NCBI GenBank assembly: GCA_963971425.1
Contig: OZ020515.1
Location: forward strand, 13,098,291 to 13,162,290
From: Bryoerythrophyllum caledonicum
Taxonomy: Eukaryota; Streptophyta; Bryopsida; Pottiales; Pottiaceae
Direction: 5' to 3'
DNA: 64,000 bases
The notes below the pieces were generated by a model. It had not been told where the DNA came from and searched no databases. It worked only from the letters and a program-made list of their open reading frames with translations. Both the position numbers and the translations under genes were made by a program. Shown in pieces: positions 1 through 64,000 of the stretch (the first letter of the stretch is position 1; every line of letters begins with the position of its first letter).

Positions 1-870
1 ATGGATGAAAGTGTTGAACGGTTTACCATATGCCCAATGCTACATTGATAATGTTATCATTTTTAGTAGCAGCCCATAGAAGCATGTGGAGCATCTTTGG
101 GCGATGTTTGAAGGTTATAACAGTGGGAATTGCGCTTGCACCATGGCAAGTGCAAGTTCTTCCACGACCGGTTGCCATATTTGGGACATATGATTGTTCC
201 TGGGGGTCTTGGCGTGCATCATGCCAAGGTGGATGCGTTGTAGAAGATTCTTGCCCCAACCAACATGTCACGGCTTTGAGCTTTTCTTGGCTTGGCAAAT
301 CACTATTGCCGATTTGTCAAGAACTTTAGCTTGATTGCTAAGCCGTTGACTTTTCTCTAGGAAAGGATCAGCCATGGACTTGGGGACGGGACTAGCAGTA
401 GACGGTTGGTACTTTGAAGCTGAAGTTTGATTCAACTCCTATGTTGCGGCGTCTAGATGTTACACGACTATTTCAGTTGCATATAGACTAAAGTGTTGTA
501 GGACTGGGGGCAGTGTTGACTCAGAAGGACGATGAAGGACGGGTCAACGTTGTGGAGTTTGCTTCTAGGAGCAATAACAATACGGAGTCTAACTATTCAT
601 CCTATGAGAGAGAGGCTTTGGCCGTGGTTTGGGCCATAGCTTTTTTAGGCCTATTTGAATGGGCAACCTATTACAATGGTGGCCGACCATGATCTTACAA
701 AGTGGCTCATGGAGTCCGACAAGCTTATAGGCAAGTTTGCTAGGTAGGCTTTGTTGCTTCAGGGGTATGACTTTGAGGATGTATATTGGACTAGTATCAC
801 GAACCTAAATGCGGATGGTCTATCTCGCAATCCAAGTCCTTTCCAAGAGGATTTGACTAGTAACAAATAA
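1..870 (+). pseudogene. Ty3/gypsy reverse transcriptase/RNase H remnant
   Basis: Conceptual translation in shifting frames gives recognisable pieces of a gypsy pol. Near 45-75 there is a reverse-transcriptase active-site motif reading YIDNVIIFS, where the family normally has two aspartates (YxDD). From about 500 there is an RNase H block (ANLTQKDDEG-like stretch, then SSYEREALAVVWAI). Near 680-830 are the tether features ADHDLTKWL and NADGLSRNPSP. Several frameshifts and stops break it, and no integrase follows. The left end is cut by the window. It runs into repeat A1 in the same orientation, so it may be the pol end of the element to which A belongs. Class is clear from the motifs; the link to A is inference. 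Confidence 0.75.
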
Positions 871-1048
871 CCACAAATGTTTAATTTAAACTCTGTTGAG
901 GGTCAGAGTAGTTTACCGGTAAGTTTTTATAGTGCCCAGAGAGCCACTGCCCTTTGTTCTTGCAGTCTAGAGGCCACAATCTCCACAACCTAACTCTATA
1001 CCATAAAAGAGTTAAAAGGTTGCAGCTGGTTCACTAACCCTCACAATT
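871..1048. repeat. Repeat A, left piece (A1), split by the MULE
   Basis: This stretch aligns by eye with 16270-16480 of copy B: both share AACTCTGTTGAG, GTCAGAGTAG, GTAAGTTTTTATAGTGCCC, and the run around CAGAGGCCACAAT. In A the alignment stops exactly at 1048, in the TSD of the MULE, and resumes at 14118. A TGTTGAG that could be an LTR start lies at 894, with its counterpart at 16311 in B. Confidence 0.75.
1039..1048. repeat. Target-site duplication of MULE-1, left copy
   Basis: CCTCACAATT occurs here and again at 14118-14127, directly outside the two TIR ends. Ten bases is in the usual 8-11-bp range for Mutator-like elements. In copy B the homologous site is uninterrupted (TTCACAATCTACCGG near 16460), which confirms the empty-site structure. 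Confidence 0.88.
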
Positions 1049-1122
1049 GGAGATTGCTATTTTGCGTGCCTAGAGCGGTGAGCGGTGAGCGGTGAGCGGT
1101 GAGCCGTGAGCCTATAGCTGAA
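1049..1122 (+). repeat. MULE-1 left terminal inverted repeat
   Basis: It starts GGAGATTGCTATTTTGCGTG and continues into five GAGCGGT-type heptamers (1072-1108, the last ones degenerate) and a GAGCCTATAGC tail. The right TIR has the same plan with fewer heptamers, so unit number differs between ends. The heptamer array may be a transposase-binding array (inference). Confidence 0.85.
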
Positions 1123-1642
1123 AAAATTATTTTTATGTAAGGAATTTTTTAGGAAAATGTATGGGCAAGAATATAATTTCTAAATTTAGTGAAAAAAGTG
1201 GCTCCTATTGCCGTGAAAAGAGGCTGCTAAAATCTAGGAAACGACATAGAAGGACGTGAATCCACGAAGCGGTGGGAGTCATTGAAATTGGCGACGGATG
1301 ACCAATTCAAAGTGAACGTACAAATGATGGGAACGAGTGAAATGTAAATTCACATTATAGAACATTTATTCTTCTAGTACAGAATTTATGTCATCTTATG
1401 GTATGCCCTTGACATAGTTCTCGGACTTCGTCTTGTTGTATTCGGTTTAGTATATAATAAATTAAGAGGTACTATTTTTGTTCTCAAATACTTAATGCTT
1501 TGATTTGTTTAGATATGGTAAGGAAGCGGTGTACAAAAAATATCTGCCAATTTCAGATAAAAACCGGTGGCTTTTGGAGTCACACTGTTTTTAAATAACA
1601 TAAGCGAAATGTAATACATAAAAAAAATGCCATTGTGGATAC
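1123..1642. other. Non-coding MULE-1 left flank
   Basis: AT-rich sequence between the left TIR and the transposase stop codon. It must hold the 3' UTR of the minus-strand transposase. I see no ORF or repeat of note. Confidence 0.5.
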
Positions 1643-4600
1643 CTACATAGTGTATTGCTTAAGAAGCAAAACCTGAATGACTTGTTTGGTCTCATTCCAA
1701 CTAAAACTAGGAGCATGTATAAACAAATCAACATCGGGATCTAAACCGCAGACAATGTTGAGAATAAAGTAGAGGTGCTTACAATACGTCCACTGTCCTC
1801 GTTTGCCAAGCGACTTGTCCGACATGTCTTTGAAGGATGGGCAATCACAGCTTGGGAATTGACCAATTGAAACCAAATAGGTGGAAACCTTGGAAATACT
1901 CCTGGACTCCAAGCTCAGAATGCATCCTAGAGCTGGTCGAGGCACCATAAGGATCTTGCGAATTTTGCCAACCACCGACAGTGCAGAGGCGCAGCTGTTA
2001 TGATGTTTTGTAGTCGGTGCTTGTGGGTTTCGACGGATATTCTTTCCGTACCTCCTCGTGGGATGCTCTGATGGGTTTATGGGTGGTGGATATTCCTCCA
2101 AGTCCACTGGAGCGGAAACGTCAGAGAACAACTTCCTCGGGGATAACTCTATGCGCTCAGCGAGGCGGAATCCAGCGTTTTGAAGATCTGATATTTCCTT
2201 ACTAGATAGATTCGTGCCCAACTTGACGGGCCACACATCTGGGATGTCAGGTTTGGACAATACCCACTTCCTTCGAGAGCCTTTCGCACAACGCTCAATG
2301 TCGTCATTGCAAAAGAAGAACTGCATCTTCTCAATCCTGTTCTTTTTGTAGCTGTCCATCATACCCGTGTAAGTCGGGGCAGGTGTACTTTTCCCGTCTT
2401 GTACGATTTTTGCCACACACTTCTTCCTCGTGATGGCCTGCAGGGCAAAACACGCTTTCGCAGAGGTTTTAGGAAGTCTAGCAATGTGCCATTGTCCCTC
2501 ATCGCAATCAGATTCAAGTACTGCCTTAGGATTATGTATGCGGAAGGAAGATGGTGGACTCGTCGAAGGGAGGGCTCCTGGTGCATCAAGTTCTTCAGTC
2601 GGATACACGACGTCACTTTCGATTGTAAGGTCTTCAAGTTGTGGATTCTTCCGCCTAGTCTGGACACGAGGGCGTGAGATACTCATTTTGTCGGGTCGGT
2701 GAGAGTCGAATTCGCAACCAGGTGGTTGATCAGCCTTCCTTTTCACTGAAAAAAAAACTTCCTCACCTTCGAGATGAGGATCGCGGATGCAAAATTGGGA
2801 AGCGCCAGGCATGCTGTTAAAAGCTTCGTGAAGAACTTTCGAATTACCGGACCGATGCGCGGTTCTCTGGGCCGCACGAAGACGAAGTTCTTCTTTTCCG
2901 GGCCCGGTTCCAGCCTTCTCACCCTTGAGAAAACCATAATAGGCCACGACTTGCATGAAGGCGCGGATCATATCATCGACGGTTGCCACATACAAGTCAT
3001 TGCCTCTCTTGCCTGATTGCTGCAACCACTTATTGTGGACGGTCTCCGCTAGGTTGCATGAAGGCATCTCAGCCATTTCCGACTCCGATAAAGCCTAGGA
3101 AGCAAATAATAGAACTATTGTTAATGTAATTGCACCCCTAGCATCAACATGAACTAAAAGATATTGTAAAACATAGTGTAGGGAGCTTACATGGTCCATG
3201 AAGCCCCCCCATTGACGGTAGCGGAAATGCCAAAAGGCGAGCCATAAGTCTAGTCGTACAAGCCCATCATCCGTGGTTGCTCCAGATGATAACCACCATG
3301 ATCGAATTGCTAGGTACTTTGTCTGAGCCTCATCCATCGTTGTGGAGTTCTTATACTGTTTGCATAGCTGCCTGTGCTGGTCTTGAAGATCAGCCCTGAT
3401 GTCAGCCTTGGTGTGCTTTTCTAATGATTGGGTCCAGTGAAAGAGACAGGTCCTCTCTTTGTTGTCCATTCGGATGGAGGGGTCACCACTACCGTAAGTA
3501 ATTCGAACCGCATTCCAGTTTGCCTGTGCGCTGTCGGCCATGAAGCCTTTGAAATTCACAGTTCGCATGTCATGCTTAGCCGCCACTGCATTCAAATTGT
3601 TCCAGAATACCTGTTGTACAGCAGTATCCTCGGATTGCATGTCACAAACAGCAATAGTCATTACACGACAAAACGTAGAATCATACACATGAGATGCCAT
3701 TGTCGTCCATCCCTTGACGCGCTTGACGTGGTCGAACATCATCCATGAGTCTTCTAAATCACCTCCAGGCTGCATTCTACGCACTAAATCAACGCCACTA
3801 CCAGGTCCAATCTCTCCCATCTTGAAGATGAAGACCTTGTCAGCGTCTGTACCTTGACCTGGAAACCAGTTCTCTTGGACGAAGGCCCAATTGCTAGAGC
3901 CTCTAAGTTTAGTAATACTATCCATGACACCGAATCGGCGCAGGTAACGGAATGTCGTCACTTCATTGCGGAGACTAGGGGAATTTATCAGCTTGACCTT
4001 GTCTAGGACAGGAACCAATTCATCTAATCCGAAAGTTTTATGGGAGACACCGTCAGGGCAGAGGAGCAATTCTCCGAGGTACTCTTTACTTGCTTCTAAT
4101 ACGATGGAGGAGTTTGTCGCCGAGGGAGTCCGTTCAACTTGATCTCCTAGTAAGGCCCTAAATTTAGAGGTTGTGTCTCTGCAGAGCCCTGTCTTAACTG
4201 GATGACGGTGAGATCCCAAGTGAACACAAGCACGGGACATAGAATTTTGCCCAACTACGTAATACACCTTTGCAAAACAGCTATCTAATCAAGCAGGTGG
4301 AAGGTGATAGATTGCACAAAGAACAGTTGAATTAGACGGCGGCTCACATCCTGGAAAAAATGGAGAAGATGACGTACCCTCCCAATCTGTCTCATTAAAA
4401 GGGGAGGCTCGATTGGGACGTTGAAGATAGTTGCAGAGATGGTTAGTGCACCTAAGGTGACCTAAGCAGGAAGACATGCGAAATGTGAGCTGATGTTCGG
4501 ACTTGATGTGAGAAGTTACGGTACGAGTCCAAGCATGACCATCGTGTGCCTTGTCCATACCGTGAAGGTGGCCAGCCTTGGAAGAAGGAGGAAAGTTCCC

Positions 4601-5338
4601 GAGAGAAGGAAGTTCAAATACAATGTCACCGTCGAAAGTAGGTGGGAGGAATTCAACTTTTTCTACAGAAATGGAGTTAAAATCAAGTTTACTAAGGAGA
4701 GACTTTGATCCACGTCGAGTACCTAAATTCTGCAAACAGTCCACTATACTATTTGACGATGGGAAAACGAAAGATCGAGGGGGGTTAGATTTGTGAATGG
4801 TAGCAGAGGAAGGGAATGATGAACGAGGAGGCGGAACTAGTGGAGTTGAAAGATATGAAGAGTTCACAGGACTGAATGGGATGCACTCACTATCAGAGTC
4901 ATCACTCAAAACAAAGACGTTCTCATTACCAGGCTCTAATTTTACCTTCGAAAGCAGGGGTGTCATCCCAGTAGTAGTTGATGATAGGCGAGGCGTCAAA
5001 GAAGGTGATGTTGCTCCACTGCTGCTATCGTTCTTCCCATACACGAGGTACTTTCCCGCTGTAAGCATCCACAGCTCATCCTCTCCACTGACAGTACTAA
5101 ATTGTGCAACGGAATGAGTAATCTCACCCGTGATTGAATCAAATACTTCACGGTCGACATGGACAGTTCCCTTAGTGATTTTGAATCTCAGAGCAAGACG
5201 ACTTCCACTCATTGAAGCGAACCCACTATCGCTAACAAGAAAAGATAGCGGTACACATGATCCCTCTCCTCGAAGCAGGACAGTACCACTGAGCTCATCC
5301 CCTACAGCTGCCATATCTAGATAAGGAGTTGTTGACAC
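1643..5338 (-). pseudogene. MULE transposase, one in-frame stop, one intron
   Basis: All three coding blocks (5338-4292, 4288-3191, 3094-1643) are in one frame. Block 1 (about 349 aa) has a Ser/Pro-rich linker and a Cys/His cluster near its end (CLGHLRCTNHLC), a likely zinc finger for DNA binding. Block 2 holds the catalytic region: KRVKGWTTMASHVYDST, then FMADSAQANWN with a candidate second Asp, then CLFHWTQSLEKH, the C/H motif typical of MULE catalytic domains. Block 3 ends with a SWIM zinc finger (CDCPSF...YCKHLYFIL, about 1780-1850), which is common in MULE transposases. A 96-nt intron (3190-3095) joins blocks 2 and 3. The only break is TGA at 4289-4291, between the finger module and the catalytic part; the relic MULE-2 has a cysteine codon there. 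The family call is firm; activity is doubtful because of the stop. Confidence 0.85.
3095..3190 (-). other. Intron in MULE-1 transposase
   Basis: The minus-strand donor is CAT|GTAAGC at 3190 and the acceptor TTGCTTCCTAG| at 3095. The length (96 nt) is a multiple of three, so retention keeps frame but adds a terminal TAG. Splicing joins GGFMDH to ALSESEMAEM in phase 0. The relic MULE-2 has matching exon sequence on both sides. Confidence 0.75.
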
Positions 5339-5891
5339 GTAATATAATGTAATGACAATATTCAGAGTAAGGATTCTAGGGGAAATTGGAAGTAAGATTT
5401 ATACGCAGAGCATCAAGAACGGACCATTGACACCGTTATGGGATTCACAAAACCGTGTCAAATAATGCACTCTGCATTGGGCGATTAGCGGCCGTCATTC
5501 TTCAATAATGTAAGTCTTATTAAAGTGATGACAGGTTTCTACCACACAGTCCGTGCTCAAGGTCGACTATATTTTGATCGTAAAACAACCTAATCTCAAT
5601 ATGGCCAGCAAAAAGATTATTCCACTTTGGAGTGCCTAATCTGGGAGCTAAGACGTCAAATAATTCTAAAGATGTGATATATTCAACAAATAATCAAACC
5701 ATCGATGTTCAAGTACTGGTTAATGAGACATATTCTGTGAAGCGTATTTGGCTGGCAATTGAGGTAATCAGAATATATTTTAGTGGATAGCAAGTAATAT
5801 ATTTATCTAGCTAATAACACCGACCAATAACCATAAATAATTGGAGCCACTAGGAGTACTTGAAAGCTTGCGAAAAATAAAATCCCGAATC
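5339..5891. promoter_or_regulatory. Shared divergent promoter region of MULE-1
   Basis: This 0.55-kb gap separates the start of the minus-strand transposase (5338) from the first ATG of the plus-strand cargo gene (5892), so it must hold both promoters. It is AT-rich with TATA-like stretches (for example TATATTTTAGTGG near 5770 and GTAATATATTT near 5790). Sharing one short intergenic region suggests co-expression (inference). Confidence 0.5.
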
Positions 5892-8800
5892 ATGAAGAGA
5901 AGGAAGAGAAAAGCTTTGTACTATAGTGATGCAAAGATGTTGAAGAGGAGTAGGCAAATGAGAGAGAAGAAGTCGAAGCCAAGTGATGTTGATCTAGGAG
6001 ACACCGCAAGGGTCCTGAATTTTGAGGATGAATCACAGTGCACTCCAATCTTGTGTGGTCAGAGCAACCCCGAGCTTTCAATTATTGTGGAGCATCGCAT
6101 TGAAGAAATGTTGATTGGCGATGATGTGGAATCGAACCCCGTCGTAGGTTTTGCAACAGATTATGAACTCGGTGAGTACTCTTTGTTGCTCAATTGCGAT
6201 GTCAAATGATTGACATCATTTATATGGTATATGCAGTTCTTCGGAAATTCAGAATTTAGGTCACTTTGATATGTTGGTATATAGTCATCTCGATTGTACT
6301 ACAAATCTCCCCCTTTATCCAACATTTGACTTTATCGAACACAGCTACGCTCTGACTAGCGAAGGGTGAGACAATATTTCTGCCAAACTACATAGCATTT
6401 ACTGGTACGATACCAGTGACAAGTTAATGGCTAGGGTTAGAAAGGCAAAAGTGAAATGGGAGAAATTGTCTAGGCGTCTGGACAATAGGTAGAGGGACAG
6501 TAGGGAGAGGGACAGAAGGAAGATCGTGAGTTCGGGGAGAGTGTATAGGGAGGCAAGTGCCGACACCGTAGGGTCGCAGTGAGACGGGTGTTGCCTGGAG
6601 CGCCCGGCCGCGGCAGACGATCAGGCCGTGCCTGGCACGAAAGGTGGAGGGGTTCGGAAAGAATGCAGTAACTTTCACTGACAGGGCGAGGGATCGGTGA
6701 TAGTCGTTGGAGATATTGATTGGGAAGGCACAATCTGCCTTTCAACAGCGCCCTCCCTCGGCGCTGCACATTAAGAATCGAGTCAAGCTCCACCGCGACC
6801 CAGTACGCAGGGACAGTCCACGGGGTGCAGGATGCGGGGAGGAAGAGTCGGCAATTTAGGGTTTGGAGGTCGAGACAGTAATTAACCGGGGGAGTTGTTT
6901 TGAATTCCGCTGTCGGCTTGTGTTATAATCGATGGAATTATTTTGCAGGGAGGAGCAGCGGTGTGCGTGAGGACGGCTTCAGAAGCCAAGAACTAACAGA
7001 CGCGACTGCACTTGAAATGACGGGTAAGCCTTTAATAAATTTTTTTCCACATCTGTCGTTGGTGCTTATATTGCAAGCAACTGTCCCTTCCATGGTGACG
7101 GTACGAGGAAAGTCAGGGTTCGTGGTTAGGGTATAGAGAGAGTTAGGGTTTCGGAGTGGCTGGGATGATGATGCCGGGATGTGCTGTGACTATCGAAATT
7201 TTTGTCGATCGAATCTTTTCCATGCCCCGCCGCGACTGTACTCGTCACCCCCGTATTGGACTGCCAAGCTTCGGAGGGGGCCGAGGAGGAGACTGTGGTA
7301 AAGACATGCCGCATGGAGCGTCTCAAGATTGGGTGTTCAAAGAATATTGATAAGTTTAGGGTGGTTCCCGGAGAGGGTTCAGGGCTGCGAGTGATTCCAA
7401 GAGTGAACCTGTAGAGAGGAAGTCTATGGTTGAGCTGAATCTTCTCTCCGAATCGGAAGATAGAGTAGAAGTACTGTTTTCTGAATTTGATGGACCTCTA
7501 TGGCATTTTTCATTTCTATGAATCATCCATCTTGAGTATGCATCATATGAGCTTAGTCTAACCAATATGCATGCGCTCCAGCCGAAGCAAGCAACGAGGG
7601 CGATGTAAGTCGAGCATACGGAGACTCCGGACGACTTAAAATGGCCGGTAAGCTCCTCAATTCAATCCATCATAAAGATTTCTTGATAAGTATGCCAGAT
7701 TCATTGGAAAAAGAGGGATCACTGAGAGACACCACCGGAGGGGTGCCGGCAGCGGCACCTCCGAGAAGGTGCCGCTGCCGGCACCCCTCCGGTGGTGTCC
7801 CTCTCCTCGCGAAGAGAGGCACCACCGAGGGGGTGCCGACAGCGGCACCTCCCCGGAGGTGCTGCTGTCCATACAGGCAGCAGCACCTCCGAGGAGGTGC
7901 CGCTGCCGGCACCCCTCCTATGGTGTCCCTCTCCTCGCGAAGAGAGGCACCACCGAGGGGATGCCGACAGCGGCACCTCCCCGGAGGTGCCGCTGCCGGC
8001 ACCCCTCCGGTGGTGTCCCTCTCCTCGCGGAGAGAGGCACCACTGAGGGGGTGCCGACAGCGGCACCTCCCTGGACGTGCTGCTGTCCATAGGTTGGCTG
8101 TCTACTTCGTTATTCAGATTTTGATGCATTCTTACATATATTTTTTGTCAATTTACTTGTAGAGACAGCAATTATTGAGGGGACCGGCTCAGCTTGTCAC
8201 GAGGAGGAGATTGAAGGTACTGTTTGAGTTTGTGAAGTTCATAATTTCACCTCTCTTCTTACACTTTTCTTTAACATCTACGTTGTTTTTCAGAGATTTC
8301 TACAGATGAGTTCGTAGAGCTTGATCAGGAGCACCGTAGCACGTTGTTGAGGAGGGGACACCAATGTCTGCTGACGAGCTTGGAAGGGAGATGGATGAGC
8401 TCGTCATGAAGGAGTCCATGAACACGAACATGGTTTTGGAGAAGCTCCGCTCTATACCTAAAGCCAAATCGAAGTTGAATATTCCACTCTGCAGGATGAT
8501 TTCCTTACGGGTTGTCCGTCCCTATTTGAAGAATGATGTAATGGGACTGGGCGCTCATTTTGTCAGCACTGGGTATATGGATGGCCACGGCGTGTTCTAC
8601 GTGGCAGTGGAGAACAACGACGGTAAGATAGTGCTAGTATCTGAGGCAATATCAAGTTCGTGGAGTACTCTATGGACCCGCGTGAATGAGCAATTCGAGA
8701 TCGAGTTGCAGAGTGATGAGGATTTGAAGCAGTTTTCAGGAGTGATGTTCCACGTCTGGGATGGAAACCACAGACTTCAAGCTTGGCTGCCTATAATTAA

Positions 8801-11800
8801 TAGAGATCATTCGAATGATATGAGCTGGCATTATTCTGTAGAGTCTATCATTCTCAACGTGGACAATCAAGTGGCTCCGTTGCTGACTGCCCTTCATCAA
8901 GTAAACTGGTGAGATATTTACTCTCTAGCGAGACTCTCAATTCTGACTATATTCTGGATTTCACAATCCGTGTCTTTACCTACTATGTGTTTCCACATCT
9001 TTATGTACACACAACAATTACAAACCGACTGAACAATCCATTTTTATATTCTTAAGTACGAAATGAAGTACAATTCTGTTATACATATTCCATAGTCCGA
9101 ATCATACAATGCTTGGTTTTGATGCTCTGTTTACGCCTGACTCTTTGCAAAATGTACTTTGAATGATCAATCATTCACCCTCTCCTTCGGTTCTCTCCTA
9201 AAATATTTGTATTTGATCCGCACTTATACTCAGTCAGTCATACTTAACGTGTTCTGCACACAGGAGAAACCAAAAATCCCATGTGACAACAAATCTGGTC
9301 CACAAGTTGTACTGCATTCAGGGGATTGCGGGGCAGCCACTTCAGTACTTCGACTCGCTCGTGGGTAGGGACGAAATTGTGGCCGCAGAGGCAAAGCAAA
9401 AGTCCAAAGATCGAACATGGTACACCTTGACATTCAAGTCACTGATCTCAATTCTGTACCAGGTACTCCGACTCTTCGCTTCACTGAGCATGAGGTATTG
9501 TCTATGTTTTAGTGCTCTCAATCTGTCAATTCAATCATTTTTCTTGTCGAGGTAATCTTCTTTTCAATAAATATTATATTGATCTTATTCATATCAATGT
9601 AGTCAATAATAAATGAAGTGAATTTGACTATGCTAAGCCAAAATGTTTTCCCGAATACCTCTGTGATTCTTGCTGAATGTAGTGATACTTTGCAAAGTTT
9701 TTTGAGAGTCGATTATTATCTCTTCCTTGTTTGTTTATTCAGAACTTTCATAACTTTATTTAATCAAACTCTGTTAAGAGTATATCGAATTTCACCTACT
9801 CGTAGAAACTATTAGTCATCTTATGCCAACTATGATTTTTCGTAGTCCCTTTGACTCAATTCATTTTTAATCCATTCCTGAATCTTGCTGATTTTTGAGC
9901 TTTGTGTTTTAATTGAATTGCTTTTCTCTTGATTATGTCTCGTCAACTTATGTCCCGTAATTCTAAGACTTTACGTGGTGGAATTATTGAGATAAGGTGA
10001 TAATTGATTTATGTTTCTGCAGCAAGAGCTCGGTGATGCAGTAGCTCATTCCAACAGGTAATTTAAGGAGAAGTTTCCTGATGAGTCATCCTGGACTGCG
10101 GCTAAGATTCACGACTTTGTTACGGAACGAGTTGAGAAAGTGAAGGTGCACCTTAGCTCGGAGCTCAAGAAGCAATTGCCGATTGCAGACCCGAAGCACA
10201 CTCCTGAGTTCTTATCACAGGTTCGTATTCACTATGAAAATCGTGAAGATGATCCTGAGATGTCTCAAGAAAAATTGTATTACCTCGCCACCTCTGCTAT
10301 GGTTCCAAGCATGAAGGTGAAATGGTTGGAGCGATGGAACAAGCCTCCTTCATTGCGTGAGCAAGTTCGATTTCCAAGGTCGAAGTTTCCTGACCATGAT
10401 TTCCCAGAATGGCTTCACAAGGCAACATGGTGGTCTCAGGTACGTAGTTCCCTGTCACCTAATGGAATACAATTTCGTGCTACTTTTTCATATGATATTC
10501 TGGTTTCTCTTTTGGTGCTACAATACATAGTGCTTGTATTCATTAATGTTGTTTTCTTCGTGTTTGTAGCTTTCAGGAGAGACCGAAACTCTATTTCACG
10601 GGATTTTATCCGACATGGAGGTTACTATTGAGTACATCCCTGAGAATGGAATGCCTATTCCCACGATATCTGAATATATTGAACAGATGCGGGTTCAGCT
10701 CTGGGATATTGCCTTTCAGAATGAATTCAAGGGGAAAGGAGTTCACAAGAATAACCCGCCGGAGAAGCAAGTTGGACTCAAGCTTGCTATCAACCGCACT
10801 CTCTACAGGTACTTCATGTACATCCTTTTCCCAAGGAAGGCAATTACCAGGACTCCACCATCCTTCTCTAATTACTTGGAGAAGACTAGTGATATGTTCA
10901 TGTTTACTGTCGATACGACGAAGACGTGGAGCCGGGAGCATTGGGAGCATTGTGGGTGGTATTTGGATTGTCCGGTGAAGAGGCCACCTTCATTTGATGT
11001 CGAACTTCGGAATAGTGTCCAGCCAGATCTTCTGGGTACAGAATTGTCAGTTCCGTCAGTCTCTACAGAGGTTGGCGTAAAGAAGACTCGTGTCTCGAAG
11101 CGGAAGGCTACTGCTGATGCCGAGGCCGTTGCGAAAGCAAAGGCGGAGTCTGAGGCCGCCGCCAGGATCAAAGCAGAGTCGGATGCTACAGCATCGGCAG
11201 TTGCGAAGGCCCTTGCCGCCGCGAATGCGCAACTAGCCGTTCAACAAGCTCAGCTGATCCCTTCGATTTCAGCTGCCGATGTTGATGACACTGAGATGTT
11301 GGATTCGGAGTCTTTGGTAGCGCCGTTGAGGTTTACCAGGAAATCAAAGCGACCTCTCCCCGAAGCTTCGAGCGCCTCGAGTCCACTTTCCCTGTGCTCT
11401 GATATGCTCATCCAGAAGGTTAATGCTGGTAGGACCTCTCCACCTCTTCCAGCAACAGTCTTCGTGGACAACTCATCGGTGTCCATGATCATGGAGTCCT
11501 TTCCAGCGGAGCACGCGACTCTACTTCAAATCAATTCGTTTGTCCTCCATGTACTTTAAACTTTTCACCATTACTTTGATTTAGATAGTTTGCACTTAAT
11601 TGCTATTATTTTCTAATTCTCCATGTTCATATAATGTATCATTCAATCACATTTTCCACTGTTGCATTTTAGTCACACTGTATTTATTAACCATCACCTT
11701 TGTTTCGAAACAGTTTTATTGACTTTAGCTTTTCCAGGCACGAAAAGAGGCCTCCACTGCAGGACGGTCCACTCATTGTCCTCATAGTGGATTCAACTTG

Positions 11801-13046
11801 ATCTTGGGTGACATCCCTGACGGGATGTCGGTCCCATCCATCTCCAAGAATGCGTTGGACATTCCTTCATGGAACGAATATTCAATTGCGGAAGTGGAAT
11901 GCTTATTTGAGTTCTCAGATTACTTCCTTCATGAGTCCGGAGGCATACTAATCTTCTTGCCCGAGGTCCCCTCTATCCGGTCTGATGTATTGTCGTATGC
12001 AGGTGGATACGGTTTCAAAGTTTTTAGAGAATGGTGGGCAATTAACGACCTCCCATTTACTTCGCACATCAATGCTTCGCTAAAGGTGTACTTTCTTGTC
12101 TTTCACCTTACAATCAATTTGAGTACTTCTTTGAATTTGAACTAAGCTCTCATTCTAACAGCGTGGTGTGGAATTTGACTTGCTCTTCAATTACAGTCTC
12201 GAAGGTTTCGTGTCTTGTTCTTTGTTCGTGAGAACGTGGATGGTGCTAAGTTTACATTCAACAAGAACGAATTCCTCTCTGAGGTGGGAATGGGTGTGGA
12301 AGAATCCGATGTTCTTTTCAATTTCACCTCTGCCCAGTCTCAATCCATGCGAGGAGACATTCCATGGAGGGGGCCACGTGAGAAGGATGCTTACTTCCTC
12401 CAAATGTTGATCGAGGCGCTATCACAGCCTGGCGCGGTTGTTCTGGATGCGTTTGCCTCCACTGGTAAGTCTACTTTCTGTCTTGTGGTAACTTGTCACG
12501 TAATATTATTCTAATATTGTGAATTTTCTCTGTAGGAAATTCCGTGCGTGCATGCCAGATGTGCGGTCGACATATCGTTGCTTTGGAAAGCGACTCAGCC
12601 ATCTTCAATGAGAAGTTGAAGGCCCTTTCATCGGCATTACCGGGTCCGTCTAACCGAACTGACTCGCCTAGAGTGGCAACTCTCCCAGATGAAGACGTCC
12701 TTATTCGAAAAATCGTCAAACGTAATAGACTGAGTACGTAAGTTCAAGTTTTATGTGTTTGCAACTCTCTGCCATTCATTGTGAAGAACTCCATGATTTC
12801 AATACCTGATGATCTTGTGCTCTCTGTAGTTTGATTGCAAAGGCGGTTTCTCCACCCAAGGATTTTCTGCTGCCACCTTGGGCCGGACATGTAGCTGACA
12901 TCGTGGCGTCTATATCGTCTCCTCGCCATCATACCCGCAGTCAACAATATGATCCCCGTGTGGTTTGTTATCTGGATGTAGAAGCTGATGTCGAATTACA
13001 TGTCCTGCCCTCCTCTTCGGCCTCTAGTTCTTTTCCATCTACTTGA
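5892..13046 (+). CDS. MULE-1 cargo gene: ParB-like domain + DNA methyltransferase (spliced)
   Basis: I reconstruct a multi-exon gene from GT-AG sites with matching phase. Exons: 5892-6171, 6949-7023, one or two unplaced within about 7180-7600, then 8163-8216, 8294-8908, 9264-9462, 10023-10439, 10570-11550, 11738-12085, 12197-12464, 12536-12737, and 12830-13046 ending in TGA. The N-terminus is very basic (MKRRKRKALYY, RSRQMREKK), like a nuclear-localisation signal. A ParB/sulfiredoxin-like domain follows, then a middle region with an Ala-rich charged stretch (11100-11240), then a methyltransferase domain. Two likely lesions are visible: a one-base frame change near 8336-8345, and an in-frame TAA at 10059-10061. 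The domain pairing resembles ParB-methylase proteins of phages and bacteria. A role in modifying the transposon's own DNA, or in chromatin escape, is inference. The alternative is two adjacent genes, but the phase-consistent introns favour one. Confidence 0.7.
6172..6948 (+). other. Long first intron of the cargo gene
   Basis: Donor CTCG|GTGAGT (6172) and acceptor TTTTGCAG| (6948) fit phase 1 on both sides. The interval holds no convincing coding sequence; antisense ORFs around 6424-6793 are short and have no family features. Confidence 0.55.
7024..8162 (+). other. Cargo-gene segment with unplaced small exons
   Basis: Exon 2 ends in phase 1 (ACGG|GTAAGC at 7023) and the exon at 8163 needs a phase-1 partner. 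Coding-like stretches between them include 7202-7411 (ASEGAEEETVVKTCRMERL) and 7377-7518 (SMVELNLLSESEDRVEVLF). A donor-like GAGGGCGAT|GTAAGT lies near 7600. I cannot fix the exon ends. The rest is intron containing the palindrome array. Confidence 0.35.
7730..8095. repeat. GC-rich palindrome array inside the cargo gene
   Basis: The first hairpin has perfect 31-bp arms (7730-7760 and 7767-7797) around a 6-base spacer. The same motif set (GGTGCCG-N4-CGGCACC, TCCCTCTCCTCGCG, GAGAGGCACCAC) repeats about three times to 8095 with small changes. Transcribed, it would fold into strong stem-loops. All ORFs on either strand here are by-products of the repeat. A related but decayed palindrome family lies in MULE-2 (47990-49690). 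Confidence 0.85.
8294..8908 (+). CDS. Cargo-gene exon encoding the ParB-like domain
   Basis: Acceptor GTTTTTCAG| at 8293 and donor AACTG|GTGAGA at 8909 bound the exon; splicing to 9264 completes a Trp codon. The clean frame runs from the ATG at 8364. Residues about 37-70 (IPLCRMISLRVVRPYL, then a Gly-rich turn) look like the first strands of a ParB domain. The diagnostic motif FHVWDGNHRLQAW follows near 8755, matching the DGxHRxxA signature of ParB/Srx proteins. After it comes SVESIILNVDN...LLTALHQVN, like the ParB pattern of a strand followed by a helix ending in Asn. Known ParB-fold domains bind DNA or nucleotides (CTP in true ParB). Which activity applies here is unknown. Codons upstream of 8345 lie in another frame, suggesting a one-base indel. 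Confidence 0.7.
9264..11550 (+). CDS. Cargo-gene middle exons (9264-9462, 10023-10439, 10570-11550)
   Basis: Three exons with consistent phase-0 junctions link the ParB and methyltransferase parts. I recognise no domain. The first reads NWRNQKSH...LQYFDSLVGRDEIVAAEAK; the second is charged and helical; the third has LSGETETLFHGILSDME, then a motif-poor region, then an Ala/Lys/Glu-rich helix near 11110-11240 that may be a flexible or coiled linker. An in-frame TAA at 10059-10061 interrupts the second exon; it is one C-to-T step from a Gln codon. The 3' end at 11550 (CTCCAT|GTACTT) is the least certain junction. Confidence 0.55.
11738..13046 (+). CDS. Cargo-gene exons encoding a DNA methyltransferase domain
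   Basis: Exons 11738-12085, 12197-12464, 12536-12737 and 12830-13046 join in phase. The first carries LILGDIPDG at the place of catalytic motif IV, then GGILIFLPEV and GYGFKVFREWWAIND, the pattern seen after motif IV in N4-cytosine/N6-adenine enzymes. The second and third together give WRGPREKDAYFLQMLIEAL, then VVLDAFASTGNSVRAC and CGRHIVALESD. That is the classic order of a pre-motif-I helix, the SAM-binding motif I, and an acidic residue after gR. Catalytic motif before SAM motif marks the beta class. The catalytic tetrapeptide is D-I-P-D rather than (D/N/S)PP(Y/W), so activity or target base may differ. The last exon is Ser/Pro-rich and unconserved-looking. Confidence 0.75.
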
Positions 13047-14049
13047 GGAAACATTTTGTTTAGACTTTTATGTTTTCCTTGTCTCACGCGTTACAAAAGC
13101 ACCCCCCTTTGTTAAATCCAGTTTTTTCTTACACTTCCACAACTTGTTTACATTTTCTGAGTATGAAATGTTTGTTTTCTTTCACTGCCCACCTACAACC
13201 TGATTCCACGCTTTCCTTCTTGGCTGCGTATTTAATGAGATAGCCAAAATATCTAAACGTGATTCTCTTTTTCCTTCTTATATTTCGTCATTCCTATATC
13301 TTGAACTAGCGTTTCCTTAAGTTTCTATACTCACTCTTCTTCGACGGATTAAAAAATCCCCTCATTATCGTTTATTTGATTTTGTCACTATTTAGTGGCC
13401 TAAACAATCCATGTTGTCGAAAAAGATTATTTCTACTATGTACAGGCAATTTTACTTGTATATATAATGTCTCGGCAATAGTGAGTACGTGGCTTATTGT
13501 TTGACCTATAATTCCATAGCATGAAGTTATTCCTATTTTGACTTCCAGCATGAGCTCTCCAACCTCTCAATTCCAGATAATCTACTATGTAAACTAGGTA
13601 TCTTTAATCATTCTTATGCGTAGCCTAAAGTACTATGCCTCTTCCTAATCTTCGGCAAAATTTAGATATTCTTTTAATTACAATTCTCTTATATCATGCA
13701 ATGTAATAAGGGTCCCGAATTTTCAGGGGACGTTGGTATAGTAAATAAATGAACTCATTACTTGGTTTAATATAAAATTGTAGCCGCAAATTTGGGTTTA
13801 TAATGCATCGTCACTAATTGAAGGGTGTTCTAGCAATCCACGGCCATAGGGTTCTTACTTCCCTCCACAAACATATTCAATGTTTCCTTTTCAAAAAGTA
13901 CCATCATATATGGAATGGAATACCCAATAATTGTTTGAATTATATAGAATCCACGGCTATAGGCCCTAACCCGTCAACTTTAACTCTATTATACTTACTT
14001 TTGCACTTGCTTTATTGTCAACTATATGACTTCGTTTTTCCATAAAAAC
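13047..14049. other. Non-coding 3' end of MULE-1
   Basis: AT-rich sequence between the cargo stop codon and the right TIR. It must contain the cargo 3' UTR. I see no gene; short ORFs lack any family feature. Confidence 0.55.
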
Positions 14050-14117
14050 CCCAACTTTACCGCTCTAGGCTCACCGCTCACCGCTCACCGCTCTGGGCAC
14101 GCAAAATAGCTTCGTCC
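14050..14117 (-). repeat. MULE-1 right terminal inverted repeat
   Basis: Read on the minus strand it begins GGACGAAGCTATTTTGCGTG, then three GAGCGGT units and GAGCCTAGAGCGG. The first 20 bases match the left TIR except for about four positions near the tip. Confidence 0.85.
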
Positions 14118-14127
14118 CCTCACAATT
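14118..14127. repeat. Target-site duplication of MULE-1, right copy
   Basis: CCTCACAATT, identical to 1039-1048. It is followed by TACCGG, the continuation of repeat A as seen in copy B. Confidence 0.88.
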
Positions 14128-16107
14128 TACCGGAAAACAATCTCGGAAACAACCCGGTATACAGTCATGGTAAACCGATCAGGCAAAGCCGGATTCCAAC
14201 TACAACCACATTCAATAAATCAAACAAAGAAGATACAAGAATCACAACAATCTAGTACTAAGTAATTCACATAAGCAAGACAACTTTCCACGGGATAAAG
14301 GGATTTCATTCACTGTAAGGGTACAGAATCGGGAATACTCCAGACTTAAGCTTAGCCAGGATCTCTCCCGGTGTACCAAGAGGGGGATATCACCCCTCCT
14401 CCCCACCAATCCAAACACTTTCCACTTTAGGGATGCTATCATAAATAGCAGTGGGCTTCCCGGATCCCATCCGATAAGCAATTCTTCCCGGTCCAACCGA
14501 TCAAGAATTTGGAGTAGATCCTGGATCTTACTCCACCATCTAGCTTGGATATCCTACTCCCTCCGAAAGCCTTAGCTTACATTCAACCACATAGCACTCA
14601 ACAAGCGACAACCTTACACATCCTAGCAAAGACTCACTAGGAGGACTCAGCTCTTTCCCTCTCTACTCACATATGCTCAACAATAACTCTAGACACAAGT
14701 AATGAAGGCAAAACACAAGCAAAGCAACAAAGAAAAAAATACTTAAAACAAAAGCTCAAGGCTCCTTAAGTACACAAAGGCCACTAGCTACCCTCCAAAA
14801 CTAGGTCTACAAAAGGTAGGAAACAACATCTGGATCCTAGATTGACGGTCGCCTAGTCACCATCGGATTACTGATTTGAGCGGTAAACCAGAAGACTCCC
14901 GATCTGAGATAGGTAAAACATACTTCTACAAAAGTAGGTAGCTGGAGAATTCACTCAAGTGATAGTGACCGGGTGCACAATGGGGCCCATCGACATCACT
15001 ACTCCCACTCTAGCGTTAATTTACGGCACCTAGCAACATCCTATCAACAGATAAGATAAATGCACAATAACATATAATATAGGCTCATCCGGAAGACTTA
15101 TCCGGAAGAGTGGATTTATCTTCCGGTAGATCCATGGGAGGATTGACTAGAAGATTGGAAGTATCCACGGGTATGTAGTCAAGGAAATCCACAAGAAGGT
15201 TGGAAATCTCAACCGAGAGGTATACTGGTAGATAGGGAGTATCTATTGGTATATTGAAAGTATCCACCAATACATGAGAAGTTTCTACCGGATCAACAAG
15301 CATAGCTACCGGTGACTCTATCAAAGAATCCGTTTGTGAAAAGGAAAGATCAACCAGTTCCTTCCCGGAAGGATTGACTGGGAGACCTCGTTGTCTCTTA
15401 TAGACTTTCACATCGCATTCCTTCGAAGATGGAGAATCCGCTCTAGTCATTGGACATTGAGTGGATAGATCATCATCTTCTGAAGAAAGAGAACTGTACA
15501 AATAAACCTATTTTTCTTCCGGGTTAGGCTCCGGTCTTGCATTGGTATGGTGACACTCGTCTATCCAGCAAGCAATTTGGTAAGTGCCATCATAGTCTCC
15601 TGTGCCTTGACCTTCGTGTCAAGGTGCTCCTTGTGAGATGTCCGGAGATCCCTCTTCTTTGGCTAACTGTTCCGGGCTGCAATTAATATGTCATTGATGT
15701 CTTCTACTCCCAACACCTTCCGGAGATCCCTCTGAAGACTCTTTGCCTCCAGAAGCTCCATCTCCCATTGCTAGACATCCATGGTCACATCCTCAGAGAA
15801 CTTGGCTATTTTCTCCACCAATGTGAGATTCTTGGATGGCCGAGGTTGTATTGGGTTTTTCCCGGTGAGACCAGGATGACCTATCATTGTTCTAGAGAAA
15901 CCGAGATGATGACGCCTTCTGTTGGTTTGCCGGTAGTGCCAAACTTCCTTTTGAAAGTTGAGAAAAGGCCTAGGGAGAATGGTCCTGTAGAACCATCCCT
16001 TGCCTCCAAATCCTCTTTTCTTCCAGTTTTAGACAGCCACAATGCTCATACAAATGCAAGGAGTATGGAGTCAAGAAAGTCTTGGAACACCCATTGTCGT
16101 AGTCTAG
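14128..16107. repeat. Repeat A, right piece (A2)
   Basis: This continues A1 after the MULE. It aligns with copy B from about 16470 through the copia insertion site (A has GGATCCTAGATTGACGGTCG where B has the copia element) and into B's minus-strand gene. Homology to B stops near 16107; the missing part of A is found as copy C from about 25450. A2 is therefore the left flank of the insertion of B. Confidence 0.7.
15085..16107 (-). pseudogene. Minus-strand repeat gene, copy A (3' part)
   Basis: This is a relative of the gene at 22700-24522. The 138-aa stretch 15501-15085 matches its C-terminal part (SPSSKECDVKVYKRQRGLPV versus KVYERKRNLPV in copy B, then a Val/Pro/Asp-rich tail). The stretch 16107-15970 matches its central part (SKTFLTPYSLHLYEH versus SKTFLTSYLMHLYEH). 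Between them the frame changes repeatedly. The N-terminal coding part was separated by insertion of B and lies at 25450-26020. Function is unknown; see copy B. Confidence 0.65.
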
Positions 16108-17299
16108 TGGTTCGTTATTATCAAAATTAACCGAAATTAACCTTAAGCAAGCCCACCTTACCATATCATTTCCAGGGATTTTTATCGTGCATCAAACTCT
16201 TTAAATCTTAACAACAAATCACACATAATACCTCGGCACATCCTGGAGGATGGCTTCCCCGGTACCTTAGTAACCAGTAACAAGTAACCACATGTGTTTC
16301 AGTTAAACTCTGTTGAGCGTCAGAGTAGATTTTCGGTAAGTTTTTATAGTGCCCGGAAAGTCACTGCCCTCCGTTCTCGCAGTCCAGAGGCCACAATATC
16401 CACAATCTAATCCTACACCTTGAAAGAGTTATAAAGGTCGCAGCCGGTTTACCGGTCTTCACAATCTACCGGGAACTTGTCCCGGTAAACCGGTCACGCA
16501 AGCCCGGGTTCCAACTACAACAACACCCAATGAATCAAAGCAAGAAGATACAACAAGACTCACAACAAGTTAGTATTAAACAAATCATATGAGCAAAACA
16601 ACCTTCCACGGGGATCGTCGGAACTCATCCACTGCAAGGGTAATAATCCCGGAATTCATCGGGCTCATGCTTAGCCGGGATGTCTCCCAGTGTACCGAGA
16701 GAAGGGGGATGTCATCCCCTACTCCCCACCAATCCGAACACTTCCCACTTAAGGGAGGCTATCATAAATAGCCGTGGGCTTCCCGGATCCCATCCGGGAA
16801 AGCAACTCTTCCCGGTCCCACCGGTGAAAAGTCTAGAGCACAAGTCCCGGACCTCACTCTACCTATCTAACCCGGATATCCTAGCCCCTCGGGATGTCTC
16901 TACTCACACTCAATCATTTAACACACAACAAGTCACAACCTTGCATACCTAGCAAAGATACACTAGGAGGACTCAACTCTCTCCCGGTCCACTCACACAA
17001 GCTCAACAAAGACTCTAGACACAAGCAATGAAGGCAAGACACGAGGAGATCAACAAAGAGAAGAGTACATAACACAAGAGCCCAAGGCCCTTAAGTACAC
17101 AAAGGCCACTAGCTACCCTCCAAAACTAGATCCCCAAAAGGTGGAAATGGCATCTAAAGAGTGCACTAAAGTCAATAGCTACGCTCCAAAACTAGACCGC
17201 AAAAGGACAAAACGGCATCTAGGAGGTGCATTACAGTCTATGGCTACCCTCCAAAAGTAGCTCCACTACAAGAGAAAATGGCATCTAGATCCTAAAATC

Positions 17300-17304
17300 A
17301 AAGG
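17300..17304. repeat. Copia target-site duplication, left
   Basis: AAAGG directly before the 5' LTR, repeated at 22454-22458 directly after the 3' LTR. Five bases is the normal size for LTR elements. Confidence 0.85.
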
Positions 17305-17539
17305 TGTTGAGTATAGAGTGCTTAACTAGTATAGAAAGGTAGGACCAGCCCTACCTTAGAAGATAAGAAGTAGAAAAGGGTAGCTTGGTGTCATTGTCCC
17401 ATAAGGATTACAATCAAGGGCTGATGTATTCCATTGATAAGAAGAGCATGGGAAGTGGGAGAATTCACCTCTCTCATTGCAAGCTTTACCACCAACTTGT
17501 TCATTCTTCATTGTCTTCCTTTCATTTCATTCTTCAATA
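17305..17539 (+). repeat. Copia 5' LTR
   Basis: It begins TGTTGAGTATAG and ends CTTCAATA. The ends are near-inverted (TGTTG and CAATA); the last dinucleotide is TA rather than the usual CA, in both LTRs. The boundary is set by the AAAGG duplication. Confidence 0.9.
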
Positions 17540-17553
17540 GGTTATGGGCCCAC
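17540..17553 (+). promoter_or_regulatory. Primer-binding site matching the anticodon arm of initiator tRNA-Met
   Basis: GGTTATGGGCCCAC follows the LTR directly. From memory of the plant initiator tRNA-Met, this is the complement of its anticodon stem-loop (GTGGGCCCATAACC, containing the CAT anticodon), not of its 3' end. Drosophila copia is the known precedent: it is primed by a 5' half-tRNA of initiator Met. Most plant copia elements instead carry TGGTATCAGAGC. Confidence 0.75.
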
Positions 17554-18100
17554 GAACGTGAGTTGCGAAGGAGGGGAGGGCTGATCTACTTGGAGCAAGC
17601 TTGGAGCACCTTGGGAGAGCCGGATTGCTCAACATTGTGCCTTGGTGAGTGTTTGCTTGTTGTTGTGTTGTTGAGAGGTCGTTTGGGTGGATTTGAGGCT
17701 CATTGGAGCAACTAGGGTTTCATGTGTCTTCATTTAGGGTTAGGTCAGCACATTTGACCTTGGGATTGTGCTCTTGATGTTTGGAGTGCCCATTTGAGTG
17801 CATTAGAGTGCATGGTGTTGCACTAGTGTCTAAACTAGTGAGTTTAGTGGATGTGCACTTGAAGAGGGGCTGATGTGGACTAGAGGTGCCAAGGTGAGTG
17901 CCTAGGGTCGTGTGTAGCACTAGAGGTGCTGATTTGAGTGTTTAGAGTGGTCATTTATCCTAGAGGTGCTAAAGGGAGAGCTTAGGGTTGCAAGTGACAC
18001 TAGTAGGGCTGATTTGCACTTGCATGTGCACTTGGTATAGTGTTTTGAGTGCATAGGAGTTGCGAGGGTCTTGTGAAGAGGGTTGAAGTGCTTGGAGTGA
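17554..18100 (+). other. Copia leader
   Basis: About 0.55 kb between the primer-binding site and gag. It contains diverged repeats of a unit like GTGCTAAAG...TAGGGTTG...GCACTAGAGGTGC (17700-18010). A 93-aa ORF at 17434-17715 starts inside the LTR and has no family feature. The leader likely holds packaging and dimerisation signals (inference). Confidence 0.5.
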
Positions 18101-18124
18101 GTGGGAGCTACTCCACACCAAGCT

Positions 18125-21100
18125 ATGGCTTCAAGTGAAGGAGAGGGGCTACGGCTCGTGGACAAGTTCAATGGAGACAACTTCAGCCTATGGAAGTTCA
18201 AGATGGAGATGATCCTCTCCGCCAAGGACCTATGGGACATCGTGGATCAAACGGAGCTGCCCCCACCACCCACGGCCGATGAGAAGGACAAGAAAGACTA
18301 TGAGCGGCGTTGCAAGCGTGCCTTTGCGGTGATTGCCACCAACTTGGTGGACAAGGAGATGGCGCACATCAAGGCTTGCAAAGGACCAGCGGAAGCGTGG
18401 ACCACGTTGTGCAACATACACGAGACCAAGAGCCTCTCCAACATCTTGTTTTTGAGAAGGAAGTTCTTCACGGTGAAGATGGAGGAAGGCGGCGACATGT
18501 TGGATCACATCAACAAGGTAAAGTCCCTTGCGGACCAGCTCACTTGTTTAGATGTGCCCGTGAAAGACGAAGATGTTGTTATGACTTTGCTTGAAAGCCT
18601 TCCACCATCGTACGAGCACTTGATCACGGCCTTGGAGACGCGGCCCGTGAAGGAGCTCACCGTGGAGTTCATTACCGCACGACTTATGCATGAAGTGTCC
18701 AAGAGGAAGGAGAGGGAACCTCAAGGTGAAGATGCGGCAATGATCTCACGTCAAGACAAGAAGGGCAGCTCTAGCACAAGGCAAGAGGCGCGTACGTGCT
18801 ACAAGTGTGGCAAACCGGGCCACATTGCTCGCAATTGTTGGAGCAACAAGGAAGTGGCCAACAATGCAAGAGATGAGGTAACCCACAATGACTTTGTGTT
18901 TGTGGCCAATGGCGGGGCAACCAACACCTCCATCAACAATTGGATTGTTGATTCGGGGGCCACACAACACATGACACCCCACAAGCATGCCTTTGACACA
19001 TATGAGCCCATTTCGGGGCGCAACGTGTTTATGGGAGACAACGGCGTGGTGGAGGTGGTGGGCAAGGGTTCCATCGTGGTGGAGAGCAACGTGGAGGGCC
19101 AGCGGAGACGCATCGTGGTGCACGACGTGCTCCATGTGCCCAAGTTGCATGCCAACTTACTATCGGTGAGCAAGCTCGTATCAAGAGGGTTGGTGGTGCA
19201 ATTCAACACCAAAGGATGTGCGGTGCGCTCTTGTGAAGGTAATTTGATTGCCACATCTTCAATGGAGGCCAACTTGTATCGATTGGAGCTCAAGGTGGTG
19301 AGTGGGGCTGATGTGGGTTGCCTAGCACACTCATCAGCCAACGGGCCACTCATGGAGCTTTGGCATAGAAGGATGGGCCATCTCAATGCGAAGGGAGCCA
19401 AGGCGTTGCAAGGCATGGCAAACGGCATGGACCTAGGCAAGGCTCCATCCAATGTGGTGCCATTTGCTTGTGAAGGGTGCATTGAAGGCAAGCTTGCAAG
19501 GCAGCCCTTCCCTACCGATGGTGCGGAGCGTGCCACCAAGGTGTTAGAGCTGGTCCATTCGGACGTGTGCGGGCCGATGAAGACGACATCTTTTGGAGGA
19601 GCAAGGTACTTCCTCACCTTCATTGATGACTTTTCAAGGAAGGTGTGGGTGTATGTGCTCAAGTGCAAGAGTGAGGTGCTACCACGCTTCAAGGAGTGGA
19701 AGAGCTTGGTTGAGAAGCAATCGGAGCACAAGGTGAAGGTATTGCGCTCCGACAATGGCGGCGAGTACACGGGCAAGGCATTCGATGAGTTCTTGCGCAA
19801 GCATGGCATTGTGAGGAACACATCAGCCCCCTACACTCCACAACAAAATGGTGTTGCAGAGCGTGCAAACCGCACCATTGTGGAGATGGCGCGGTCCATG
19901 TTGTATGCCCAAGAGCTTGGGCGTGAGTTTTGGGCTGAGGCGGTGTGTACCGCGGTGTACACACGCAACCGGTGCCCTAGTAGGGCTCTCCAAGGTGTGA
20001 CGCCCGAAGAAGCATGGAGCGGTAAACGTCCCACCATCTCTCACATGCGTGTCTTTGGTTGTGTGGCTTATGCAAAGGTGCCCGATGAGAGGAGGACCAA
20101 GCTTGATGCAAAGGCCATCAAGTGCTTGTTCCTTGGATATTGTGAGGGCACGAAGGCGTATAGGCTGATTTGCATGGCAACGAAGAAGATAATCAAGAGC
20201 CCGGACGTGGAGTTCTTCGAAGACAAGGAGTCTTTGAAGGAGCATCCAAGTGGGAGTGTTGATGAAGGACCAGCCCTTGAGGTGGACGGCTCCTTCAAAT
20301 CCGATGATGATGAAGAGTTTGAAGAAGAGGCAAAGCCTTTGGTGGTGCAACCAGCCCTTTGTGGCCCTTCGGAGAGCTTTGTGGAGGGAGGGGAAGGCAC
20401 CATTGATGAAGAGGTGGAGGGCCAGCCCAAGCATGGAGGGCAATCGGCTCCTATTCTTCGTGCGAGGACAAGGAGGATTGCAAGGGAGGCTCCACCGCAG
20501 CCACCACCAAGGAAAGATGACAACGATACCACGGAGGCGTCTCGGTACTCGAGGAGGGTGCGCAAGCCACTTGGAGAGTGGTGGAAGAACCACATCTTGC
20601 CCCCACGTGATGTGGAGCGTGCAAACGTGGCTGCCATTGCGGAGCCTCACACCATGAGTGAGGCCATACACTCGCAAGATGCGAGCAAGTGGGAGCTAGC
20701 CATGCAAGAAGAGTATCACTCCTTGATGGCCAATGGAACGTGGGAGTTGGCACCATTGCCTTCAAACCGCAAGCGTGTAGGGTGCAAGTGGGTCTTTCGA
20801 ACGAAGAGGGATGCCAATGGTGACATCGTGAGGTACAAGGCAAGGCTCGTCGCAAAGGGCTTCTCACAAGTTGAAGGTGTGGATTTCAATGAGACCTTTG
20901 CTCCCGTTGCGAAGTTTAGCACCATTCGGTGCATGTTAGCGCTCGGGGCAGCCATGGACTTGGAGATCCATCAAATGGATGTGAAGACGGCCTTCTTGAA
21001 TGGAGAGTTGGAGGAGGATGTGTACATGGACCAGCCACCGGGGTTTGTGCAAGAAGGCCAAGCCCACCTTGTGTGCAAGTTGAAGAAGAGCCTTTATGGG

Positions 21101-22243
21101 CTCAAGCAATCTCCACGTGCTTGGTATGAGAACTTCCATGCATTCTTCACAAGGGAGGGCTTCACAAGGAGCATGGCTGACCATTCATTGTACATCAAGC
21201 AAACAACGGACTACTTCATGGCGGTGGTCATCTACGTGGACGACGTGATCTTATTGGTAAGTGGCATGTTGATGATGAGGAAGTTGAAGGGAAGCCTTGA
21301 AGAGGAGTATGACATGAGTGATCTAGGTGAGTTGCATTTCTTCTTGGGAGTTCACATTGAGAGGGATAGGGCAGCCCTCACCATCACCATGCACCAACGG
21401 AGCTACATCGAGGGTGTGCTCCAACGCTTTGGCATGGAGGATTGCAAGCCCATTGGCACACCTTTGGATGCAAAGGCGCCATTGGTGAAGCTTGGCGATG
21501 AAGAGTTTCAAGAGCATGAGGAAGGTATGTTGGATATCCCCTACAAGGAGAGTGTGGGTTGTCTAATGTATGCAATGGTAGCCACAAGGGCTGACCTTGC
21601 ATTTGCGGTAAGCGTGGTGTCTCAATTCATGTCCAAGCCCGGTTTTATGCATTGGGCAGCGGTGAAGAGGATCATGAGGTACTTGAAGGGCACCATGGAG
21701 ATGAAATTGACTCTTGGAGGCAAAGACATCAACCTTCAAGGATATTGCGATGCGGATTGGGGAGGCGATGCAAGCACAAGGAAGTCCACGACGGGCTACG
21801 TCTTCTTCCTTGGAGTGGGCGCCATATCGTGGAATAGCAAGCGCCAACCAACGGTGGCTCTATCCACCACGGAAGCGGAGTATATGGCGGCAAGCCAATC
21901 CGCCAAGGAGGCCATTTGGCTAAGGCAATTGATGGCTGATGTAGGGTGTGTGCAATGGGAGGCAACCACCATCATGTGCGACAACCAAGGTTGCATTGCA
22001 CTCGCGAAGAACCCCAAGCACCACTCACGAACGAAGCACATAGATGTGCAACACCATTTCATTCGAGAGAAGATTGAAGATGAGGTAATTGAGTTGCGGT
22101 ATTGCCCCACGGAGCACATGGTGGCTGATGTGCTCACGAAGGCACTTGGAAGAGAGCGACATGTGATGTTGAGCAAGGCGATGCGCTTAGAGTCCAAGGA
22201 CACCTCGCTAAGTGGGAGTGTTGAGTATAGAGTGCTTAACTAG
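18125..22243 (+). CDS. Ty1/copia Gag-Pol polyprotein
   Basis: One intact ORF encodes the full retrotransposition machinery. Numbered from the in-frame ATG at 18101 (1380 aa): UBN2-like Gag (about 15-225), CCHC zinc knuckle CYKCGKPGHIARNC (about 233), aspartic protease WIVDSGATQH (about 281), the integrase HHCC region WHRRMGHL (about 422) and integrase core with HSDVCGP, RSDNGGEYTG and PQQNGVAERANRT (about 485-590). Then reverse transcriptase with QMDVKTAFLNGELEEDVY (about 957) and active site YVDDVILL (about 1045), and RNase H with GYCDADWGGD (about 1213) and HSRTKHIDVQHHFIREKI. Domain order PR-INT-RT-RH defines copia. I prefer the second ATG, 18125 (MASSEGEGLRLV), because Gag homology starts there. 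The stop lies 25 nt inside the 3' LTR. Confidence 0.95.
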   Translation: MASSEGEGLRLVDKFNGDNFSLWKFKMEMILSAKDLWDIVDQTELPPPPTADEKDKKDYERRCKRAFAVIATNLVDKEMAHIKACKGPAEAWTTLCNIHETKSLSNILFLRRKFFTVKMEEGGDMLDHINKVKSLADQLTCLDVPVKDEDVVMTLLESLPPSYEHLITALETRPVKELTVEFITARLMHEVSKRKEREPQGEDAAMISRQDKKGSSSTRQEARTCYKCGKPGHIARNCWSNKEVANNARDEVTHNDFVFVANGGATNTSINNWIVDSGATQHMTPHKHAFDTYEPISGRNVFMGDNGVVEVVGKGSIVVESNVEGQRRRIVVHDVLHVPKLHANLLSVSKLVSRGLVVQFNTKGCAVRSCEGNLIATSSMEANLYRLELKVVSGADVGCLAHSSANGPLMELWHRRMGHLNAKGAKALQGMANGMDLGKAPSNVVPFACEGCIEGKLARQPFPTDGAERATKVLELVHSDVCGPMKTTSFGGARYFLTFIDDFSRKVWVYVLKCKSEVLPRFKEWKSLVEKQSEHKVKVLRSDNGGEYTGKAFDEFLRKHGIVRNTSAPYTPQQNGVAERANRTIVEMARSMLYAQELGREFWAEAVCTAVYTRNRCPSRALQGVTPEEAWSGKRPTISHMRVFGCVAYAKVPDERRTKLDAKAIKCLFLGYCEGTKAYRLICMATKKIIKSPDVEFFEDKESLKEHPSGSVDEGPALEVDGSFKSDDDEEFEEEAKPLVVQPALCGPSESFVEGGEGTIDEEVEGQPKHGGQSAPILRARTRRIAREAPPQPPPRKDDNDTTEASRYSRRVRKPLGEWWKNHILPPRDVERANVAAIAEPHTMSEAIHSQDASKWELAMQEEYHSLMANGTWELAPLPSNRKRVGCKWVFRTKRDANGDIVRYKARLVAKGFSQVEGVDFNETFAPVAKFSTIRCMLALGAAMDLEIHQMDVKTAFLNGELEEDVYMDQPPGFVQEGQAHLVCKLKKSLYGLKQSPRAWYENFHAFFTREGFTRSMADHSLYIKQTTDYFMAVVIYVDDVILLVSGMLMMRKLKGSLEEEYDMSDLGELHFFLGVHIERDRAALTITMHQRSYIEGVLQRFGMEDCKPIGTPLDAKAPLVKLGDEEFQEHEEGMLDIPYKESVGCLMYAMVATRADLAFAVSVVSQFMSKPGFMHWAAVKRIMRYLKGTMEMKLTLGGKDINLQGYCDADWGGDASTRKSTTGYVFFLGVGAISWNSKRQPTVALSTTEAEYMAASQSAKEAIWLRQLMADVGCVQWEATTIMCDNQGCIALAKNPKHHSRTKHIDVQHHFIREKIEDEVIELRYCPTEHMVADVLTKALGRERHVMLSKAMRLESKDTSLSGSVEYRVLN
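22206..22218 (+). promoter_or_regulatory. Copia polypurine tract
   Basis: Purine-rich run ending AAGTGGGAG directly before the 3' LTR, within the polyprotein ORF. It is the expected plus-strand primer site. Confidence 0.7.
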
Positions 22244-22453
22244 TATAGAAAGGTAGGACCAGCCCTACCTTAGAAGATAAGAAGTAGAAAAGGGTAGCTT
22301 GGTGTCATTGTCCCATAAGGATTACAATCAAGGGCTGATGTATTCCATTGATAAGAAGAGCATGGGAAGTGGGAGAATTCACCTCTCTCATTGCAAGCTT
22401 TACCACCAATTTGTTCATTCTTCATTGTCTTCCTTTCATTTCATTCTTCAATA
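22219..22453 (+). repeat. Copia 3' LTR
   Basis: Same 235 bp as 17305-17539 with one difference seen (T at 22410). The polyprotein stop codon (22241-22243) falls inside it. Confidence 0.92.
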
Positions 22454-22458
22454 AAAGG
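22454..22458. repeat. Copia target-site duplication, right
   Basis: AAAGG, as at 17300-17304; B then continues with TAGCCTAGTCACC, matched in repeat A at about 14850. Confidence 0.85.
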
Positions 22459-22699
22459 TAGCCTAGTCACCAGCGGATTACCGGTAGACTGGTAAACTGG
22501 AAGACTCCCGGTCCGGCGGTCCCGGGACCGGTGAACCTTTTCCTAACAAAAATAAGTAGCCGGAGAAACCACTCAAGTGGTAGTGACCGGGTGCGCAATG
22601 GGACCCCATCGGCATCACTACTCTCACCCTAGTGTGTAATTCTAGCAACTTAAAACAACATCTCACCAACCGGTGAGGTAAACCAACACATAACATATG

Positions 22700-24522
22700 A
22701 CGAAGACTTAACTGGAAGACTCTTCTGATTGAGACATAAAGGGATTGTCACTACGTCTGGAAGTATCAACATGGTCAAGAGAATTCCCCGGGGGGTCGGA
22801 TGTCTCAACCGGGAGGTCTACCGGTGGATTGGGATTATCCACCGGGAGGTCTACCGGTGGATTGGGATTATCCACCGGGAGGTCTACCGGTGGATTGGGA
22901 CTATCCACCGGGAGGATAACCGGTGGAGTGGCGGTATCCAATGGAAGGTTGGGTGTATCTATAGATACACGTGAAGTCTCCTTAAGTTCAATCAATATGG
23001 CCATAGAAGATTCCACCAAGGACTCCGGGGTTGAGAAAGGGAGGTCTACCGGTTCCTTCCCAATAGGAGTTACCGGGAGGTTTCTTTTTCTCTCATAGAC
23101 CTTCACACCCACTCCTTGGACGGTGGGGAATCCACCCTACTGACTGGTGTTTGAGTGGGTGGACCATCCTCTTCCGAAGAAGAAGATTTGGTGTGGACCA
23201 ATCTCCTCTTCTTCCGGGGTGAACCCCGGTCTTGCAACGGTGTGGTGGCACTTGGCCGCTTGGCAAGCTTCTTGGTCAATGATAGGATAGCCTGTTGGGA
23301 CTGCGTCTTCGAGTCTCGGATCTCCTTCTGAGCGGCTCGGAGATCTTTCTTCATCTTGGTCACTAGTTCTAGCTTCTCCCGGGCTGCCGGTAAGATCTCC
23401 CGGTTGTCCTCCACTTCAAAGATCCTCCGAAGCGCCCTTTTGAAACTCTTTGCCTCCTTTACTTCCATCTCCATTTCTTAGATCTCCCGGGTCACCTCCC
23501 GGGAGAACTTGGAGATGTTCTCCACGAGAGTGAGTTGCTTGGATGTCCCGGGTGGTTGTGGTGGCCTCTCCCGGTGAGACCGGGAGGTCCTCTCTTTCCT
23601 TGGAATTGCTTGAGATGAAGAGGCTTCCCGGGGAGTCCCCGAGAAAGTTGATCGCGACTCCGGTTGCGAAGGATCTCCGGGAGTCACCGGTAACACCAAC
23701 CGGGTCTCCGGTTGCTAAGGAGAGCCCCGGGGAGGATGATCTAGAGGACCCATCGCATCTCTCCACATCTTCTGCTCGTCCGGGTCCAGACAACGGTGGT
23801 GCTCATATAGATGCATGAGATAGGAGGTCAAAAAAGTCTTGGAGCCTGCACGTTGTCGAACCACCCGGATTTGAGGCAAGATTGCCTCTACCAACAAGGA
23901 CCCCCAATCCGGGGAGGATTCTTCAAAAAAAGCCTTGATGTAGGTAGTGGCGAACCGGGCCGTGACCTTTTCACAACGGTTAGGATGGAGGATTGGGTTT
24001 AGAATCTCAACCGCTCTCCTCAACCGGTGATTCGTGAAGTGGTCGCTCCGGTAGCATTCTGAAGAGTTGTAGGGTTGCGATACGTGTTCCTCTAACAACC
24101 CCCGGTTGACTGCAGCTGACCACTCGCTCTCTTGACAAAGAGAGTACACTTCACGCCACACGTCCACAGTCCAAGACCGGTGATTAGCCCGGTAGGCTCC
24201 CTGGGAGTTCCCGGGAGGTTGCAACTTCGACACCGCATGTCCCTTCTGGAATACTCATGGCTTCCCGTAAAGTCCCCGGCACCCCATCCGGATGAGGTCT
24301 TCCTCCAACTGTATGCCCTTCGGAGTCCCCTCCCACTTATTTGGATCTATCTTCGAAAGGGTAATCGACACCGGTAGAGCCATGTTGTCCGGGGTGCACG
24401 AAATCTTCAATGTGCCTTTGTTGTTGCACCCGCAATTTCCTTCCTTTGTCTCTTTTATCTTCTCGCTTCGGCCACAAATCTCCTCCACTTCCGCAAACCC
24501 TAGAATCTCCACCAAACCCTAG
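22700..24522 (-). pseudogene. Minus-strand repeat gene, copy B (fullest copy), function unknown
   Basis: Reading from about 24515 downwards, one frame covers the first 450 codons, broken by TGA at 24255, TAG at 23715 and TAA at 23478. A one-base deletion near 23110 moves the last 135 codons to another frame (copy A is continuous there). The N-terminal half is globular (WTVDVWREVYSLCQE, HRLRRAVEILNPILHPNRC, SKTFLTSYLMHLYEHH). A Ser/Pro-rich linker follows, then a charged helical segment (KELVTKMKKDLRAAQKEIRD-like, probably coiled coil) with a basic KKRR, then a Pro/Val/Asp repeat tail. The plan (helical domain, linker, coiled coil) resembles the extra ORF at 61648 and the additional ORFs of plant gypsy elements. 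A DNA-binding or Gag-like role is only a guess. Confidence 0.6.
22795..22922. repeat. 33-bp tandem repeat in the copy-B gene
   Basis: About four units of CCGGGAGGTCTACCGGTGGA plus a TTGGGATTATCCA part. On the minus strand each unit encodes an 11-residue repeat of the NPPVDLPVD type. Units are nearly identical, so array length is probably variable. Confidence 0.85.
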
Positions 24523-25449
24523 CTCGCGCACCTCTTTCACCAAACCCTAGCTTGCGCACCTCTTCCACCAAACCCTAGCGCGCGCTACCTCTTCTTCAAA
24601 CCTCTTGCGCTACCTCCTCTTGAAACCCTAGTTGTAACTCCTTGTTGCACCACCTCTTTGACTACTACTTCAAACCCCAACTCCAAACAAAGACTAAATA
24701 GAGAGAGAGGGAGAACCTAAGAGAGAGAGAGAACTAGATAGGGAGATAGAGGAGAAAATTTGAAGGGGAAAGACAAGATTTTAGAGAAGGAGGGAGAGAG
24801 AGGAGAGTTCCTGGAAGAGAAAATAGTTTCTGAAGAGAAGGGAAATTTTGGGGAGAGAGGAGGTCGGCCAAGATGGCTGGAGATACCCGGGCTGCTGCCC
24901 GGATGATACCCGGGCACCCGGGTATCAGCCCACATCCGGGTTGGTACCCGAGCTAGTTCATACCCGGGTTGATACCCGGGTATGTATTTTTTTATTTTAT
25001 TTTATTTTTTTTGGAATCTTTTTCTTTTCTTTTTCTTTTTCTTTTATCTTTTTCTTTTTTGTCTTTTCTTTTCTTTTCTCTACAACTACTACTAATTCAA
25101 ACAAGAATTAGTATCTAGAACTCAACTACTTCTAATTATCTTCTAAATTCAACTAGTTAATTTAGATTTAAGTGGTGATTTTAGACTCACGTCCCGGGAT
25201 ATCTCCCGGGACTCTTTTGAAATTGTTTCCCGGGACTTAAATTAGTGATTTTAAGACCCGATTTTATCACCACTATAAACCTAATTAACTACTTAAGCAT
25301 TTCCCTAATTTCTCTATTCGCTATCTAATCTAGTTTCACACAATACTAACTATTTTTCTAGTTAACTAGTATTAAAAACACTATTTTAACTAAATTTTTT
25401 TTGTAGGGGCGACCAAGTGGGAGTTTTAGACTCCCACACCCACCTTGTT
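24523..25449 (-). promoter_or_regulatory. 5' region of the copy-B gene: telo-box repeats, purine tract, ACCCGGGT cluster
   Basis: Four AAACCCTAG motifs (24513-24640) lie just upstream of the minus-strand start; such telo boxes are frequent in plant 5' regions. A GA-rich block follows (24690-24860), then seven or so copies of a palindromic (A/G)CCCGGGT-type motif (24888-24985), a pyrimidine microsatellite (about 25000-25082), and more CCCGGGA motifs (25193-25235). Copy C shows the same plan. No gene is seen. Confidence 0.55.
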
Positions 25450-26020
25450 AAATTGCCCGGAGCTGTGGCACAAATGCTTCTTCCAACAAAAATCCCCAGT
25501 CCAAGAAGAAATCCTCAAAGAATGCCAGTATGCAGGTTGTGGCCAACCGCGCTGTGATTATTTCACGTCGATTGAGGTGGAAGATTGGATTTAAAAACTC
25601 AACCACCCTCTTCAATCAATTGTTCGTGAATTGGTTACTCCGATAGCACTCCGATACGTCGTAAGAGCTTGATAGGTGCTTATCCAGCAACTCCCGGTTG
25701 ACCCTAGGCGTCCATCCCTCCTCTTCTAAAAAAGACTACACATTATGCCATACTTCTCTGGTCCATGTCGGAGGACTAGCTTGGTAGACTCCCCGGTTTG
25801 TCCCGGGATGTAGCAACTCCACAGCTGCATATCCCTTTCAGAAGACCCAAGGTTTCTCGTATAATCCCATGCAATCCATCCGGGTGAGGTCTTCCTCCAA
25901 ATGTCCTGCTTTTTCAGTCCCTTCACACTTGTTGGGATCAATTTTGGAAAGCTTTAGTGTCACTGGTGGAATAAAGTTGTCCGGAATGGACTAACTCCGA
26001 GATGTGCCTGTACTTCGACC
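25450..26020 (-). pseudogene. Minus-strand repeat gene, copy C (5' part)
   Basis: Homologous to 23870-24420 of copy B: for example LLEEAFVPQLRAI here against LLVEAILPQIRVV, and EKPWVF here where B has a stop in place of the Trp. Several stops and frameshifts interrupt it. Together with 15085-16107 it would make up one original gene. Confidence 0.6.
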
Positions 26021-26730
26021 AATCATCCTACCAACTTATCACAATTTCCGGTCCGGCCCGAAAAACACAAGTACACCGAGCAATCGGTGTATTTTTCTCT
26101 GAAACACTCTTCTAGATTAATGTGGATGTAGGCATCTCACATATCTAGAAACACAACTAAACGAAACAAAATAACAATTAACCACTTCAAGCAAAAAAGA
26201 TGACTATGCTAGAAGAAGAAGAATTTTTTAAGGGGGTTTTCCGGGAGACTGAAGAGATTAGGAAAAAGACAGAAAATTTAGGCAAGACTAGGAAAAGGGG
26301 AAGGATAGGGAGAACACAAAAAGAGACTTGCTACAAGGCCGGGACAATGGAAAATAAATAATGGAACAAAGAATAGACGCACAAGTAACAAGGATTCAAG
26401 ATTCTAGGATGCATAAGGTTCAAGTAGAGTCTATCAGGAGACTTTCTCTAGACCGAAAAGAAAGCAACCGGAATTCACCCTAGAGAAAGGAAAATGAGAA
26501 GAGATCTTATAAACGAGGAAGTTGTACAAACAAGAAAAACCCATTAATTGACAAGAATCACCTTGTTCACAATTCTTGCCACCTCCTTGTTGCACCCGCA
26601 ACCTCCTTGCAATTGTGGTTTAGTCTATGAATCTTCTCGCCGCAATTGTGAACCTCCTTGCACCGCCTCCATGCCTAGTGATTGCTACCTCCGTTGTGTC
26701 TAAAATCCCTTCCGCCTCAATCTTCCACAA
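26021..26730. other. Upstream part of repeat C without a gene
   Basis: AT-rich and A-rich sequence upstream of the copy-C gene. I see no ORF with family features. Confidence 0.4.
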
Positions 26731-27389
26731 ACCCTAGTTTGCAATTTCAAACCCTAGTTTGCAATTTCGAACCCTAGGTTGCAAATTCAAACCCTAGGTG
26801 GCTTCAACTCTCCTTTAGCCTTCCTCCACAAAACCTCCTCTTCGTGATGACCATCTTCGTCCTCTTGATCTCCTCCTTCTTCTCTACTTTCTTGCCCTCC
26901 ACCTTCTTCTTCTCCTCTTCTTCCTTGCCCTCCACCTGCTTCTTTTCCTCTCGTTCCAATACTCTCCTCCTTCTCAGTGCTATTGCTCGTCTCGCTGGTA
27001 TTATTCTCCTTCTTCGATGTACTCAAACAGTATGTATCCCCTCCTCGGGTACTCGGGCAGTACCCTTCCCCAAGTACTCAGGTTTACCTGGGTACTCTCA
27101 AATACTCCCTAGTTCTACCTTCCTCCAGGCTGGTACTCGTCCGTCAATAGATTCTATCAATAGATTCATCAATAGATCAAGTACCCGGGATGTTCCATTT
27201 CTTGTGTACTAAGTGGTGATCAAGTTTCCTCTATTTAGTTTTGTGGTGATTTGGGTTTTCTTCCCGGAGATTCTTCCTAGGCATTCTCTTTAAGTTTAAC
27301 TGGGCATAAAACTTGGTTGTTTAAGGCCCAATTTTATCACCATTATAACACTAATTAACTAGTTAAGCATTCTCCTACTTTCACCAGGG

Positions 27390-27660
27390 TTGTCAGGACG
27401 CTCGACGTCCCTGACGTCTGAACGTCAGGACGAAGGACGTCCTCCGGCCTGTCATGACGTCCGGTGACATAACCACTTTTGTCAATTTACCCGGGGGTAA
27501 ATTGCCGTCCGCAGTCCCGGCCGACCGCCAATTCCGTCCGCTTGGGCCGACGGCATGGCCGTCCGCTTCAGGCGACCGGCGTCCGTCGTCCGCGTGGCCG
27601 TCCGCCATGGCCGTCCGCCAATGCCGACCGCCGCGGCGGACGGCCTTCTCACGACAGCTC
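27390..27660. repeat. Left subterminal repeats of hAT-1
   Basis: GACGTC/GACGTCC motifs (27403-27460) are followed by many copies of GCCGTCCGC and CCGACCGCC. hAT transposases are known to bind short subterminal motifs near both ends. Confidence 0.7.
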
Positions 27661-27917
27661 CCCGTCCCCTATTAGATTGACAATGAATCATCTCCCAACG
27701 GTCAAAATCACCGTGAGTATAAAGAAACAGCACATGGAGCCTCACTTCACTTCTGAACTTTTGTTTCTCAAGAGCTTTCAGCTGCATTATGTATCTATTG
27801 CTTGGTAATCATCGAGTTCGGAAGTCTTGAATATCAGAGTTTCTTTTGGAACTCTTGATATTTCTTCCACATACTACCTATCACGTTTGTTCATTTCGCG
27901 ATACTACATCCATCAGA

Positions 27918-30900
27918 ATGGCTACCAAACCTTGATCTCTTTGGTATGTCGAAATCACTGAAGTACAAGGCGGGAAGACCGACTCCGTCCGATGCAATCT
28001 TTGTCACCTCATTTTTGCAAGAAGGCTAGAACGACAACTAAGTCATCTCGGGTACGAAGAAGTCCCTGGCAAGCGCAATAGCAGTGTTGGCCTCTGCACC
28101 AAATTGACACCGCGCGTATAGACTTTGTTTAAAAATTGTCGTGGCCACTACCCAAAACACAATGGAGAACTTTTCTCCGAACATTGCCTCACCCCACCGT
28201 TGAAATCTGCGCCTGCCTCAGGATATAGCACGCCCAAGTCCACCGGTGAAGATTTTTGTGTAGGGTCCACTCAAGTCCCCCTCGTGATTTTACCATCAAC
28301 CATGGTTGAACCAACCCCCACCTTCCACAACTTCACCGAACAAGGGAGTGTAGGTGCCACGTTCCCCAGATTGGTGAGGCAATCCGTGCTCAAAGAGGGC
28401 TTTCAAGAAGTGGAGCGGCGGGAGCTAGACAAAGTGTGGGCGAAGTTTTTCTACGAAGCAAACATGCCGTTTGCTATAGCACGGAATGCTGCATTCAAGG
28501 AAGCCGTGATGAAGACTGCCTCTTTCAAAAAACCATATGTCCCACCCTCTTACCATGACATTCGAACAAGGTTGTTGGGACAAGCGAAGGCTGATTTGGA
28601 AGCACAACTCAATAAAAGACTGTTCGAGAGTGTTCGGAAGTTTGGAGGAACTCTAGCCATAGATGGGTGGACATCTGTGACTAGTCGCCCTTTGTACAAT
28701 GCAATGCTCGTGTCTCCCGCTGGAGAGCTCTTCTTGGGAACTGTAGATACTACGGGCAATGAAAAGAACGTTGCGTACCTAGCATCCATCATGTTCAAGT
28801 TCATTGAACAAGTAGGCCCCCACAACATTGTTCAGGTGTGTACTGACAATGCTCCAGTCATGCTCAATGTCTTAGCATTGGTCGTCAAGAAATATCCACA
28901 CATATTCATTCAAGGATGTGCCGCGCATGCCATGGACTTATTGTTGGAGGACTGGGGGAAGGCTACGTGGGTAAAAGAAACTCTCGAGAAGGCCAAGTTC
29001 TTGGTTAAGTTTGTCAAGAATCGGCAAATGCCCCTCGCCCTGTTTCGTAAACACGAGGGGAAGTTTAGCCTATTGCTTCCCAGGCAAACAAGATTTGCAT
29101 GTAATTTCATAATGATAGATCGCCTGCTGAAGGTCAAGGAATCATTGGAGCAAACCGTCGTTGATCCTGAATGACGGGCATATGCCTCCAAGAAGTCACT
29201 CTCGGCTAGAGATAAAGTAGTCATTTCTCGAGCCATCGAAAGAGTGGTTCTAGATGAGCATTTCTGGGAGCGGTGCACGAACTTCCACGAGATGGTAGCC
29301 CCTGTAGTGTATGCGCTTCGGGTATTCGATGCCAAGGAACCTTGCATGCCCAAGGTTTTCCACATCCTTCGCGACCTCGAGAAGCATGTCCTAGCGTTGC
29401 GTGATGAACCATTCAGTCTCGATAGCGATTTAGCGTTCATTGCTGAGGACGAGTTCTACGCACGGAAACGGATGATGACCACGGATTTACATTCCGCCGG
29501 TGCACTGCTCAATCCTTATTTACTCCATGACGAAGAGTTGGCCGATGATCCGGATGTCATCACGGCATGCAAACGAGTACTACAAAAGCTATGTGATCCT
29601 AAGATTTACCCGGACGTAGTGAACGAGTTCCTCGCATTTCGAAACAAGGATGTACCATTCTATGACAAGTTGGATCCTAAGGACCAAAAATGTTCTCCGT
29701 ATGCTTGGTGGGATTTTGAAAGTGCTTGTGGAAAGCTCCTTGCACCAATTGCAAAGAGAATACTAGCACAGACAGTGTCATCTTCTTCTTGCGAACGCAA
29801 TTGGAGTAGCTATTCTTTCGTCCACGACAAGAAACGGAATCGGTTATTACCGGGAAGGGCTGATGACTTGGTCTTTGTGTATACGAACTCGAAGTTGCTT
29901 GCGAATGCAAAATTGACGGATGAGAAGAGGTGGTACGCGGAGAACTTGGATTTAGAGGATCCACAACCACGTGAGTCGGATGACCCGGACTACTCTGACG
30001 ATTCAAACACAGGTGCCCTTGCCGATTACAATGCAGAGCATCTAGACGATGACATCGACAGCAGCCCTTCTCAACGTATAGATCATACTCACGGCGCCCC
30101 AATCACCGAGTATGATTTTGTCGATGACGACACTCTTGCAGAGAAAGAAGATGACTTGGTGCCCATAGCGCGCTACTTGAATGGAGACGGCATGCTCAAT
30201 AGCAATAATATCCTTTGTCGTGGACCGGCTCCGCTTCCGGAAGACACAAAGGACAAGGGAGGAGAAGATTTATCATCCTCACGTGCAACGGCACTACACG
30301 GGCAAAAAATGCAAGGGTCCTTAGTGAAGAGTGTTGACGAAGGCGTCCACGGTCTCGCACTTGCGGACAACCGCGAGCAAACAACGAAAGAGCCATTCCT
30401 AGACGACACGGTTGTTCTCGGGGAGAAAACTATGGAAGGCGGGTACTTACGGCGGTATACGGAGCATCATTCACATTATGGAGAAGAAGGCATCCTCCTC
30501 TAAAGATCGACCGTCCTTGCAAGGTCGCGCGTCGCGGTCTCTATTTGCAACCCCTCTTGCAACGGTCACTACAACCAATCTGAAATCCTCCCACGGTTTG
30601 GTATCCCTTTCAAAACATGTGCGACCCCGAACGCCGCAACACCAATCCGATGGCCTACCTAGTGGTGGCGATGTACCTCTGTCTAAGCTCTTCATACATC
30701 ACCCCGAGGTTCAGGGAGGTTTAGGGTTACAACCTAGGCGGCCTACAAACGACACAAAGAAACGTAAAGCTTCCATGCATCCATTTCTTTGCACGCGACC
30801 TAGTAATCCCATTGATGTCATTGGAACTTGTAAGAGATTCAAAACCATTAAAACATTGTCGATCAAACGGAGAATCAAACAAGAACCCGCCACGGATAAT

Positions 30901-30981
30901 GAAGACGATCCTTCGGGATCTAGTGGAGCTGAAATCAAAGATGACAGCGATTACGAACTTCCTACTGATGTGAATGAGTAG
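27918..30981 (+). pseudogene. hAT transposase (BED finger, DUF659, hAT dimerisation), three stops and one frameshift
   Basis: One frame runs from ATG 27918 to 30503, interrupted by TGA 27933, TAG 28119 and TGA 29172; no indel until near 30480, after which the frame at 30412-30981 continues with a basic, Ser-rich tail. An N-terminal BED-type zinc finger (WYVEITE...VRCNLCHLIF...LSHLGY) lies at 27942-28040. The DUF659 RNase-H-like core includes LAIDGWTSVTSRPLYN (about 28660), VCTDNAPVMLN (about 28835) and GCAAHAMDLLLEDW (about 28917). The C-terminal dimerisation domain has SSSSCERNWSSYSFVHDKK and NRLLPGRADDLVFVYTN (about 29780-29890). The stop at 29172 replaces a Trp codon kept in hAT-2 (43810). 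The protein would cut and paste the element via its subterminal repeats; this copy cannot make it in full. Confidence 0.87.
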
Positions 30982-31496
30982 GAAAATTTGGCCCATTTAC
31001 GTAGTATGCATTCACCGCACTTATTTAATATGTTAATATTGTAGTTCGAGTTTAGGATACTTTATAGTCGTTCTGCGTATGCATTAAAAGCTTCTATTGT
31101 CTCAATTGATTCTTGGATTTATTCCCAATATCAATAAAGTTTTTTCATATATGCACAAGTTTTACATCCATCTCTTTTGCTATTCTATTGTCTTGTGTTT
31201 TGTGTATGGATTTAGTCATCCCATACGAAATGACTTAAACATGTCATTCTTATTGTATGCAGAATGTCATTCGAGTTTGCAAACTTCTATTCATTTCACT
31301 GCTTCGCATCCATCTAATCCACCACAATATTTCTAACATCCACATACAATTAAAGAATTTAGAAGTTGACAAAATAAATTACAAATTGTAAACCTTTATT
31401 TCAAAAAGTATGCTCCACCATGGCATGCCTCCGACTTCTTGCCACCCCATTCCTTAAACAACAACTACGCTAAGCTTTACATTCATCTACCACATT
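30982..31496. other. Convergent intergenic region of hAT-1
   Basis: AT-rich stretch between the 3' ends of the two convergent hAT-1 genes. It must hold both poly(A) regions. No gene is seen. Confidence 0.5.
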
Positions 31497-34400
31497 CTAT
31501 TGCCTTGAAGAAGAAGGCTCGTCGGTATGATCCGTTCGAGTGCTACTACGAGTCCGCGATCTCTCGCTTGGCCTAGCAATCCTCCCCCCCTCTTCGTACT
31601 CTCGATCCACGGCTGCAATTTCCCTATGCATCTCCGACCACCAACTATCGTCGCTGTCATTGCCATCATCCCTCTTCCGCTTCCCGCCAGGATCCACCTT
31701 CTTCGCCGCAAAGATTTCCATGGCCTTCTTTATTCGTTCCACCACATTGTTCACAAAAGCGTCATTCTCTGGGAATGACACCAATAATTCCCCTTCAGGT
31801 TTCTGAAGCACGTTCCGCCAATAGCCAATGGTGTCCCCAATCCTCCGATCAAAAGCTTGCACCGCATCCCAATAAGAACACTCTACGTCTTTAAAAGAAT
31901 CCTCTTCTGTTGAACTCCGTAGCTTTGCGGCCTCTTCTAACTTTGCAAGGACTAGGGCTCTTCCCACCAAAGTACAATTGTACTTCTTGTACTCATCTCT
32001 TATCTCAATGCCATCGTTTACCTCATGCCATACACTATCTTCTCCCTTCTCAACTCTCCTTGGAGGAAATCGGAAGAAACGCTTGTGCTCAGTGCTCCAA
32101 TGCCCCCCAAAGTTGCGGCAAAACAACTCTTGTTGCTCGCCATCTTCAATCTCTCACGCCTGTATCTCCACCTCATAGTCTTGTGTCATCCAAAATAATA
32201 GATCAATTTCCATCCCATACTCCTCGTATAGTTGGTGACAAGAAAGCTCACTATTCCACATAAGTGATTTTCCCCACTCACGATAGTTCAAGGATTTCTT
32301 CGGAAGTTGATCCAAGGGGAGATTCCATCGGTTGAACTCGTGCCCCGGTGGCATAACATCTCTTATTCCCATCACTTCGTAGAATCTTGTGGTAATTGGA
32401 GAGCGACACATAGGACACGCCGATTGTATCATAGAACCTGCGGAAATGCAAGTAATATGAAAGTTATGGCCACATTGGCCCAACGTATACGCTCCCTCCG
32501 GACCGAAATGATCTTGGCACAAGCTGCATTTGTCATTGAGGAATGCCGCGACATGGTCGCAAGTATGGATTATTCTTCGCTCCGATTCTAGAAAATGTGA
32601 TGAGAAGGTATTGTAGGGCACCCATCCTACCTCCAGTTCTAAAGCCCAGTCAATACCATGGTTCTTTCCCTTCCGATGATAGTTTGTGCGATCCATCATC
32701 TCCGGTACATCACCCCAAATAGTAACCTTCGTGGGCTCATGTCCACGTTGTCCAACGAATTTCTTCAATCTCTCCAATGAGGTATCCACAAGTTCACATG
32801 ATTCTTGTGATTCGGCAACAAATTTCTTGACATCATATTGTGCTTTTGAGACCATGGTCTCCCTGTCCTGAAGGCGATGAACCCAACCCAACCAAGGCAT
32901 TGTGCTTTCGTTCCATGGTGTGTCGTCCACCAATCTCAATGTCCTCCGTAGTGTCTCTAGTTCCGCTCGTGCCTCGTCCCTCTCCTTATTTGCCACCTCC
33001 AGCTTCTGTGACATCGATTCCAACTCCCCCTCACCTTCCACTATCACCTTCCCTTTTCCAAGCGCTGCTGGCCGTACTTGGCTACTCCCAACTGGTACTG
33101 CCAATTGAACAGAAGATGGCTCAGCCAGTCTGTTAGATTTGACCGGTGTGGCATCCTCTGCATCGTTCCCTCCAAACTTGGATAGAGAAAGGTCGTCAGA
33201 AGTTTCAGTGTTGTCATCAATGACTACCACATCCACCTCACGAACCTGCGCATTCATCTTGTCCGACATCCTTGTAACGAGTCTCCTACTGGACTCCAGC
33301 TGCCGCTTGTTATCTTCCAATTCTCATTTAAGCTGTCTAGTGAGCATTTCATTTTTATGGACCTCCTCCTCCATATCCATCACTTTCTGAGTTAGCGCGA
33401 TCATGTCTTTTAACATTGGCATTATAGAGGAAGCCAACGTGTTGAAGCCATCAGCGGCTGATAGCACACTCGGAGTGATAGTTGAAAACGTATGAGCCAT
33501 ATCTAGAAGATGAGGAGCCATTGCTGCAAGAATTTCGGCCCCGTCCACAAATTACGTGCCACTCTCACTATTCCATGTACTTGTTCCCATTCGTTCGAAT
33601 CAATTGGCAGATCGACTAGATGACCAAATTTTGTTACTTGAGCGCACGCTTCAACCCACTTAACACTCAAGTCAAGCAAGCCTTTCAACTTATTCTTGTT
33701 TGGCACTGTTCGAAGCATTTCTTCAATCTTGGAAATCAAAGTACCCTTGTCAATGATCGGGTCTTTGGAATTTGGTTCCAATGCTTCCCGCGTTGAAGTG
33801 CTTGGCCCGGCATCCATTGTCTTTGGTGCCATGCCTTCCAAAGTTTGAACGTTTGGAACAACGGTTTCTTCTCCATCCATATTCTCCCCCCCTCGTTCCG
33901 CGTTACCATGGTCTTCACCTCCTACAATCACAATATTCGGAATATCTGATTGTACGGGGTCTTCTACCGTCGTTGTCTCCAAACTCTCTTGGGAAATTGT
34001 GGTTGACAATATATTGTCGACCACAATATCCAAATATTTGTCAGACTCCATCACAACGGCAACCTCCTCCACCGATGGTTGTATATTCGGCATGGTATCC
34101 ACCACGGTCATCTGACGAGGCTTTTTCTTCAACTCCTCCCAAATAGCCTTGGTCAAGGTCGATTCAGGATTGAATAAATCAGGAATATGCTTCTATTTTT
34201 GCCCAATCCTAAGCGGATATTGTTTTGTAGTCGGAAACGTGCTCCAATCCACCTTTCGTTTCAACACGACCTCGGTGTATACCATTGATAGAAGGCTATA
34301 ATTGAAAAATCCTTTGCTTCTTGGGCGATTCCCAAACAAAGCCCGCCAAACCTCCTCCGCACGATAAATGAAGTGATCATCTTTGCACATCCACGGCTTG

Positions 34401-34666
34401 CAAGCAAAGTAAGTCGTATGACTTATGTGGCAATCTCTTGGCCAAAGTTTATCGATGTGGTGCATCTTCACGTATTTCTTGCATGTCTTGGATACCCGGT
34501 AATCCTCCATTTCAGCCTCACAACCTTCCTCCGCCTGAATGTCTTCATTGTCCAAAATCTCCCACCGTAGATCATGAGTAGCACCTTTTTGTTTGAACCG
34601 TTTCTTCGACTCTCCCGTTCCAATTTCACTCACATCTTCCACCACGATCTGCTTCTCCGTCGCCAT
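31497..34666 (-). pseudogene. hAT-1 accessory gene: coiled-coil protein with RING-H2 finger
   Basis: Read from ATG 34666 (MATEKQIVVEDV). The frame is broken by TAG 34193, a one-base shift near 33548, TGA 33324 and TGA 32154, but continuous homology-like sequence runs on to 31497, about 1050 codons. Features in order: an acidic N-terminus; a conserved block KLWPRDCHISHTTYFACKPW...MVYTEVVLKRKVDWSTF, shared with the relic at 41121; an acidic linker; a long coiled coil (about 33450-32900); a RING-H2 finger CSLCQDHF...CGHNFHITC...CPMC (about 32400-32535); and a basic, Ser/Arg-rich tail (KKVDPGGKRKRDD). RING fingers usually act in E3 ubiquitin ligases. A role in regulating transposase or host silencing is inference. 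A host gene can be excluded because relatives sit beside hAT-2. Confidence 0.7.
32400..32535 (-). other. RING-H2 zinc finger in the accessory protein
   Basis: Spacing C-x2-C-x13-C-x-H-x2-H-x2-C-x10-C-x2-C gives all eight zinc ligands in the C3H2C3 order. No ligand is missing, although the gene has stops elsewhere. Confidence 0.8.
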
Positions 34667-34872
34667 GATAACGCTTGCTTTTAAAAAAACAAACGCGGAC
34701 ACTCCGGTATTAATTCCTGAATGAATGGTTTGGGAAATTAAAAAATGGTTTATCCGGGTACCAATAAAAGGACCCCCGTCTCCTCACCTAGTAAGAGCAA
34801 CAAGTACAGAAAACTGTAAGTGCAGCACATCCGACTCGGCATGAGAGGAGAGGAAGTGGGGAAAAAAGAAGT

Positions 34873-35035
34873 GGCCGTCCGCATGTATATGCGGACGGCC
34901 GCCTAACCTAACCGGGCGGCCGTCCGAACCGGCGGACGGCCAATCGGTCGGGCCCACCGGGCCGGCGGTCAGCCAATGGGCCGGCCGTCCGAACCGGCCG
35001 TCGGCCGAGCCTGGCCGACCGTGCCAGCCGGCCCT
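34873..35035. repeat. Right subterminal repeats of hAT-1 with a perfect palindrome
   Basis: The block opens with a 28-bp inverted repeat (12-bp arms GGCCGTCCGCAT around GTAT, 34873-34900). It continues with about eight GGCCGTCCG/CGGACGGCC motifs, the same words as the left end. Confidence 0.75.
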
Positions 35036-35040
35036 TCATT

Positions 35041-36646
35041 GATTTTCATACCAAAAATAGTTTTAATTGCATTCTTGGTATCCAACATGTTATTCTTCTT
35101 ATTGAATGACACGAAGTCATCAAAATGCAAGTAAGTGAAATCAAAGTGGTGGATGGAAAGCTTCCATTGATGAGCATTGTGACATCAATAAGGTCAAAGA
35201 AGAAAACCATCACATTATTCCAATATGCATAATCAAGTTTATTAAGGAGTTTATTGAATACTAAAAAAATCCAAATACAAAATGAAATGCATGCAATAAT
35301 GGCCAATATTGATTCACGTTTGTCACTTATGATGCCCACTAATATTCCATGCTATCAATTCCACAAAGGATTATCAAATGCCATTTTCACAAGAAAACAT
35401 CTATTTTTCCACAATTTGAGATTTATCTCAAGCTCACAAAGGTTGATTTCTATTGATGAAAGGCCTACACATGTTCAAGATGATGGTTTACAATACCATA
35501 AAGACAACACTAAAGAAAATTGGCTTCATTCCAAATTGTGTATATTTTGAAAGCTCTCGTACCAATCTTGAACAAAAGTGAGTACGAAGACATACTCAGT
35601 TTTGGCATTTGATATCTTCCAAACCACAATTCAACTCCACCTCAAACTTTTCAGCATTGTGTAATACATCATGTACTACAACTTTGACTTGTACACATTT
35701 CGGTTTTGCCCACCTATACTCATGGTATGATTTTTTGAATGGAAGTGAGTAAAAATTGTACTCAGTTTTGTTTGCCACTGTACATGATGCGATATTACCT
35801 TGACTATTTCTCCGAGAAATAAATTAAATTTCCGATGTTAAAAACTATAATTTGTACCGTGCTTTGGATGGAAGATTTTTAGGTTGTAGCAATTTTTATG
35901 TATATCAACCGAAGAATCTCTCAACCATGGCAGGGTTTGAACTATAGATTTTGATCAACTTTTTTTACTCATGATACATAAATACATACAAATAGTGCCA
36001 ACCATGGTGGTTCAGTGAAGACGATTAAAATGTGGTGGGATACTGTGGGCACCCTTGAATATTTAGTTGATTTGGGTTGTAGGATCCAACAAATGATTTG
36101 TCATGCCAAATTCGGCAGTGCACAATCTGCATCCTTTAGGTTTTTGTATAAATTCATGGCATTAAATAAATTGTTTAAGTAATACGTTTCTGGAATTTGG
36201 TGTAATGTTATGCTATGTCATGCTTACACAATTACTAATATGACCACATTGGATATTATGTTTTGTTCATGTTGGAGATTAGAATGGAAATACAAAGAGA
36301 AGAAAATGTTAGACGGTAGATGTAGAAGAGAAGTGTAGGAAATTAGAGAGGAGTAGAAAGAAAATAATTCAAAAGGAAGAGAGGGACAACCAAATAAAAA
36401 TTAAACTAACAAGTAAACTAGAAGGAGAAGAGAACCAGAGAGAGATTGGGACAATTATAAATGTACACCTTATTAAATTTGAAACATCTTGTTTTCTCTT
36501 GTACAAGATGTGTTATAAACCTTCTCATTCATTGTTTGGATAAACATTCTAAAAGATGTCGGGTGCACAAAGAAGTGAAATGTGAATTGGCCATGTTTGA
36601 ACCTCCACTCCTTGCACAAATTTGTTTGAATATGCTACTCCCGTTT
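35041..36646. other. AT-rich region without a gene
   Basis: Low-GC sequence with short ORFs only. I see no domain, no clear repeat and no RNA gene. It ends at the assembly gap. Confidence 0.5.
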
Positions 36647-36846
36647 NNNNNNNNNNNNNNNNNNNNNNNNNNNNNNNNNNNNNNNNNNNNNNNNNNNNNN
36701 NNNNNNNNNNNNNNNNNNNNNNNNNNNNNNNNNNNNNNNNNNNNNNNNNNNNNNNNNNNNNNNNNNNNNNNNNNNNNNNNNNNNNNNNNNNNNNNNNNNN
36801 NNNNNNNNNNNNNNNNNNNNNNNNNNNNNNNNNNNNNNNNNNNNNN
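36647..36846. other. Assembly gap, 200 N
   Basis: Exactly 200 N, the style of a scaffold gap of unknown true size. Sequence character changes sharply across it: AT-rich on the left, GACGTC-rich on the right. Confidence 0.99.
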
Positions 36847-38035
36847 TGTTTGTTGGGACGTCACTAGGAACATGGCTGCGTTTTACAAAACGTCCTAGAT
36901 TGACGTGGAGATGTCGACGTGGATGTCTACAACGACGCGTACTGGCTGTAGATGTTCGTTTTGTCGAACATTGCCATGTTGCACAAGACATGTCCATAGA
37001 CATGACCAAGTTCTAAGGTACGTTGCTTATCCATGTACGTGGTTATAGAAGGTGTCATCGCGGATGTCTCATAAAATTTATGCGTGTCTGACATGACATC
37101 TCTTGAGACATGGTATTGTTCACAGCGTGTATTTGATGATGTTTTGGAGGATACGAGACGTGCTGTAGAAGACACGAGTACTGTCTATGTGGACGTCGTT
37201 GTGAACGCGCGGACGTCTATATGATGACGTCATAATGTTCTTCAGGACGTCTCTGAAAACATCTACTTCAAATTTATGGATGTTATGAAATACGTCGTCG
37301 TGACCCTACAATAGTCCCTGAAAACATATGTGCGTCATGTGTGACGTGTTACCAAGACATCAACGACGACATGTAGACGTCGCGAAAGACATCCACTCGC
37401 CATGTCATAGGTGTTACTGAAGACATCATCACGTAGACCGAGACGTCCGAGAATACATCCGCACGTCTATCTGATCCGAGAAAGAGACTGAACCCTTGAA
37501 AAGTAGACGTCTTATAAAACATCCCCATGTCGCTAAAGTGTCACAACATCGTAGCCTAAAACATTGCCGCGTTTGTGAACATGTCCAGGAATGTCTCCAT
37601 AGACACGGGGATGTTTCAAAAGACGTCCATGCGTTTCCTAAGTGCTGCGGCATACGTCTTCTACAACATGGTCACGTCTATATGTCGCTCACAGCACATT
37701 GCATGTCCAACACTACACATGTTCAACAGGCCAACAACGCATGCGGTTAAACAAGGGATTTATAAAAGAAGGAAATTGCTATAAATCTAGTTAGTAGAAC
37801 AACGTCCATAAACTGTTAGCTCTTATCACAGCACTATGTGAACGTTCAACATGCCCCACAAAGTGCAATACAACCTGCATCATGTGACACGACGTCTCTT
37901 GGGATGTTCTACCAAACATCTCAGACGCTCATGGAAACGTCGACGCGTTTGATTGGACGTCTTCGAAGACGTCTTCTAGATTTCCCGTGTTGTTCATACA
38001 TCATGCAGCGGCTCACCTAAGTCTCATTTGGGCCA
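36847..38035. repeat. GACGTC/ACGTC-rich irregular repeat block
   Basis: Words such as GACGTC, ACGTCT, AGACATC and ACATGTCC recur every 15-40 bases on both strands for about 1.2 kb, with no regular unit length. Similar words occur at 38470-38640, 39240-39440 and the left end of hAT-1 (27403-27460). It looks like an expanded subterminal-repeat zone of a hAT-type element (inference). ORFs here are by-products. Confidence 0.6.
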
Positions 38036-38049
38036 GCATTAGATTGTGC

Positions 38050-38345
38050 AATTACTCGCCTACTTGCACGCCTCTTTCTTCATTTCTTCTTTGCTGCCTC
38101 TACACTCTAAACTCTACACTCTCAAAGTCTAACTTCTAACCTCTAAACTCTATACTATATAACTTTAACCTCTACCTTCTAAACTCTAACACTCTCAAAC
38201 TCTAAAACTTTAACATCTAAACCATACACTCTCAAATTCTAAAACTCTAACCTCTACACTCTAAACTCTAACATTCTAACTTGTAAACTCAGTCTACACT
38301 CTAAAACTCCAACCTCTAAATTCTAAACTCTAACTACTTGGAGAA
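38050..38345. repeat. Degenerate CTCTAAACTCTAAC minisatellite
   Basis: About twenty imperfect units mixing CTCTAAA, CTCTAACC, CTCTACA and CTTTAA. It resembles a diverged telomere-like (CCCTAAA) sequence but no unit is canonical. Confidence 0.75.
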
Positions 38346-38469
38346 ATGAAGGCCAAAGTGAGCTTTGTGCAACCTCAAATTCTACTTAAAGATCTCATGA
38401 CCTAACTATGGTTGCAGCAGCTAACCCTCGCCGCCTCTATTCATCCAATGAACTTGATGAAATTCATCC

Positions 38470-38645
38470 TACTTGATGGTTATGTTTTGCAAGACACGAT
38501 GATGTTTTCCAGGACATGTCAATGTTTTGCCAAACACTGCTGATGTTTTCAGAGACGTCTCTGTGGGATGTCCTCAAAGACATGTAGACGTTACTCGAGA
38601 CATCTTCAATTGGATGTCTCAAGTGACGTGGATCTATACACAGAA
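38470..38645. repeat. Second block of GATGTTTT/GACATGT repeats
   Basis: Repeats of GATGTTTTxCAAGACA-like units, about 25-30 bp apart, then GACGT words as in 36847-38035. Confidence 0.55.
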
Positions 38646-38699
38646 TGACGTGTCACCTTATCCGACATGGAATTGTGTTTGCCATATAGATGAAGTGCT

Positions 38700-39090
38700 G
38701 TAAACTACAAAATATATAATATGTCCGCATGGGTAAGCCACCAAGGACTTTACAAAATCACCCTAAATTCCTTATAATTTTGGTTTTGGTAGAAAAGTGG
38801 TATTTTAATATTATATTAATTAATAAATATTATTTAATATTTAAATATACAATACTGAATTTAATATGTCCGCTTTAATTACAGAATAATCAATTTTTAT
38901 AAAATATTATTATAATATTAATTAATATTTTGTATTTTTAATATTTAAAATTAAATTTTATATTGGAAACCATTTTGATACGAAGTGGACAAATCAGAAA
39001 TTTCAGAGGATCAAAGTTAATAAATATAATCAGAACATTCTTCAATTTTATATATTTAAATTTATATATATATATATATTTTTTTAAATC
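38700..39090. other. Very AT-rich spacer with (TA)n
   Basis: Mostly A and T, with a short TATATATA microsatellite near 39063-39080. No gene. Confidence 0.6.
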
Positions 39091-39476
39091 TTGTTTTAAA
39101 AGGCTCGTGCCCTTTTGTTTCTCCTCTTGTATACCGCTGCCCGTTTGGCTGTTTTTTTAACGTTGGGCTACTTTCTACCTTGCACAGTAGTAACTTTGAC
39201 ATTCTTACCCCAGGTGAAACGCTTGTCGACTGCCAGCGTGGCAGTTTTGCGTCACCCAAGATGTCCTCGATGACGTCCTTGGAGACGGGCGCGTTGTTGG
39301 AGACATCGTCGCGTCTTCTATTTCGCACGCGCGTTTCGGGACCCTCCCACCTCCATATTTCATTACTGACGCGTGGACATCGTCACGTTCACGGGGACAT
39401 TACTGGCTAGCTCCAAGACATCAAAAAAACACGCTGACATGATTGAGGACATAACAAAAAACACGGGTTTCTTATA

Positions 39477-39950
39477 GTGGAGCGCAAGTTTCCGGGCGAA
39501 GCTCTAGGAAAAAAGGCCAAGGAGGTTGAAGTTCCAAACGAGGAAGTCGTGTGGTCTGACACTTCCAGTGACGACTCGGACACTGGATGCGACCCATCTA
39601 TTCGCAAGGAGATTGAGGGCTTTATTAAATGCCATTGGCTAGATTCTGCCCTCCAAGAAACACCGACAATTGGAGTAGATTCCGGCAAGGAAGAAGATCA
39701 AACTGAGATGGATGCGGTTGCATATGAGAACATCAATGAAAACCTAGAGTCTTCTGATGATGTTCCAATTGGACGAGAGGCTCATCTTCAACTTCTTGCT
39801 AATTATCAGCATAGTTTATAGGAAAACAAGAATCTGGTAGAAGAAGCCAACCGCAACAAAGAAAAACTTCAAAAATTACGCGCTGTACTCCAAGAAAAGG
39901 ACAATCAAATCCAGGAATACGCGAAGTTGGTGTTTACTTTAAAGTCGTAG
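39477..39950 (+). pseudogene. Fragment of hAT accessory-type gene
   Basis: It begins right after an acceptor-like CTTATAG and reads ERKFPGEALGKKAKEVEVPN, then VVWSDTSSDDSDTGCDPSIR, closely matching the relic at 41590-41720 (RKFPGEGLGKTMEVELSN, EWSASSSDDSDTGCHQSVR). After a TAG at 39819 it continues with a charged coiled-coil stretch (EEANRNKEKLQKLRAVLQEK). The 5' part of the gene is missing. Confidence 0.6.
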
Positions 39951-40620
39951 AATTTGATAGCAATGGAAGTAGTGCCATAAATGATAAACGGGCAATTTTG
40001 TAACATTTTGAAATCATAGACCTTGTGAATTTTGTAAATTGCACTTCATTTGTGAAAGGCTTTAGTTCTAAACAATATTATTTATCTCTGACGTTAATCA
40101 AGTTTGTATGGTTCACCATGTTTTTTAATCTGTACAATGTAATAAAGTGAATGTTCTATACAGTCTTGTATACGTTTAAATTATATATTTGATGAATGTG
40201 TTATGATCTTCCATAATTGTACAACTTCATGCACCCCAGTCAATAAATTAAATTCACTTTTGTCTAATATTTGATAACCGACTACAATAGTCTATAGTAT
40301 CATCGAGATTTTTTTTGTAGTGGAATTTATATCATGTGTTGAAGAATAAAACTTAAATTTTTGTCTCAAACATGTAAATCATAAGACTAAACAATAAAAA
40401 TCATGTTACTTTCTTGCATAATAAATGATTTCGGATGTAACAAAATCCCCAATATTAATGCAACATTATTATTCTTGGTTGAATTATATGTAACTAATTG
40501 CAACGGCCTTCCGAATGATAAGAGATGGCATTCTACCATACAAATTATCCATATTATATCTTAATATGAGTATAAGTTTGCCATGCAAATCATTTCCCAT
40601 GCTAGTTGAAGGTACTAACT
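39951..40620. other. AT-rich region without a gene
   Basis: 3' flank of the fragment at 39477. No ORF or repeat of note. Confidence 0.5.
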
Positions 40621-40629
40621 CTCCCCAAG

Positions 40630-40850
40630 AAATCATTAAGTAAGTATAAGTATTGTGTGCCTAAGTAAGTAGAAGTATTGTATAAGTAAGTATAAATATT
40701 AAGTATTGTATGTATAAGTATAAGTATTGTATAAATAAGTATAAGTTCAAGGTCATTGGTTATAAATAAGTATAAGTATTGTATGTCAAGTTCAAGGCAC
40801 AAGGTTATAAGTAAGTATAAGTATTGTATGCCAAGTTCAAGGCACAAGTT
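40630..40850. repeat. TAAGTATAAGTATTG minisatellite
   Basis: Many imperfect copies of AAGTATAAGTATTGTAT, partly interspersed with GTTCAAGGCACAAG. The minus-strand ORF rich in Ile/Leu/Tyr here is a repeat artefact. Confidence 0.8.
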
Positions 40851-40855
40851 CAAGG

Positions 40856-40950
40856 CACACCCCTCTCGCTTACACGCGCAGCCCTCTGGCGTACGCGCCC
40901 AGCCCTCTCGCGTACGCGCACCTCTTGGTCGTATGCGCCCGCCATAGGTC
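40856..40950. repeat. GCGTACGCGC-rich subterminal-like cluster
   Basis: Five near copies of CCCTCTCGCGTACGCGC. A second cluster of similar words lies at 42250-42415. Together they bracket the accessory relic 41121-42045, as expected for the ends of a hAT-type element. Confidence 0.6.
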
Positions 40951-41120
40951 ACTAATTTACTATAAATATTAGATTTCAAAGTTACGGACCCCACTTCCTA
41001 GGCGCTTTGGCCTGCAACTGCCACGTGGCGGCTACTTGCTTGTCACTTTTGGGAAGTTTTTTACGGTGTCTATTGACACCTTTGTATTTCGCCAGCTTCG
41101 TATTCCTCCACCTCGTCACC

Positions 41121-42045
41121 ATGGATTTTGGACAACCATCTACCACTAGCAGTCCCCACGGAAAGTGACAACGTGATTTTCGTCACGCACGCTCAAAGCA
41201 GAAGAAGCGCCTTCACGTGTTGATGAATGAGAAGATGAAGGCATTTTCTGGTTGGGAGGCAGTCCCAATTCCATGGACATTTGCACAATGTGCAAAATAC
41301 ATTGGATGGTGTCATTTGGGGCACCTCTGGCCATACTCGCGATATTATCTAATGCAACGTACAAATAGGGCCAACTTGGGATACTGCACAAATGAGTTTT
41401 TTAAGGAGCGTTGCATCCAAGCGTACCAACACATTAATGACGAGGCGAAAGTGCGCCGCAACTAGGTAAATATTTCAATTTTACGGATGGTTTACGCGGA
41501 GGTGGTACTTGGCGTACCGGTTGATTGGAGGACAATGGAAATCCAAACACACTCCAAGATGGCGCTAGTCATTGGATTAACAATACCGTTTGTGCGGAAG
41601 TTTCCAGGAGAAGGTCTCGGGAAAACAATGGAAGTTGAACTTTCGAATCAAAAAATCGAGTGGTCTGCGTCTTCATCTGACGACTCAGATACTGGATGTC
41701 ATCAGTCTGTGCGTAGGCAACAAGAATTGTCCATCGTATCAGGCTTGAACCCTAAACCGTCGATTTCACAACAAGATGGAGATGCCACGAAGACGGATGC
41801 GGTACTTGAGGAGGTGTGGATAATAAAAAAAAGGCTACGGAGGGTGACTGGGTGAGCCGTGATGATTATCTTCGAGTTGTGAAGCGACTAAAATAAAGCT
41901 TGAACGTAATTGAGGATCAAGGAGAAGAGCTCAATGAGAAGGATAATGAAGTTGCGAAATGTCTTGAAGAAATTCAAGACTTGAAGGCACAAGTTCGGGA
42001 GAAAGACAATCTTCTTTCATTTTTTATTGGCTTTAGAGTTTAGAA
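41121..42045 (+). pseudogene. Relic of hAT accessory gene (second family copy)
   Basis: It opens at ATG 41121 and breaks at once (TGA near 41167). Then comes HLWPYSRYYLMQRTNRANLG...MVYAEVVLGVPVDWRTM, aligning with the accessory protein of hAT-1 (KLWPRDCHISHTTYFACKPW...MVYTEVVLKRKVDWSTF). An acidic SSSDDSDTG block and a C-terminal coiled coil (QGEELNEKDNEVAKCLEEI-like, 41900-42040) follow. Stops occur at 41463 and 41853. No RING finger is visible, so the family may be RING-less or this copy truncated. Confidence 0.6.
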
Positions 42046-42245
42046 CTACAACAGTGCTAGAAATGTACATAGAGCAATGTTGAAACGTTTTGGAACAAGA
42101 GCTTTCTACAATTTTGTAAATGCCATTTAATATTGAGCGATATTTTGTGTATTTAATAAAACCTTGTAAATTGAGTGGCATCATGTATATTTAGTGGATT
42201 TTTATGAGATGTTTTACATATCAAAATGTTAAGTGTTGCAATGTT

Positions 42246-42420
42246 TCAATATACCGTCGAATTAGTGCGCACGCCCCAACATTGTGCGTGCTTCGCCCGA
42301 GAGCGTACGCGCACGGCCCCACAGCGGGCGCGCCCGACCCACAGCGTGCGCTTTTGGCTGGAAGTGTGCGCGTTCGGAGCACAGCGTGCACGCCCGGCCC
42401 CAGATGCTCCTACTCCAACA
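42246..42420. repeat. GC-rich CGCGCACG/CAGCGTGCGC cluster
   Basis: Repeats of GCGTGCGC, ACAGCGTGCGC and CGCACGGCCCC in otherwise AT-rich DNA, 0.2 kb before the hAT-2 transposase start. Likely subterminal transposase-binding repeats (inference). Confidence 0.55.
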
Positions 42421-42619
42421 CTATATAAGAACCATATGCGATGCGCTTGACTCACCTCACATCCTTGGCTTCGTGTCCTGGAACTCTTTATTGGGCTCCT
42501 TGCATGAATCTACAAGTTTGTGAGTGACCTTTGGGTCAACATTTTCTATGCATACACAATTTCCTATTACTTTTGGCGGATTATCTTTTGGCACAACATT
42601 GCGCGCCAATTTTATTGAG

Positions 42620-44354
42620 ATGTCGTCTCAACAAAGGGCTCAAACAAAGGAGTGGACCCCATGGTACACATTTAACAAGAAGGATCAAGTGACATGTGTT
42701 TGGTGAAATTACACGTTTGCATACAAACGTGGGAGGTGCATGTCACACTATGGGTATCCACAATGGACGAAGACTTTGTGCACTAAGGCCCCAACAACTG
42801 TTAAGGCCCGTTTTAAAAGATGCGGGAATATTATTCCTACTAGGATGACCGAGGCAGAGATCATTGGCCTTCCTAGCGCACTAGCAACATGTTCTACTGA
42901 ACCTTGTTCTAGCCAATCCATCCAACAAGGTAGTTTCTTGGAAACTCCAAATGAGGAGAACACACAGTCCACAAATCCTCTAAGCCAAGCAGCATCATCA
43001 ACACCAAGATCTGTACGACAACGGAGCTTTCCAGAGGCTTACCAAATAGAAAAACGAAAAGAGTTTGACGAATTATGGGCACATTTTTTTTATGAAGCAA
43101 ACGTTGCATTCAACGTGGTTAGACATCCAGCCTTCATCAAGGCCACCCTTGCAACGTCAAAGGCGGGTTTCGATTATACACCGCCATGGTACAATGCCAT
43201 GAGGACGACATACATTGAGCCTCTTAAAAAAAATGAAAGACCTTGTGGACAAGAAGACCGGCGTAGATATTGCCAAGTATGGAGCAACAACATGCTCGGA
43301 CGGGTGGGACAATGTTACACGTCGCCCTCTCATGAATATCATGCTCGTATGTCCAATGGGTGATATCTTCTTGGGGTCTATAGACACCACGGGTATGAAG
43401 AAATCTACGGCATATATAGGGGATCAATTGAAAAGTTTTATCCGTAAAGTTGGACAATTGAATGTGGTCCAAGTGTGCACCGATAATGCTTCAAACATGT
43501 TGGGGGCAATGAAGAAGGTCAACGATGAGTACCCGCACATATATACTCAAGGGTGTTGTGCACATATTTTGGACCTCCTCCTCGAGGACTGGGGGAAGGA
43601 AGGCATGTTTGCAGACCTCGTCGAGAAGGCGAAAGAGATTGCATTGTATATCCCGAACCACCATGTGCCCATGGCCCTTTTTCGTTGATTTTCGTCAAAA
43701 TTGTCTCTGTTGTGGCCAGCAGCAACAAGGTTTGCATGCAATTACATAATGATCCATCGTCTGTTGGAAGTGAAGAATGCCGTGGAGATGGTTGTAATAG
43801 ATCCAGCATGGATATCCTACATATCCTCTATTTTCGATAGGCAAAACGGGCACCGTGCCCATGCGAAGGCATTGCAGGTGCGAGCCACCGTTCTAGACAA
43901 AATTTCTAGCATCGGTGCACTAACTTTGAATTTGTAGTGGCACGAGTACTAAAGGCATTGCGGACTTTTGATGGTGGCACTCTGGCAATGGGAATTGCTT
44001 GGGTGACCATGAACAAGCTAAAGGAGCACGTGTTCAAGTTGCGCAATGCACCATTCAACATGCCTGACGGAATTGCAACTCTCCTCGAAGGATCATTCCT
44101 TGCCCGTTAGGAGATGATGACAACAGATCTCTATTATGCAGGGGCTTTATTGAATCCTTATCTAGCCAATAACTTGCAAATTCAAAACAATGGTGAGGCC
44201 AAAAGGGCCTTAAACAAGGTTGTTATGACGCTCTGTGGTCCACTCGGAGTGTCTTTTTCGGCAGTAATGATCGAAATCACAGAATATGAAGAATTGCGAG
44301 GCCCATATTCACCTCAGGAAGCTGGGGAAATTGAAAACAACAACCTGTTGCCTG
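42620..44354 (+). pseudogene. hAT transposase 2, decayed and cut by MULE-2
   Basis: Starts MSSQQRAQTKEW at 42620. The BED finger has lost its second Cys to TGA at 42703 (VTCVW then stop). The DUF659 core is recognisable: FDELWAHFFYEANVAFNVVR (about 43055), ATCSDGWDNVTRRPLMN (about 43285), VCTDNASNMLGAM (about 43470) and GCCAHILDLLLEDWG (about 43550). A one-base shift in a poly-A run near 43230, TGA at 43686 and later shifts break it. It is about half identical to hAT-1 by eye. The C-terminal dimerisation domain is absent because the MULE-2 TIR begins at 44355. Confidence 0.82.
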
Positions 44355-44440
44355 AGGATTGCTATTTTGCGTGCGTAGAGTGGTGAGCGATGAGCGGTGA
44401 GCATTTGTTTGTGAGCGTAGAGCCCAAAAAGTAAGTTATT
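44355..44440 (+). repeat. MULE-2 left terminal inverted repeat
   Basis: GAGGATTGCTATTTTGCGTG followed by GTAGAGTGGTGAGCGATGAG and further GAGCG words copies the start of MULE-1 (1049-1122) with a few changes, in the same orientation. No right-hand partner is visible, probably because the gypsy element lies in between or the end lies past 64000. Confidence 0.8.
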
Positions 44441-45459
44441 TTTTGGAAATTGTGCGATAAAGTAAAACTTCTGAAATATTTTTAGTTGGAAAATATTATT
44501 ATTAGTAAAAATGATGGACCTATGACCGTGGAGTAGGATGCATGAATCTTGCGTAGAAAAGGTTGATTTTGGTAGTACATGTACCTTATGGTGGAGAAAA
44601 GTTGCATTTTTCAAATAGAAAGGCCTATCACCGTGGTGGTTAGTGTTTTCAATGATGACATGATATAATCTTTTGAGGTTGTAATTATATAGGAAATGGA
44701 AAGTTAGAGAAGGTTAGTTAGAGAGAGTTTGAGAGAGGGACATGGGTGTTGGTTTAGGGCTAGAAAAAGAGGCAGTTGCAATAAGATTTATAAAGTACAG
44801 GAGAGGAGAGAGGTTAGGGAGTGTCACAAGAGGGACATAGAAAGCTAGGGAGAGTTAGAGTGGCTTATGGAAAAGGACAATTGGAGACAAAATAAGTAAG
44901 GGTTTGGGGAGAGGGTCAATTGGAAGGAGAGTTAGGAAGAGGAACAACAAAATCAAGGGAGAGATAAAGAGCGTGATAGGGGGATGTTGAATTAGGGGGT
45001 CCAGAGAGAGTTAGAAAGAATGAGGAAAAATCAAGAGGACAATTAGTAGGAGGAAAAGTTAGGGAAAGAGACAAATGGAGGAAGATGCAATTGGGACAAG
45101 GAGAGTAAGAGAGAGTAAGAGAGAGCAATCGAGAGAGCTGGGCACAATTGGACGGAGATTGAGGCGGCACAAAGAGAGTAGAAGAGATAAAAGAAATAAG
45201 GGAGAGTTTGGAAGATGGATAGTTGAATTGGCAGAGTTAATATTGATCGTTCTCTTATAATTTCAAAGCAAGTGAGAATCTCTATTCCTACTTGCCATCC
45301 CTCCCCTCAATCTCCGAGAAAATAGAACAAGTGGTCGGCAAGAACATGTTTATGTACAAACTACGTGGGTGGCCATTTTATTCTTACTGCCTTTTCATTA
45401 TAGTAGAAAGGAGCAAGACATTGATAGAATACAATTCAAGATTCCTCTGCATTATAGTA
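44441..45459. other. MULE-2 left interior without a gene
   Basis: Contains a long purine-rich tract on the plus strand (44690-45200, GAGAGAGTTAG-like words). Corresponds in position to 1123-1642 of MULE-1. No coding sequence seen. Confidence 0.5.
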
Positions 45460-47960
45460 TTTAACCAGCATAATCTACAAAACTTGTTGGATCTCATTTA
45501 AGCTGAAACTAAGAGCGTGCATGAAGGCATCTACCTTTGCACCTAATCCATAGACTATGTTGAACATGTATTAGAGGTGCTTTCAATACGTCTATGCACC
45601 GCGTTTGTAGAGCCACTTATTTGAAATCTCCTTAAAAGATGGCAGTCGCAGCTAGGAAACTAATCAATTGTCAACAAATATTTTGAAACATTGGAAATGC
45701 TTCTAGACTTGAAGGTCACAATGCAATCCAAAGTTGAAGGCAGAACCATCAGAATTCTACAGATCTTCCCACTCATTAATAGGGCAGAGGCACTATTATG
45801 ATATTTTGTAGTTGGAGCTGAAGGGTTTTTTTAAACATGTACCTCTAAGTGGGACGTTTCGTAGAATTGGAGGGAGGAGGATAATCACCCAAGTTTACGG
45901 ATATATCTTCTCCAAACAGCTTTGATAAGCGCGTCAAGCAGATTTGATGTTTTGCAATCTAGTTGTAGTTGTAGGTGACTTTGGTGGAAGATCTTTGGCT
46001 TCTACAAGCACATATTTGGAATGAGATGACAAATCTTTTGTTGTGAGGTCAATAATTGTAGAATCAATTTGACGTACCTTGAGCCAAGCACGTGAGACAC
46101 AGGTCTTGTCAGGGCGATGTCAGTCAATTTCTGAATGAGGTGGAAGATCTATTATTTATTTTAGAGAGGCATTGAAAACTTCTTCACATTCCAGGTGAGG
46201 TTCATGTGTGCTATAGTCGCCAACACCATGCATGTTGGAGAGGGCGGCATAAAGGATCTTTGCATTTCCAAAACGTGGAGTGGTGCCATGGGTAGTATGT
46301 AGACAAATTCTTCCTTCCCAGAACTAGTACCCAACTTTTTACCTTTTAGAATTTGGTAGAAGGCAACAACTTGCATGAATGCTCAAACCTTGTCATTGAT
46401 GGCCGCAACATACAAATTATTGTTCCTTCTCTTTGACTGTTGCAACTAATTATTAATGGTTGACTCCACCAAAATACATGACGACATCTCGGCCAGTTCA
46501 TATTTAAATAGATCTTGCAAGAAATACTTATGGTAAAGTTGGCACTAGATAGGACAAAGTTGACTAATAAATGTACTAGGATATAAAGGATTGCCTATAG
46601 CAACAAAAAATAATGCAATTAGATACAAATGGTAGCTCTCAAGAGAGAGTGCCATTCTCGGCACTGTTTTGTTATGGACTTCATAGCATTGACAGGGGAT
46701 CCGATTACCATACAAGATACGCACAACATTCAAATTGGCTTATGCATTGTTATCCATCAATCCTTTGAAATTTGGATTTGGAATACTATGCCTACTCAAA
46801 ATTGCATTCAAATTCTTTTTTGATAACACCTCTTAGGCTGCCACACCTTTGGACGACATATCGCAAATACCAATAGTTATGACTCGGCTGGAAGTGAAAT
46901 CGTACACATGGTAGGCCATAGTAGTCCAGGACTTGACGCATTTGACATGGTCAGATATTTTCTAAGCGTCCTAGTCACCCTCAAGTTGCATCTACTTTAC
47001 CTTTTAACCGTTTTTATTTCTACATGGCTTCATTCAATCAACCCCACTCTGAGAACCCACCTCATCTATCCTAAAAGAGAAAACTTTATCGAATTGTGTT
47101 CCTTCTTCCAGAAAATGGTTCTTTTGGATGAAGGCCCACTTATTGGAACCTCTCATGTTGGAGATGCTATTTATTATTCCAAAATATTGCAAATATCAAA
47201 AAGTAATTATCTTGTTGCGAATATTAGAGGAAGACATATGTTTAAACATGTCCAAGACGGGGACAAGTTCCTCAAATTCAAGTGTCTTCTAGGGAACATG
47301 TTCCAGGTATAATAGTAATTCACTGAGGTACTCCTTGCTTGCTTCAGGGACAATAACTAACCTTGTCGCAAATAGAGTCATCTCTACTTGATCGTCAATT
47401 ATGGTACGGAGCTTAGTTGTGAGTCTCTATAATTTCCTTTCTTTACAACTTGACCATAGATACCGAGATGCACGCAAGCACGTGTTTAGTGGTTGTTTTC
47501 CATGTACGTAAGAGATCCTTGTGGGGCAACTTCCAATACATGTCGGTTGAATTTGACAGAATGAAATGACAATAGTAGAATGAGGAGGAGAGTGACAATT
47601 AGGAACGAAGAGAGATGTGGTGGTACCCTTCCATTCAATCTCATTTATAGGTGGCATGCAAAGGGAACGCCGGAGATAGTTGCAAGAACTATAGATAGTA
47701 GGCACACCGCATGTGCTCCAAATAAGCCAACGTTGTAAAAAAAAAGGTAAAACTCATATTCGATGTGCATCATAATTGTTTGAGTCCATGCGTAGCCGTC
47801 ATCTTTCTTATCCATTCCGTGCAGCTGCCCAACCTTACTTGACGGCAGATACTTCTCCAATGGTGGAAGGAACTTCCATAAGAGGTCTCCAATATCGGCG
47901 TCTTCTTAGAAAGAATAACCAGAAGATATCTCTGACATCGGCATTCTTCTCGAGGGCCCT
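45460..47960 (-). pseudogene. MULE-2 transposase relic
   Basis: The minus strand repeats the whole MULE-1 transposase in decayed form. From the 5' side: GQLHGMDKKDDGYAWTQT (47830) against GHLHGMDKAHDGHAWTRT; CNYLRRSLCMPPINEIEWKG (47680); KRVKSWTTMAYHVYD-like sequence (46940); and FMQVVAFYQILKGKKLGTSS (46370) against FMQVVAYYGFLKGEKAGTGP. The C-terminal end near 45490 aligns with 1650-1720. Frameshifts and stops are frequent. It provides the sense codon for the position of the MULE-1 stop at 4289. Confidence 0.8.
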
Positions 47961-47989
47961 TCATAAATATAGAAAATGAACTTTCAAAG

Positions 47990-49690
47990 GGGATGCCAAC
48001 AACAACATCCCTCTAGAGGATGCCTCCAATGTTTAAAAAGGGAACCTACAAAAGAGATGCCGACATCAACACCACTGAGGAGGCTCCTTTAGGGACGGTC
48101 TACAAAGGTACCCCGTTTTTGATGTCATAATGTGACAAAGTTGGAAAAAACACTACTTATTTCTTTTAGGGTATACAAATGAGGAAAATTATTGAATTTG
48201 AAGGAATGATTGATATTACTAATGTATCCTAGGGTCCAAGGGAAATTTGCCATTTGTAATCAATATTTGGTTTTATTCACTAAAATCACTAAGAAATGGG
48301 GAATTCCATAAAAAAATTGAAATATTTTTTTTTCACTTTTGTTGATTGAAAGGTTAAATTAACAAGGTTGTACAAGTAGGCCTATTTTTTTTTAATTAGT
48401 TCGTTGTTGAAATAACCATCAACTCAAAATTAGGAATTTTTAGTGTCACAATGTCTCTCCTTTCTAGTTTAGCATTCCTAAACGATTCTTTGTAGAAGGG
48501 ATTATGTAACAAAAAAATGAGTCCTACTTGTAAAATCAAGTTAACTTCTACCACCAACCAACCAAAATGTTAAAAAATTTTTTTCGAATTTTCATTGAAC
48601 TCTCCAATTTTGCGCAAAAATGAGTAACCTTAGCACAAAGTGACCCTTCCTATTTTTAAAAACAAAACCTCTAAAAGAGATGCCGACATCGGCACCTCTC
48701 TAGAAAGATCCTCCAATGTTTAAATATGAAACTTCTAAAGGAGCTACCAACATCAACATACTTCTAGAGGGTCCTTTCAATGTTTAAAAGGGAACGTCCA
48801 AAAGGGCGTCGACACTGGCACCTTTTTAGAGGCCCCCTCCAATGTTTATTAAGGGAACCTCCAAAAGAGATGCCGACATCGGCACCCCTCTAAAGGGCTC
48901 CTTGAATGTATAAAAAGGGATCTCCAAAACAGGTTCCAACATTGGCATTCCCTGTAACTTAATTCCACGACCTAGGAAAACATAAGGGAATTCCAAAACC
49001 GTATTACATGTCACCATCCGCCACTCTAAAGATGAGTTATCAACGGATGAAGTTTCAAATCTCATAACTTCATCCGCATATAAATCATCCCTGCAACATC
49101 CGATGATAAAGTGTCATACAATTTCGGAATTCTCTTGAAATTGCCAAGAGCATGGTTGCATACTTCAGGGGGTGCCGATGTCGGCTCTCTTTTTAATGGG
49201 TCCCTTAATAAACATGAGAGAGGCCCTATAAAAGGCAGCCGATGTCGGCTCCCCTTTTAATGGGTCCCTAAATAAACATTAGAGGGGCCCTCTAAAGGAG
49301 TGCCAATGTTTGCGCCCCTTTTGAAAGTTCTTTTAGTAAACATTAGAGGGGCCCCCTAAAGCGGTGCGAATGTCGACCCCTCTTTTAGAGATTTCCGTTA
49401 GAAATATTAGAGGGGCCCTATAAAGTGTGGCCAATACCGGCCCCCTTTTTAAAGGTTCCTTTAGTAAACATTAGACGGGCCCTATAAAGGACGGCCAATA
49501 TCGGCACCTCTTAAATTGGAGATTCCCGTTAGAAACATTAGAGGGACTCAATAAAGGACGGCCGATATCGGCGCCCCTATTGGAGATTCCCGTTAGAAAC
49601 ATTAGAGGGACCCTATAAAGGGCGGCCAATATCCGCGCCTCTTTTGGAGGTTCCCTTAATTTACATTAGAGGGGCTCTAAAAAATTTAAA
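47990..49690. repeat. Decayed palindromic repeat array of MULE-2
   Basis: About fifteen imperfect units of 80-95 bp with a core like GCCGACATCGGCACC or GGTGCCGATGTCGGC, bounded by TTTAAAAGGGAACCTCC (47990-48960) or AACATTAGAGGGGCCC (49170-49690). The second half runs in the opposite sense to the first. The core resembles GGTGCCG-N4-CGGCACC in the MULE-1 array. A unique AT-rich spacer (48120-48650) interrupts it. Confidence 0.7.
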
Positions 49691-49836
49691 AAAAACTCTA
49701 GTCTCCGAAGGAGACCGGCGTGAATATAGTGTTTATTCATTCTCTTCACTAAGCATATGGCCATGGGACATAGGCTAGCGTAATAGAACTACTCCCCCCT
49801 CTCAAGGGTAAACACTTTTCTACACTAGGTGCTTCC

Positions 49837-51826
49837 TGTAGAGCCAAAATGACAAAAATAGATTTTTTCCGAAAATTAAGTGTAAAAAGGGTTGTAGATA
49901 TATGGAGAATTAAAAAATTAATGATTAAGTTTACACTAAGTACTTAATTAATTAGAAAGTACCTATTCATATCCAAGAAATAGGAAATAATGGGAAAAGG
50001 GTTGAACCCACACCCTTTGGGTAGGGTGTATCTTTTCATGAATGGATATGAAGAGATGTGAAGATTTAGTGGAATTAATCTTAATGGTTAATACTAGGGA
50101 AAACCTCTTTCCAAGAGTTGTACCTCTTGGATGTTGAGTAGAATGACTAGCTTGAATTTTTAGCATTCTTGGCCATTACCATAGAAATTCCTTGGAGGAA
50201 GATTGGAGTAAGCCCTAGCTTTAGGTGAAAGAGCTAGTTGATGACTCTTAATGTTGTAAGAGTATTTAATTTTATATATGAATATATAATTGTTATTGAA
50301 TTTGCATATGTAGAGTCTTGTAACTTGAGTCATATGTATAATTGCAATAATATGTGAACTTTATTGAATAAATTTGACATTGTGTGTTGTAAATGCAATT
50401 GCATGCATTAGGTATTAATTGTGGATAAAATTCTTATGCATGAATGCATTGTATATTTATTCTTCATGGAATAAGATAGGGAAATACCCTAACTACTAAG
50501 GTCGTGGGTGTGACCTTGTGTGTGTGTGTGTGTTGGAGCATTAATCATGAGTGTGAAGATTAATGGAGATAATGTGAAATTAAGTGACTTAGTGCATGAG
50601 ATGTGTGATGCATAAGTACTTAATAAGAACTCAAGTGTGAGTGAGCATAACTTGAGTATCATAAGAATAAGAGTGGAGTTCTTATTCATCTTAATGCAAT
50701 TTATGCAATAAACATCAAGAGTGGCATACCTTGATGCATGGCAAGAGTGTCATATTATGCATACAAAAAATTAGCATTAAGTCTAGTCTTAATAGAAGGG
50801 ATTCTCTAAGGTAGGCTAAGTTGTGAGTATTTAAGAATCTATCATAAAAGAGAAAAAATGAACAAATCCCAAAGAAAGACTTAAGAAGAAAACATAGAAA
50901 CTTAAGAATCTTAAGTCCAAGTTTGGATACATAAGCTTATGAAGAGTGAGACCTTAAGTACCATGAGACCCTTAAGTTTAAGGGCTTGAACTTAAAGGTT
51001 CGTATGAGTGAGAATACGGGACAACATTTGCATTCAGTGAGATGCATTTCCGGTTCTGGAAGTCTTAAAGACAGAAACTTAAGAACACTGTAGGACCAAA
51101 TTGGTCTAGACAGTGCACGTTCTGAAGAATCAGTCCTAAGTGAGAAAGTGAGTGCTTAAGAACTCAAGGACAGAAACTGTGTTCTTAAGAACATGGAACC
51201 GACCGAGAGAGAAGTCTTAAGTAAAATTCAGACATCTTAAAGACTAAGTGCTACGAGTAAGTGTGGAACACCGTGGTCTTTAAGGGATAATTGTGGGTAA
51301 GTGAACTTAAGTGGAGACTTAAGAGGTGAACTCTTTAAGACTTAAGTTAACTTGTGTATGGGATTTTTGAGACTAACCATTGTCTTAAGAACGTGATCAC
51401 GTGGACCGAGTGGACGGACGTGAAAAGTGGAGCGTTTTTGCATGAGGTAAGAATTTGAATTCTTAAAGATTGTAATTAAAGAACCAATGCAATGAGACTT
51501 AATGGAAACTTCCATTAGCCCAGTGTGGCAAGTGTTTAAGGATTAGTGGCATAAGCACAATCTTAAAAGGACTAATGTTCCGTCTTAAGGCACGAGAGAT
51601 CCTTGGGGTTTAGACTTTGTTTGTGGAATCCCTTAAGAGTGATGCTAACAGCCCTAATTTCCTTAAAATAGATAGATAACCTTAAGAATTAACCAAAAAG
51701 ATAGCTTTAACGACACAATTAATCTTCAATTACTTAAAACTAGACGTATGATCATCCCCGTAACGAATCCTATGAGGTGTGGGTACACTTGGGTGTTTTA
51801 TTAGAGTGGTGAAAAATCACTCTACA
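49837..51826 (+). repeat. Gypsy 5' LTR (about 1990 bp)
   Basis: Starts TGTAGAG and ends CTCTACA, a perfect 7-bp inverted pair, followed by the primer-binding site. Preceding bases CTTCC (49832-49836) should be the target duplication. A TATA-like run is at 50272-50290, a (TG)n microsatellite at 50517-50533, and many CTTAAG words at 50780-51720. No ORF of note inside. Confidence 0.75.
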
Positions 51827-51832
51827 TTTTTT

Positions 51833-51853
51833 TGGCGACCATGCTGGGGATGG
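51833..51853 (+). promoter_or_regulatory. Gypsy primer-binding site
   Basis: TGGCGACCATGCTGGGGATG begins 6 bases after the LTR. The leading TGG pairs with the CCA tail of a tRNA and the rest has the form of a plant gypsy primer-binding site (compare TGGCGCCGTTGCCGGGGA of tRNA-Asp-primed elements). I cannot name the tRNA without a search. Confidence 0.7.
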
Positions 51854-52067
51854 TATCGTCAAGTTTTTTTTAAGTGATTTTAATTAGGAAAGCTGTCAAA
51901 CTTAAGTCAATTACTTAAGTAAACTATCATAGCATTTAGTTTTTTGTGAAGTTATAAACTTTGGAATTACTGAATTTTTTTATTAATTTTTTTTTTAAAA
52001 AAAATTAAAAAAATTAAAAAATTAAAAAAAAAACTTTTAGTAAAGAGTGAAGACATGTTGTTACAAC

Positions 52068-52565
52068 ATGTCTACTTTTCCATGGGAGGTTTCTGAAGAA
52101 GCATTGAGTGACTTCTTTGGTGGTTCATATTTGTTTAGCGCCCTTTATCGTGTCTATAGAGGTGCATATTACGGACAAGGATTTCAATTTTATGGGGCTC
52201 ACCTAAAAATTGATCAATCATTTAATGAAAAATTTGAACAACTACCCTTAGAAATTAAACAATTAATTTTAGACAAAGTGTGGAATAAGGGTGAGGGTCT
52301 TAATGAAGTAATTGTCAAGAAAAAGACTTTATATTTAAAATATCAACTACACTACCTTTTTGCTCAATATGGTAGATTGAAACTTCAAACACAACCATTA
52401 ATTTCTAGAGGCTTAGGGGCTTGGAACGGATACAAGTTTAATCAAGAAACTTATATCTTTGTTTATAGTAAACAAAACTTAGAGAGCAAAGTATTCTTTC
52501 TTGACTTCTTATCTAAAGATCCAGAAGTTCCCGTGAGTGTAGCCTTTGATTTATTATGTATTTAA
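52068..52565 (+). CDS. Gypsy leader ORF 1 (unknown)
   Basis: 165 aa from the ATG at 52068 (MSTFPWEVSEEALSDFFGGS); an upstream in-frame ATG at 52047 is possible. Aromatic-rich and soluble-looking, with QLPLEIKQLILDKVW and a C-terminal VFFLDFLSKDPEVPVSV. I recognise no domain. It is the first ORF after the primer-binding site and ends only 3 nt before the next ORF, suggesting reinitiation or translation as a cluster. Confidence 0.55.
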   Translation: MSTFPWEVSEEALSDFFGGSYLFSALYRVYRGAYYGQGFQFYGAHLKIDQSFNEKFEQLPLEIKQLILDKVWNKGEGLNEVIVKKKTLYLKYQLHYLFAQYGRLKLQTQPLISRGLGAWNGYKFNQETYIFVYSKQNLESKVFFLDFLSKDPEVPVSVAFDLLCI

Positions 52566-52568
52566 AAA

Positions 52569-52877
52569 ATGAGTTCCTCAAATGAAACTTTTAAGGAACA
52601 ACGGACAAGGTTGAAAAGATTGTTAATAATTTATTCTAAAATTCAATACAATGAAGGGAAATTATTTAGACTTTTGGGGACAGAAATAGAACGTATTAAA
52701 GAAAACAACCAACATTCCATTAATAGAAAAAAAATCATCAATACTTTCTTACAAAAATTCAATTACCCAAGAGAATTAATAATAGAACCGTTGTCACGAG
52801 AATTCAAGATAGAACCATTTACACTGACTGATTGGCGACACTATTGTTACCTGAATGGAGCAAATGAGAAAAATTGA
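52569..52877 (+). CDS. Gypsy leader ORF 2, small paralogue a
   Basis: 102 aa, MSSSNETFKEQRTRLKRLLI. Predicted helical. It shares a pattern with the next two ORFs: L-x-x-L near the start, a Tyr pair, an EIERI/EIERL segment in the middle, a YP near residue 70 and a Cys near the end. Its ATG is 3 nt after the previous stop, and it overlaps the next ORF by 23 nt in another frame. No known family recognised. Confidence 0.55.
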   Translation: MSSSNETFKEQRTRLKRLLIIYSKIQYNEGKLFRLLGTEIERIKENNQHSINRKKIINTFLQKFNYPRELIIEPLSREFKIEPFTLTDWRHYCYLNGANEKN

Positions 52878-53136
52878 ACGCCTAAATTCTAAAAGTGAAA
52901 GAAATAAGTCTCTTAAATTCTTGTATGCAAGAATAGCTTATTATGAAACTTTTATTAGTCAGGATAGGAAATATTCGGATATAATAGAAATTGAAATAGA
53001 AAGATTAATCGAGCAGGCAAAAGAATGGTTGAGTGAACTTGAGATAGGGGAATTGTTGGCATATTTGGGTTACCCCATAAATAAAGAGAAGGAATTAAAC
53101 CTATCTATGGAGGCTCTCCACCTTTGTTCAAGTTAA
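52855..53136 (+). CDS. Gypsy leader ORF 3, small paralogue b
   Basis: 93 aa, mostly charged helices. Clearly related to ORF 4: AYYETF...EIEIERLIEQAKEWLSELEIG with LLAYLGYP here, against CAYHRIG...ENEIDLLIGIASEWLRENEMG with LLTMYRYP there; both end in (A/E)ALHLC or EAIYFC. Function unknown. Overlap with ORF 2 (ATG inside its last codons) is typical of compact element genomes. Confidence 0.6.
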   Translation: MEQMRKIERLNSKSERNKSLKFLYARIAYYETFISQDRKYSDIIEIEIERLIEQAKEWLSELEIGELLAYLGYPINKEKELNLSMEALHLCSS

Positions 53137-53184
53137 AATTCTTTATAATTCCTTGAAATACCATACAAGTACCCCAATGATAAA

Positions 53185-53469
53185 ATGAACCGAGAGAGTG
53201 ATCTTTTATGTACCCCAGTTAATGGTGGGAAAGTAATTAGGAGATTAATCACTACAATTTGTGCGTATCACCGTATAGGACCTTATGATGGGGAATATTT
53301 GAAAATAGCCGAAAATGAGATAGACCTTTTAATAGGTATAGCCAGTGAATGGTTGAGAGAAAATGAAATGGGAGCCTTATTAACTATGTATAGATATCCA
53401 CGAAACATTGCATGGGAAGTTGAGGGAATGAAGCTTACAGAGGAAGCAATTTATTTTTGTTTAAATTAA
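53185..53469 (+). CDS. Gypsy leader ORF 4, small paralogue c
   Basis: 94 aa starting MNRESDLLCTPVNGGKVIRR. Same length, same helix pattern and about 35 percent similar residues to ORF 3 by eye, so a tandem duplicate. Ends 50 nt before the region that becomes gag. No stop or shift interrupts ORFs 1-4, in contrast to the downstream gag-pol. Confidence 0.6.
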   Translation: MNRESDLLCTPVNGGKVIRRLITTICAYHRIGPYDGEYLKIAENEIDLLIGIASEWLRENEMGALLTMYRYPRNIAWEVEGMKLTEEAIYFCLN

Positions 53470-53499
53470 AAATTTAAAAATTAAGTTCAGAATAAGAAT

Positions 53500-56400
53500 A
53501 AAAATAAAAAACCTATGGGGATTACTAATGTCAGGAAAAGACAAAGAGAAAAGAGAAAAAACAAAAAGTCGAGAGAGCTCAACGTTATAAGAAAAGGGTA
53601 GAGAGGAAACAACCAACTATAGTGTTAGGAGTATATAATCCTACCTTTAACACTGTTACAACTCCTTCTCCCTTCAAACTAGATGAGGAAATAGAAATAG
53701 CCTTAGAAAAGGCATTGAGACAAACAAAAAGGGAGACAACATATAAAACACTACCCGATCCTCCAAATTCTCCTCAGTCAGACACAAAGACACCACAATT
53801 TACCCCAGAAGAGTTAGTATTTGTAGCATTAAAAAATCCTAGGAAGAAATATATAGGATAAAGAAAAGATAAAAAATATACCAGTCACTCTTGTTGTTCT
53901 AGTAGCCCGGAAGAAGTAAATTGGGAGACCCAAAGTGAGAAGGTTTGGTCTAAATCCTTAGAAAAGGAAGGATCCTCAGAAGAGGAAGAAGTGGATGAAA
54001 AACCTATCATTCATGATCAACAACTTGATGAGTTAGAGCGATTGTTTAGAACCCCCATACCCCATTCTTTAATAAATCGTACATACGAAGTAGGTAACTC
54101 CTCAGACCAAACAAACTTTGAAACTCCCTATCCAAGTCCTTTTGCCCAAGAATTTGAGTCAAAATTGGAAATACCAATATTTACTCATAGTGAAGCAAAA
54201 GAATCTATTGACCATTTTCTGAATGATAGACCATTGGAAAATGAAGAAGAAAAGCATAAGTTTCGTAAGGAGTTATTAAAAGCTTTTAGCCAAATTCTTA
54301 GACCTACCACTTTAAACTTTGACATACAAGAAGAGATTGACCAATCTAGTGTGGAAGGAGCGGAATTTAAGTATAATCCTATTATAGAGGAAAAGTTAGA
54401 TGTAGGTGAGCAAAGTGAGCCTAAAGAAGGTGAAAGTTTATTTAATAGCGAAAGTAAAGAAGAAGAGCACTCAGAACCACCAGTGTGAGAAGAGAGTCCA
54501 GCTGGACTCTTCTCACATACTTCTGGGAGGACTTCTCCTTTTGACTCTTCTTCTGCTAGTTCTACCTCTAGCAAGTCCTCATTATCCTCACCACCTTCAA
54601 CCCCTGCTACTCCTGACAACCCTTTGGTTAATCCCCTTGCTATGGCGCATCATAGGATGCTTAATATAGCTCCATTTTTCATATTCTATGGTGATTTGGG
54701 AGAAGACCCAGATTCCTACTTGGAAAGATTTCAAGTAGTAGCAATAGCTAATAATTTAGCAATTGATAAGTATATCACTAGTTTTCCTGGTAATTTACTA
54801 GGGGAAGCTCAGAGGTGGTATGCGGCATTAGATCCTCAACCAATAAACTGGGATGCTTTAAAAGAAGCATTTTTGACCAGGTTTAGACCCCAGTCTTATC
54901 ATAATACTTTGCAGGATCAGTTGCAAAGTTTTCAAATGTATCCCACAGAAACTATAGCCGGATATTATACTCGGCTTAGAAACTTATTGAATAGATGGCG
55001 AGATCATAATATGCCAGAAGCATGGATCACTAATACCTTTACCAGAGGTTTATTAGATCCTATGTGTATATACCAGGTGAAACTTTCCAACCCGGCAAAT
55101 TTAAATGCAGCATATGAAGCTGCTAGAAATTGGGAAGCTGCTATGCAACGATCTAATATGTTGTTACAGACAAAAAGGATTCCATATCAGGATCCATATC
55201 TTTTGCCTGTAACTACTCAATATGGGATGGATAATAGTGGAAGAGATTATTATCCTAGGTCAATATCTAGTCAACCCCAATTAACTATACAAGGACCACC
55301 TCATCCTAGAGAGCAACAACTTGCGTTGATGCCTCCAAGTCATGAGGAAAATGAGCTCCAAGCCTTATAAAAACAATTTAGAGAATTGTCAGTCCAAGTT
55401 AATGAAGGTAGAAATAAGCGACCTAAGGCTACTAATCAACGAACTAATATTTGGTGTAGTAATTGTAAGGGACATGGACACTTGGCCACTGAGTGTAAAT
55501 ATCCAATAGGAGGAACACCTAAGCTTAAATGTGCTTATTGCGGTGCTAAGGGCCATGATATAACTACTTGTAGAAATATCAAGGAAGTAAAGGCCCTAGT
55601 ACAAGAGCAACCTTCTCAAAATAATAACCAAAAACAACCTTATAGAATTACATCCAAACAACCTTTTACCAGACCAGGAAACAATAATAACCATCCGAGA
55701 GGAAATAATGGTTATAGTCAACACCAAGTTTGGAGAGGACCTAACCAAGATAGAAACAAAGAAGTAATATGTTATAGATGTGGAGAGCCACGTCATTATT
55801 CTAGGGAATGCACAAATGCACGCCAACAAGTTGGTTTTAATCCTTTATGTGGAAGATGTGGGCAAACGGGGCATGTTTCTACCTTTTGCACAGCCATAAT
55901 TACTGAGTTTCCTAATGTTAGGAAACAAGTTCAAATTCAAGAAGTAGAGTCTTCTAATACTAGAAATGTAAACTATATGGCAATTGATACACCTCAAGAT
56001 GTTTTTATCACAAGATCACAAGCCAAGAAGGCCCTTGAAAAAGAACCCGTTAGTAGTTCAGAGAGTGATTATAGCAAAGTAAAACTTGATCCTGTGCTTG
56101 CTAGAGATATGCCAACTATACTAAAAAGACCAAAAATTCTTAAACCATCACCACAATTAATAGAAATAACAAATAGTGATTCTCAGGAAAATCCTACTCA
56201 AGTACCTATAACACCTCCTTCGCCAGAAAAAGTTGTACCTATAATCCCAATCGTGGAAAAAACAAGTACTTCCATGAAACCATTGGAACAACCTACTTTT
56301 TATAAGCCTTCAAAAAAGATAGTAAAGGAATCATCTATGTCTTTAAAAAAGAGAAAACATAATAGAATTATGAGATTAGTAGTGGGTATGAATCCATATG

Positions 56401-59400
56401 ATATTCTCACAGATTTAGATAGATTACAACCTCAAATTTCTTTGAGACAATTACTTGCATTGTCACCTTATTGTAAGAATGAGTTAACCTCTTCTCTAAT
56501 TAGAAAGAGAGCAAAAATACAAGAGGAGGACAATGTTAAAAAAACTAAATAAAAAATAAACAAGGACACAAGTAAATCTCAACCCGAAATTTTGAACGTT
56601 CATGATATCTCTCTAGATCCAGGTGCACCTACAGTCGATGTAATTATAGATGGAACTTTAATTGATGGAGTCCAAATTGATAGTGGGAGTAGTGTCAACC
56701 TTATGAGTGTTGATACTATGGAAGAGTTAGGCATAACTAACATAGCACCTACTCCTATTATTTTAAGAATGGCCGATTAAAGTAGAGTCAAACCTTTGGG
56801 AAAATTGATACAATTAAATACAATAATTGGTGGAATTGATTATAAAATTGACTATATTGTCTTTAAGATGAGTGAGTCTATTTCTACATATCCTATTCTC
56901 CTTGGCAGACCTTGGTTGTCATTAGCTAAAGCCAAGGACGATTGGGGCAAGGGAACTTTGACAATTGGGAAGGGCAAAAGTAAAATTATTCTTCCCATGT
57001 TTCCTGCAAACTATCATGGTGAGACTCAAGATGATCCTTCAGATTGGACTACTGATCCAAACTCAGAATCTGAGCCTGAAGATACTAATGTTATCCAAGA
57101 CATGCCTACGTTTAAAGGTTTAAGTCCTGGAGAGTATTTTGTCCCTCCTAGTCAAGTTGATGACTCAAATGCAGCTATTGAAGCATGGCAAAATGCTCCT
57201 ATTTTTAACATTACTACTGAGGGAGAGTCAGATAAGGAAATCCCTTATGTGTCAGACTCGGATGAGTTGCTAGGTGATAAGAAAACACCTAATGTTCGAC
57301 CTTTAGTAAAAAATACTATAGAAATAAATTTAGGCACTACGGAAGATCCTAAGCCTATTAAAATATATGATGAATTAAGTTCTAAAGAATATGAAGAATG
57401 GTTGGAATTCTTTAAGAAGGAGAAAGATGCCTTTGCTTGGACTTATAAAGATTTGAAAGGCATACCTCCTGATGTTTGTCAACATCGAATTATCCTAGAA
57501 GCGGATGCTAAACCTATTAGGCAAAGGCAATATAGGATGAACCCCAAGTATTCTCTAATGGTTAAAGAGGAAATTGATAAAGTACTGGAGTGTAATTTCA
57601 TTTATCCCGTGCCATTTAGTGAGTGGGTGTCACCTATTGTCATAGTACCTAAAAAGAATGGTAAGATCCGTATTTGTCAGGATTTTCGACAGTTGAATAA
57701 AGCCACTAAGAAAGATTTCTTTCCATTACCATTTTCTGATGCAGTCCTAGATGGTGTAGCGGGTCATGAGTGTTATTCCTTCCTTGATGGATTCTCGGGT
57801 TATAATCAAGTGCAGATTGCCCCAGAAGATAAACCATTGACCACTTTCACTACGGACTGGGGGACTTTTGCATATAATGTCATGCCATTTGGATTGTGCA
57901 ATGCTCCGGCAACATTCCAAAGAGTTATGACTCAAGCCTTCACAAAATATCTTAGAAAATTTATGGAGATATTTTTAGATGATTTTTGTGTGTTTGGTTC
58001 TAAGAAAGATCATGCACAAAATTTAAAGAAATGTTTTGATCAATGTAGAAAGTATGGCATCTCCATAAATGCTGCTAAGTCTGAGTTTGCCACTGTATGT
58101 GGTAAATTATTAGGTCATGTTGTTTCAAAAGAGGGAATATCGGTTGACCCAGATAAAGTAGACATTATTATTGAAATGGAAATTCCCAAACATCTCACGG
58201 GACTAAAAGGCTTTCTAGGTGCAACAGGTTATTATAGAAGATTTATTTATAGGTTTGCTTTTATAGCAACACCTTTGAATGTCTTAACAAAACAAACTTT
58301 ACTACCGGGGGTATGGACAGATGATTGCACTAAAGCTTTTAACAAGTTAAAACGTCGTCTTAGTAAAGCACCTGTTCTAATTCCCCCAGATTGGACAAAA
58401 CCCTTTGAAGTATATGTTGATGCTTCTAATATGGCAATTGGAAGTGTGTTAAGCCAGAAAGATTCCAAAGGTCATGATAGACCAATTTACTTTGCAAGTA
58501 GACAATTGAGTGCCCCAGAAAGGAACTATTCTGTAACTGAAAGAGAAGGTCTTGGCATGATTTTCTTTGTTAAAAAATATAGACATTATTTATTGGGATA
58601 TAAATTCACTTTTCATATTGATCATGATGCCTTGAAGTATATGATCAATAAGCCTCAATTAAGTGGTCGAATTGCAAGATGGGTTTTATTATTACAAGAG
58701 TTTGATTTTACCATTAATGTCAGACCGGGGAAAATACATCAAAATGCAGATTTTTTATCAAGACTTAGTGAGACTATAAATCCACAGTCCATAGATGATA
58801 ACTTTCCAGATGCACACATCTTTTCTGTTAAAGAGGGTGTGGAGGTACTTGATGTAATTCCAAAAGAATATGCCGACATCATCTACTATTTAACTAAGGC
58901 TACTTTTCCTATTGAATACACTAGCAAAGATAAAATTAAACTAGTCCATCAATCTTTGCCTTACACCATGATTAGTGGTGTTCTCTATAAGAGAGGCAAA
59001 GATGATATACTTCGACGATGTGTAAATCCTAGTGAAGTGTCAATGATTTTAGTAGGATGTCATGATGATGTCTATGGAGGGCATTTTGCGGGCTGGGCTA
59101 CAGCTCAGAAAGCATTGCGAGCAGGCTATTGGTGGCCCACTCTTTTTGCCGATGCCACTAATTATGTTAAAAAATATGATCCTTGCTAGCGAGTTGGTAA
59201 ACCGACAGCCACTAAGGCTATGCCATTAACACCAATTTTAGCACAAATTCCTTTTGAGAAATGGGGAATTGACTTTGTAGGTCCCATTAAACCACCTAGT
59301 CGTGAGGGTCAAAAGCGCTATATCTTGGTTGCAACCGAATATGTGACTAAGTGGGTAGAGGCCCTTGCCACTAGAAATGATGACGCAAACACTGTGGCAA

Positions 59401-60116
59401 AATTCATTTATGAACATATCATCACTAGGTTTGGGTGTCCAAAAGAAATTGTAAGTGATAGAGGGACTCATTTCATCAATGATACTATTGAGAAAATGTT
59501 GCAAAAGTATTTTATTAAGCACCGTAAGTCGTCACCCTATCACCCTAGAGCTAATGGACAAACTGAGAAGTCTAATGGTATTCTCTGCAAGATTATCACT
59601 AAGACATTACAAGGCAATGCATCTAATTGGGATTATGAGTTGAATAATGCATTATGGGCATATAGATGTACAATAAAAACTACAACTCAAGCGACCCCTT
59701 TCCAATTAGTGTATGGCTTGGAGGCTATGCTCCCGATAGAAGTGGCATTACCTTCTCTACGCGTGGCAATTTCTGAAAGATTGGATGATGAACAATCTCT
59801 AAGAGAAAGATTAGATAATCTAGAACGTCTAGATGAAATTAGAGGTCAAGCCTACATGAATATGGAAGCTATACAAAAACAAAGGAAAACTTATTATGAT
59901 AGTAAATTACAACCAAAAACTCTATGAGAAAATGATTTAGTCTTACTCTATGACAGTAGATTCCAGAAATTTCCCGGAAAATTTAAAATGCGATGGTTTG
60001 GACCATACAAAATACTTAAATCTTATCCTAATGGTTCTGTGGAATTACAAGATTTTGCAGGTAATGTGCATGCAACACGCTATAATGGCTACAGGCTCAA
60101 AAAGTACATAACTTGA
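53500..60116 (+). pseudogene. Ty3/gypsy Gag-Pol, one frame with seven in-frame stops
   Basis: A single frame is readable over 6.6 kb without a frameshift, broken by stops at 53859, 54486, 55368, 56550, 56778, 59187 and 59925. Order: acidic N-terminal region; retrotransposon Gag core (SYLERFQVVAIANNL, GEAQRWYAAL, 54715-55100); four CCHC knuckles (55455-55900); protease with VQIDSGSSVNLMS (56670); reverse transcriptase with YSFLDGFSGYNQV (57775) and active site FLDDFCVFG (57970); RNase H with YVDASNMAIGSVLSQ (58412); integrase with its H2C2 finger ending at the stop 59187, then GIDFVGPI (59266), VSDRGTHFIN (59451) and NGQTEKSNGI (59554). The C-terminus ends YRLKKYIT at 60113. The domain content is complete but this copy cannot be translated through. 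Confidence 0.9.
55455..55900 (+). other. Four CCHC zinc knuckles in gypsy Gag
   Basis: CSNCKGHGHLATEC, CAYCGAKGHDITTC, CYRCGEPRHYSREC and CGRCGQTGHVSTFC, all with C-x2-C-x4-H-x4-C spacing. They lie in two pairs separated by an Asn/Gln-rich linker. Confidence 0.9.
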
Positions 60117-60133
60117 GGGCAAGTTACCTTTTT

Positions 60134-60144
60134 AAGAGGGGGGC
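60134..60144 (+). promoter_or_regulatory. Purine run after pol (internal polypurine-tract-like)
   Basis: TTAAGAGGGGGG looks like a gypsy polypurine tract, but the following sequence does not match the LTR start at 49837. It may be a central tract or a coincidence. Confidence 0.35.
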
Positions 60145-61647
60145 TACACCCCTACTTAAAGGAAATTTTAAGAAAATTTTAAGAAAGAATTTTTAAGTAG
60201 TCCAGAACGACACTAAACTACCAAAGGGAAAGTGTAAAATTTTGTGTTTTAAGTCATAGTTAATTTATGATCATTCATAAAAAATATTCACAAAAAACTT
60301 TCTTGAGAGAAACCTTGTCATAAGGTATTATTGAAAAAATAAAATTCAAAAATAAAAATTCTTAAGAGCTAAATCATTTTGCATAAAGGAACAGTACTTA
60401 AGAAGTCATCTCAAGTTAAGTCACAGAATTAAGGTCATAAGTGTGATATCATGTCAGTTGTCTTAAAGAACTTCAGTGCTCTTAAAGACACAGCTGTTTT
60501 AAGGAACTTAAGCCGTCTTCAAGCACTCAAGAGACGTCAAATCTACAGTTGCCTTAAGAACTCAAAATAGTCTTAAAGACACAGTTGTCTTAAGAACTTG
60601 AGTGTCTTATTTGCGAGGATGTCAGAAATCCAGTTGTCTTAAAAACTTGAGTGAACACCTTAAGACAGTAAGTCTGGGGTTGTCCCTGAAGTTCATCTTA
60701 AAAAGTAAAATTGTGAGACAATAATAAACTTAAGCATGGAGATGCCTTAAGACAGAAGTAAGCCGAAGCAAATTATGGAAAATGGAAAAACTTAAGAAAA
60801 TAAAAATGATAATTAAGTTGGTAGGAAATCTGTGAGAAGCGACCTTGTCATAAAGTGGAGAAATCTCATCATGTTGAAAGATCAAATTAAAGTGCCATGG
60901 AAGGGACAAAAGTGGACACTTCACTCGAGGGAACAATAATCAATCACGTCAAAATGATCATTGCAATGACTTGAAAAACGTGATGATAAGGACGAGTGGG
61001 GACGGGACTTAAAACCAAGTGGCAAAACTTGATGAGCCGTTAAGAAAACAAGCTGCCAAACTTGGCTATGGCTCATCAGAGAGTATTCACAAGTGCATTG
61101 TTCAGTCGCTGAAACAGAAGTTGAGAGGACAGTTGCATTGTTGAGAGTTGGAGTGTATCGTGAAAAATTGTTGCAAATCGTGAGTTTGGTGGCTCTGTAT
61201 TCGGGAAGCGAGGTGTCACCAAGAGTAGAGAAGAAGTTGTCACACTTTTGCTGGTAAGTTCGTCGTTAAGATATGCTGAATGTGAGTTCACAGAACAGAG
61301 GATTGTTGAATTATGCCATTTCGTGGTGAATGAGGTTGCTTAAGAACGCAGAATTTAACTGATCTTCCTTGCCAAGGTGCAAAATTAACGGAATAGAATT
61401 TACTGAGAGTAGATAACTATCTACAAGAGTAAAAGCAGAAGAATCTGTTAAGGAAAATCAAGAACCGGCATAACCGTTGTAACCACTTTGCATGTAATCT
61501 TCAGACATAAGTCTGCACAGATGAAAGAAAATTCTATGAGTGTAGATGCATGTCTTAAGAGTGTTTTGTAGCGTAAAGAAGACTGCGCAAACGAAGTAGA
61601 CATTGCAGGGAGAAGAACTCTATTTTCTTGCTAAAAACAGGTGCAAA
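60145..61647 (+). other. Gypsy spacer between pol and the extra ORF
   Basis: AT-rich, with many CTTAAG/CTTAAAGA words (60360-60760), as in the 5' LTR but not alignable with it. No gene. An acceptor-like CTAAAAACAG lies 8 nt before the ATG at 61648, so the downstream ORF could be expressed from a spliced RNA (inference). Confidence 0.5.
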
Positions 61648-64000
61648 ATGGTGAATCCAAATTCACAGAGTGGCGTTGGTTGTAAGAGAACAGCAGATAG
61701 AGAAATCAAGATGAGCCAGAAACGGAAGACGAAGAAGGATTTCGAGATCGATCCTTCTCCGCTGAGGGAGTTGCCAAAGAAGGTGTATGAAGGCAACCGC
61801 AAGAATTTGGAGAAGGCAGGTCTCCTGCAATTCATTGAGCAGCAATGGCCGGAGGCGGATCTACCGCGAGTGCTGGCCTTCATGCTGAGCTCCAAGCGAG
61901 GCGCACAAGACGAATTTTTGATCAACGATGAGGTGGTTCGCTTCGACGTAGAGGTCGTCCAGCAGCATTGCCCAAGCTTTCCAAAGACGGGACCTATGCT
62001 GGTGGGATTGCCTTTGCTAACCAAGACTGAGCTCAGTCGGGTGTTCGAGAGGCCAGACGACGCCAAGGTGGGACGGGGATATTCGATCAGGAAGGCCAAG
62101 GCTTCATGGAAGGAATGGCTGAAATTTATCAACCTTCGACTCTTGATGGCTTTTGATGGAACGGAGGTATTATCACCCAGCGCATTGGCTGCAGCGTACA
62201 AGAGCTGGAATGGAGAGCGACTCAGTTGGTCCAAGATCATGTACGCGCATCTCCGACTGGAGCTAGCAGGGAAGAATACCCGCCACAACATCTTCTTCCA
62301 TGGGACCACGTACTTCTCAACAATCTGTCCCCCACTGAGGAAGAGCTTGACTGGAGGAGCACAGGAGGTGGAAGAAGAATCAGGGAGGAGTTCCAAGAAG
62401 AAGAGATTGCGCAAGATGGTGGAGGAACCGGAGGAAGAAGAGGAACCGGAAGAGGCTTCTGAAGAAGAAGAAGACGTAGGAGATGAAGACATGACCAGTC
62501 CAGCAAGGGAGGACGCAGAAGAGGAGACGCCAGGGTCACCTGAAGCCCCTGCACCAGCGAAAGACAAGGGGAAGAAACCGTTGGCGGAAGTGCAGAAGAA
62601 GAAGGTGAAGCCCCCGATCTCCACTGGAGGTGTCTTGAATATCACCTCAGGACAGGAACCACGTCCACCAGCAGCAACGAAGCTGTCCAAGACACCATCC
62701 AAGCAGATTGTTCCGTACGCTGCTCCCGAGGTTGCCACAATGGAGGACCTTGAAGATGAAGCTCCTCTCAAGCGAACAGAGAAGAGATCGCAGGGGGCAG
62801 ATAGCACCAAACAGGGTGAGGTTTGGGAGTTGAACAAGGCGAATCTCGAGCTAATGGTGATCCAGAAGGATGATCTCGTAGCTCAATACCAAGCCACCAA
62901 CAAGGACATCTTGTTGGCCAAGGATCAGATGCAGAAGGACTTCCAACGCGAGAAGCTCCGGCTAGAGAAGGCGCTCTTGGAAGCAGAGCAAGCTAGAGAG
63001 CTGCTGGACAGGGAGCGGGGTGAACTGCGAGGGAAATTGGCCCAAACAAGTGAAGAAGTTCAGCGCTGGGAGACTTTGTGCAACGAGCAGACGACGAAGG
63101 CACAACAATGCGAGGAGTTGCAGAAGAAACTGAGCCACATGGAGCAGGAGCACCATCGCCTTAAGGCGGAGTCGGAGAAGGAGAATTCGGCTCTAGCTGG
63201 AGACAAGGAAGCACAGGTGCGAGATTGGCACACGTTGCAAGAAGAGCTCCGGAAAGCTTCCGGTAGCGCTGCCCATTAGAAGGACCTCTGCACTGCGAAG
63301 GAGAGACAAGTGGAAGAACATCTGCTTGAGATCGAGAGTCTTAAGACTCAACACCAGTTGGTGAAGGAGCAGTATCAGGCTGAGAAGAATCTGGCGAAGG
63401 AGTTGGCGACATCGCTAGCTCAACAGAAGAGAGAAGTGCAGGCGAGCAGGGAAGCGTCGACCGTAGCTACGCCCGACTCTTCACAGGTAGCAGAGTTGGA
63501 AGAGAAGGTACGAGATGTCACCGAAGCTAATGCCCGGTTGACTGCACAGACGACCACAGATAGAGGAGTGAAGAGCAAACTCCAAGAGGCAATTTGGCAT
63601 CAGGACTTACATAGTCCGCCAACCTTTGCACTCTTCAGAGCTTACGAGTTGCAAATGAATGTTTGTTTCAACATGATGTACTTGAGCGCTGGAGACAAGC
63701 TGAGCCGGACGGAATTCCAAAACCTGTGGACCGCAGCGGTGAACTTCGCCAACATGCAGAATTTGATCTGCGAAATGATCGTGAGGTAGTACCTTCAGCT
63801 GGAGGACGCCAGACAGTTGTTGGTGCCGATCGGTGATATTGGAGCCAGAGTGCTACTATATTATTGGCACTTGGAGGGGCAGCTGCAAATGCGGAGGCAG
63901 TATGATCAACCAGATGTAGCTCAACGAATGGTAGTCATTCCTGAGGTTGATCTTAAGACCATTCCCCTCTCCACGGACTACCTGGGAGAATGGAAGAACC
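61648..64000 (+). pseudogene. Gypsy extra ORF downstream of pol (coiled-coil protein), runs off the window
   Basis: One frame from ATG 61648 to the end of the window, interrupted only by TAG at 63277 and TAG at 63787. The N-terminal part has a basic start (KRTADREIKMSQKRKTKKDF) and a globular region (ADLPRVLAFMLSSKRG, DEFLINDEVVRFDVEVVQQH, LSPSALAAAYKSW, about 61780-62330) with the layout of plant retrotransposon extra-ORF domains (putative plant transposon protein type). Then an acidic stretch (62430-62530), a Pro/Lys-rich linker, and a long coiled coil (62830-63560). Beyond 63590 is another helical block (LHSPPTFALFRAYELQMNV). It is clearly richer in G+C than gag-pol. Role unknown; an env-like or Gag-accessory role is speculation. 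Confidence 0.65.

Follow-up and report, generated by a model that had tools for sequence, protein, structure and literature searches.

A transposon family of Bryoerythrophyllum caledonicum with a resident gene that combines a ParB-like motif and a methyltransferase fold

The locus described here raises the question whether a DNA transposon of Bryoerythrophyllum caledonicum has, as a resident part, a gene with a ParB-like motif and a methyltransferase domain, and what such a gene could do for the element. In the window, i.e., the whole stretch of 64,000 nucleotides that was analyzed, the following parts of the element were located:

1049-14117, no strand: whole DNA transposon copy of 13,069 bp with terminal inverted repeats (TIRs) and an exact 10-bp target-site duplication (TSD); damaged copy
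1039-1048, no strand: left TSD, CCTCACAATT
14118-14127, no strand: right TSD, CCTCACAATT
1049-1097, plus strand: left TIR, GGAGATTGCTATTTTGCGTGCC..., with GGTGAGC heptads
14069-14117, minus strand: right TIR, GGACGAAGCTATTTTGCGTGCC..., with heptads
1643-5314, minus strand: transposase gene, divergent to the cargo gene, with an intron around 3095 and a nonsense codon at 4289-4291

The span 5892 to 13046, given as the element in the original prediction, is the gene, whereas the transposon enclosing it extends from 1049 to 14117. The predicted TIRs and 10-bp TSD were confirmed: positions 1056-1097 and 14069-14110 are inverted and identical at 41 of 42 positions, and CCTCACAATT is exact on both flanks, where an 11-bp reading matches too. 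Heptads occur in both TIRs, and the array in the left one (1073-1111) has a period of 7 and 5.6 copies. Four related copies of 12.1-12.3 kb, to which most coding blocks of the window element are 77-79% identical, have ends that match those of the window element, TIRs of 62 bp with 89-90% identity and four different exact 10-bp TSDs (4/4 read). Therefore, the ends and the TSD in the window are not due to chance, and chance TIRs could be ruled out by the matching ends of these copies. The gene order is fixed, with the transposase gene pointing away from the ParB-like exon and the methyltransferase part downstream of the latter. The window holds one damaged copy of the element; the family is large and was recently active, and its members are DNA transposons of the cut-and-paste type.

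The cargo gene and the repeats associated with it were annotated as follows:

5892-6171, plus strand: putative first exon of the cargo gene, basic N-terminus MKRRKRKALYYSDAKMLKRSRQMREKKSK
7743-8066, no strand: six 16-bp palindromes GTGCCG-N4-CGGCAC, upstream of the ParB-like exon
8364-8908, plus strand: ParB-like exon (DGNHRLQAW domain), exon 1 of the model; 60 database proteins at E<=5.6e-18 and 232 genome matches
9264-9462, plus strand: exon 2 of the model
10023-10439, plus strand: exon 3, with an in-frame TAA at 10059-10061
10570-11550, plus strand: exon 4, middle region, low-complexity linker
11738-12085, plus strand: exon 5, methyltransferase part, motif IV position DIPDG
12197-12464, plus strand: exon 6, methyltransferase part, ending in motif I VVLDAFAST
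12536-12737, plus strand: exon 7, GNSVRACQMCGRHIVALESD, end of the methyltransferase domain
12830-13046, plus strand: exon 8, C-terminal tail and stop; dN/dS 0.45, less constrained

The eight exons between 8364 and 13046 on the plus strand are read through GT-AG introns. All seven introns were found at identical positions in the young copy examined, the exons of which are 77-86% identical to those of the window, confirming a spliced gene between the TIRs; the motifs named for it, DGNHRLQAW, VVLDAFASTGNS and LGDIPDG, are all present. The window copy itself is broken, by the TAA in the cargo gene and by the nonsense codon in the transposase gene. Separate transcripts for the ParB-like and methylase exons are rejected as improbable, judging from the seven conserved introns and a frame that is open through all exons in four copies. 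Upstream, 190 bp of the putative first exon are conserved at 77% in the young copy, with a dN/dS of 0.185 over 89 codons; the placement of cargo exons 5' of the ParB-like exon, between 6171 and 8364, is putative and not settled. The predicted product, >1050 residues long, would comprise a putative basic N-terminus, a DGNHR domain resembling ParB/DndB, a middle region and, last, a methyltransferase fold. With the whole spliced protein as query no database match was obtained at E<=1, probably because the database proteins are single exons.

Whether this gene is a resident of the element could be judged from its distribution over the genome. The transposase core gave 128 genome matches, 14 of which are open and 100% identical to the query (rounded); the left end is 99-100% identical at 14 of 40 listed places, and these are the places of the same 14 transposases. 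The methyltransferase exon is listed in all 14 of these near-identical copies and the ParB-like exon in 13, the remaining copy (C9:25616153) having a shorter spacing; in the copy at C1:8974235 the ParB-like exon is interrupted by a stop. All four copies that were read have a 10-bp TSD and an unbroken cargo model of 1056 codons. Among the 150 listed ParB-like matches, a divergent transposase was found within 25 kb upstream for 62 (wrong arrangements: 0, 2, and 0) and a methyltransferase downstream for 52 (wrong arrangements: 0, 0, and 0). Since the ParB-like and methyltransferase listings are the best 150 places each, a missing partner does not mean an absence, and 149 of the 150 methyltransferase places entered the arrangement count (C1:12922371 was left out). 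Of the 36 transposases nearest to the query, 34 have a cargo exon, ParB-like or methyltransferase, at the expected place. In the one pair used for all dN/dS values, the window copy versus one young copy, dN/dS was 0.121 over 1055 codons of the cargo gene (0.15 for the methyltransferase part) and 0.144 over 1222 codons of the transposase. The cargo gene is thus shown to reside in the element as one of its own components, and purifying selection acts on it as strongly as on the transposase; it belongs to the transposon as had been proposed.

These results bear on the view that a host or bacterial gene was caught once, in the manner of Pack-MULEs, and has no function for the element. Mutator-like elements (MULEs) are described as acquiring host gene fragments (PMC6446971), but here the gene is found again in many copies, in a fixed order and kept by selection. 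One-time capture is refuted by the copy counts, the fixed arrangement and the dN/dS values, and is given hardly any probability. The case that the gene is absent from all other copies was also considered and does not hold, given this recurrence and selection.

The designation of the element as Mutator-like could be upheld for its TSD length and TIRs, but not for its transposase. The exact 10-bp TSD (window and 4/4 copies) falls within the 8-11 bp given for MULEs in PMC6446971. Pfam searches gave no match at E<=1 for the transposase ORFs of the window, PF10551 (the MULE domain) included, and no match for 1193 joined transposase residues of the young copy, where the homologous frames are 757 and 491 aa long. 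A PF10551 profile search of the genome listed 150 places, none of which, compared by eye, is the transposase of this element; in this the element differs from MULEs. Read by eye, the transposase contains DSTY, MADS, CLFHW, AETVHNKW and CSCPSF...CKH; these may represent a DDE order that includes CxxH, together with a finger of the form CxC...CxH, and would then resemble the DDE triad and SWIM finger of MULEs. An hhalign comparison with a single MULE piece from this genome, using very small profiles, was not significant. Only its TSD length and its TIRs make the element Mutator-like.

The methyltransferase fold is supported by several searches. PF01555 matched the motif I half of the domain at E=2.1e-5 and 25 bits, just below the cut-off of 26.7, and a PHROG (2.2e-9) and the DpnA structure (2.6e-4) matched over the same half, while a phage tblastn match (2e-6) covered 90% of the domain. 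In an alignment with four phage methyltransferases, VVLDAFASTGNS falls on motif I and LGDIPDG on motif IV, and the motif order is IV-I, as in N6/N4 DNA methyltransferases. A viral origin was rejected; viral contigs gave one locus, with a methyltransferase match of 63 residues at 25% identity. LGDIPDG does occupy the motif IV position, as predicted, but is not a canonical motif IV. Instead of the catalytic DPPY ([DNS]PP[YFW]), D-x-x-[D/E] was found in 38 of 40 rows and an aromatic residue at position 4 in none, the rows being the 30 best matches to the window query (two of which, L023 and L024, are the window) and 10 distant copies chosen from the lower part of the list. In six representatives that were aligned, the F-x-G-x-G of motif I reads F-A-S-x-G (T-A-A-x-G in one), S or A replacing the first glycine of GxG. 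As the motif IV aromatic is missing in 40/40 rows, catalytic activity of the methyltransferase appears doubtful.

The suggestion that the element marks its own DNA must be weighed against these substitutions. An active methylase could place N6-adenine or N4-cytosine methylation on the element and thereby block host 5mC silencing or guide transposition. The whole-domain alignment to DNA methyltransferases, the matches at the SAM motif and the purifying selection on the domain are in line with such a role, and for the algal counterparts binding and epigenetic modification are suggested by the authors of PMC12477816. The absence of the aromatic from all 40 motif IV rows counts against it, and together with the altered motif I glycine indicates that a marking role may be lost; self-marking is possible but doubtful.

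For the ParB-like domain, the motif could be confirmed but not the fold. In an alignment of 61 sequences, D, G, N, H, R, A, and W of DGNHRLQAW are at least 90% conserved, so the motif read as a ParB/Srx signature is present and conserved. PF02195 (ParB_N) gave no match in the genome at E<=10, a Pfam search of the window exon gave none either, and hhalign against three ParB structures, with very small profiles, was not significant, DGNHR falling on AGERR. Five of the 61 members matched DndB (PF14072) weakly (best E 0.0011), with unrelated families at similar E, such as DUF5531 (4 members, best 0.0046); one PF14072 match that was inspected covers the DGxHR region (residues 80-137 of member P0024, E 0.16). 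Phage and plasmid searches with the exon gave nothing significant, and the genome contigs collection no match. Searches with the 61-sequence alignment gave weak unrelated matches only in PHROGs and NCBIfam and nothing significant in PDB. "ParB" is therefore an interpretation, suggested by the motif and the weak DndB match.

Possible target sites were found within the element. Six 16-bp palindromes occur in the window, all in the array listed above, compared with none in 100 shuffles; by our reading of the putative 5' exons the array is intronic. Genome-wide, 1901 palindromes were counted, compared with 16 for the reversed control. The palindrome lies upstream of the ParB-like exon at 20/20 loci (best matches), which amount to about nine independent lineages since one locus (L002) is the window itself and L009-L020 form a single family of near-identical members; the methyltransferase loci in this comparison end short of the upstream stretch. 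By eye comparison, 20 of the 50 distinct palindrome sites listed (all on C1, up to 10.23 Mb) lie within listed elements and 30 outside. A listed element near C1:4.19 Mb has seven sites downstream of the ParB-like exon, and among the sites listed none belongs to the listed elements at C1:146091, C1:1193838, and C1:1550353 or to the ParB-like match at C1:6566447. The palindrome is a new find and a candidate binding site. The heptad arrays in both TIRs and the fixed pairing with the transposase would also suit a cargo protein that binds the heptads and helps the transposase by assembling or bridging the ends, with no epigenetic role; however, the palindromes are internal and not at the ends, and a methyltransferase fold would not be needed, making such an accessory unlikely.

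We consider it an evenly balanced proposition that the product of the resident gene is a self-recognition and anti-silencing factor resembling VANC of Arabidopsis VANDAL elements. Cutting would be the task of the transposase, and the cargo protein would mark or occupy self DNA, recognizing it via the ParB-like domain at the non-coding palindromes and/or the TIR heptads. The methyltransferase domain would be a local modifier or a catalytically weakened DNA-binding or assembly module, and copies would stay expressed or transposition-competent, as with VANC. A more specific, parS-like version is tentative and carries a rather low probability: the DGNHR/ParB-type protein would load on the palindromes and the methyltransferase-fold domain, its motif IV rebuilt to D-x-x-[D/E], would shield the element from silencing, either by reading DNA with SAM bound or as a methylase whose chemistry has changed. 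Such a VANC-like device would have arisen independently, out of prokaryotic parts.

If the cargo protein protects the element, a great many natural experiments on transposons beating silencing with prokaryotic-type parts would be at hand, and the palindromes and heptads are candidate target sites that can be tested at once. A selected methyltransferase-like domain without the usual catalytic motif also warns against reading such genes as active 6mA/4mC writers.

Sola elements have a TSD of 4 bp. The element described here has 10-bp TSDs and a transposase of no placed family, and differs in this from the Sola element Sola1-1_Ec32 of the brown alga Ectocarpus (Dinatale et al., 2025, PMC12477816). 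According to that report, Sola1-1_Ec32 carries an accessory gene of 1104 aa with ParB and N4/N6 methyltransferase domains, relatives of which are cited from green and red algal transposons; "new selfish module" was therefore too strong a term. By this published description the two are alike in protein size (1104 aa versus 1056 or more here), in the combination of ParB-like and N4/N6 methyltransferase domains, ParB here being a motif-level reading, and in the position of the accessory gene opposite the transposase in a large DNA transposon. DIRS retrotransposons with a Dam-like methylase and DNMT-bearing retrotransposons are likewise mobile elements encoding a DNA methyltransferase; they are retrotransposons with other methyltransferase types, and a ParB-like domain is not described in the accessible part of PMC5890265. 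VANDAL elements, which are Arabidopsis MULEs, share the resident non-transposase gene, and the targets of VANC are tandem repeats in non-coding parts, introns included (PMC5735166); the repeats found here are candidate targets. Loss of methylation in its own family, in a sequence-specific manner, is characteristic of a VANC-type factor. VANC differs in having DUF1985 and other domains and no ParB or methyltransferase, and its anti-silencing is experimental whereas here it is inferred. Compared with the Sola1-1_Ec32 report, the present analysis has measured copy number, the strength of selection and the absence of the motif IV aromatic, and the results suggest that the ParB and methyltransferase passenger is not confined to a brown-algal Sola element.

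The transposon carrying the ParB-like and methyltransferase gene had been predicted at 5892-13046, but these coordinates are those of the gene, and the surrounding transposon extends from 1049 to 14117. The predicted terminal inverted repeats (TIRs) and 10-bp target site duplication (TSD) could be confirmed: the inverted ends agree at 41 of 42 positions, and the 10-bp sequence CCTCACAATT is duplicated exactly, immediately beyond both element ends.

Layout of the window copy (window positions)
1049-14117: whole transposon, enclosing 5892-13046
1056-1097 and 14069-14110: inverted ends
5398-4289, 4288-3095 and 3094-1643, minus strand: transposase ORFs, left of the cargo gene
from 5892, plus strand: conserved basic exon, putative first cargo exon, its connection to 8364 only provisional
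8364-13046, plus strand: cargo gene, eight exons with GT-AG introns, 1058 codons before the final stop

The predicted splicing of the cargo gene was borne out. All eight exons join via GT-AG introns, and when the window copy was compared with one young copy (from a set of relatives elsewhere in the genome that are near-identical to each other), the seven introns were found at identical places with GT-AG borders. Within the 5' stretch the alignment was limited to the first exon and GC-rich repeats. Between these two copies, substitutions at codon positions 1, 2 and 3 numbered 135, 105 and 406, respectively, and dN/dS was 0.121 for the whole cargo gene, 0.15 for the methyltransferase part, about 0.41 for the C-terminal tail and 0.144 for the transposase. 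In the ParB-like exon synonymous sites were near saturation (pN 0.10, pS 0.72). Cargo gene and transposase are maintained under similar constraint. One of the 1058 cargo codons is TAA in the window copy. In its transposase, the stop at 4289-4291 is a nonsense codon of this copy, and the stop at 3095 is intronic by comparison with a young copy, which has frames of 757 and 491 residues there.

The genome (437 Mb, 894 contigs) was searched with three queries. The transposase core gave 128 matches, all listed (2576 first-look candidates), the ParB-like exon 232, of which the best 150 are listed (2364 first-look candidates), and the methyltransferase, searched exon by exon, 251 (best 150 listed). 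At 14 of the 128 transposase places the query was matched at 100% (rounded) with an open frame, and the left end was 99-100% identical at the same 14 places among the matches listed. Cargo exons were present at all 14, the methyltransferase exon at 14 and the ParB-like exon at 13 among the matches listed; other copies thus carry the same gene, and do not lack it in every case. At C9:25616153 no ParB-like exon was among the matches listed and the spacing was shorter, and at C1:8974235 this exon was interrupted by a stop. Four of the 14 young copies were read (12,130 to 12,278 bp). Each has its own exact 10-bp TSD and an unbroken cargo model of 1056 codons, and three are 99.3-99.9% identical to the fourth over long blocks. 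The young copies have transposed recently. Among the matches listed, read by eye, none lay on contigs C5 and C13.

For 62 of the 150 ParB-like matches listed, the 25 kb upstream contained an opposite-strand transposase (wrong arrangements: 0, 2 and 0), 52 had a methyltransferase downstream on the same strand (0, 0 and 0), and 38 had all three together. Of the transposases, at least 34 of the 36 most similar to the query, and at least 75 of all 128, had a cargo partner; these are minimum values, since partners were drawn from the best-150 lists. Among the lower-ranked matches listed, the transposase was ~80% identical, the ParB-like exon ~60% and the methyltransferase ~50%, and because identity drops further in the cargo, its sequence seems to change more rapidly than that of the transposase, yet the cargo is retained.

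The methyltransferase assignment held for the fold and not for the canonical motif IV. Over the motif I half, the METHYLTRANSFERASE domain matches PF01555 (E 2.1e-5, 25 bits, just under the cut-off of 26.7), a PHROG DNA methyltransferase (2.2e-9) and DpnA structures (2.6e-4). A phage match spans 90% of the domain (25.6% identity, 2e-6). In four phage enzymes DIPDG aligns with DPPY, DLPF and SPPY, and DAFASTG with D-x-F-x-G-x-G. Motif IV was read in 40 rows, namely the 30 best query matches (two being the window) and 10 lower-ranked ones. Its position 4, Y/F in the phage enzymes, is acidic in 39 rows and aromatic in none of the 40; 38 rows read D-x-x-[D/E], mostly DIPD, with DLKD, DIPE, DVPE and DFPD in distant rows, and one reads NIPN. 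DIPD also occurs in two database relatives. The aromatic residue of motif IV is important in N6/N4 DNA methyltransferases. The methyltransferase fold is maintained by selection, and ordinary N6/N4 chemistry is doubtful from these residues. Separately, C9:14278932 and seven other places in the genome have 153-residue frames that exceed the PF01555 cut-off over motif I and outscore this element; these may belong to a related cargo whose methyltransferase is more canonical.

Of the predicted ParB signature, the DGNHRLQAW motif is present, with D, G, N, H, R, A and W each at least 90% conserved in 61 sequences, and profile support is missing: no Pfam family matched the ParB-like exon of the window, the ParB_N profile had no match in the genome, and in hhalign against three ParB structures DGNHR fell on AGERR without significance. 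DndB matched 5 of the 61 members (best 0.0011), with DUF5531 and others scoring almost as well; in one of the five members the DndB match spans the DGNHR stretch. The scans made of viral and prokaryotic DNA with this exon gave no confirmed relative. By its motif and the order of its own elements the exon is putatively ParB/DndB-like.

The window contains six copies of a 16-bp palindrome, GTGCCG-N4-CGGCAC, all of them upstream of the ParB-like exon (7743-8066); 100 shuffles gave none. Each young copy has 3-4, two in a transposase intron and 1-2 upstream of the ParB-like exon, and none in its flanks. At 20 of 20 loci, the best matches of the query with the window among them and representing about nine independent lineages, 1 to 14 palindromes lie upstream of this exon; around the methyltransferase exons there were none at 40 loci, which stop short of the upstream stretch. 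A genome-wide count gave 1901 sites, and the reversed control gave 16. Listed elements contain 20 of the 50 sites listed, and the other 30 are in clusters outside them; four elements or hits listed from the same contig stretch have no palindrome. The palindrome is therefore a typical feature of the closer subfamilies, though not demonstrably of every one, and other repeats may contain it too. Dense clusters outside listed elements, at C1:1137779-1139207, 2489349-2496299 and others, are either unlisted elements or another repeat. The TIRs contain GGTGAGC heptads, which together with the palindromes are candidate binding sites.

The element is likely, although not proven, to be Mutator-like, as predicted. 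TSD length and TIRs are consistent with Mutator, and by eye the transposase has a DDE-like order with CxxH, and also a CxC...CxH finger. It nevertheless fits no Pfam model, and PF10551, which misses it, matches at least 150 places elsewhere in this genome. A survey of Mutator-like elements (MULEs) gives TSDs of 8-11 bp in the text available and reports SET, ovarian tumour gene, PMD and FAR1 among non-transposase ORFs; its main text, as available, does not contain the words methyltransferase, moss or Sphagnum (PMC6446971).

Elsewhere in the window, the left end of a related decayed element lies at 44361-47890 (TIR start with 3/42 mismatches), with a broken transposase at 45451-47890 (32-63% identical by stretch) and no cargo exon or right end within the window. 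A diverged tandem-repeat array in both orientations follows at 47935-49683. Two 236-bp direct repeats, 99.6% identical and ~4.9 kb apart (17304-17539 and 22218-22453), could be LTRs flanking a young retrotransposon. The ORF at 56781-59189 has reverse transcriptase, RNase H and integrase zinc-binding domains, and the ORFs around it, between 53529 and 59927, seem to be other parts of the same retroelement.

Overall, the predicted observation was confirmed and extended, and its interpretation was partly supported. The most likely function of the cargo protein is sequence-specific recognition of its own element, with the effect of countering silencing or promoting assembly; active DNA methylation is a possible but less favoured role. 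For palindromes as binding sites, parS is the comparison case. The targets of VANC, the anti-silencing protein of Arabidopsis VANDAL elements, offer another for palindromes and heptads (PMC5735166, accessible part). The accessible text on eukaryotic 4mC/6mA (PMC8885841, PMC12695648) describes no such element. A literature search, mostly without subscription papers, found no case closer than Sola1-1_Ec32 of Ectocarpus, where, in the available text, a ParB + N4/N6 methyltransferase accessory gene lies opposite the transposase and relatives are cited for transposons of green and red algae (PMC12477816). The novelty is therefore a variation within a known type: new here are an element with a 10-bp TSD, an unplaced transposase, the many copies, the changed motif IV and the element-linked palindrome.
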